Assembly (NCBI GenBank): GCA_024653575.1
Contig: JANLIJ010000161.1
Coordinates: 1-38,398, forward strand
Origin: Candidatus Kaiserbacteria bacterium
Lineage (GTDB): Bacteria > Patescibacteriota > Minisyncoccia > Phycocordibacterales > UBA918
Length of the DNA: 38,398 nt
Direction: 5' to 3'
Below, piece after piece: positions 1 to 38,398 of this stretch (position 1 is the stretch's first letter; each line of letters begins with the position of its first letter). A program made the translations under genes and the position numbers. The notes under the pieces are model-generated. The model made no database searches. It saw nothing but the letters and a program-made list of their open reading frames with translations, and was not told where the DNA came from.

Positions 1-2
1 GC

Positions 3-3000
3 TTTGATATAACGCAGAGCCCACTCGACATTACAGGAGTTTCGACGACAACCTATAACAATCTCTGTCTCAGGGCAACACTCTCGACAACAAATTCGAG
101 CATTCCAAGTCTCGACGACTGGACGCTCTCTTGGGAGCGGGAGCCATACCTCATACAGGCAGATTATCGTTGGTATGCAAACTCAACATCAACAACACCA
201 ACAGACCCTTGGCCTGTCGGCGCCGTTGACGTTGATGAAGATGAAGCAATTATTACTGCGTCTCCAGGGCTTGGTTCTGTCCTTCGTCTCCGTATGAGTA
301 TTCACGATGAAAACGTAGCGCTCTCAACATCAACCTCTGCATTTAAATTACAGTATGCTTCAAGTACCGATTGTACTGTTGCAACATGGAGTGATGTGGG
401 AGCTATTGGTTCATCAAGTCCAGAATGGCGTGGCTACAATAATGCGGGCATATCCGATGGTGTGACGCTCTCTTCACTCCTTCTCTCCACAACGACTGTG
501 TTGGGGACGTATGAGGAAGCAAATAGCTCAGCGCTCAATCCAAATATAGTTGGTGTAGGAAATGACGTTGAATTTGACTGGGTGCTGGAACACAATGGTC
601 TTGCGGGTACGCAGTATTGTTTTAGGGCAGTTACCTCGGATGGGGTTGAGTTAAATGAATACACAAACTATCCAACACTTACCACAAATGCGAGCCCAAA
701 TCAGCCAACACTTTCAACATTGTTTGATAACGAGAAGACTGCAACGGTGACACCAAATTTCCAATTCTCCGCATCAGACCCTGAGGGAGAGGATCTCTCG
801 TATCAAATACAAATTGATAATGATTATGCCTTTGACTCGACTGTTGCTGACAGAAATACCGTTGATGACGGAACTATGTTTGAAAACCTTGCTACTCCAG
901 CTGACAAAGACCCGTTCAATACCGGTGAGACAATTGAGTTCAGACTATCCTCAGCACTTACTAATGGTGTGACATATTATTGGCGTGTGCGCTCGAAGGA
1001 CCCGAACGGATCAGGTGCGTGGGGAAGTTGGTCTCAGATACGAAGTTTCACTATTGATACTGGACTCACCGCAAGTGCATGGTTCCAGACAACTGATGAG
1101 CAATTTGATACTGATTCGCTTGAAGATACAGAAACAAGTGTTGCTGAGTCTGTCTCACTTTCGGGTGGGTTCACTACGGGTACAACGACCGGTACTGAAG
1201 TTCGTTTCGATTGGGGAACATCAGGTAACGCATGGGACTCATTTACCTTCACTGATGTAGAGGCCTCAAGTGATCTTAAGTATAGAATTCAGTATTACGA
1301 AAATGAAGTGTGGGCAGACATTCCTGATACAGACCTTCCAGGTAACTCGACTGGGTTCGACACTTCCCCCGTAAATCTTCTTGGGTTGGATACAGCGACA
1401 TATAACACGATACGAGTCGTTGCGGTGTTTACCGATGCGGGAGCATCACCGGTACTTCAGGAATGGACTATATATTGGGGTTATAAAATACTTCCTCCCG
1501 ATATCAATATGCTGTTCCCCAATGAGCGACAGGCAACTACAACGCCAGTTCTTGAATTCTTTACCAGTGACCCTCAGGGAGATACGCTCGTGTATCAGGT
1601 GCAGTGGTCAACGACATACAATTTCACAGCGTCAACAACAAGAACCTCAAGTTCAAGTAGTGGTTTCGCAAACATAACGACACCGGCAGATACGAGTCCA
1701 TTTAATTCAGGTGAGCTTATTCAGTACACAATACAGCCAGGGGATGCGCTCACGGACAATGTCACATATTGGTGGCGCGTGCGTGCCGTCGACCCCTTAG
1801 GTTCAAATAATTATTCTGCGTTCACTGACCCACAGAGTTTTACCGTGAGCTCAACGACAAATGTCTCAACATGGTTCCAGACAACGAGTGAGCAGTTTTT
1901 GACTGATTCGCTATCAGGAATAACAACTCTTGCGCAGTCAGCAACTGTCGCAACAACTGCAATTGAGTCGCTCGTTGGGTACGCAGAGGGCACTGCGCCC
2001 GAGCCACGATATAGATTGTGGGATGGTACAGTCTGGGGGTCAGAATTGCAGGCACTCTCCGTAGGCTCAGCAATTACATGGCTTTCAACAAAACCGGGTG
2101 AGACACGAGAAGAATATTTACTCGGGACACTTGGCACAGACGGTGACGTAAATATTCAGGTGTATCAAAATGGGTCGTGGGGAAATTTGCAGGAGATTAC
2201 CACCGGTGTCCCGAACACAACTGCACGCGGGTTTGATATTGCATACGAAAATGTCTCAGGTGATGCAATGGTTGTTTCCTGTGACGGTGACGCTGACCCT
2301 GTATATTACATTTGGGATGGTGCGTGGACACTTGGAGGGACTATCAATCTCAATTCATCAAACAACTGTACGTGGATTCGTCTCATGTCAGACCCAGTCT
2401 CAGATGAGATAATCCTTATGGCTCGGGACAGCAGTGGTCTCTACTATGAACTCTTCGTGTGGAGTGGTTCGTCATGGGGCAACAGTACAACACTTGGTTC
2501 TATGAATGAGGTTGTACACGAGGGGGTTACCGGCTCGTATGAGGAAAGTGGTGCTCAAGCGGTGGTTGTTGCGTCAAATGGTATTAATGCGAGTTTCGTC
2601 TGGAAGGCGTGGGACGGCGCAGTGTGGAGTGCGACGACTACTGTTGCACTCGGTGATGACTTTGAATCGGGAGCACTCGTCTCAGATGTTGGGTCTGATA
2701 ACATGGCGCTCTGTTACGTTGACGAGGACAATGACATCGGTGCGGTACGGTGGACAGGGGCAGGATTTGTCGCCACCGTTGAACTAGAGACAGCGTGGGC
2801 TGCGGGAAGTACGGTAAAAAATGATCGCCCCGTCGATTGTCTCTTTGAGGTTGGTGGAGCTCGTGACGGGTATATTATGGTTGCCTATAGCGACACCACA
2901 AATGTTCGCTATCGGGTTTGGGATGGTGCTGTGTGGGTTGCTGAGGCGAGCGTTTCAACAATTCAGGACTCTGCACGTGTACAACTTCGTCGCACATTTG

Positions 3001-6000
3001 CAAACCTCCCACAGCTTGTTGCGTACGATATGACCAACGACCGCTACGATTATTCAAGCTGGAACGGGGCCACGTGGAGCGTATTTCAAAGTCTTGAGAC
3101 AAACGGCGTCTCAGGAGCGTACCCATACAAAGAGCCGTTCATGATTGCGCCACGCAACCCCGGCTCGACAGGTACCATTGTCGGGAATCCAGGGATTGCC
3201 TTTTACGACGGGGCTGGTCCATATTGGCAGGAACTCAATTGGACTGACTCAGAGCCAAGTGGTTCAACGATTTTGTATCAAGTTGAGTACTATGATGGTG
3301 TTTCGTGGGAACTTGTTCCAGATTCACTCATCCCTAACAATTCCGTCGGTACATCGACTGGCCCTATCAGTCTCATAAATGTATTGCCTGTCTCGACATA
3401 CAATATGATACGTCCCGTTGCCAATCTCAGTTGTAATCTGGGGACCTGTCCGACACTCAGCGACTGGACACTCACATGGTCAGCGGGTATTACTGTCTCA
3501 GGAACAGCGCAACAGTACGATCAATCCGCGAACCTCACCTCCGGAACTGTGGCAGTCGCCATAAATGGTGCGCTTCAAGTGGGAAGAACAGGCACTATTT
3601 CAGGTGGAACGTGGTCTATTGCGAACGTCAACGCTGCTCCTGGGGATGTAATTACAGTATTTATTTCTGGTGTTGCCGATACAAACGAAGCCGTTGCAAA
3701 GGCTCGATATGATGGAGTAGGAGACATGAGTGGGCTCAGACTCTATGAACGACATGTCACCATCGGTTCAAATGATGCGACATCAACACCGTTCACCAAT
3801 ACAGACCTTGGACTGTATGATTACTCAAATAATGAGGACCTATTCTTCAATGCTACAGGAACAGCACTTTCGACGTGCGTTGAGTCTGGCTGTGCTGATG
3901 CAGAGCTTTACATAATGGCGAGTACCACGTATGCCCCTTCAGGTTCACTGACGCTTCATGATATCGAGAACAACGGTACCCTCATTGCTCAAGGAAATAC
4001 GCTCACCGTCTCGGGAAGTTGGGACAATAATGGAACGACGACGATGGGTACATCTACGGTTATATTCACTGCGACATCAACTACAGAGACTATCGATGGT
4101 ACTGGTTCGATTACAAATGCTTTCTACAACGTTACCTTTGGTAACGGAGCTACTACCGCAACATGGACACCGCTCAGTACGCTTGATATCGATAACAACC
4201 TTACTGTCTCAAACGGAACTCTCTCTCGAGATGGGGTGCAAATAACTGTTGGAGGAAATCTTACAACAGGCGCTTCAGGATTCTGGAGCGGTTCTGCAAC
4301 GACAACCTTTGATGGGACAGGAACAAAGAATTGGTCTGACAGCAATGCGATACTTCAGAATGTTGGTAATGTTCATGTCGATGGCACTTCAAAGACAATC
4401 CAACTCACGGGGAATGTGAAAGCACAAAGTGTCACCATCGGTGCAGATGATATTCTTGATGTATCAACGGGGAACTTTGACATAACGGTACTCACTGATT
4501 GGATAAATAACAACACATTTGTTCCTCGAGCAGGCGAGGTCATTTTTGGAGCGACAACGACAAACAGAATAATTACTGCAGGGGGTGACGCATTTTATGA
4601 CCTCACTTTCAATGGAGTGGGCGGTTCGTGGTCCTTTACTGAGGCTGACCTTTCCGTTACAAATGATTTCAGGGTTTCTACGGGAACAGTGACAATGCCG
4701 ACAGGGACAACAACGCTCTCTGGCTCATGGAATTCAGTTGGCGGAACGTTTGCACATAATAATAGTACGCTCCTCATGACCTCAGGTGGTGTAGAAACAA
4801 TTTCTGCGAGCGGAACGCCATTTACCAATAATTTCTACACGCTCGTTTTCAATGGTTTGGGTAGCTGGTCATTCCTTGATACGAGTGCAACAACCTCAAA
4901 TGATTTCCGTATTCAGCAGGGAACAGTCGTGCTCCCACAGACAACACTCTCTGTCTCGGGGAACTTTATGAACACGGGAGGCACCTTCACGCATAACAGT
5001 GGTACCGTTGCATTTACAGGGACAGGAGCAAGAGTTATCGATACAAATGCATCATTCAACAACGTTTTGTTTGGAGGTAGTGGCTCATGGTCATTCTTTG
5101 ATACATCGGTGACGGTACTCGGTTCGTTTGTTGCAACAAACGGTACCGTGACACTGCCTTCCTCCACACTGACTCTTGGCGGTTCGCTCGTAAACACTGC
5201 TGTCATAAACCACAATTCGGGAACAGTTCTTTTCAACTCGAGCGATACAGGAGAAACGATAAATCTCGGCAACTCACCTCTGTACAATGCAATATTTAAC
5301 AGTACTGGAGGAGGGTGGACCATCACAGCACCTGCCACGACAACAAACAACTTTAGCCTGAGTACAACATCGACATTCACACTAGCAAGTGGTCAGACAC
5401 TCGCGGTGCTAGGAACATTTACCAATAATGTTTCAAACGCCTCAACCACATGGGCGGGTTCAACACTCTCACTTGAAGCGGGTAACTACAGTATCAATAG
5501 TAAGACAAATCTAGGAGATACGTACGATACACTCCGAGTGAAGGCAAGCACCGATATTAAAATGTGGAACTCGAGTGCGTCTCTCTACGTGGTGGATGGT
5601 ACCGGTTCGCTCTACTCGCAGGACCATGCAGGGGTCGATGGGGTCCTCTACATCTTCGGTGCGTATGAAAGAATAAGTGGAAATGAATACTGGAGCTACG
5701 CAACTGACTTTGATGGGACTGCGCTCGGAGGAGGCTCACGACAGGTTGATGTGCGTTTTGCAGGTGGAGCGAGCGCTTCATTTACCGATGCCACACTCCA
5801 AATTCTCGGAACCGCAGTTTCCACAACTACAGTCGATAGACAATCAGGAGGACTCTTTGGGATTGTACTCTCCAATTCGACACTCAATGCACAGTATTAC
5901 GACATACGACATCAAAATGAATTAGGTTTACGACTTCTTAATGGTACTACTATTACTTCACTTGCGAATGGCCACTTTACTGTAGATGCAATTGGAGGTT

Positions 6001-9000
6001 CTGCCATTACTGCTTCAAGTAGTACGATTGATTTAAATCCTGGTTTGCAAATTTACAATGTACAATTTGATACTGCGGTAGGTGCTTTAAGTGATCTCAC
6101 AACGGGAGACGGAGAAAACACATTTATTTTCTTTGATGACTTTAATGATGGTTCTATTAATACATCAAAGTGGACTAAAGATGTCGAGCTTGGCTCTATC
6201 ACAGAGACAGGTGGGTATCTACGTGCTGGGGGTGGTATTGCGTCAGGGAATTACGGGCATGTGTCACTTGGTTCTGAAGTTGGCTATGCAAGTTTCTTGG
6301 ACAACTCTGTAGTATGGAGAGCTCGAAACTCAACAAATGGTATTGGTGAACTTGTATTTAGGGGTGACTATGGAACCAATAGAGGATATAAAGCTCGCTT
6401 TGATCAACGGGTTGGGACAAATGGTAACGCATTTCTTGAAACACCATATTCTGGTTGGACTATCTCCAACGGTACCGGTACTTGTACATCAGACAGTTTA
6501 GAGCCAGTAGCAGACCAGTGGTATCGATATGAAGTTACTGCAAGTAGTACAAACTTCATAATGTACAGAGATGGTGCTTCAATGCGAAATTGTACTGACA
6601 ATACATTTGCTCTCGCCGGAGAAATTGCACTTCAAAACCACTATGGTAGTTACACTGATTATGATTGGGTGGGTGTGCGTCCTTTTGTGACACCAGCTCC
6701 GACTAGTACTTCATGGGGTGTCGAAGAAACTGTACGTACTGGACTCTATAGAGAATCACATGTGGTAACAGGTTCTATAATAGGAGCACAAACTGATTAT
6801 GTGCTTCCGATTACAGTAAATTATGGAGCGGGTACAGATGCTGGCTCAACTATGTACTGTGACAGCCTTTGTAACACAAACTTCTCTGATGTTCGGTTTA
6901 CAAATCAAGATGGTAGTCCACTCAGTTATTGGCGAGATGAATCATTTGCAACATCGAGTACTGCTACATTTTGGGTAAAGTTTGACAGTATACCTGCTTC
7001 ACCAGCAACAACGAGTATTTATGCATACTATGGGGATGTCTCTGGATATAACGTCACTCAATCAGACGGCGCTCCAACTTCATATTGGTGGTTCCGTTCA
7101 TCATTGGGGGATATTGATGGGGAATCGTATGATAATGATACCGGCAACCCAGGTTCAATACGTTGGGATGATAGTGCGCTTACCATAAATGTATCGGGTA
7201 CGGTATATAGCGATGATGGTGTAACTCCAATGAGTGGTCCAACATGTAATGATAGTACACAAAATATTCGTATTGTTGTAGAAGGTGGAAGTTCGTATAC
7301 AGGAGACTGTGCTTCAGCTGATGGCACTTTCAGTATCCCTGGAGTTGTGATTGTGGGTGATCCTGTGGTGACTGCGTATCTGGATACAAACGGTGGGGCA
7401 AAGGGGACTACGGTAACACGTACACCAACAGCTGATATAACTGACTTAGATATTCATCAGAATCGAGTCATTACACGCCACGAGGATACGGCACCATTGA
7501 ATATTCTTAATATGGCAGTATACGACTTTGATAATGATAGTGATATCCGGTTTACTGCAGCTACTGGTACACTCACCGTACTTTCTGGCTCTGAGTTACA
7601 CATCGCATCGACCACTACCTTCGCACCTGTGGGAGATATAACCATCAATGCAAATGCGTCGGGGACTGCGTCTGACGGCTCACTCCACCTTGCGCGCAAC
7701 GCCATACTTACTGGATATGCAACTTCGACATATACGATTGGGGGTAGTTTCACCATGGACGAGGGCGCGGTATTCTCCCCAGCTTCGACAACGGTTGTTA
7801 TGAATGCAACAACGACCGGCAAGACAATCACAACGACCGCTTCACAGGAAATATCATTCAGTACACTTGAGTTCAATGGTGCGGGCGGTGGATGGAATAT
7901 CAATGGTGACGTCCGAGCGTATGAGAATATGCTCGTGACACAGGGAACTGTGTCGGGGACTGCTGATGTAACGGTGGTGAACGGTTCTCTTATAGGAGAC
8001 GGTGTGCTTTCGATGGGGGGTGGTACGACAACAATCAACAGTTCAAATACGCTCGGGGGCGCAACAGCCTGGACGTTTGCGAATCTTGTTCTCGGTAATG
8101 CAAGTCTGGTAGGGACGACAACACCTTCAAGTAATGCAACGACAACCATCCTTGGGAAACTCACCATCAGTACCGCACACTTCCTACATGCAGGTGGTTC
8201 ACTCTGGAATTTCGCGGGAACGGGGAACGTATTTACAGAAAATGGAACCTTTATCGAAGGGACAAGTACTGTGCGATACAGCGGTACTGGTGCTACAAAT
8301 ATCCTCAGCACTACGTACCACAATCTTGACCTTAAAGCGCAGGGTGGCTCACCAACATATACAGCCGTAGGTTTGGGCATCGTCGTAAGCAACAATGCCG
8401 TAATCGGAAATGGGACGACGGTGACTTTTGACACCAGTGACCCCGCGCTCGATGTCAATGGTAATCTCTCCATTGAGACGGGAGGTACATTCATTGGAAG
8501 TGGAAGCGCGTCGACGACTATTGCGGGCGATTGGGACAACAATGGCACCTTTACTGCAAGTGGAGGAACCATTGTGTTTGATGGGGCCAGTGCATCAAAT
8601 ATTTATGCAGGGAACTCATCTTTCAGCAACGTGCGATTCAATGGCATAGGAACATTCACGGTTGCAGAGCACGCAACTGCAACAGTGTCACTTATGCTCC
8701 GAAATGCAGGCTCGTTTACACTCTCAAGTGGGCAGACACTTGCGGTGGATGGTACATTCACCAATGAAATTGGTGGAGCTGGCACTACATGGACAGGAAG
8801 CACACTCTCGCTCTACGGTGGTGGTAATTATGCAATTAACGCGTCAACAACCAGTGATATCTATAATGTATTGAACGTTCGCACAAATACACAGATTCGC
8901 ATGTGGAACAGTAGCGCAAGTACGTACGACGTACATACTTCTGGCTCGCTCTACTCACAGGATCATGCAAATGTAACTGGTGATTTGTATATCTTCGGTG

Positions 9001-12000
9001 CGTACACAAAGAGCGCGGGGACTGATTACTGGAGTCACGCAACTGATTTTGACGGTTCCATTCTTGGTTCTCCACGAAACGTGGATGTGTATGTTGCGGG
9101 TGGCGGAAGCATCCTCTATACGGGGGGAGGACTCTCGGTTGTTGGTGACGCAAGCGCTAGTACAACGATACAAAATCAGGGAAGCGGAACGTATACATTC
9201 CGTATTGGTGGCAATGCATCGACGACGTGGTCATATTACCAAATCAGCAACACTGACTCTTCTGGACTCGTGTTCAGCGGTACACCGACAGTCGTGACAC
9301 TCTCACACGGTGATTTCGATGTCACACAGAACTCAGGTACCGCACTCACGGTGGGTGGTACAGTTATGACACAAAATCCTGCAAGGACATTTACAAATAA
9401 TTCCTTTGCAACATCGACAGGTGTCGGTCCTGCGTATAACGTCACTGCAACGGGTACGACTGTTAGCTCGTGGAGATTTACAAACCATACAGGTACCATT
9501 GATGGTGAAGCGTTTGACGTAGACCCAACGGGTGATCCGGGGTATGTCGTGTGGGATGACTCCGCTGCAAACATCACCGTCTCTGGTATTGTGTATAGTG
9601 ATGAAGGGACTACTCCAATGGGTGCTTCAGTCTGCGATGGCGGAACACAGAGTATTCATCTTCGAGTAGGCGGACTCACTTCATATACTGGTTCCTGTAA
9701 CGGTTCGGGAGCATACTCAATTTCAGGCGTTCTGTATAGTCCTGGAGATTCTCTCATTGTCTATATCGATGGGGAAACAGAGAAAGCCGCGACCGTTACT
9801 GAAGATCCTATTTCAAGCATCGGCAACATGGACCTCTACGAAAATAGAGTCATTGTGCGTCACGAGGGGACTGACCCACTCTCGATAGTTGATATGTCTC
9901 TCTGGGATTCTTCGGATGATGCTGATATTCCATTTACTGCAGTGGATGGGTCTCCAGACACATTGACAGTCCCTGCAAACCGTAAACTTATTGTGTGGGG
10001 GAGTAAGGAATTTGAGCCGAACGGTAACGTAACCGTTTCTGGTGGTGGTGGAGGTTCGGCGTATGACGGTACGCTTGAGCTCTATTCAAGCGCAATCTTT
10101 GACGCGACTGGAAGTGAGACGCACACAATCGGAGGAAGTCTCATTGCTGGTGTTGGGGCAAGTATTGATGACGAGACTTCGACATTCACTTTCACCACAA
10201 CAGGAGGTGCTCGAACTATCGATACAAACGAGTATTCATTCTACAATGCAGTGTTTAATGGTTCAGGAAGTTGGACAATTACAAATACTGCACTTGATGT
10301 TGGTAATGACCTTACCATCACACAGGGTGCAGTAACGCTTCCAAGTGGGACAACGACCATCACCGGCACGCTCTCGGTAACTTCAGGGTCATTCAATGCA
10401 AATGGTGGAAATATGCTGTTCAACTCAGCGACAGCTGAGACAATTACTGCGAGTACCTCTGCATTCAATACACTCACCATCAATGGTGCTGGAAGCTTTG
10501 CCCTTCAAGGCACACATGCGACCGCAACCTCGCGAGTACGAATTGAAAATGGAACATTCACGAGTGTATCGGGTACATTCACGGTTGGTGAGAACTTTAT
10601 CAATGACGGTACGTTTGCCCATAACAGTGGCACCCTACGAATGACGTCTGCTGGTACGGCGGTGCTTACAGCAAGCAGTTCGGATCTTGGGAGTGTCATC
10701 TTTAGTGGAGGAGGCGCGTATTCATTTACTGATGAGGATGTTGCACTTTTGGGCTCACTGACAATTCAAAGTGGTGCAGTAGCGATGGCATCAGGTACTA
10801 TGTCTATCGGGGGGTCATTCGTAAATTCTGGAGGTACATTTACTCACGCAACTGGCACAGTCCTCTTTAATTCAAGCGATGTGGGTGAAACGATTAATTC
10901 AGGTGTGTCAACGTTCAACTCTGTTTCATTCGCAAGTGCGAGTGGCGGATGGACTATTACAAATAATGCGACAACGACAGGGAACTTCTCACTCGTGAGT
11001 GCCACTAGCTTCGCGGTAAGTTCAAGTACTCGACTTGCGGTGCAGGGTGTGTTCACCAACCTTGTGGGCGGAGGCGCAACTACGTGGACAGGGAGTACGC
11101 TCGCAATTAATTCAGGAGTCTCATATACCATAAACACGAAAACAAGTGGTGGAGATACCTACAACACGGTGCTTATCTCATCGAGTACCGCGCTCCGTGC
11201 GTGGGACAGTGCCGGTTCCATCGCCGTTATGGATGCAAACTCATCGTTCTACTCGCAGGACCATGCGGGAGTGAGTGGTTCACTCTATATCTTTGGTAAC
11301 TACGTACGAAGAACAGGTGCTGATTATTGGAGTTATGCAACTGATTTTGATGGTACGGCACTCGGGGGCTCCTCTCGTCAGGCGTTTGTTTATATGGCAA
11401 ATGGTGCAACGACAACACTTACAGGCGGTAGTCTTGATATTGTTGGAACTGCAGGTTTTGATACGACAATAAACAATCAGGGGTCAGGTACATATGGAGT
11501 GAACATTATGGGGGGTACACTCAACGCCCAGTATTATAGTTTCACAAATATGGGAGCTGAAGGTCTTACTCTATCAGGCACCACCACAATCACCTCACTT
11601 ACTGAAGGTAACTTCACGCTTGCGCAGAATGGTGGTTCGCTCATCACACTCTCATCGACAACGCTCAATCACAACGCGGGGCTTGTCGTTACTGGTGCAT
11701 CATTTGCAACGACATCTGCGATTACTGGCTATAACATAAATCTTGTTGGCACAACACCAAGTGCGTGGACGTTTGTAAGTCATACCGGCAACCTCAGTGG
11801 GGAAGCATTCGACAATGATGGGGGTGATGACTGTGGTTCTCTCAGGTGGAGTAACAGCACCTGTCTCCTTACACAGCAATCGGGATATCGGTGGAGGAAC
11901 GATGACGGGGGTGAAGGTGTCCCTAACTCTGAGTGGTTTGATTTGGATTGGGGCAAACGCAAGCGAGTTACCGTTACAAACGCTGATGCTATTGCATACA

Positions 12001-14159
12001 CAGATGCGGTTGTTAAATTGACGGTGACCTATGATGCTGATATGCAGGCTGACTTTGATGACGTGCGCTTCACGAGCAGTGATGGTGTAACACCACTTAA
12101 TCACTTTACTGAAACATATAGCGCAAGTTCACAGGCGACCGTCTGGGTGAAGGTACCAACGCTTGCCACATCGACTGATACTGAGGTCTATATGTACTAC
12201 GGCAACGGTGCAGTGAGTGACGGAAGTGCGACGAGTACGTTTGCATATATAGATACGTTTGAGGATGGAGGAATTGCAGAATATTCGGGTGACACGAGTA
12301 TCTTCGCTGTTGATGGAACATACGCGTATGAGAGAACCAATGGCCTCGATGCCACTGGAAACGAGAGTGCGAAGGCAACTGACGGTATATATAGAAATGA
12401 TGTGACGGTCTCACAGGGACAAACAATTCGCTACATGCAGTACATCAGCACCACCGCGGGGTCAGGAGATGAGACCTGTACGCTCTTTGGTGTGCAGTCA
12501 CCAGGAAGTAATAATTTAAACTATGCGGTATGTCTTGAGCTCTTCGGTACTGACCGTGTATCACTCGCAAAGGACGTTGATTACAATGACACATCGGGTA
12601 CGATTCTCGCATCGACGACGATAACGTATGCAACAGGATGGCATGAGGTTGAAATTGATTGGGCGACAGACGATTCCATTGGGGTGACCGTTTCAAGAAA
12701 TGGCACTGTCGTTGCGACAACGTCAGCGACCGATGCGTCATATACACAGGGAGGAGTTGGGTTTACATTCTGGTTCCAAAACGGAGGATGGGATATATAT
12801 TCGAGTCGTACACTTACAGCGACAACGCCAACGACAACCTTTGGGTTTGAACAGGTACCTGGTGGAGCGACATGGCTTGCGCCACTCAATACTACTGCAA
12901 CGGGTGTTGATGTCGGTGACAGTGCGCGTATCCGTTTCCTTGTTGAGAATACAGGCCTGACCGTCGCAAATCAAAATTATGAAATTGAGTTTGCGCCGAA
13001 GGGAGCTTCGCCGAGCTGTGAAGCAGTAAATTATGCGACATATGTCGAAGTACCGAACATCGCAAGCTGCGGCACGAGTGATATCTGTATGGTGTCATCC
13101 TCACAGTTTACAAATCTTGCATCGACAACAGATGTTCTGGGCGGTGCCGGCACATTCACCTACGGCCAAATTGTTGAGGATGCAAGTAACAATACGAGCA
13201 ACATCACACTTAACGATGATGAATATACGGAACTTGAGTATGTGATAACGCCTACCGTAAATGTTACTGATTCAAACTACTGTTTCAGAGTTTCAAATGA
13301 GGGGATTGACCTCGACTCATATGCTCAGGTTGCTGAGCTCGGTCTCCGATTTACACCAAATATTACCTCGCTTGTCTTTAATGACAGCAATGACATCACA
13401 CTTTTGCCAGGTACCACGACGCGCGTGTATGCGACGGGCACCGTTACTGATTTGAATGGGTACACCGATCTCGGGGCTGCAACGACTACGTTCTATCAGA
13501 ACGGTCCTGAAAATGGTGTTGGGTATGGTTGCTCGATCGATAACAACAACTGCTATCGTATGACGACGACGGGAGGTAGTTGCAGTTACACCAATTGTGG
13601 TGGTGATTCATGTGATATCGCGTGTTATGCGGACGTTTACTACCACGCGAATCCGACCGATATATTTTCGCCGGATGATGGTGATGCATGGACTGCGTAT
13701 CTTGAGGTGACTGATTTGGGTGGTGCGGTAGCAACAAATACTTCGTATTCACCTGACCTCATCACGCTTCGTGCCATCTCGATGGATAGTAGTATTGACT
13801 ACGGAGCCCTCGCAGTAAATTCTGATACAGGGGCATACAATGCAACAACGACACTTGAAAATATTGGTAATGGTAACCTCGATATTTCAATTGAAGGAAC
13901 AGATCTCACTGATGGAGGGTCATCCGCTATACCAGTGACACAGCAACACTTTGCGACATCGACATTTAGTTATAGTTCATGTGTCTATTGTAGTTCACTG
14001 GGAACTACATCAATTAACTACAAAATTGATTTGGCAAAACCTGCCTCAACAACACCATCGGTTACTGACGATATTTTCTGGGGTATTGCAATTCCATTTG
14101 GAGTCGCAGGTACACCGCATACAGGTACAAATATTTTCTACGCAATTGGAGATATATAA
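3..14159 (+). CDS. Giant modular surface protein, 5'-truncated by the window (FN3-like repeats, WDG beta-propeller, three beta-helix mega-modules, LamG-like and DUF2341-like domains, conserved C-terminal beta domain)
   Basis: The frame of the 294..14159 ORF is open upstream to position 3 (FDITQSPLDITGVSTTTYNNLCLRATLS...YLIQADYRWYANSTSTTPTDPWPVG), so 294 is only an internal Met. Repeats and motifs read from the translation. TAA stop at 14157-14159. Confidence 0.93.
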   Translation, partial: FDITQSPLDITGVSTTTYNNLCLRATLSTTNSSIPSLDDWTLSWEREPYLIQADYRWYANSTSTTPTDPWPVGAVDVDEDEAIITASPGLGSVLRLRMSIHDENVALSTSTSAFKLQYASSTDCTVATWSDVGAIGSSSPEWRGYNNAGISDGVTLSSLLLSTTTVLGTYEEANSSALNPNIVGVGNDVEFDWVLEHNGLAGTQYCFRAVTSDGVELNEYTNYPTLTTNASPNQPTLSTLFDNEKTATVTPNFQFSASDPEGEDLSYQIQIDNDYAFDSTVADRNTVDDGTMFENLATPADKDPFNTGETIEFRLSSALTNGVTYYWRVRSKDPNGSGAWGSWSQIRSFTIDTGLTASAWFQTTDEQFDTDSLEDTETSVAESVSLSGGFTTGTTTGTEVRFDWGTSGNAWDSFTFTDVEASSDLKYRIQYYENEVWADIPDTDLPGNSTGFDTSPVNLLGLDTATYNTIRVVAVFTDAGASPVLQEWTIYWGYKILPPDINMLFPNERQATTTPVLEFFTSDPQGDTLVYQVQWSTTYNFTASTTRTSSSSSGFANITTPADTSPFNSGELIQYTIQPGDALTDNVTYWWRVRAVDPLGSNNYSAFTDPQSFTVSSTTNVSTWFQTTSEQFLTDSLSGITTLAQSATVATTAIESLVGYAEGTAPEPRYRLWDGTVWGSELQALSVGSAITWLSTKPGETREEYLLGTLGTDGDVNIQVYQNGSWGNLQEITTGVPNTTARGFDIAYENVSGDAMVVSCDGDADPVYYIWDGAWTLGGTINLNSSNNCTWIRLMSDPVSDEIILMARDSSGLYYELFVWSGSSWGNSTTLGSMNEVVHEGVTGSYEESGAQAVVVASNGINASFVWKAWDGAVWSATTTVALGDDFESGALVSDVGSDNMALCYVDEDNDIGAVRWTGAGFVATVELETAWAAGSTVKNDRPVDCLFEVGGARDGYIMVAYSDTTNVRYRVWDGAVWVAEASVSTIQDSARVQLRRTFANLPQLVAYDMTNDRYDYSSWNGATWSVFQSLETNGVSGAYPYKEPFMIAPRNPGSTGTIVGNPGIAFYDGAGPYWQELNWTDSEPSGSTILYQVEYYDGVSWELVPDSLIPNNSVGTSTGPISLINVLPVSTYNMIRPVANLSCNLGTCPTLSDWTLTWSAGITVSGTAQQYDQSANLTSGTVAVAINGALQVGRTGTISGGTWSIANVNAAPGDVITVFISGVADTNEAVAKARYDGVGDMSGLRLYERHVTIGSNDATSTPFTNTDLGLYDYSNNEDLFFNATGTALSTCVESGCADAELYIMASTTYAPSGSLTLHDIENNGTLIAQGNTLTVSGSWDNNGTTTMGTSTVIFTATSTTETIDGTGSITNAFYNVTFGNGATTATWTPLSTLDIDNNLTVSNGTLSRDGVQITVGGNLTTGASGFWSGSATTTFDGTGTKNWSDSNAILQNVGNVHVDGTSKTIQLTGNVKAQSVTIGADDILDVSTGNFDITVLTDWINNNTFVPRAGEVIFGATTTNRIITAGGDAFYDLTFNGVGGSWSFTEADLSVTNDFRVSTGTVTMPTGTTTLSGSWNSVGGTFAHNNSTLLMTSGGVETISASGTPFTNNFYTLVFNGLGSWSFLDTSATTSNDFRIQQGTVVLPQTTLSVSGNFMNTGGTFTHNSGTVAFTGTGARVIDTNASFNNVLFGGSGSWSFFDTSVTVLGSFVATNGTVTLPSSTLTLGGSLVNTAVINHNSGTVLFNSSDTGETINLGNSPLYNAIFNSTGGGWTITAPATTTNNFSLSTTSTFTLASGQTLAVLGTFTNNVSNASTTWAGSTLSLEAGNYSINSKTNLGDTYDTLRVKASTDIKMWNSSASLYVVDGTGSLYSQDHAGVDGVLYIFGAYERISGNEYWSYATDFDGTALGGGSRQVDVRFAGGASASFTDATLQILGTAVSTTTVDRQSGGLFGIVLSNSTLNAQYYDIRHQNELGLRLLNGTTITSLANGHFTVDAIGGSAITASSSTIDLNPGLQIYNVQFDTAVGALSDLTTGDGENTFIFFDDFNDGSINTSKWTKDVELGSITETGGYLRAGGGIASGNYGHVSLGSEVGYASFLDNSVVWRARNSTNGIGELVFRGDYGTNRGYKARFDQRVGTNGNAFLETPYSGWTISNGTGTCTSDSLEPVADQWYRYEVTASSTNFIMYRDGASMRNCTDNTFALAGEIALQNHYGSYTDYDWVGVRPFVTPAPTSTSWGVEETVRTGLYRESHVVTGSIIGAQTDYVLPITVNYGAGTDAGSTMYCDSLCNTNFSDVRFTNQDGSPLSYWRDESFATSSTATFWVKFDSIPASPATTSIYAYYGDVSGYNVTQSDGAPTSYWWFRSSLGDIDGESYDNDTGNPGSIRWDDSALTINVSGTVYSDDGVTPMSGPTCNDSTQNIRIVVEGGSSYTGDCASADGTFSIPGVVIVGDPVVTAYLDTNGGAKGTTVTRTPTADITDLDIHQNRVITRHEDTAPLNILNMAVYDFDNDSDIRFTAATGTLTVLSGSELHIASTTTFAPVGDITINANASGTASDGSLHLARNAILTGYATSTYTIGGSFTMDEGAVFSPASTTVVMNATTTGKTITTTASQEISFSTLEFNGAGGGWNINGDVRAYENMLVTQGTVSGTADVTVVNGSLIGDGVLSMGGGTTTINSSNTLGGATAWTFANLVLGNASLVGTTTPSSNATTTILGKLTISTAHFLHAGGSLWNFAGTGNVFTENGTFIEGTSTVRYSGTGATNILSTTYHNLDLKAQGGSPTYTAVGLGIVVSNNAVIGNGTTVTFDTSDPALDVNGNLSIETGGTFIGSGSASTTIAGDWDNNGTFTASGGTIVFDGASASNIYAGNSSFSNVRFNGIGTFTVAEHATATVSLMLRNAGSFTLSSGQTLAVDGTFTNEIGGAGTTWTGSTLSLYGGGNYAINASTTSDIYNVLNVRTNTQIRMWNSSASTYDVHTSGSLYSQDHANVTGDLYIFGAYTKSAGTDYWSHATDFDGSILGSPRNVDVYVAGGGSILYTGGGLSVVGDASASTTIQNQGSGTYTFRIGGNASTTWSYYQISNTDSSGLVFSGTPTVVTLSHGDFDVTQNSGTALTVGGTVMTQNPARTFTNNSFATSTGVGPAYNVTATGTTVSSWRFTNHTGTIDGEAFDVDPTGDPGYVVWDDSAANITVSGIVYSDEGTTPMGASVCDGGTQSIHLRVGGLTSYTGSCNGSGAYSISGVLYSPGDSLIVYIDGETEKAATVTEDPISSIGNMDLYENRVIVRHEGTDPLSIVDMSLWDSSDDADIPFTAVDGSPDTLTVPANRKLIVWGSKEFEPNGNVTVSGGGGGSAYDGTLELYSSAIFDATGSETHTIGGSLIAGVGASIDDETSTFTFTTTGGARTIDTNEYSFYNAVFNGSGSWTITNTALDVGNDLTITQGAVTLPSGTTTITGTLSVTSGSFNANGGNMLFNSATAETITASTSAFNTLTINGAGSFALQGTHATATSRVRIENGTFTSVSGTFTVGENFINDGTFAHNSGTLRMTSAGTAVLTASSSDLGSVIFSGGGAYSFTDEDVALLGSLTIQSGAVAMASGTMSIGGSFVNSGGTFTHATGTVLFNSSDVGETINSGVSTFNSVSFASASGGWTITNNATTTGNFSLVSATSFAVSSSTRLAVQGVFTNLVGGGATTWTGSTLAINSGVSYTINTKTSGGDTYNTVLISSSTALRAWDSAGSIAVMDANSSFYSQDHAGVSGSLYIFGNYVRRTGADYWSYATDFDGTALGGSSRQAFVYMANGATTTLTGGSLDIVGTAGFDTTINNQGSGTYGVNIMGGTLNAQYYSFTNMGAEGLTLSGTTTITSLTEGNFTLAQNGGSLITLSSTTLNHNAGLVVTGASFATTSAITGYNINLVGTTPSAWTFVSHTGNLSGEAFDNDGGDDCGSLRWSNSTCLLTQQSGYRWRNDDGGEGVPNSEWFDLDWGKRKRVTVTNADAIAYTDAVVKLTVTYDADMQADFDDVRFTSSDGVTPLNHFTETYSASSQATVWVKVPTLATSTDTEVYMYYGNGAVSDGSATSTFAYIDTFEDGGIAEYSGDTSIFAVDGTYAYERTNGLDATGNESAKATDGIYRNDVTVSQGQTIRYMQYISTTAGSGDETCTLFGVQSPGSNNLNYAVCLELFGTDRVSLAKDVDYNDTSGTILASTTITYATGWHEVEIDWATDDSIGVTVSRNGTVVATTSATDASYTQGGVGFTFWFQNGGWDIYSSRTLTATTPTTTFGFEQVPGGATWLAPLNTTATGVDVGDSARIRFLVENTGLTVANQNYEIEFAPKGASPSCEAVNYATYVEVPNIASCGTSDICMVSSSQFTNLASTTDVLGGAGTFTYGQIVEDASNNTSNITLNDDEYTELEYVITPTVNVTDSNYCFRVSNEGIDLDSYAQVAELGLRFTPNITSLVFNDSNDITLLPGTTTRVYATGTVTDLNGYTDLGAATTTFYQNGPENGVGYGCSIDNNNCYRMTTTGGSCSYTNCGGDSCDIACYADVYYHANPTDIFSPDDGDAWTAYLEVTDLGGAVATNTSYSPDLITLRAISMDSSIDYGALAVNSDTGAYNATTTLENIGNGNLDISIEGTDLTDGGSSAIPVTQQHFATSTFSYSSCVYCSSLGTTSINYKIDLAKPASTTPSVTDDIFWGIAIPFGVAGTPHTGTNIFYAIGDI
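1978..3120 (+). other. Beta-propeller-like domain in the giant protein with recurring WDG-x-VW motifs
   Basis: YRLWDGTVWG, YYIWDGAWTLG, VWSGSSWG, KAWDGAVWS, YRVWDGAVWV, SSWNGATWS recur along about 380 aa. Confidence 0.6.
3486..11860 (+). repeat. Three giant protein-level repeat modules (A about 3486-7185, B about 7186-9570, C about 9571-11860)
   Basis: Each opens with VSG-x-(V/A)-type Ig-like sequence and L-ENRVI-RHE-like sequence, continues as T/S/G-rich beta-helix repeats, then (L/F)YSQDHA-V-G-LYIFG-Y...YW(S)(Y/H)ATDFDG, and closes with W-F...G-(I/L)-GE(A/S)(F/Y)D. Confidence 0.8.
6084..7043 (+). other. LamG-like plus DUF2341-like domain pair inserted in module A
   Basis: FFDDFNDGSINTSKW...YRYEVTASSTNFIMYRDG...FSDVRFTNQDGSPLSYWRDE...ATFWVKFDSIPA...SIYAYYGD lies exactly where modules B and C are continuous. 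Confidence 0.65.
11930..12850 (+). other. Second DUF2341-like domain followed by a LamG-like region
   Basis: WFDLDWGKRKRVTVTNADAIAYTDAVVKLTV...FDDVRFTSSDGVTPLNHFTETYSASSQATVWVKVPTLATSTDTEVYMYYGN, then DTFEDGG... Confidence 0.65.
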
Positions 14160-14253
14160 AATCAATCACAAAATGTGGTCAGGTGTGAGATGAGTTTAAA
14201 GTTATCCGATTGAGCTAGTTTCTTATTTCTTATTTCTTATTTACTATAGAGGT

Positions 14254-15753
14254 ATGATTCGTTCGCTTTCCACAGCGATTTTGACGCTCTTTGTGATTGC
14301 ATACTATGTGCAGGTTATGCCTGTCGTGCGTGCAGCTGACACTGTCCCACCTGATATTACGAATGTTCAGATTACGAACGTTGCGGAGGACACTGTTACC
14401 GTGACGTGGGTGACCGATGAGGATGCAGACTCAACCATAAACTATGGACTTCAGGAGGACTATGGAATTGTGCGTATTCCTGAGGCAAACCGTACGGAAC
14501 ACTCAGTGACACTCGATAATCTTGAGCCTGGTCGTACCTACTACTTCCGCGTAGTTTCGTCTGATGAGGATGGTAACCAAGGGATTTCTGCAAACTATAA
14601 GGTGCTCACTGAAGGCAACCCCGAGTCAGGAAGTGATTCAGGAAAGGGAAGTGAGACACAGACAGAGACGAGTCAGACAGTGCAAACACAATCACAGACA
14701 ACGCAAGAAATTGTTGAACAGATTCAGCAAATCCAGTCACCCGAGACACTTCAGGAAATTCTCAATGAGACCGTGAAGGCGATTCAGGGCATTACTGAGG
14801 ACCTTACCATCGTCGGTCCTCCAACCGTTGTTACAGAGACCACAAGCGCAATTGTGAAATGGACAACAGACAGAGCTGCAAGCTCTGAGGTTCGCTTTTC
14901 ATCATCTGATACATACATTCCTGAACAGTATGAATTCTCTCAAGCAAGCACTGATGCCGATACGACTGACCACGAGGTGCGCATCATTGGTCTCGAACCA
15001 TATACCGAGTATCACTTCCAAGTTCGTTCAAAGGACAGTTATGATATTACCGGCACGAGTCGAGATTACACCTTTAGAACGAAAGCATCACTACCCGATA
15101 TAAAGAACTTGCATATATTGAAAGTTGAGGAAAACTCTGCGACGCTTGCGTGGGACACTACCGTCCCCGCGAAGGCGCTCATTGAATATCAAGACCTCAC
15201 AACGGGTGCGCAAAACTCGATTGGGCGACCAACACTTGCCTCGACGCATCAGATGAGAATCTCTGACCTTACACTTGGAACGCGCTACGTTGCCTTTGTT
15301 ATCGCTGAAAATGCAGGAGGGGACAGAGTAAAGAGTAACCCAATCACTTTCGTTACGGTGAAGGATACTGCGCCACCAATCATTAGTAACGTGACCAACG
15401 AATCGACCATTTTCCCTGGTGGTGAGTCTCGTATTCAAACTATTATAGAGTGGCTCACCGACGAGCCTGCACATTGTGCGCTTTCATATCGCGAAGGTAT
15501 ATCAGGAGGTATTGATCCAACAGTCATTGACTCAAAGGACAGTGGTTTTACAGCACAGCACGTTGAGGTGATTGTGGAGTTTGCTCCTGCAACGGTATAC
15601 CAATTTTGGCTCGAATGTGCAGATGATGCGGGGAACTCGGTGAAATCTGAGAACTACGTGCTCTTCACACCAATTCAAGAGAAAAATATTATTGATATCA
15701 TTATTGAGAACTTCGAAAGCACCTTCGGATGGGTTAAGAACGTTGGCGGGTAG
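14254..15753 (+). CDS. Exported protein with several fibronectin type III domains
   Basis: N-terminal hydrophobic signal (MIRSLSTAILTLFVIAYYVQVMPVVRA); repeated PPDITNVQITNV...TVTWVTDEDADSTINYG...SVTLDNLEPGRTYYFRVVSSDEDGN FN3 signatures; T/Q-rich linker. Confidence 0.85.
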   Translation: MIRSLSTAILTLFVIAYYVQVMPVVRAADTVPPDITNVQITNVAEDTVTVTWVTDEDADSTINYGLQEDYGIVRIPEANRTEHSVTLDNLEPGRTYYFRVVSSDEDGNQGISANYKVLTEGNPESGSDSGKGSETQTETSQTVQTQSQTTQEIVEQIQQIQSPETLQEILNETVKAIQGITEDLTIVGPPTVVTETTSAIVKWTTDRAASSEVRFSSSDTYIPEQYEFSQASTDADTTDHEVRIIGLEPYTEYHFQVRSKDSYDITGTSRDYTFRTKASLPDIKNLHILKVEENSATLAWDTTVPAKALIEYQDLTTGAQNSIGRPTLASTHQMRISDLTLGTRYVAFVIAENAGGDRVKSNPITFVTVKDTAPPIISNVTNESTIFPGGESRIQTIIEWLTDEPAHCALSYREGISGGIDPTVIDSKDSGFTAQHVEVIVEFAPATVYQFWLECADDAGNSVKSENYVLFTPIQEKNIIDIIIENFESTFGWVKNVGG

Positions 15754-15770
15754 AATATAGAATAGAAAAT

Positions 15771-15861
15771 ATAGGATATGGAATATAGAATAGAAAAAAT
15801 AAAAAATATAACATATGCAACGCGAAGCGTTGCTATATTCTATATTCCATATTCTCTATCC
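15771..15861. repeat. Imperfect inverted repeat with a GCGAAGC-apex hairpin
   Basis: Core GCAACGC-GAA-GCGTTGC (15817-15833), flanked by ATAGGATATGGAATATAGAATAG on the left and CTATATTCTATATTCCATATTCTCTAT on the right. Confidence 0.75.
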
Positions 15862-15876
15862 TGTATCTAATTTATT

Positions 15877-17199
15877 ATGTCAAAACCACTCATTATATGT
15901 AGGAACCTTGACATCACCTATAATAAGGGGAAGTCGAATGAATTTAAGGCGCTTCAGGGTGTAAACACTGACATTTACGAGGGCGAGTATATTATTCTCT
16001 TTGGACCATCGGGTTGTGGAAAGTCAACACTCATGTACGCCATACAGGGTTCACTTCCACCGGGTGATGGGACATTACTTATACGAGGCGATGATATTTA
16101 CTCATATCCCCCACAGGAGCGCGTCTACTTCCAGAGATATGTCATGGGAATTATTTTTCAGTCATTCAATCTCATTGGCTCCCTCTCGGTGCTCGATAAT
16201 GTTGCGCTTCCCATGATTTTTTGTGATGCAAATAAAGCGACACGCGAACGAAGGGCACAAATGTTGCTCGACAGGTTTGGTGTTGGTCACGTATCCGATA
16301 AGATTCCCTCAATGCTCTCAGGAGGACAGCAACAGCGTGTCTCTGTAGCGCGTTCCATGGTGAACGATCCGCAGATTCTACTCGCTGATGAACCAACAGG
16401 GAACCTCGATAGCACATCGACACAGCAGGTTATGGATAAGATTGACGAAATTAACACCTTTGATCAACGCACCATTATCATGGTCTCACACAATGCAGCT
16501 CACCTCTCATACGCTCATCGTGTGTACTACCTCAAGGATGGATTCATTGTGCGTGAGGTGGTGAATCCTCAGAGAAAGCAAATTAAACCCGTTCGTGAAG
16601 GTGAGACTATTGTAACTGAACTCGAACTGCTTGCGCGTCTTTTTCCCTACGACTCTATAGACACCCTTCGTGTAAAAAGTCTTACCAATTTTTTAACGCA
16701 AGATTATTCATTCAACCAACTTATTCGTATCGAGAAAGCTATCAGCCTTCTTATAAATGGAAAGATTCACAAAAAACTATTTATCGATGCACTGGTGAAA
16801 AAGTATGACGAAGGTGGGGTAGGAATAGAGAGGAAAACAGCAGAGCATATGGCGAGTGCTTCGGTCTCTATCGTGAAGCAGTCAGCAGATATTAAGCGTT
16901 TCAGAAGTGACAATGATTCCGATGCGGCATTCTTTTCGCAACATAAATTCGCTGAACGCGTGCGCGAGTATCTTCTAGAAAATCATCACATTCCACTCAC
17001 AAAAGTAATGGAGGCAAACCTTACTACGATGATTGCTGACAGGCTCTCCGGCGTCACGGGAGATAAAGATTTCCATAGAGAACTCATGGCGCTCACCAAG
17101 GATGGTGGCCTTCACCTCAAAGAAGATCTCGCTGATGATATGGCGCGGTACATGGAGAAACTCATCGCCCTCGGTGTTGATGTGAGCTACAAGGCGTAA
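15877..17199 (+). CDS. ABC transporter ATP-binding protein (MacB/LolD-type) with a C-terminal extension of about 190 aa
   Basis: Walker [10 protein letters not shown], signature [15 protein letters not shown], Walker [14 protein letters not shown]-loop VSHN; extra helical region from about 16612. Confidence 0.93.
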
Positions 17200-17274
17200 T
17201 AAACATAATTGTTATGGCTTGTGTCCCCATCTCACCGAGATAGTATCTACATACATTGTTATACTACTTGTACT

Positions 17275-17799
17275 ATGTTCCCAACATTTCGTGTGTTCAC
17301 CGAACGTCACCCACGATACGTTACTCTTGTGGGATTTTCTATTTTTGTCTTGGGTATGACACTGTATGGTTTCCAGCAAATATCTGAGCGAACAGTAGTA
17401 AAGGTGCCGCCGATAGTCAATAATGAAAATACGGAAGAATTACAAAAATCTCTTCTTGAACCAATGAGGACAGATTTTGGTGCGAGTGTACCTGATGGTT
17501 TTGTCGCCGATATTCCAGTTGAGGGAGGGGTGATGTTTGAACAGAGCTATAGCCTCGAATACCCAGAACAGAAGCAATTGTCTGTGGTTTTCCCTTCGGC
17601 ACTGAATGTAAAAGAAAACTATATTCTGTATGAGGATTTTCTCAAAGATCAAGGGTGGAATGTTTTAAATAGGTATGAGAGTGATATGGTGTCCTCGCTA
17701 TATGCAACAAAGGAAAATGAAGAAGTTAATGTAACCATTGGTGAACTTGGTGCAGGCATGGCAAAATCACAGGTGAGTATTAGTATTTTGAAAAAATGA
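17275..17799 (+). CDS. Small envelope protein with one N-terminal TM segment
   Basis: ATG at 17275 (ORF track starts 22 codons earlier); MFPTFRVFTERHPRYVTLVGFSIFVLGMTLYGF. Stop overlaps the next start as ATGA. Confidence 0.75.
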   Translation: MFPTFRVFTERHPRYVTLVGFSIFVLGMTLYGFQQISERTVVKVPPIVNNENTEELQKSLLEPMRTDFGASVPDGFVADIPVEGGVMFEQSYSLEYPEQKQLSVVFPSALNVKENYILYEDFLKDQGWNVLNRYESDMVSSLYATKENEEVNVTIGELGAGMAKSQVSISILKK

Positions 17800-20381
17800 A
17801 CACACTACGCGCTGTCTTTATAATTTTTACATTATTGCTCATAGCACCGAGTGTGTCGTTTGCTTCAGGAGGGACAATAACTTATACAGATTCTTCAGGA
17901 TTAAATCCACGATCATCACCAGCGTACGTAGGTGGGTATGTTGTTGAGACTTTTAACTCATCTGGTTCCTTTGTTATAAATACAATCCTAAGTAATGTGG
18001 AATACTTAGTTGTAGGGGGTGGTGGAGGGGGTGGTGGAGGCTTTGGAATTAGTTCTGGCGGTGGGGCAGGTGGATTGTTATCTGGGACAATCGTCTCATT
18101 GCCTGTTGGTGTTTATCCAATCACAATAGGTTCAGGAGGAGTAATGACAAATAATGGAGAGAATTCATCAGCATTAGGTTTTGTCACGAATGGAGGTGGT
18201 GCTGGAGGAGGCAGTTCATCAGCATTATCTGGGGGGTCAGGCGGTGGAGGTGGCCCATACGTTGGGTATTCCGCTCCCGGTACTGGTATCGCAGGTCAGG
18301 GTAACTCAGGTGGAACTGGGGCAACGGGTATGGGGGTAAACGGTTGTGCCGGGGGAGGTGGCGCTGGTGGTGTTGGAAGTAATGCTAAATGGATTGGCGG
18401 AACTGGTATTGGGGGTCCGGGTTCAGCTTCGTCAATTAGTGGTATCTTAACTTATTATGCTGGTGGCGGTGGTGGCTGTTCATACCAAGGGGGAATAGGT
18501 GGCGGTGGTTCTGGAGCGACTCCAGGCGTCAATGGGACTGGTGGTGGTGGAGCATCTCTCACTTCAGGTGGTTCTGGGATTGTTATTATACGATATCGAT
18601 ATAGCATTGATCTCGGAACAATTAATGTTTCATCAAATCTATCTGGTGCCTCATGGACAATTACTGGACCTGAGACCATAACAGGAAATGGGACATCTCA
18701 GACAAATTCAAATAAACCAGTTGGGACATACACGATTATGTGGGGTAGTGTGCCAGGGTATACTACTCCTGCAACGCAGAGTTTTACACTCACGTCAGGT
18801 AATACGATTAATTTCAGTGGGAGTTACATTTCAACATTGGCTGATCTTACCGCAGGACCTGTTACACCATTAACAACTCCCGTCAATACACCGACAACAT
18901 TCTCTTCTGCGATAATGAATATTGGAGGAGTGTCCACGAGCGAATTTGGAGGTTCGTGCTTACAGCTCACAATTTCGAGCGATACAAAAAATTATAATAT
19001 GCGTACCGCTGCAGATACCGCAGGATGGGTGGCGGGTCAGCCAATATGTCTGACTGTTAATCCAGGTGTCAGTGTAGGTTCGCTATCAACAGCACAACCA
19101 GCAATGACTACAGGGATCTTTCCGGTTGGTACGAGTATAAATATAGTTAATAGGGGTTCTATCATTGGGGCAGGAGGGAATGGGGGGAGGGGGACAAATC
19201 AAGGGTCAACATTTGTCTCTCCTAATTCTGCTACAAATGGAGAAAACGGAGGCAACGCTCTCTCGCTGAATCTTGATGTGAAGTTAGATAATACTTCGGG
19301 AACAATTCTTGGAGGTGGTGGCGGTGGTGCCGGATCTTGGGCTTACGTAGGTTCATATGGTGGAGGTGGAGGTGGAGGTGCTGGCAGTCTTCCAGGAAGC
19401 GGTGGTTTAAAGGGAAATATCGCAGGTGGTGATTTTTCAAATTGGTGTGTTGGAACAAATGGCTCTGCTGGAAGTACTGGCGGTGGTCTGGGTGGTAATT
19501 CAGCATACCAGTATGGATGTCCATTTAACGCAGGGTACACTCCCTTGTATGGTGGAACTGGAGGAAACTATGGCCAAAACGGTGCAAATACTTATGCAAT
19601 TGCAACCAATATTAATGGGTATGGTGGTTTGGCGGGTACTGCAATTGTGTATAACGGTTTTACCACCAGTGCACTGGTTACTGATTTTTCAAACTTCTTC
19701 CAGGTTGCAACTGCTCCGAATGGTGGTGGTACCGTCATTGATTTACCAGCTACTACAATGAGCCCAGTGAATGCGGGTGATACACGTAATGCAACAGTAT
19801 CACACACCTTCATGTCGGCAGGAACATATTCTATGCGTGCTTGTGCTGACGGTACGACATCTCTTGGTGGAGGAGTAATAACTGAATCTAACGAAACTAA
19901 TAATTGTGGTCCGTGGACAGATATTGTTGTTTCTCCTCCAACACCTCCTAATCCCTGCGCCCTGACGTCCATCAATGATTGCTTCCTCCCCGACACACCC
20001 TCAGGAGGAAATGCAGGTGCGTGTATATCTTTAGGAACATGTAACTACTCCTGCACAAACGGCGCATGGACACAGAATACAAATTCCTGTGTCAACCCAC
20101 CCGAGAACCCCATACTCACCGTCAACAGACGCACCGTGGAGAAAGACGGCACCGTCACCCTCACCTGGGACACGAAGAATGGCAATGAAGCACTCTGTAC
20201 CCTCACCGCATACAGTGAAGGACCGAACCTCATCACCGCAGACGGAGACTCCATAGGCTCACTGAACGCCACTATACCCGCCCGCAGTACGTACACGCTC
20301 TCCTGTCCAAACCCACTCGGTGGAGCACCACTCACGGACACCGTCTCGGTAGACATTGTGCCGGTGGGGGTGGAGACGTAG
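17796..20381 (+). CDS. Secreted glycine-rich repeat protein with CARDB-like and Ig-like C-terminal parts
   Basis: Signal peptide MNTLRAVFIIFTLLLIAPSVSFASGG; VEYLVVGGGGGGGGG...GGGAGG glycine-rich domain; CARDB-like GDTRNATVSHTFMSAGTYSMRACAD...ITESNETNNCGPW; C-terminal NPILTVNRRTVEKDGTVTLTWDTKNG. Confidence 0.88.
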   Translation: MNTLRAVFIIFTLLLIAPSVSFASGGTITYTDSSGLNPRSSPAYVGGYVVETFNSSGSFVINTILSNVEYLVVGGGGGGGGGFGISSGGGAGGLLSGTIVSLPVGVYPITIGSGGVMTNNGENSSALGFVTNGGGAGGGSSSALSGGSGGGGGPYVGYSAPGTGIAGQGNSGGTGATGMGVNGCAGGGGAGGVGSNAKWIGGTGIGGPGSASSISGILTYYAGGGGGCSYQGGIGGGGSGATPGVNGTGGGGASLTSGGSGIVIIRYRYSIDLGTINVSSNLSGASWTITGPETITGNGTSQTNSNKPVGTYTIMWGSVPGYTTPATQSFTLTSGNTINFSGSYISTLADLTAGPVTPLTTPVNTPTTFSSAIMNIGGVSTSEFGGSCLQLTISSDTKNYNMRTAADTAGWVAGQPICLTVNPGVSVGSLSTAQPAMTTGIFPVGTSINIVNRGSIIGAGGNGGRGTNQGSTFVSPNSATNGENGGNALSLNLDVKLDNTSGTILGGGGGGAGSWAYVGSYGGGGGGGAGSLPGSGGLKGNIAGGDFSNWCVGTNGSAGSTGGGLGGNSAYQYGCPFNAGYTPLYGGTGGNYGQNGANTYAIATNINGYGGLAGTAIVYNGFTTSALVTDFSNFFQVATAPNGGGTVIDLPATTMSPVNAGDTRNATVSHTFMSAGTYSMRACADGTTSLGGGVITESNETNNCGPWTDIVVSPPTPPNPCALTSINDCFLPDTPSGGNAGACISLGTCNYSCTNGAWTQNTNSCVNPPENPILTVNRRTVEKDGTVTLTWDTKNGNEALCTLTAYSEGPNLITADGDSIGSLNATIPARSTYTLSCPNPLGGAPLTDTVSVDIVPVGVET

Positions 20382-20448
20382 GTAAACACTTTTGTGTGTA
20401 TTAAAAACGTATCTTATTTCTCGTTTCTCATTTATTATTTAGACACCT

Positions 20449-21657
20449 ATGCAAGTTGCTGATCTTGCTCGTCTTTCGACGAGAGCCTTTAAAACAAATC
20501 CACTCCGTACATGGCTGACGATTCTTGGTATGGGTGTGGGTACTGGTGCTGTCGTGGTGCTCGTGGGACTCGGCTTTGGTTTGCAACAAATCATTTTGGA
20601 ACAGATTGTCTTCGGGGACAGTCTCCTTTCTCTTGGTGTATCCGCAACAGGAGCGAAGAACCTCTCTATCACCGACGATGTTATTCAGAAATTTGAAGAG
20701 AATGAATATATTGAGGACGCAGCACCTCTTGCGCGCTATCCAGCACTTATTACCTATAAGGGTCTTACGGGTAACGTGTTCATTCAGGGTGCAGAGCCAG
20801 CGTATCTTCGCTATGCAGGTATAACCGCATCAAACGGTACTGCCTTTGTTGAAGAGGATATTGCAAACGGCAATGAAATAATGCTTTCCCCAGCGGTATT
20901 AAAGCTCTTTGGTGTTGAAGATCCAAAAGCATTTATTGGTCAAGAAGTCACTTTTAGACTCCTCGTTCCCGATACGGAAAACAGTGAACTTATTACAGAG
21001 ATTAATATTGAGAAGAAATATCGAGTGAAGGGAATCACAAAGGAGGAAGGAGTGCTCAATGTACTCATGATGTTGCCTGAACTCAAGAACTATGTCGGGA
21101 TTGAGGAGTACGACAGGGCACAGGTTAAGGTCGTTTCAAACCAATTTCTTGCATTGGCAGAAGAGGAACTCATTAAGGAAGGGTACCGAGTGACAGCACT
21201 TTCAAAGACTGTCGAGCAGGCATCGAAGATTTTTCAGGGAATTCAGGTGGTACTCGCAACATTTGGAGGTATCGCGCTCCTCGTATCCGCAATTGGTATG
21301 TTCAATACTATGACGGTGACGCTCCTCGAGCGGACCAAGGAAATTGGTATCATGAGAACAATTGGTGCTTCTCCAAGTGATATCAAGTCACTCTTCGTTT
21401 CTGAGTCAATTGTTGTTGGTTTTCTCGGGGGAGTGAGTGGGATAGTTATGGGGGTAACTTTGGGATTTGCTGTGAATATCATGTTGAACATTGCAGCGAG
21501 TCAGTTCGGTGGTACCTCGGTAAACCTCTTTTCGTTCCCTGTGTGGTTCCTTCTCTTTATTGCAATATTCTCAGCAGTTGTGGGGTATTTGACCGGAATC
21601 TTCCCAGCCAGAAGAGCCTCATTACTCAATCCACTCGACGCTATTCGCTATGAGTAG
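20449..21657 (+). CDS. MacB/FtsX-family ABC transporter permease
   Basis: N-terminal FKTNPLRTWLTILGMGVGTGAVVVLVGLG TM, extracytoplasmic core, C-terminal IGMFNTMTVTLLERTKEIGIMRTIGAS...YLTGIFPARRASLLNPLDAIRYE. Confidence 0.93.
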   Translation: MQVADLARLSTRAFKTNPLRTWLTILGMGVGTGAVVVLVGLGFGLQQIILEQIVFGDSLLSLGVSATGAKNLSITDDVIQKFEENEYIEDAAPLARYPALITYKGLTGNVFIQGAEPAYLRYAGITASNGTAFVEEDIANGNEIMLSPAVLKLFGVEDPKAFIGQEVTFRLLVPDTENSELITEINIEKKYRVKGITKEEGVLNVLMMLPELKNYVGIEEYDRAQVKVVSNQFLALAEEELIKEGYRVTALSKTVEQASKIFQGIQVVLATFGGIALLVSAIGMFNTMTVTLLERTKEIGIMRTIGASPSDIKSLFVSESIVVGFLGGVSGIVMGVTLGFAVNIMLNIAASQFGGTSVNLFSFPVWFLLFIAIFSAVVGYLTGIFPARRASLLNPLDAIRYE

Positions 21658-21731
21658 CTACCTGTGTATAACTCACGCTTTTTCTTATCAACATAACGTA
21701 AAATTGTAGTAAACAAGTTCATATATATTGT

Positions 21732-23576
21732 ATGTCATATAACACAGATCATTTACAGACGGCAGGTAAAATAACTGTGTATACCACACTTATTGGAGTA
21801 GTCGCTTTTGCAGTAATTTTTATTTTCAACATTGGTGAAAATAAAATCAAACAGGCAGATGCGCAGAGCACAGCGACAACTTCTGTTACGGTACTCAACA
21901 CGCCACCAGCATGGACTGCCTCCTCGACAGAGCTCGTTGAGTCTTCACAGGGGAATCCAACAAATGCCGGTGATGTAGTTTCCTGGGTTGCAATTGGTAC
22001 AGACTCAAACAGTGAGCCATATTATCTTCTGATATGTAGTACAAACGCCTCGCCGACACCAAATTCAAGTGCTGCGCCAGCCTGTTCAGCAGGAGTACAG
22101 TGGGCAGTTTCAGCGTCAACCACAAGTGGTACACTTGCAACTGCAGCGACCACAACACTCAGTGCATGGGCTGAGTCAAATGCATGGTACGCGTGGATTT
22201 GTGATGACAACTCAGGAACACCAAGGTGTAGCGCTACGTATACGCAGGGAACAAATGCAACCAACTCTTCTCCATTTGAAGTAAATCACAGACCAGCCTT
22301 CACAATCTTTAACGATAATTCACCGGCTGACCCTGGGCAGACTGTTACCTTCACAAGTACTTCGTCTGATTCAGACACATCTGGTTCACCTGATACTGTT
22401 TTCCTCACAGTCTGTGCAAGCTCTGGATTTAATACAACAACAAATGCGTGTACTGGTACAACGCTTGCCACGTCAACAGTGAGTGTTGCATCCGATGCCA
22501 CAGCTTCATACACAATTGTTATCCCAACACAGGACCAGAACTATAGTGCATTCGGATATGTGACTGACAACCATGGTTTTGAGGCTACTGGCGGTGCTCA
22601 GGATACAGATTCAACTCTATCAGTAAACAATGTGGCGCCGACAGTCTCGGGAGCAACTGTTTCATTGGTACAGGCAACGACAACTGACATTATTCTCACC
22701 ACAGAGTCAGGTGAAACGACAGGCTTTACGCTTTCCTTTACCACAGCAGATAACAATAGTTGTGATGCAGCAGGCGGTGGTCCAGCAGATGAAATTGCAA
22801 GTTATGACTTAAGTGTGTATAGAACACCTACTGGAAATAGTTCTACAACATGTATCGTAGCAGGTGATTATGATGCGAATAACTGCTATACAAGCGCAGT
22901 AGCTACCACAACTTGGAATCTATCATGTACATCAAATGCTGGCACATGCTCAGGCTCTGGGGACACGGACATGACATGGGACTGTACATTCCCACTTTGG
23001 TACATTGCAGATCCAACAGGCAATGCGACGTCCACATTCTATTCAACTGACGAGTGGAGATCTCAGGTTCGTGGGATAGACGACGATTCAGCAATAGGCT
23101 CGTTTGGTGAGAGTTCAGTTGGGGTTGATGTTCAACCACTGCTCGCATTTGCGCTCAATACACTCTCAATTCCATACGGCGCACTTGAACCAGGACAACA
23201 GACTGATCCTCTTATAGCAACGACAACGATTTCTGCTACAGGTAATGTCGGTCTCGATAAGGATGTTCAAGGGGAGTCTATGTGTACGACATATACAACC
23301 GCATCACCATGTGCGCCTTCAGCAACATCAACAATCCCTGAGAGTGAACAGGTATTCGCGACAAGTACCACAAGTTATGCAGCTGGTGTGTCGCTTTCCT
23401 CAACAACCCCTCAGGAAGTTGAAATCAATGTACTCAAGTCAACTTCAACGTCAACACCAGCAACCGCCAATGCCTACTGGGGTATACGAGTCCCAGGCTC
23501 AATTACATTTGCTGGAGATTACACAGGGGAGAATACATTCACTGCAATAATTGGAGAAACTGCTGAGTGGCAGTAA
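21732..23576 (+). CDS. Membrane-tethered or exported surface protein with Ig-like repeats and a conserved C-terminal beta domain
   Basis: N-terminal TM (ITVYTTLIGVVAFAVIFIFNIG); C-terminal LSIPYGALEPGQQ...ATTTISATGNVGLDKDV...ANAYWGIRVPG...YTGENTFTAI. Confidence 0.85.
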   Translation: MSYNTDHLQTAGKITVYTTLIGVVAFAVIFIFNIGENKIKQADAQSTATTSVTVLNTPPAWTASSTELVESSQGNPTNAGDVVSWVAIGTDSNSEPYYLLICSTNASPTPNSSAAPACSAGVQWAVSASTTSGTLATAATTTLSAWAESNAWYAWICDDNSGTPRCSATYTQGTNATNSSPFEVNHRPAFTIFNDNSPADPGQTVTFTSTSSDSDTSGSPDTVFLTVCASSGFNTTTNACTGTTLATSTVSVASDATASYTIVIPTQDQNYSAFGYVTDNHGFEATGGAQDTDSTLSVNNVAPTVSGATVSLVQATTTDIILTTESGETTGFTLSFTTADNNSCDAAGGGPADEIASYDLSVYRTPTGNSSTTCIVAGDYDANNCYTSAVATTTWNLSCTSNAGTCSGSGDTDMTWDCTFPLWYIADPTGNATSTFYSTDEWRSQVRGIDDDSAIGSFGESSVGVDVQPLLAFALNTLSIPYGALEPGQQTDPLIATTTISATGNVGLDKDVQGESMCTTYTTASPCAPSATSTIPESEQVFATSTTSYAAGVSLSSTTPQEVEINVLKSTSTSTPATANAYWGIRVPGSITFAGDYTGENTFTAIIGETAEWQ

Positions 23577-23591
23577 AATAAATTTTCTTAA

Positions 23592-23622
23592 AAGAACCCA
23601 CGTTTATACAGCGTGGGTTCTT
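23592..23622 (+). terminator. Candidate intrinsic terminator
   Basis: AAGAACCCACG - TTTATACAG - CGTGGGTTCTT, 11-bp perfect stem 16 nt after the 23576 stop; weak T-tract. Confidence 0.65.
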
Positions 23623-23656
23623 GCGTTTATGGCGCAAGTATTTGATAATTAAGGAA

Positions 23657-23678
23657 CAGATATGACTTCGCATATCTG
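23657..23678. promoter_or_regulatory. 8-bp hairpin in the leader of the next gene
   Basis: CAGATATG-ACTTCG-CATATCTG; contains the ATG at 23662. Confidence 0.55.
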
Positions 23679-24615
23679 CATTTACATAATGAAGTTTTTT
23701 CGCTCATTCCTGATTATAATTGCAGTACTTTTTTTTAATGTGCATGCACTGTATGCTGGCTTTGGTGTGACTCCGCCTTATGTATCGAATGTAAGTCTTA
23801 CACGGAATTCAGTATATGAACAAACGATTTATCTTGTGCGCAGTGACCCTACAACAGACCTGAAAGCAACAGTAAGTATTGATGTCCCTGGCGTCAATGA
23901 GTGGTTTGTAATCAATGAAGGAAATGAGTTTGTTTTGCCAAGAGGTGAGCAGAAGGTACCGATGACCGTAAAGGTCACTGTTCCTGACGATGCTGATTTT
24001 AAGCAGTATTCAGGGAACATCAGAATTAAGACAGGCGCAACTGATGACAAAGTACAGGGAGGCGCGGTGAGCATTTCACTCGGTGCACAGATTGATGTTG
24101 ATATCACTGTTATTGATAAAAAGATTAAAGATTTTAAAGTTAGAAAAATTGGTGTCTCAGATCTCAATGAGGGGCATAAGGTTGGGTGGCTCTATTATCC
24201 AGGAAAGATTACTTTTGAGATGTTCATTGAGAACATTGGGAATGTACCAATTGCACCATCTGACGTAGTCTTTAGAATATATGATAAATCAGGAAATGTA
24301 TTACTTGAAGAGGCTCATAAAAAGGGAAAGATTGAACAAGTAGAACCATTTGCCACAAAGTCAGTAATAGCAGAGTTGCCAACCAAGCTTCCTTCAGGAA
24401 GTTACCTTGCGAGGTTTGAAATTAAAAATGGTGATGATACAAAACTGAGTGGTGAGGTCAACCTTAGTGTGCTCCCGTACGGTACACTCCAGACGGCAGG
24501 CTTTGGCTTCCTCGGTCTATCTCTCGCACACAAACTCTCAGTAATAGTTCCAATTTTGTTCTTTATTACAATCCCACTCGCTATCCTCGTTCGTGCAAAA
24601 AGAAGGAGGAGATAG
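23662..24615 (+). CDS. Type I membrane protein with Ig-like domains, WxLIP (DUF916/DUF3324)-like; start at 23662 or 23689
   Basis: Signal MKFFRSFLIIIAVLFFNVHALYAGFGVTPPYVSNVSLTRNSVYEQTIYLVRSDP...; C-terminal TM plus RAKRRRR tail. Confidence 0.82.
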   Translation: MTSHICIYIMKFFRSFLIIIAVLFFNVHALYAGFGVTPPYVSNVSLTRNSVYEQTIYLVRSDPTTDLKATVSIDVPGVNEWFVINEGNEFVLPRGEQKVPMTVKVTVPDDADFKQYSGNIRIKTGATDDKVQGGAVSISLGAQIDVDITVIDKKIKDFKVRKIGVSDLNEGHKVGWLYYPGKITFEMFIENIGNVPIAPSDVVFRIYDKSGNVLLEEAHKKGKIEQVEPFATKSVIAELPTKLPSGSYLARFEIKNGDDTKLSGEVNLSVLPYGTLQTAGFGFLGLSLAHKLSVIVPILFFITIPLAILVRAKRRRR

Positions 24616-24616
24616 T

Positions 24617-25741
24617 ATGAAAATAAATAATTTCTCGCTACACCTTTGCCTGCTCTTATTGTTTGTGTTGTTTTGTTCTGGTTCGAAAAGTGCACATGCA
24701 CAGATTTCAGTCTCGACAACAACAGTCTTTGTGAGTATTTGTGGTGATTCCCTCATAAACTCTGGAGAAGAGTGCGATGTGCCTGGTGAGGTCGGTTCGT
24801 ACAGCACAACAATTGCAGGAAGACAGTGCGGTACTGAATGTCTCTATGGTCCATACTGTGGTGATGGCATCCTTCAGACAATTCATGCTGAGGTTTGTGA
24901 TGATGCAAATAATATAGATGCTGATTTTTGCGCCGCTGACTGTAGTCGTGAGACTGCGAATAGCGGTGGAGGGTCATCTGGTGGTGGAGGAAGTTCAGGT
25001 AGTGGTGGTCGAGATGCTGTGCTCGGTGACACACAGGTATCAATTCAAGGAAAAGCGTTTTTAAATACAACAGTTACGATACTCATCGACGGGACTTCAG
25101 TTGGAACGGTGCGTACTAACAGTAGAGGAGAATTTCAATTCAACGTTGAGACAGACCCGGGAACAGCATCCTTCGGATTCTGGGCGACAGATTCATCAGG
25201 TACACGTTCACTCACCGTAAATACCACTTTTGACGTGACACAGGGTGCTGTAACGAGTCTTAATGGAATTCTCATTCCACCAACGATACGTGTTTCTAAA
25301 GCAGTTGTGAACCCCGGTGAGGTTGTCACGGTGAGTGGACAGACAATGCCTGACTCTACAGTAGAAGTGGTCGTCGATAGTGGTACAAAGACATTTACGA
25401 CGACATCTGATTCTACCGGTAAGTGGTCACTTGAACTCAATACTGGCTCGTTGTCGGTGAGTGCGCACACACTCAAGGCCAGATTTGTCTCTGGTTCTGG
25501 ATCATTAAAGACCCAGAGCCCCTACGGTACGTCACTTGCACTTTCAGTTGGTGTGGAGGGGAAGGCGACAAATAATTCAGATTTGAATAGAGATGGAAAG
25601 GTTAATCTTATCGACTTCTCGATTCTCATTTTCTGGTGGGGAACACCAGGTGGTAACTCAAACCCGCCAGCGGATATAAATCAAAATGGTAAGGTAGGAC
25701 TTGAAGATTTCTCTATCCTCCTCTTCAATTGGACAGGCTAA
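24617..25741 (+). CDS. Secreted Cys-rich (DUF4215-like), Ig-like protein with a C-terminal type I dockerin-like domain
   Basis: SD AAGGAGGA upstream of ATG 24617. CGDSLINSGEECDVPGE...CGDGILQTIHAEVCDDANN; dockerin pair DLNRDGKVNLIDFSILIFWW and DINQNGKVGLEDFSILLFNW. Confidence 0.9.
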   Translation: MKINNFSLHLCLLLLFVLFCSGSKSAHAQISVSTTTVFVSICGDSLINSGEECDVPGEVGSYSTTIAGRQCGTECLYGPYCGDGILQTIHAEVCDDANNIDADFCAADCSRETANSGGGSSGGGGSSGSGGRDAVLGDTQVSIQGKAFLNTTVTILIDGTSVGTVRTNSRGEFQFNVETDPGTASFGFWATDSSGTRSLTVNTTFDVTQGAVTSLNGILIPPTIRVSKAVVNPGEVVTVSGQTMPDSTVEVVVDSGTKTFTTTSDSTGKWSLELNTGSLSVSAHTLKARFVSGSGSLKTQSPYGTSLALSVGVEGKATNNSDLNRDGKVNLIDFSILIFWWGTPGGNSNPPADINQNGKVGLEDFSILLFNWTG

Positions 25742-25744
25742 TCG

Positions 25745-25898
25745 AGTATAAGTATTTAGTATAAGTATGGAGTATACGAAAACACAACCACTAAATGCTA
25801 CGAACCAAACGCTAATCACCAATCACTAAGTGCTAACTCTTATGTATAATTGCAGTCGTTGCCTTTAAATACTGATACTCATACTAAATACTAATACT
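25745..25898. repeat. Imperfect inverted repeat of about 30-nt AGTAT-iterated arms
   Basis: Left arm AGTATAAGTATTTAGTATAAGTATGGAGTAT (25745-25775); the reverse complement of 25869-25898 is AGTATTAGTATTTAGTATGAGTATCAGTAT. Confidence 0.75.
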
Positions 25899-25948
25899 AA
25901 CTTTGTGTATAACTTGCTCATAAAAATTTCAGGGTGCGCTAGAATGTA

Positions 25949-26190
25949 AGTACGCCTATTGGGGGTACACAATCCATTCATGTGAGGAGTGTGTGTCGCC
26001 GGTTGGACACGTTCATGCCGCAAGTGCTTACAGCCGAGCACTGTCTGGTGGGCGTAGTACATTGATAGTAAACATTAGGGAGGTGGAGACTCTCATGTTT
26101 ACGGAGTGCACAAATATATACTGGAAAGAGCACCAGTTAAGCACTACTCATTATTCAGAGTCAATGTATTGATTAATACAACGTAAAGCC
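25949..26190 (+). ncRNA. Candidate structured leader RNA / cis-regulatory RNA
   Basis: Six plausible helices: TACGCC 25951-25956/GGCGTA 26051-26056; GTGTC 25993-25997/GACAC 26006-26010; GTGCT 26024-26028/AGCAC 26037-26041; GTAAACAT 26068-26075/ATGTTTAC 26095-26102; AGTGC 26105-26109/GCACT 26141-26145 with inner ACTGG 26120-26124/CCAGT 26133-26137; TGTATT 26165-26170/AATACA 26175-26180. Confidence 0.55.
26095..26172 (+). CDS. Possible 25-codon leader ORF (MFTECTNIYWKEHQLSTTHYSESMY)
   Basis: Strong SD GGGAGGTGG just upstream; TGA 19 nt before the next CDS, which has no obvious SD of its own. Confidence 0.4.
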   Translation: MFTECTNIYWKEHQLSTTHYSESMY

Positions 26191-26191
26191 T

Positions 26192-27331
26192 ATGATTCAC
26201 ACGGAAAAGACCGTGCGAACTCTTCAGGCTGTTGCGATGTCGGTTGGTTTGGCACTATTCCTTTGGAGTACAGGCCTCCCAGCATTACTCCTCCAAGCGG
26301 AGGCGGCATCAATCACGAACGCAAGTGATACGCTGAGTAATTCAGCACCATCAGTGACCTCAAACCACACGATTGCCTTTACTACGCTAAATGGTATGAC
26401 AATCGGACAAAACTTTACCGTGACCTTCGCATCACAGTTTGACACCTCAGCGGTGACAATCAACGATGTAGACCTCAGTGTAGCTGCTGCCGATCAAACG
26501 ATCGTAGATGGTGCATCAGTGGCTGGTCAATGGGGAGTTGCGGGTTTGGGGACTGACGCGATTACATTTACCACACCTACAGATGCAGGAGTCGGATCTT
26601 CAACAGCAATTGTTGTGAAGATTGGATCAAATGCAACTGGTGGTACGATTCGAATCGTGAATCCAAGTGCTACAACGTCCTATGCAATTGATGTTGCGGG
26701 GACAATGCAGGACTCAGGACAGATGCGTGTTGCAATTGTTGATCAGGTTACCGTGTCAGCGAGTGTCGATACGTCACTCACATTTTCAGTTACCGGAGTT
26801 AATCCTCTACAAACTGTAAATGGAAGCCCTACTACAACAATCGCTACATCAACACCGACAACACTTCCATTTGGAACACTTCCAGTGGGAACATCACGTA
26901 CACTTGCACATGATCTCACTGTCGCCACTAACGCCTCACAAGGCTATACGGTGACGATACAGCAGACCGGTGATTTGCAATCAACAACTGGTGCAACTAT
27001 CGATGGATTCATTGATGGTGCAGATACTGCAACGCCAACAGCGTGGCAGGGACCAGCAACATTAATTGCAAACCCTGATACGTATGGACACTGGGGTATT
27101 ACCTCAGAGGACTATGCGTCAACATCTCGTGCCGTTGAATTTTCAAGTGACACGTGGGTATCAGGAAGTACGACACCTATCGCAGTTATGGGCCACGATG
27201 GCCCAGCTGACGGCCTTACAGCTGGTTCAGGTGCTACACGAGTCGGTTATCAAGTTCAAATATCAGCATTGCAAGAAGCGGGTGACGACTATACAACGAC
27301 ACTTCGCTACGTAGCAACGCCGACGTTCTAA
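26192..27331 (+). CDS. Exported beta-rich surface protein (possibly a major surface protein) with WxL-like C-terminal region
   Basis: Signal peptide ending LLLQAEAAS; LPFGTLPVGTSRTLAHDLTVATNASQGYTVTIQQ...YGHWGIT...YQVQISALQEAGDDYTTTLRYVATPTF C-terminus. Confidence 0.83.
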   Translation: MIHTEKTVRTLQAVAMSVGLALFLWSTGLPALLLQAEAASITNASDTLSNSAPSVTSNHTIAFTTLNGMTIGQNFTVTFASQFDTSAVTINDVDLSVAAADQTIVDGASVAGQWGVAGLGTDAITFTTPTDAGVGSSTAIVVKIGSNATGGTIRIVNPSATTSYAIDVAGTMQDSGQMRVAIVDQVTVSASVDTSLTFSVTGVNPLQTVNGSPTTTIATSTPTTLPFGTLPVGTSRTLAHDLTVATNASQGYTVTIQQTGDLQSTTGATIDGFIDGADTATPTAWQGPATLIANPDTYGHWGITSEDYASTSRAVEFSSDTWVSGSTTPIAVMGHDGPADGLTAGSGATRVGYQVQISALQEAGDDYTTTLRYVATPTF

Positions 27332-27349
27332 GCAACAGACTAAGAGTGT

Positions 27350-27385
27350 GAAAAACCCTATCTCCCACCACGAGACGGGTTTTTC
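27350..27385 (+). terminator. Candidate intrinsic terminator
   Basis: GAAAAACCC (27350-27358) / GGGTTTTTC (27377-27385), 18 nt after the 27331 stop. Confidence 0.6.
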
Positions 27386-27425
27386 ATTTTCTCGATGGCT
27401 CTGCCATCGAGAAAATGAAAAATCC
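27377..27425. repeat. Long hairpin with 23-nt arms and a 3-nt loop
   Basis: GGGTTTTTCATTTTCTCGATGGC-TCT-GCCATCGAGAAAATGAAAAATCC; a single G-T wobble. Confidence 0.9.
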
Positions 27426-27452
27426 GGCTCGTCCCACGATGACGGGTGCCCA

Positions 27453-27481
27453 AAAAATAAGGAGCGAAGCGACATATTTTT
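27453..27481. repeat. Hairpin with GAGCGAAGCGAC loop (copy 1)
   Basis: AAAAATA-[AGGAGCGAAGCGACA]-TATTTTT. Confidence 0.65.
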
Positions 27482-27495
27482 CGAGGCCGTGGCCT

Positions 27496-27527
27496 AGAAG
27501 TTAACGAGCGAAGCGACTATAACTTCT
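27496..27527. repeat. Hairpin with GAGCGAAGCGAC loop (copy 2)
   Basis: AGAAGTTA-[ACGAGCGAAGCGACTA]-TAACTTCT; same 12-nt loop core, different stem. Confidence 0.7.
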
Positions 27528-27532
27528 GGTCT

Positions 27533-27565
27533 GTCTCCTTTTTCTTTCACAATGAAAAAGGAGAC
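27533..27565. repeat. 12-bp perfect hairpin
   Basis: GTCTCCTTTTTC-TTTCACAAT-GAAAAAGGAGAC. Confidence 0.85.
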
Positions 27566-27570
27566 CATAA

Positions 27571-27638
27571 CAAAATTTTATTCCTAATAAATTTTGTGAC
27601 GCATCACTCCAACGCAATTTATAGTTCAGCATGGTGCG
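27571..27638. repeat. 68-nt direct repeat, copy 1
   Basis: CAAAATTTTATTCCTAATAAATTTTGTGACGCATCACTCCAACGCAATTTATAGTTCAGCATGGTGCG; 66/68 identical to 27681-27748. Confidence 0.95.
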
Positions 27639-27680
27639 CTGATGCGCCCCATACAGCGACTATATTTTCTGAGCCCGTCG

Positions 27681-27748
27681 CAAAATTTTATTCCTAATAA
27701 ATTTTGTGACGCATCACTCCAACGCAATTCATAGTCCAGCATGGTGCG
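27681..27748. repeat. 68-nt direct repeat, copy 2
   Basis: Same element with two T-to-C differences (27730, 27736); both copies begin with an internal inverted repeat CAAAATTT...AAATTTTG. Confidence 0.95.
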
Positions 27749-27863
27749 ACGACACAAAATATGAGTGACCCAATTCCTAGTTTCCTAGCTCGTCCCACGA
27801 TTTTTTATACACCCTCCATGCATGTGAGTGCACGCAAACTCTTGCTATACTATGTTTATATAT

Positions 27864-28880
27864 ATGAGGTGGACATTTTTCATTCAGGGTTTTTGGTTTG
27901 CATTGTTATTCTTAGTACAACCTCTTGCTGTGCATGGAGCACTTCTCTATTTTGACCCCGCAAGTACTGATGTGTATAGAGGTGATAGCGTTACACTTTC
28001 ACTCAGGCTCGATACTGATGAAGGGGAGTGTATCAACACTATTGACGCCACTGTCCACTATGACGAGTCCGTTCGTGCGGTTGATATTTCGAGGGGAGAC
28101 TCTATTTTGAATATATGGGTTGAGGATCCCGTTATCGATGAATCAGCGCATACTATTAAATTTGCTGGGGGTATTCCTGGCGGATACTGTGGTCGCATTC
28201 CTGGAGACCCAAGTCTCACCAATGTTATCTTGAAACTCGTATTCCGCTCACCCGGCTTTAGTATAGGAGGTGGAGACAGCCAGTCAGCACGTGTTTGGGT
28301 GGATGAGAACGTGCAAGTGCTTCTTCATGATGGGTATGGAACAAATGCTGACACAAAACTGCAGGACGCGCTCATTAATTTAATGAGTACCCCAGGGACA
28401 AACGTTTCTGATACATGGAGGAGTGATGTTGGAGGAGACGCTGATTTGCCGTCAGATTTTAGTATCACTTTAACAAAAGATGACACAGCTTTTAGTGGAC
28501 GATATTTTGTTGTATTCAATTCCAGTGACAAACAGTCAGGTATTGATCACTATGAAATAATGGAAGAGCCATTTTCAGAATTCTTTGCCTTCGCATGGGG
28601 AAGGGCAGACGCACCATGGGTACGGGTAGAGAGTCCTTATGTACTCGAGGACCAAACGCTCAACAGTACTATTCGTATAAAGGCTATCGATAAAGCAGGA
28701 AATGAGCGCATCGCAACTCTTGTCCCCGATACTGCCTTACGAAGCATGTCGCAGGATGCACTGATCACAACCATTGTTGCCGTTGGTGTAATTGGATTGC
28801 TTAGTACACTCATTGTGTATGGGTTGTGGAAACGGCGGCAGCGTGTTCTTGAAAACTCTAATAAAATTGATAATGAGTAA
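27864..28880 (+). CDS. Type I membrane protein with N-terminal cohesin-like domain
   Basis: Probable ATG 27864 (track starts at GTG 27828); MRWTFFIQGFWFALLFLVQPLAVHG signal; LYFDPASTDVYRGDSVTLSLRLDTDEGECINTIDATVHYDESVRAVDISRGDSILNIWVEDP; C-terminal TM plus KRRQR. Confidence 0.82.
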   Translation: MRWTFFIQGFWFALLFLVQPLAVHGALLYFDPASTDVYRGDSVTLSLRLDTDEGECINTIDATVHYDESVRAVDISRGDSILNIWVEDPVIDESAHTIKFAGGIPGGYCGRIPGDPSLTNVILKLVFRSPGFSIGGGDSQSARVWVDENVQVLLHDGYGTNADTKLQDALINLMSTPGTNVSDTWRSDVGGDADLPSDFSITLTKDDTAFSGRYFVVFNSSDKQSGIDHYEIMEEPFSEFFAFAWGRADAPWVRVESPYVLEDQTLNSTIRIKAIDKAGNERIATLVPDTALRSMSQDALITTIVAVGVIGLLSTLIVYGLWKRRQRVLENSNKIDNE

Positions 28881-30615
28881 TCACACTACATGGCGTGTCC
28901 TCTTGCTTTCAATCACCTGTCTGTGCTTGTTTCCTTTTTCAAATACTGCTGAAGCTGCGGTACTTAAACTAAACCCGAATACAGGTGTTTATTCGGCGGG
29001 AAAATCTTTTACGGTGTCCATTGTTCTGAACACTGAAGGAAAACCCGTGAACGCTGCAGATGGTCAACTTTCATTCAGTCCGCAAGAACTACAGGTTGTA
29101 TCGATATCTCGAGCGAGTTCCATCTTTAATCTATGGACTGAGGAGCCATCTTTTTCTAACGCGCGGGGAACAATCACATTCAGTGGCGGTTCTCCTTCAG
29201 GATACAAAGGTGCCAGTGGTTCAATTGCTGTAATCACATTTAGATCACTCGGCGCGGGAACACCAAAGGTGACTTTTTCAAATGGCTCTGCGCTCGCAGC
29301 TGACGGAATGGGGACAAATGTACTCACTGCAATGAACGGTGGCACATATACGATTGCTGCAGAGAGTGTCAGTCCTGCTCCTGAATACATTCCTCCTGCA
29401 AATACACCAAAAGCTCCAGTTGTTACCTCGAGCACGCATCCAGACGAATCTGTTTGGTACAAAGAGAAGAGTGCCAATCTCGCGTGGACACTCCCTGATG
29501 ACGTTACTGCAGTTCGTGTAATTCTTGATGACAATGCGGGCACTGTCCCGACAAAAGTCTATGACGAACCAATTACTGAAAAGACGATTGAGGATTTGCC
29601 TGAAGGAACTTCATACTTTCATATTCAATTCAAAAACGGTGAGGGGTGGGGCAAAATTACTCACTTCAAACTTTCAGTCGATACAGAGACCCCAAAGAAT
29701 TTTGTCGTGAGCGAAGAAGATGGGGAAAACTTGAGCAACCCAAAACGGGTTCTCGTGTTTACCGCTGAGGACACCTCACCGCTCCTTAACTATAGAATCC
29801 AAATTGATGGCAAAGACCCACTTGATTTTAAGGATCTAGAGCAGACAAGTAAATATGCACTTGACCAACTTTTGCCCGGATACCACACGATTACTGTTGA
29901 GGCTTTTGATAGTGCAGGCAATTCAACAGTCGCAAATTATTCCTTGACAGTTTCAACGTTTGAAAAACCTATTTTTATTGATTATCCAACGAGAGTCAAT
30001 ACTGAGGTAATTCCAGCAATTAAGGGTAAGACACGCCCGCAGTCATCAGTAGCGATTACTGTCAGTGAAGCAAGTGGTGCTCGTATTGCAAATGCAGATG
30101 AGGGCACGCGTACCTATACAGTCACGAGCAACGATAGTGGTGAGTTCATCTTTATTCCAGATGGGCCGTTCATAGAAGGTGTCTATGTCATACGAGCTAT
30201 TGCAACAGATTCGTTTGGCAGTATGAGTGAAGAGTCAGACGAGATACGCCTCATTGTTGAAGTCCCGGGGTACATTGCAATTGGTTCGGTAGTAGTGAGC
30301 ATCCTCTCAGTGCTGGTGCCTGCGGTCAGTCTTATACTCGTATTGCTTTTTGGGACGTGGTATCTTTGGCACAAACTCATTGTGTGGAAGCGACGTGTGC
30401 GAAAGGAAACCCTTGAGGCTGAGGAGCGTTTGACTCTTGAGTTCGATGGTTTGGTGAAGAATCTCCATGAACATGTGACAGAACTCAAAGAATCACGCAA
30501 AAATAAATTAACAAAAGCAGAATCAGAATTAATTGCAAAGATTGAGGATGATCTTTCACTTGCACGGAAGAAGATTGGAAAGGAAATTGAGGATATAGAA
30601 GGTGTAATCAAATAA
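28873..30615 (+). CDS. Cohesin-like, FN3/Ig-like membrane protein with cytoplasmic coiled coil
   Basis: ATG 28873 overlaps the preceding stop by 8 nt; LKLNPNTGVYSAGKSFTVSIVLNTEGKPVNAADGQLSFSPQELQVVSISRASSIFNLWTEEP; TM then K/E-rich helix. Confidence 0.85.
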   Translation: MSNHTTWRVLLLSITCLCLFPFSNTAEAAVLKLNPNTGVYSAGKSFTVSIVLNTEGKPVNAADGQLSFSPQELQVVSISRASSIFNLWTEEPSFSNARGTITFSGGSPSGYKGASGSIAVITFRSLGAGTPKVTFSNGSALAADGMGTNVLTAMNGGTYTIAAESVSPAPEYIPPANTPKAPVVTSSTHPDESVWYKEKSANLAWTLPDDVTAVRVILDDNAGTVPTKVYDEPITEKTIEDLPEGTSYFHIQFKNGEGWGKITHFKLSVDTETPKNFVVSEEDGENLSNPKRVLVFTAEDTSPLLNYRIQIDGKDPLDFKDLEQTSKYALDQLLPGYHTITVEAFDSAGNSTVANYSLTVSTFEKPIFIDYPTRVNTEVIPAIKGKTRPQSSVAITVSEASGARIANADEGTRTYTVTSNDSGEFIFIPDGPFIEGVYVIRAIATDSFGSMSEESDEIRLIVEVPGYIAIGSVVVSILSVLVPAVSLILVLLFGTWYLWHKLIVWKRRVRKETLEAEERLTLEFDGLVKNLHEHVTELKESRKNKLTKAESELIAKIEDDLSLARKKIGKEIEDIEGVIK

Positions 30616-30616
30616 A

Positions 30617-31279
30617 ATGAAAGATAGAATTCAAAACCATGCAGTCATCGCGTCAGCCCTCTTGTTTTTTGTTGTTACAATTCTCGTAGGTGTGTGGCTT
30701 GTTCACTTTAATCAGCGTGAATTAGAAACATCATTGCGGGCTTCGCTCGAGTTGAAGGAAATGCGCCTGCAGGAACTTGCTGATATTACAGACAGGAACG
30801 GCGCAGATGAAATTGTTACTAAGATTATTGCTGACTGCTCACGGAGACCAGAATTTGAATCATTACTTGTCCGTCTCTCAGAACTCAACGGAAAGGAGTT
30901 GTTGACACTGCAAAATCTTGAAGACGCATGTGGTGGTTTTTATGCAGAACGAAAGGCGCTCATGGTATCAAAGCTCGAGCAAGAGTTTCAGAATTACTCT
31001 GAAACAGTGAAATTCCTCCTTCTCCTCACCTCACATGACTCAACCTCGTACCGTATAGCTGATTGGAATGCTCTCGTCACACTTGAGCAGGAACGGAGCG
31101 ACCTTCTCACTGAACAGAGGGTGTTACAGGAGGAAATCATTACGGCGCTCATGCAGGGGTCATTAGTTCAGAGTGCTCGAGTACAAGATCTTGTCCATGA
31201 GGCACAGGAGATTGCTGAACTTCTTACTGTTCACGATAGGCAAATAGACGAAAAGAGAGATGCCTTGAAGGTGCCCTAG
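30617..31279 (+). CDS. Single-pass membrane protein with coiled-coil region
   Basis: N-terminal TM AVIASALLFFVVTILVGVWLVHF followed by long E/L/R-rich helices; starts 1 nt after the preceding stop. Confidence 0.78.
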   Translation: MKDRIQNHAVIASALLFFVVTILVGVWLVHFNQRELETSLRASLELKEMRLQELADITDRNGADEIVTKIIADCSRRPEFESLLVRLSELNGKELLTLQNLEDACGGFYAERKALMVSKLEQEFQNYSETVKFLLLLTSHDSTSYRIADWNALVTLEQERSDLLTEQRVLQEEIITALMQGSLVQSARVQDLVHEAQEIAELLTVHDRQIDEKRDALKVP

Positions 31280-31289
31280 TTAGTTGTCT

Positions 31290-32030
31290 ATGATACAAAA
31301 ATTTTTGCTCTTATTTTCAATACGACCAAGAGACAGAAAATTTGATACTGTTCGATATGCTTTTCCAATTGTGGTCATCGCTACAATCTTTGCTGGCCTC
31401 GCATCCATCGCAACGGAGAACAGCTCATACGTCACCATCAGTTCTCCATTGACTACCATTTCCCGCGACCAAGAATTTTTCATTGATGTTTCAATTTCTG
31501 CACACGTTCCAATCAATGCAATTGACCTGGTAATATCATATTCTGAAAAGACACTTGATGTGCTTGCGATTGATACCGGAACATCGGTCATAACACTTTG
31601 GACAGAGAACCCATACGCGGAGAACGGAAAAATATATTTGCGTGGTGGTACCTTCAGGAAGGGCTTCCTTGGTGAGCATGAGGTTGCGCGAATTAAAGTG
31701 CGCGCCAAAGAGGCCGGTGAAGCACGGTTCTTTGTGAGCGGAACTGAATTTATTGCGGGGGATGGCCTCGGAACTCCGGTAACTGCAGTAGAATCAGAAC
31801 ATAATGAACTCAAAATTGCGGTGCTTGGTGATGATCGTGGAGTTATATCGGGTGAGGCAACCATTTCTCTTGTGACCGATACCGATGGCGATGGAGACGT
31901 TGATTTGGGCGACATTAGTGACTTTATGACTGCGTGGCTTACACGAACGAATATGTATGATTTTAATCATGACGGAAAAATGACTTTTAGAGATTTTTCG
32001 ATACTTCTTGCAGATTCTTTCCTTCGATAG
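31290..32030 (+). CDS. Membrane-anchored cohesin-like plus type I dockerin-like protein
   Basis: ATG 31290 (track starts at TTG 31284). YVTISSPLTTISRDQEFFIDVSISAHVPINAIDLVISYSEKTLDVLAIDTGTSVITLWTENP, then DTDGDGDVDLGDISDFMTAWL and DFNHDGKMTFRDFSILLADSF. Confidence 0.88.
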   Translation: MIQKFLLLFSIRPRDRKFDTVRYAFPIVVIATIFAGLASIATENSSYVTISSPLTTISRDQEFFIDVSISAHVPINAIDLVISYSEKTLDVLAIDTGTSVITLWTENPYAENGKIYLRGGTFRKGFLGEHEVARIKVRAKEAGEARFFVSGTEFIAGDGLGTPVTAVESEHNELKIAVLGDDRGVISGEATISLVTDTDGDGDVDLGDISDFMTAWLTRTNMYDFNHDGKMTFRDFSILLADSFLR

Positions 32031-32115
32031 TGGGTAGTGCCTAGTACTTAGAACTTAGCACTAAGTATTAAAAATTATGTACTAAGTTACTAAGCACCAC
32101 GTACTAACCTAGAGC
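32031..32115. repeat. Imperfect inverted repeat of CTTAG/CTAAG-iterated arms
   Basis: TAGTACTTAGAACTTAGCAC on the left versus reverse complement TGGTGCTTAGTAACTTAGTAC of the right arm. Confidence 0.65.
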
Positions 32116-32228
32116 TGTTGATAAATGTGTGGATAGTGCTGGGATTAGTTGTTACTATTGTATATACAGGCACATTGGGTAAACTCGTACGGCAAAAGAG
32201 TCCCTGAAAGTGTGTTTGTACGTAGAGT

Positions 32229-34043
32229 ATGAATAGAAAACGGTACGTAATGAATACGGCACACAAAGACCTACGCGGTTTTGCATATCTGATATACAGT
32301 GCTATTTCACTGTCACTCCTCATGGTGATGGTGTTTTTACCGCTTGCGCCACTTTTTGCTGATGAGATTGTGATGGACGAACCTACGGTCACTTCTGTTG
32401 AAGAAAGTGTTGTGCCTGACTTCGTTGATCTGGTACCAGAAACAGAAGAGCAGGTAGTCGAAAGCGAGCAACAAGACTTAATTGAGGACGTTGCTATAGG
32501 AAGTGTTATTGATGAACATAATAAATCAGAATTAACTCAAGGTGATTCAGATACAGTACTTTATGATGCTACACAAAGTGGCGAAGACCCAGTACCTGTT
32601 GAAGAAATTACAAGTTCAGATACAAGCGGAAATGCGGTAACTGAGGAAGGTGATATTGCTGATGTAGAAGTAATTGAGGAAAACACAGAGGCAGTGTCTG
32701 ATGAGGCTATCGATACGGAGGTGGCTGAGGAAGCTTCAAATACATCAGACGAGGTCGAAGATATTGAAATCATTGATGAGACAGTGGAAGAATTGCTTGA
32801 GGAAACTGATGGAGAACAGGTCGGGGACATTGATGAGGAGCAAGTCAATGAAACCGAAGAGACTATTTCAGACACTGAAGAGGAAAATGATATTTCTGAT
32901 GAAGAGTCGAAAGTCCACGCAGTCGCAACTTCTTCTGACACAGAAAATGTAATTATGGTAAATACACTTACCAATGACAGCAATAAATTCTCGTTTGCAG
33001 AAAATGAATGCACTACTGCAGGCGATGGAACATTTTATTGTGTAAAAGCTGAACATGCACCTGAGATTATTCATACTGACCGTATTTTTTCAGCCATTGA
33101 CATTGAGGGGGATAAGGAGATTTATGTTGAAAAAGATAGTGAAATTAGCCCTCTCACGAGCAATCAGTATGATGATGATGCACCGTACTATGATGAAGTC
33201 TCAAATACTGCTGTGTGGCATCGTCTCATTGATGGCCGGTACCAAATCATCTCTTTTGATTTTGATAAAGAAGAAGAGACCCAACTAACGAACGATCGAT
33301 TTAACAATATGGAGCCAAACCGCTTTGGTAGCGCAACTGTGTGGCAGGGATGGGTGGGAAATGATTGGGAGATATTCTTTTTTGAAGGTGGCGAACTTAC
33401 TATGCTTACCGACAATACCATTAATGACATCACACCAAGCGTAAATGGAGCATATGTCGTGTGGCAATCATTTGAGAACAGTGCCTGGGTTATGAAGGTG
33501 TATGACATTCGTTCAAGAACAACTGCAACTATTGATGATAAATCAGGAGGCTCTATCGAGAATCCACGTTTTGTACTTGTGTATGATTCAAAACAGATGA
33601 CTGGTGATGTTGAAACAAAGGGATATGACCTCAAGAGTGGTAAGGTGATTGCCCTTGGTTCATCCCCAGTGAATCTACCTGAAGAAATTCCAGATCCAGA
33701 TCAGACTGGTGAGGAGCGTGCGCTTGTGACAATCATCACCCAACTGAAACCAAAGACAGAGGACGATGGTGGTGGAGATGAACCGTTACCAGATGCTGTT
33801 GGTACAAGTACCCCAAGCGACACAGATTTATTCATTACACCAAACGCCATTGAGTTTGGTACCACAACACTCGAGACTGTAGAAGGGCCCACTGCGACAT
33901 CGTCAACTGACGTTATTGTTCCAGCCATTATTACAGTAGATAGTGTCGACACCTCACACATTGAGGATATCATTGTTACAACATATGTAGAGCCAATTGC
34001 AAGTACTACTCTTGCACAGGAAATGATTGTTTCTGAGGAGTAA
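32229..34043 (+). CDS. Exported protein with long acidic region followed by a TolB-like beta-propeller
   Basis: N-terminal TM; about 190 aa of very E/D-rich sequence; DDDAPYYDEVSNTAVWHRLIDGRYQIISFDFDKEEETQLTNDRFNNMEPNRFGSATVWQGWVGNDWEIFFFEGGELTMLTDNTINDITPSVNGAYVVWQ. Confidence 0.82.
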   Translation: MNRKRYVMNTAHKDLRGFAYLIYSAISLSLLMVMVFLPLAPLFADEIVMDEPTVTSVEESVVPDFVDLVPETEEQVVESEQQDLIEDVAIGSVIDEHNKSELTQGDSDTVLYDATQSGEDPVPVEEITSSDTSGNAVTEEGDIADVEVIEENTEAVSDEAIDTEVAEEASNTSDEVEDIEIIDETVEELLEETDGEQVGDIDEEQVNETEETISDTEEENDISDEESKVHAVATSSDTENVIMVNTLTNDSNKFSFAENECTTAGDGTFYCVKAEHAPEIIHTDRIFSAIDIEGDKEIYVEKDSEISPLTSNQYDDDAPYYDEVSNTAVWHRLIDGRYQIISFDFDKEEETQLTNDRFNNMEPNRFGSATVWQGWVGNDWEIFFFEGGELTMLTDNTINDITPSVNGAYVVWQSFENSAWVMKVYDIRSRTTATIDDKSGGSIENPRFVLVYDSKQMTGDVETKGYDLKSGKVIALGSSPVNLPEEIPDPDQTGEERALVTIITQLKPKTEDDGGGDEPLPDAVGTSTPSDTDLFITPNAIEFGTTTLETVEGPTATSSTDVIVPAIITVDSVDTSHIEDIIVTTYVEPIASTTLAQEMIVSEE

Positions 34044-34064
34044 GTACGCGATAATTAAGAGGAA

Positions 34065-37000
34065 ATGCAAGGAGGTATTATAAAAAAACTCCAGGGTTTT
34101 AGAGTTGCTCTTTCCCTGTATCTTCTCATGGCGATTGTCATCGGCAGTTTTGGTGATGGTTTCATTTTGGGACATATTCAAAAGGTAGAGGCCGCACAGG
34201 TCTCGGTGGATACAGCCGTCAACATATCGTCAACATCGCATCTTCAAAGCGGGTCGCAAACAGTTTTTACCGACGACCAAACTGGGTATAAATTTTATCG
34301 AGACGGCACTGGCATATGTGTATACAGTAAGACGACTGACGGTGGAGTAAATTGGAATACTGCAGTGACTGTCGATGCTCAGACAGATTGCGTCAACATC
34401 ACCGTATGGTACGACAAGTGGACACCAGGGGACACAGGAAGCATTATCCATATCGTCACAAAGGACACATCACTTGATGATCTCTTTTACAATAATCTTG
34501 ACACCGCATCGAGTGATACTCTTCTTAAGGGTGCAAGTCCTATTGATGCGGTAACAAACAGCAGTAATAGCATCGCGACATTTGTTCTTGGTTCAAACCT
34601 TCCAACAATAACTAAGGGGACTGATGGCACCGTCTATCTTGCTATGAGTGATGCAAGTGATTCATACGTCGTTGAGTGTTCATCAAACTGTGGTGTTGCA
34701 ACGAGCTGGACAGAGACAGGGACTAACCCGATGGATCTTGCAAATGATTACAATCTGCTCGTTCCACTCGCAAGTGGTGACATCATGCTCATTAATCGCG
34801 ACATCTCACTTGAAGACATTCGCACAAAAATTTGGAATAATACAACATGGTCTGCGTCATGGACGGCAGTTGATGCAAATGCAACTGATAATTTGACGTA
34901 TGATGGTGGGCTTGCGGCGACGGTGAGCTCCACAACACCTGGTGTCGTTTACCTTGCCTATACCGCTAATAATGCAACACTTGGTACTGACGATGCAGTG
35001 AGAACTGCCTACTACAGTGGAAGCGCATGGGCAACTAAAACAGCGGTCATAGTTAATGGAGGAACTACAAGGGCCATTACTGGTGTCACCATCGCACTCG
35101 ATACTGTAACAGAGGATGTATATGTGGGTTACTCAGCACGCACGACAGCGGGCACCGCAGGGACTGGAAATGTGTACTGGAAAAAATCGACTGACGGAAT
35201 GACAACGTGGGACGTTGAGCAAGGACCCGTAAATACTGCCGGGGCAGATGATATATATGGAGTTGATTTTAATAATGCAAACTCAGAGCGAATATATGGC
35301 ACATGGTACGAAGCTACGGAAGATTATGTCTATGGAGACACAATAGCAGATCTATTCACTGGTATTGGCGTCTCCTCGACGGGAAGTCAGACAGTGACCG
35401 CGTATGCAAGCTCAACAAATGTGTATCTTGGTGGCGTGTTTTCCTTTCTCGATTCGGTTGATACGCGTGATGTCACGAGCATCACTCTGACTGAGAGCGG
35501 AACTGTTGATGCAAGTGCCGAGCTTACGAACATCAAGCTCTATTACGAAATGGATTCTACAGTTCCATACGACTGCGCTAGTATTTCATTTGATGGTACA
35601 GAGAGTCGATTTGGGGCAACTGACACGAATGGGTTTTCAGGAGCAGACGGGGTCTCAGCCTTTACCGGTTCAAGTGTCGCTGTGAGTACAACATCTGCGA
35701 TGTGTGTGTACGTAACAACTGACATTGTGGACTCAGTGGCGAGCGGTGAGACCATAGAAATCTCAATCGCGAACCCATCGAGTGATGTGGGAGTTACGTC
35801 AGGCGAGGTGGTGCCTGCGACTTCTGTTACTATTTCAGGCACAACAAATGTGCTGAATGACATGCCGACACAGATGCACTACCACTGGCGTAATGACAAT
35901 GGAAGTGAGACGACCGCAACGTCGAAGACTGGAGGCGTGGAAGATACTTCGTATACAGCGTTTCAGCCAGGAACAAACGCACGTCTTCGCATTGAAGTTT
36001 CAAATGAAGGTGGGAGCTCAACACCAAACATGCAATATCGGCTTGAGTACGCCGAGCTTACTGACACATGCCAAAACGCTACTGGATGGACGGACGTGGG
36101 CTCGACAGGCGGTATATTTGATATGCTCAATACTGTAAATCTTGCAGATGGAGCAAATACGACAAACATTGCTGTTGCAACGGGAGGTGTTACAAACGAA
36201 AATACTACTTTTCTTACACCAAACGGTGGTGTGAGAGATACGTCATCACAAACAGGAAACATTCTACTTTCAACGACACAGTATGTTGAATTCGAATATT
36301 CTATTCGGGCAACATCGACTGCGCCGGAGGGAAGTACGTACTGCTTCCGCGTGACCGATGCAGGTAATCCCATCTACGCATACAGCCAGTACCCACGCAC
36401 GAATATTGCTGCAGATGTGGCAGTGACCGCAACAGGGACACAAATGGCATCAGCAAATATCCCCGCCACAAACTTTTATGTGGGAGGTTCATATGTCATC
36501 ACGGAGAATAGTAGTTCACGAAATGTCACAGACATAACGATAACCGCAAGTGGCACAGCCGATGCGCAAGCAGACCTCGACAATATCAAGCTGTACTACG
36601 ACCTTGATACAAGCTCACCCTACAATTGCGCAAGTGAGTCTTATGGTGGTGGAGAATTACAATTTGGCTCAACCGATACGGATGGATTCTCATTAGCAAA
36701 TGGCACGTCTACGTTCAGTGGGAGTGTCACTATAAGTACCACTGCGACCATGTGTGTGTATATAGTGCTCGATACAACTGCGACTGCGCAAAATGGTAAA
36801 ACTGTTGATATTCTCCTTACTGACCCTTCAGTAAATGTTATCGTTTCGGGTGGAGGCTCGGTGGGGCCATCGATTGATCGTAATATCACTGGTGCTACAT
36901 CACTCGTCGGAGCAGTTCTTACACAAATGCATTATCATTGGCGCAATGACAACGGAAGCGAGGTAGTGGCAACTTCAATGACCGGAGGTGTTGAGGATAT

Positions 37001-38398
37001 GCCCATCACTAACATTGCACAGACAACGCCAGTGCGTCTTCGTGTGCAGGTATCCAATGAAGGTGCCATTACATCAGCTTCACGTGCATTAACGCTTGAG
37101 TACGGTACAAAGATTACCAATTGTAGTGCGATTGGCTCGTGGACGAATGTCGCTGATACTGGTGGAGCGTTTGATTTATATAACTCCGTGAACCTTACCG
37201 ACGGGAATAATACAACCGATATCGCTGTTGGAGCAGGCGGTGTTACGAATGAAAATACGACCTTTCTTACACCAAACAGTGCGGTGAAGGATACCTCAGG
37301 CAGTGTCGCTTCAACGACGATTACATCGTCTCAATTTATTGAGACGGAGTATTCACTTCAGCAAACAATTGACGCAGGGTATGATACATCATATTGCTTC
37401 CGTGTTTCCACAACCGAGGTCCCACTTAATGAGTACGTGAGTTATGCGGAACTCACCACATCACCAGAACGTGACTTTGAGATACAGCGTGGTACGGTGA
37501 CTGTTACCGGAACGTCGGCGACCATTACTGCGGGCGTTGATTACGTTGCGCCATCATCGGCGTCAAATGCATTTATTCGTATTACCAATTCTCATTACAC
37601 CGGCGCTGGAAGTACGCTTACAGGAACTCAAAATACAGATGACGTGACAGCGTATATCCTAAATCCTGGAAACATTCTATCATCAATAACTTTTCAGCGA
37701 CCAGCCACTGCAATAAACAATACACGTGTATCTTGGGAAATAGTTGAGTTCATTGGTTCACCAGGGGCTGATAATGAAATGATTGTCAGGAGCCAATCAG
37801 TGGTGACCTATGGATCAACGAGTCTCACCGCAACAGGCACTGCGGTCTCTGGAGTTGCTGATGATGCAGACGTGGTAGTTTTTATTACAGGTCAAATGAG
37901 TCCTGATACTGCTCGTTCAAATTATAACGCGCTTCAATCTACCACAGCGTGGAATGATGCAACTGATGAGCCAATCTTTACTCGCGGTGACACAGGAAGC
38001 GATGCTGTCCTCGTCAGTTATGCAGTTGTTGAATTTACTGGCCCGAATTGGATAGTACAACGAAGTGAACATACATACACCAATGCCGGAACGACTGAAA
38101 CAGAAGCAATTACAGCAATTGGAAGTCTTTCTCGTGCTTTCATTCATGCGCAACGGCGTGTCGGAAGTGCGCTCATTGGTACGGATGAATTTGGGCATGA
38201 GGTATGGCTTTCAAGTATCGGGTACGTTTCTTACTTCATTGAGGCAGGCGCAACGACACCCTCTGGGCAGACGAGTGTCGCATGGATTATTGAGAACACT
38301 CAGACAACCTCAGGTGCTATGGACGTTACCTACTCAAACGGAAGCTCGAACAGAGGTACAGAACCGCTCACGGTGAGTGTTGCTATTGGAAAGGTGCT
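34065..38398 (+). CDS. Second giant surface protein, 3'-truncated by the window (BNR-like propeller, 351-aa repeats, HWRNDNGSE modules)
   Basis: Frame open from ATG 34065 to window end (MQGGIIKKLQGFRVALSLYLLMAIVIGSFGDGFILGHIQKVEAAQVSVDTAVNISSTSHLQSGSQTV...); omitted from the track because it has no stop in the window. Confidence 0.9.
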   Translation, partial: MQGGIIKKLQGFRVALSLYLLMAIVIGSFGDGFILGHIQKVEAAQVSVDTAVNISSTSHLQSGSQTVFTDDQTGYKFYRDGTGICVYSKTTDGGVNWNTAVTVDAQTDCVNITVWYDKWTPGDTGSIIHIVTKDTSLDDLFYNNLDTASSDTLLKGASPIDAVTNSSNSIATFVLGSNLPTITKGTDGTVYLAMSDASDSYVVECSSNCGVATSWTETGTNPMDLANDYNLLVPLASGDIMLINRDISLEDIRTKIWNNTTWSASWTAVDANATDNLTYDGGLAATVSSTTPGVVYLAYTANNATLGTDDAVRTAYYSGSAWATKTAVIVNGGTTRAITGVTIALDTVTEDVYVGYSARTTAGTAGTGNVYWKKSTDGMTTWDVEQGPVNTAGADDIYGVDFNNANSERIYGTWYEATEDYVYGDTIADLFTGIGVSSTGSQTVTAYASSTNVYLGGVFSFLDSVDTRDVTSITLTESGTVDASAELTNIKLYYEMDSTVPYDCASISFDGTESRFGATDTNGFSGADGVSAFTGSSVAVSTTSAMCVYVTTDIVDSVASGETIEISIANPSSDVGVTSGEVVPATSVTISGTTNVLNDMPTQMHYHWRNDNGSETTATSKTGGVEDTSYTAFQPGTNARLRIEVSNEGGSSTPNMQYRLEYAELTDTCQNATGWTDVGSTGGIFDMLNTVNLADGANTTNIAVATGGVTNENTTFLTPNGGVRDTSSQTGNILLSTTQYVEFEYSIRATSTAPEGSTYCFRVTDAGNPIYAYSQYPRTNIAADVAVTATGTQMASANIPATNFYVGGSYVITENSSSRNVTDITITASGTADAQADLDNIKLYYDLDTSSPYNCASESYGGGELQFGSTDTDGFSLANGTSTFSGSVTISTTATMCVYIVLDTTATAQNGKTVDILLTDPSVNVIVSGGGSVGPSIDRNITGATSLVGAVLTQMHYHWRNDNGSEVVATSMTGGVEDMPITNIAQTTPVRLRVQVSNEGAITSASRALTLEYGTKITNCSAIGSWTNVADTGGAFDLYNSVNLTDGNNTTDIAVGAGGVTNENTTFLTPNSAVKDTSGSVASTTITSSQFIETEYSLQQTIDAGYDTSYCFRVSTTEVPLNEYVSYAELTTSPERDFEIQRGTVTVTGTSATITAGVDYVAPSSASNAFIRITNSHYTGAGSTLTGTQNTDDVTAYILNPGNILSSITFQRPATAINNTRVSWEIVEFIGSPGADNEMIVRSQSVVTYGSTSLTATGTAVSGVADDADVVVFITGQMSPDTARSNYNALQSTTAWNDATDEPIFTRGDTGSDAVLVSYAVVEFTGPNWIVQRSEHTYTNAGTTETEAITAIGSLSRAFIHAQRRVGSALIGTDEFGHEVWLSSIGYVSYFIEAGATTPSGQTSVAWIIENTQTTSGAMDVTYSNGSSNRGTEPLTVSVAIGKV
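35360..37460 (+). repeat. Two protein-level repeats of about 351 aa in the second giant protein
   Basis: MHYHWRNDNGSE at 35874 and 36927 (1053-nt period); GGVTNENTTFLTPN and NIKLYY(E/D)(M/L)D also recur. Confidence 0.88.

Follow-up and report, generated by a model that had tools for sequence, protein, structure and literature searches.

A putative non-cellulosomal cohesin-dockerin docking cassette for sortase-free surface display in Patescibacteria

Cohesins and dockerins are already known outside the cellulosome, and for those of archaea strong binding has been reported (PMC9012536, PMC9705933). Many dockerin and cohesin proteins occur in ANME archaea (PMC9012536), and both papers cite a non-cellulosomal pair from Archaeoglobus fulgidus (PDB 2xdh). 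Two further reports describe an essential dockerin protein, SEML1_0315, in Southlakia epibionticum, for which its authors propose glycan targeting (PMC10633639), and dockerin-domain proteins among the giant ORFs of Omnitrophota (PMC10066038).

The DNA analysed here (the window) is a stretch of 38,398 nucleotides from a Candidatus Kaiserbacteria bacterium (contig JANLIJ010000161.1); its locus (Table 1) is probably a non-cellulosomal cohesin-dockerin docking cassette for sortase-free surface display, a reading drawn from sequence comparison. Like the A. fulgidus pair, it combines cohesin and dockerin without cellulose degradation; unlike that archaeon, loci of the window type have up to several TM-anchored cohesins, a putative adaptor, a fixed gene order, and WxLIP-like and pilin-like neighbours. 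The ANME proteins are likewise non-cellulosomal and exported, in organisms living in tight partnerships, but their cargo includes ABC-transporter binding proteins and they carry up to five cohesins per protein, against usually one cohesin and Ig-like cargo here (PMC9012536). The cellulosome (type I; PDB 2vn5, 1g1k) has the same cohesin fold (TM-score ~0.8), a two-loop C-terminal dockerin, and anchored and adaptor scaffoldins; in contrast, the window locus is devoid of a multi-cohesin scaffoldin, CBM or glycoside hydrolase, each protein has one cohesin, and cohesins and dockerins are near 1:1 in this genome (4 and 3). In S. epibionticum and Omnitrophota, bacteria that are ultra-small and depend on a host, dockerins belong, as in the window, to envelope or adhesin-like proteins; the passages on them name no cohesin partner, whereas the window has a linked membrane cohesin (PMC10633639, PMC10066038). 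The WxL/WxLIP system of Gram-positives (PF06030, PF13731) may be comparable in that a putative WxLIP-like protein ending in a TM is encoded next to a secreted surface protein of beta domains, and differs in that this genome has no PF13731 WxL domain and adds cohesin and dockerin.

Table 1 Features of the cohesin-dockerin locus (positions in the window; TM, transmembrane segment)
Feature	Position	Strand	Description	Basis
WxLIP-like protein	23662..24615	+	317 aa; signal peptide; C-terminal TM; conserved neighbour upstream of dockerin gene	Iterated profile family membership
Secreted dockerin protein	24617..25741	+	Signal peptide; Cys-rich DUF4215/myxo_disulf repeat; two Big_6/Big_13 Ig-like domains; C-terminal dockerin (~25574-25738)	PF00404, PF17936, PF13948, TIGR02232
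Structured leader RNA, core	25950..26104	+	5' of pilin-like gene; whole conserved leader ~240 nt (25950-26191)	Comparative folding
Pam-pilin-like two-domain surface protein	26192..27331	+	379 aa; two predicted beta-sandwich domains (pLDDT 87.9)	Weak NF058581 CPR_Pam_pilin_C match, AlphaFold
Cohesin protein A	27864..28880	+	Signal peptide; cohesin ~27936-28391; C-terminal TM; start ATG 27864 or GTG 27828	Alignment with paralogue, gene order; PF00963 below cut-off
Cohesin protein B	28873..30615	+	Signal peptide; cohesin 28954-29364; Big_13 Ig-like domains; C-terminal TM pair; predicted cytosolic coiled coil	PF00963, AlphaFold, Foldseek, Big_13
p220	30617..31279	+	Helical protein, 220 aa; N-terminal TM	Homologues in 16 loci
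Protein C, putative adaptor	31290..32030	+	N-terminal hydrophobic segment; cohesin 31422-31820; C-terminal dockerin 31872-32027; no C-terminal TM	Alignment; PF00404 23.3 bits with frame neighbours
p604	32229..34043	+	Secreted; weak beta-propeller repeats	TIGR04275 31.5 bits, below cut-off; homologues in 14 loci
Cohesin signature copies	28107-28130, 29125-29148, 31590-31613		GG...G motif after each	

The initial annotation had proposed three cohesin-type signatures in this region, and a search of all six frames found [LI]W[TV]E[EDN]P exactly three times in the window, at the places proposed; the reading LW held for the second and third copies, the first having IW. All three beta domains are cohesins, and all three can be aligned with a paralogue on contig C110 of the same genome, which passes Pfam Cohesin unaided (29.2 bits) and shares 45% identity with cohesin B across the domain. 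Cohesins A and C are 35% and 28% identical to B, with invariant residues in common. Scored as domain alone against PF00963 (cut-off 24.1 bits), B reached 33.4 bits (5.9e-8), whereas A (18.9 bits) and C (14.6 bits) fell under the cut-off, so that the assignment of these two rests on alignment and conserved gene context. For B, the profile and fold searches, which could have pointed to another family, returned cohesin: 49 of its 58 relatives match Cohesin in Pfam, the AlphaFold model built with these 58 relatives as input has pLDDT 96.9, and cohesin structures took all 50 of the 50 best PDB matches listed by Foldseek, among them 1g1k (TM 0.81/0.78, rmsd 2.5) and, in tenth place, the A. fulgidus non-cellulosomal cohesin. 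When the PDB was searched with a profile of four cohesin sequences, only weak scaffoldin matches came up (0.012); 58 sequences did better, and identity was settled by fold comparison. The best related locus, in a Kaiserbacteria MAG, has 68% cohesin identity. Strands 3, 5, 6 and 8 form the dockerin-binding face of type I cohesins; they are more conserved in the present set (p 0.004), a value biased by the gathering of sequences with patterns from those same segments.

The two dockerin-like calcium-binding pairs noted earlier were upheld by PF00404 (cut-off 22.9 bits), as was the presence of both domain types on protein C: the dockerin of the secreted protein scored 39.5 bits, that of protein C 19.6 bits by itself and, once frame neighbours were included, 23.3 bits. 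Both window dockerins are genuine; in each, two 12-residue loops with Asp at positions 1 and 12 are complete (DLNRDGKVNLID / DINQNGKVGLED and DTDGDGDVDLGD / DFNHDGKMTFRD), and two loops are present in 113 of 122 homologues. A search for other dockerin tails brought the whole genome (1.03 Mb) to three dockerins and four cohesins, with C110 as the second cohesin-dockerin locus. Two of the dockerins sit on Ig-like proteins, one on cohesin protein C and none on an enzyme.

All genes of the window locus lie on one strand, and the consecutive operon first described needs small corrections: the gene of the membrane protein p220 separates those of cohesin proteins B and C, and the pilin-like gene, with its own long leader, separates the dockerin gene from the first cohesin gene; owing to this intervening gene and leader, the locus probably forms more than one transcript. 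Downstream of an invariant TANAAT (-10-like) box the leader has a predicted multi-branch fold, in which 22 of 29 predicted pairs show compensatory changes; CAGCC and GTGGAGAC loops are invariant, and ACAACGTA stands just before the ATG. It had no Rfam match and was found in close relatives only (2 of 287 genomes, the second match weak), and is a candidate for a new cis-regulatory RNA. A strong hairpin with 30-nt arms lies 3' of the pilin-like gene (27370-27432), and a 78-nt direct repeat (92%) occupies the non-coding gap before cohesin A (27561-27748). Upstream of the cassette, an ABC ATPase and a MacB/FtsX-like permease, named by eye, are encoded at 15877-17199 and 20449-21657 with two genes between them. 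Very large secreted ORFs (3-14159, with DUF2341 domains, and 34065-38398) run off both contig ends; with another at the C110 locus (L006, 14673-19001), such ORFs flank both cohesin loci of the genome. The large window proteins other than the dockerin proteins carry DUF2341, Gly_rich_2 and CARDB.

A set of 287 Patescibacteria genomes was searched with profiles built from this genome's four cohesins and its three dockerins; 101 have a cohesin, 79 a dockerin and 61 both. Dockerins thus occur in 61 of the 101 cohesin genomes against 18 of the 186 others (Fisher 1e-19). Strong dockerins lie within 3 kb of a cohesin in 38 of 51 cases, always on the same strand (38/38), with the cohesin directly downstream in 36 of the 38 and a median gap of 153 bp. 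Gene orders were dockerin-cohesin-cohesin (57), dockerin-cohesin (18) and dockerin-cohesin-cohesin-(cohesin+dockerin) (11), counts that are approximate, as a few loci duplicate one place and loci were picked for containing a cohesin. Eight loci were inspected from genomes in which the dockerin profile gave weak matches or none; in six of them a divergent dockerin gene immediately precedes the cohesin gene and itself follows a gene for a TM protein and often also a pilin-like one. The full order of the window (WxLIP-like, dockerin, pilin-like, cohesin A, cohesin B, p220, cohesin+dockerin, p604) recurs in about a dozen further genomes, either whole or as far as the contig reaches (for example loci L079, L081, L082, L085, L087, L088 and L093; others in part). 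Proteins of the C type are conserved in ~12 related loci and p604 is the conserved next gene; p220, for which no Pfam match above threshold was obtained, is conserved within the window-type locus only. Two MAG contigs labelled Lokiarchaeota (L099) and Ectothiorhodospiraceae (L123) bear a typical patescibacterial cassette and are probably mis-binned. Dockerin and cohesin genes thus form a cassette that is conserved throughout the phylum Patescibacteria, and co-occurrence and adjacency across the phylum support pairing and, with it, the non-cellulosomal cohesin-dockerin system that the initial annotation had put forward; a mirror-tree comparison gave a signal that is not dockerin-specific, the Ig region beside the dockerin correlating with the cohesin equally well.

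The two cohesin proteins said to be anchored, A and B, each have a C-terminal hydrophobic segment and protein C has none. By a simple hydropathy rule, the same division holds throughout the set: a C-terminal TM is predicted for 213 of the 234 cohesin proteins that lack a dockerin and for none of the 21 that have one, and 142 of 145 dockerins form the end of their protein. A display system would call for sockets that are anchored and for plugs and adaptors that are soluble, and TM segments are distributed as expected for it. Calcium-dependent, sortase-free retention of secreted Ig-like or pilin-like proteins at the membrane is the most likely function suggested by these sequences. All parts would be exported by their predicted signal peptides; A and B would be held in the cytoplasmic membrane by their C-terminal TM segments, with the coiled coil of B (conserved in 97 genes, in a search that also catches some similar coils) reaching the cytosol; and the dockerin of the upstream-encoded secreted Ig-like protein would fold with two Ca2+ ions and plug into the cohesin of A, B or both, keeping the protein at the cell surface. 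Taken jointly, export, membrane anchoring and dockerin plugging are judged highly probable. Protein C, with cohesin and dockerin and no C-terminal anchor, may then serve as a chain-extending adaptor, a role that we favour slightly.

The cohesins and dockerins could also be true members of their families by descent that now act separately, the cohesins as adhesive or spacer Ig-like domains, the dockerins as C-terminal caps stabilised by calcium or glycan-directed modules. Binding between them is inferred here from family knowledge and gene coupling, glycan targeting has been proposed for SEML1_0315 of S. epibionticum (PMC10633639), and some genomes have one partner only: no cohesin was detected in 18 of the 79 dockerin genomes, and lone cohesins occur at L169 and L170. 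These last are short proteins (L169 6093-6782, L170 5824-6561) with a C-terminal TM and a glycosyltransferase-like neighbour, no dockerin being nearby, and perhaps put the domain to a different use. Separate action is nonetheless quite improbable in view of the strong co-occurrence, fixed order and tight adjacency of the genes, the complementary distribution of TM anchors and dockerins, and the retention of both calcium loops. A further reading has the dockerin of protein C bind the cohesin of its own chain or of another copy, which would make the protein an adhesin that inhibits itself or polymerises with itself. Cohesin and dockerin on one chain without a C-terminal anchor would suit this, as would a dockerin strongly unlike the other (31% identity to the C110 dockerin), but the gene adjoins two anchored cohesins in the window-type locus, and we hold self-binding to be improbable.

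In a third reading, the cassette is the membrane anchor of a patescibacterial Pam pilus, with the dockerin protein as base or tip subunit and the cohesins as socket; it is a narrower form of the docking-cassette explanation and compatible with it. In the docking cassette itself, the cargo would be structural or adhesive rather than enzymatic. As the initial annotation had it, no carbohydrate-active enzyme is visible: Pfam gave no such domain and no CBM above cut-off in the proteins scanned, and no enzyme domain above cut-off among the dockerin proteins scanned. Seven large dockerin proteins had, besides the dockerin, MG2-like domains and one sub-threshold CBM-like match alone, and Ig-like domains are present on the dockerin proteins encoded by this genome. 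Judged from its dockerin-bearing proteins, the system has cohesin and dockerin without cellulosomal enzymes. At the C110 locus, tandem FGE-sulfatase-like (PF03781) proteins, membrane-anchored or secreted (L006 8884-9681 and 9711-10514), are encoded between the pilin-like and dockerin genes, and no glycoside hydrolase was seen there. Pilin-like and WxLIP-like genes adjoin many cassettes, and 14 dockerin proteins, including the paralogous one of this genome, have the pilin-like N-domain (E 1e-28 to 4e-9) and none of them the pilin-like C-domain. Because of this shared N-domain, a link of the cargo with the neighbouring pilin-like and WxLIP-like surface proteins is suggested, and a connection of the dockerin proteins with a pilin-like layer or fibre is plausible. 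The sharing of the domain is observed and fibre anchoring is speculative, so a structural or adhesive cargo tied to these neighbours is put forward tentatively. Matches to NF058581 are weak and under its 55-bit cut-off, both for the window gene (21.1 bits) and for the best of the genome (37.5 bits). In a fold search the window pilin-like protein met MSCRAMM-type adhesins at low TM-scores (~0.2), probably due to uncertain domain orientation, and the two beta-sandwich architecture alone was retained. A WxL identity of its C-domain, suspected from the C-terminal TY.ATPxF ending, was not supported by PF13731, which has no match in the genome. The WxLIP family includes a member matching PF06030 WxLIP_PGBD (L050:4396-5421, 3.8e-10); the window copy itself is under Pfam thresholds, and another copy of the genome reaches 28.1 bits with neighbours. 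Pilin and WxLIP genes also occur without a cohesin (contig C103), cohesin-dockerin pairs without pilin-like genes are common, and a literature search found no description of a Pam pilus; the pilus anchor is rather unlikely. Equally doubtful is a phylum-wide sortase-free assembly in which TM-anchored cohesins, one of which has a cytosolic coiled coil, act as sockets for pilin-like or Ig-like fibres through C-terminal dockerins, which, if true, would also explain the essential dockerin protein of S. epibionticum.

Non-cellulosomal systems are known; the phylum-wide variant is new, and our literature search found nothing on a cohesin in patescibacterial surface assembly. A non-covalent plug and socket of this conserved kind, with anchored sockets, C-terminal plugs and an adaptor, would explain in a general way how many patescibacterial lineages hold their adhesive surface proteins. 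It would give dockerin proteins like the essential one of the cultivated epibiont a partner, the membrane cohesin, and suggests this putative partner as an alternative to glycan targeting. It also offers new orthogonal cohesin-dockerin pairs for engineering.
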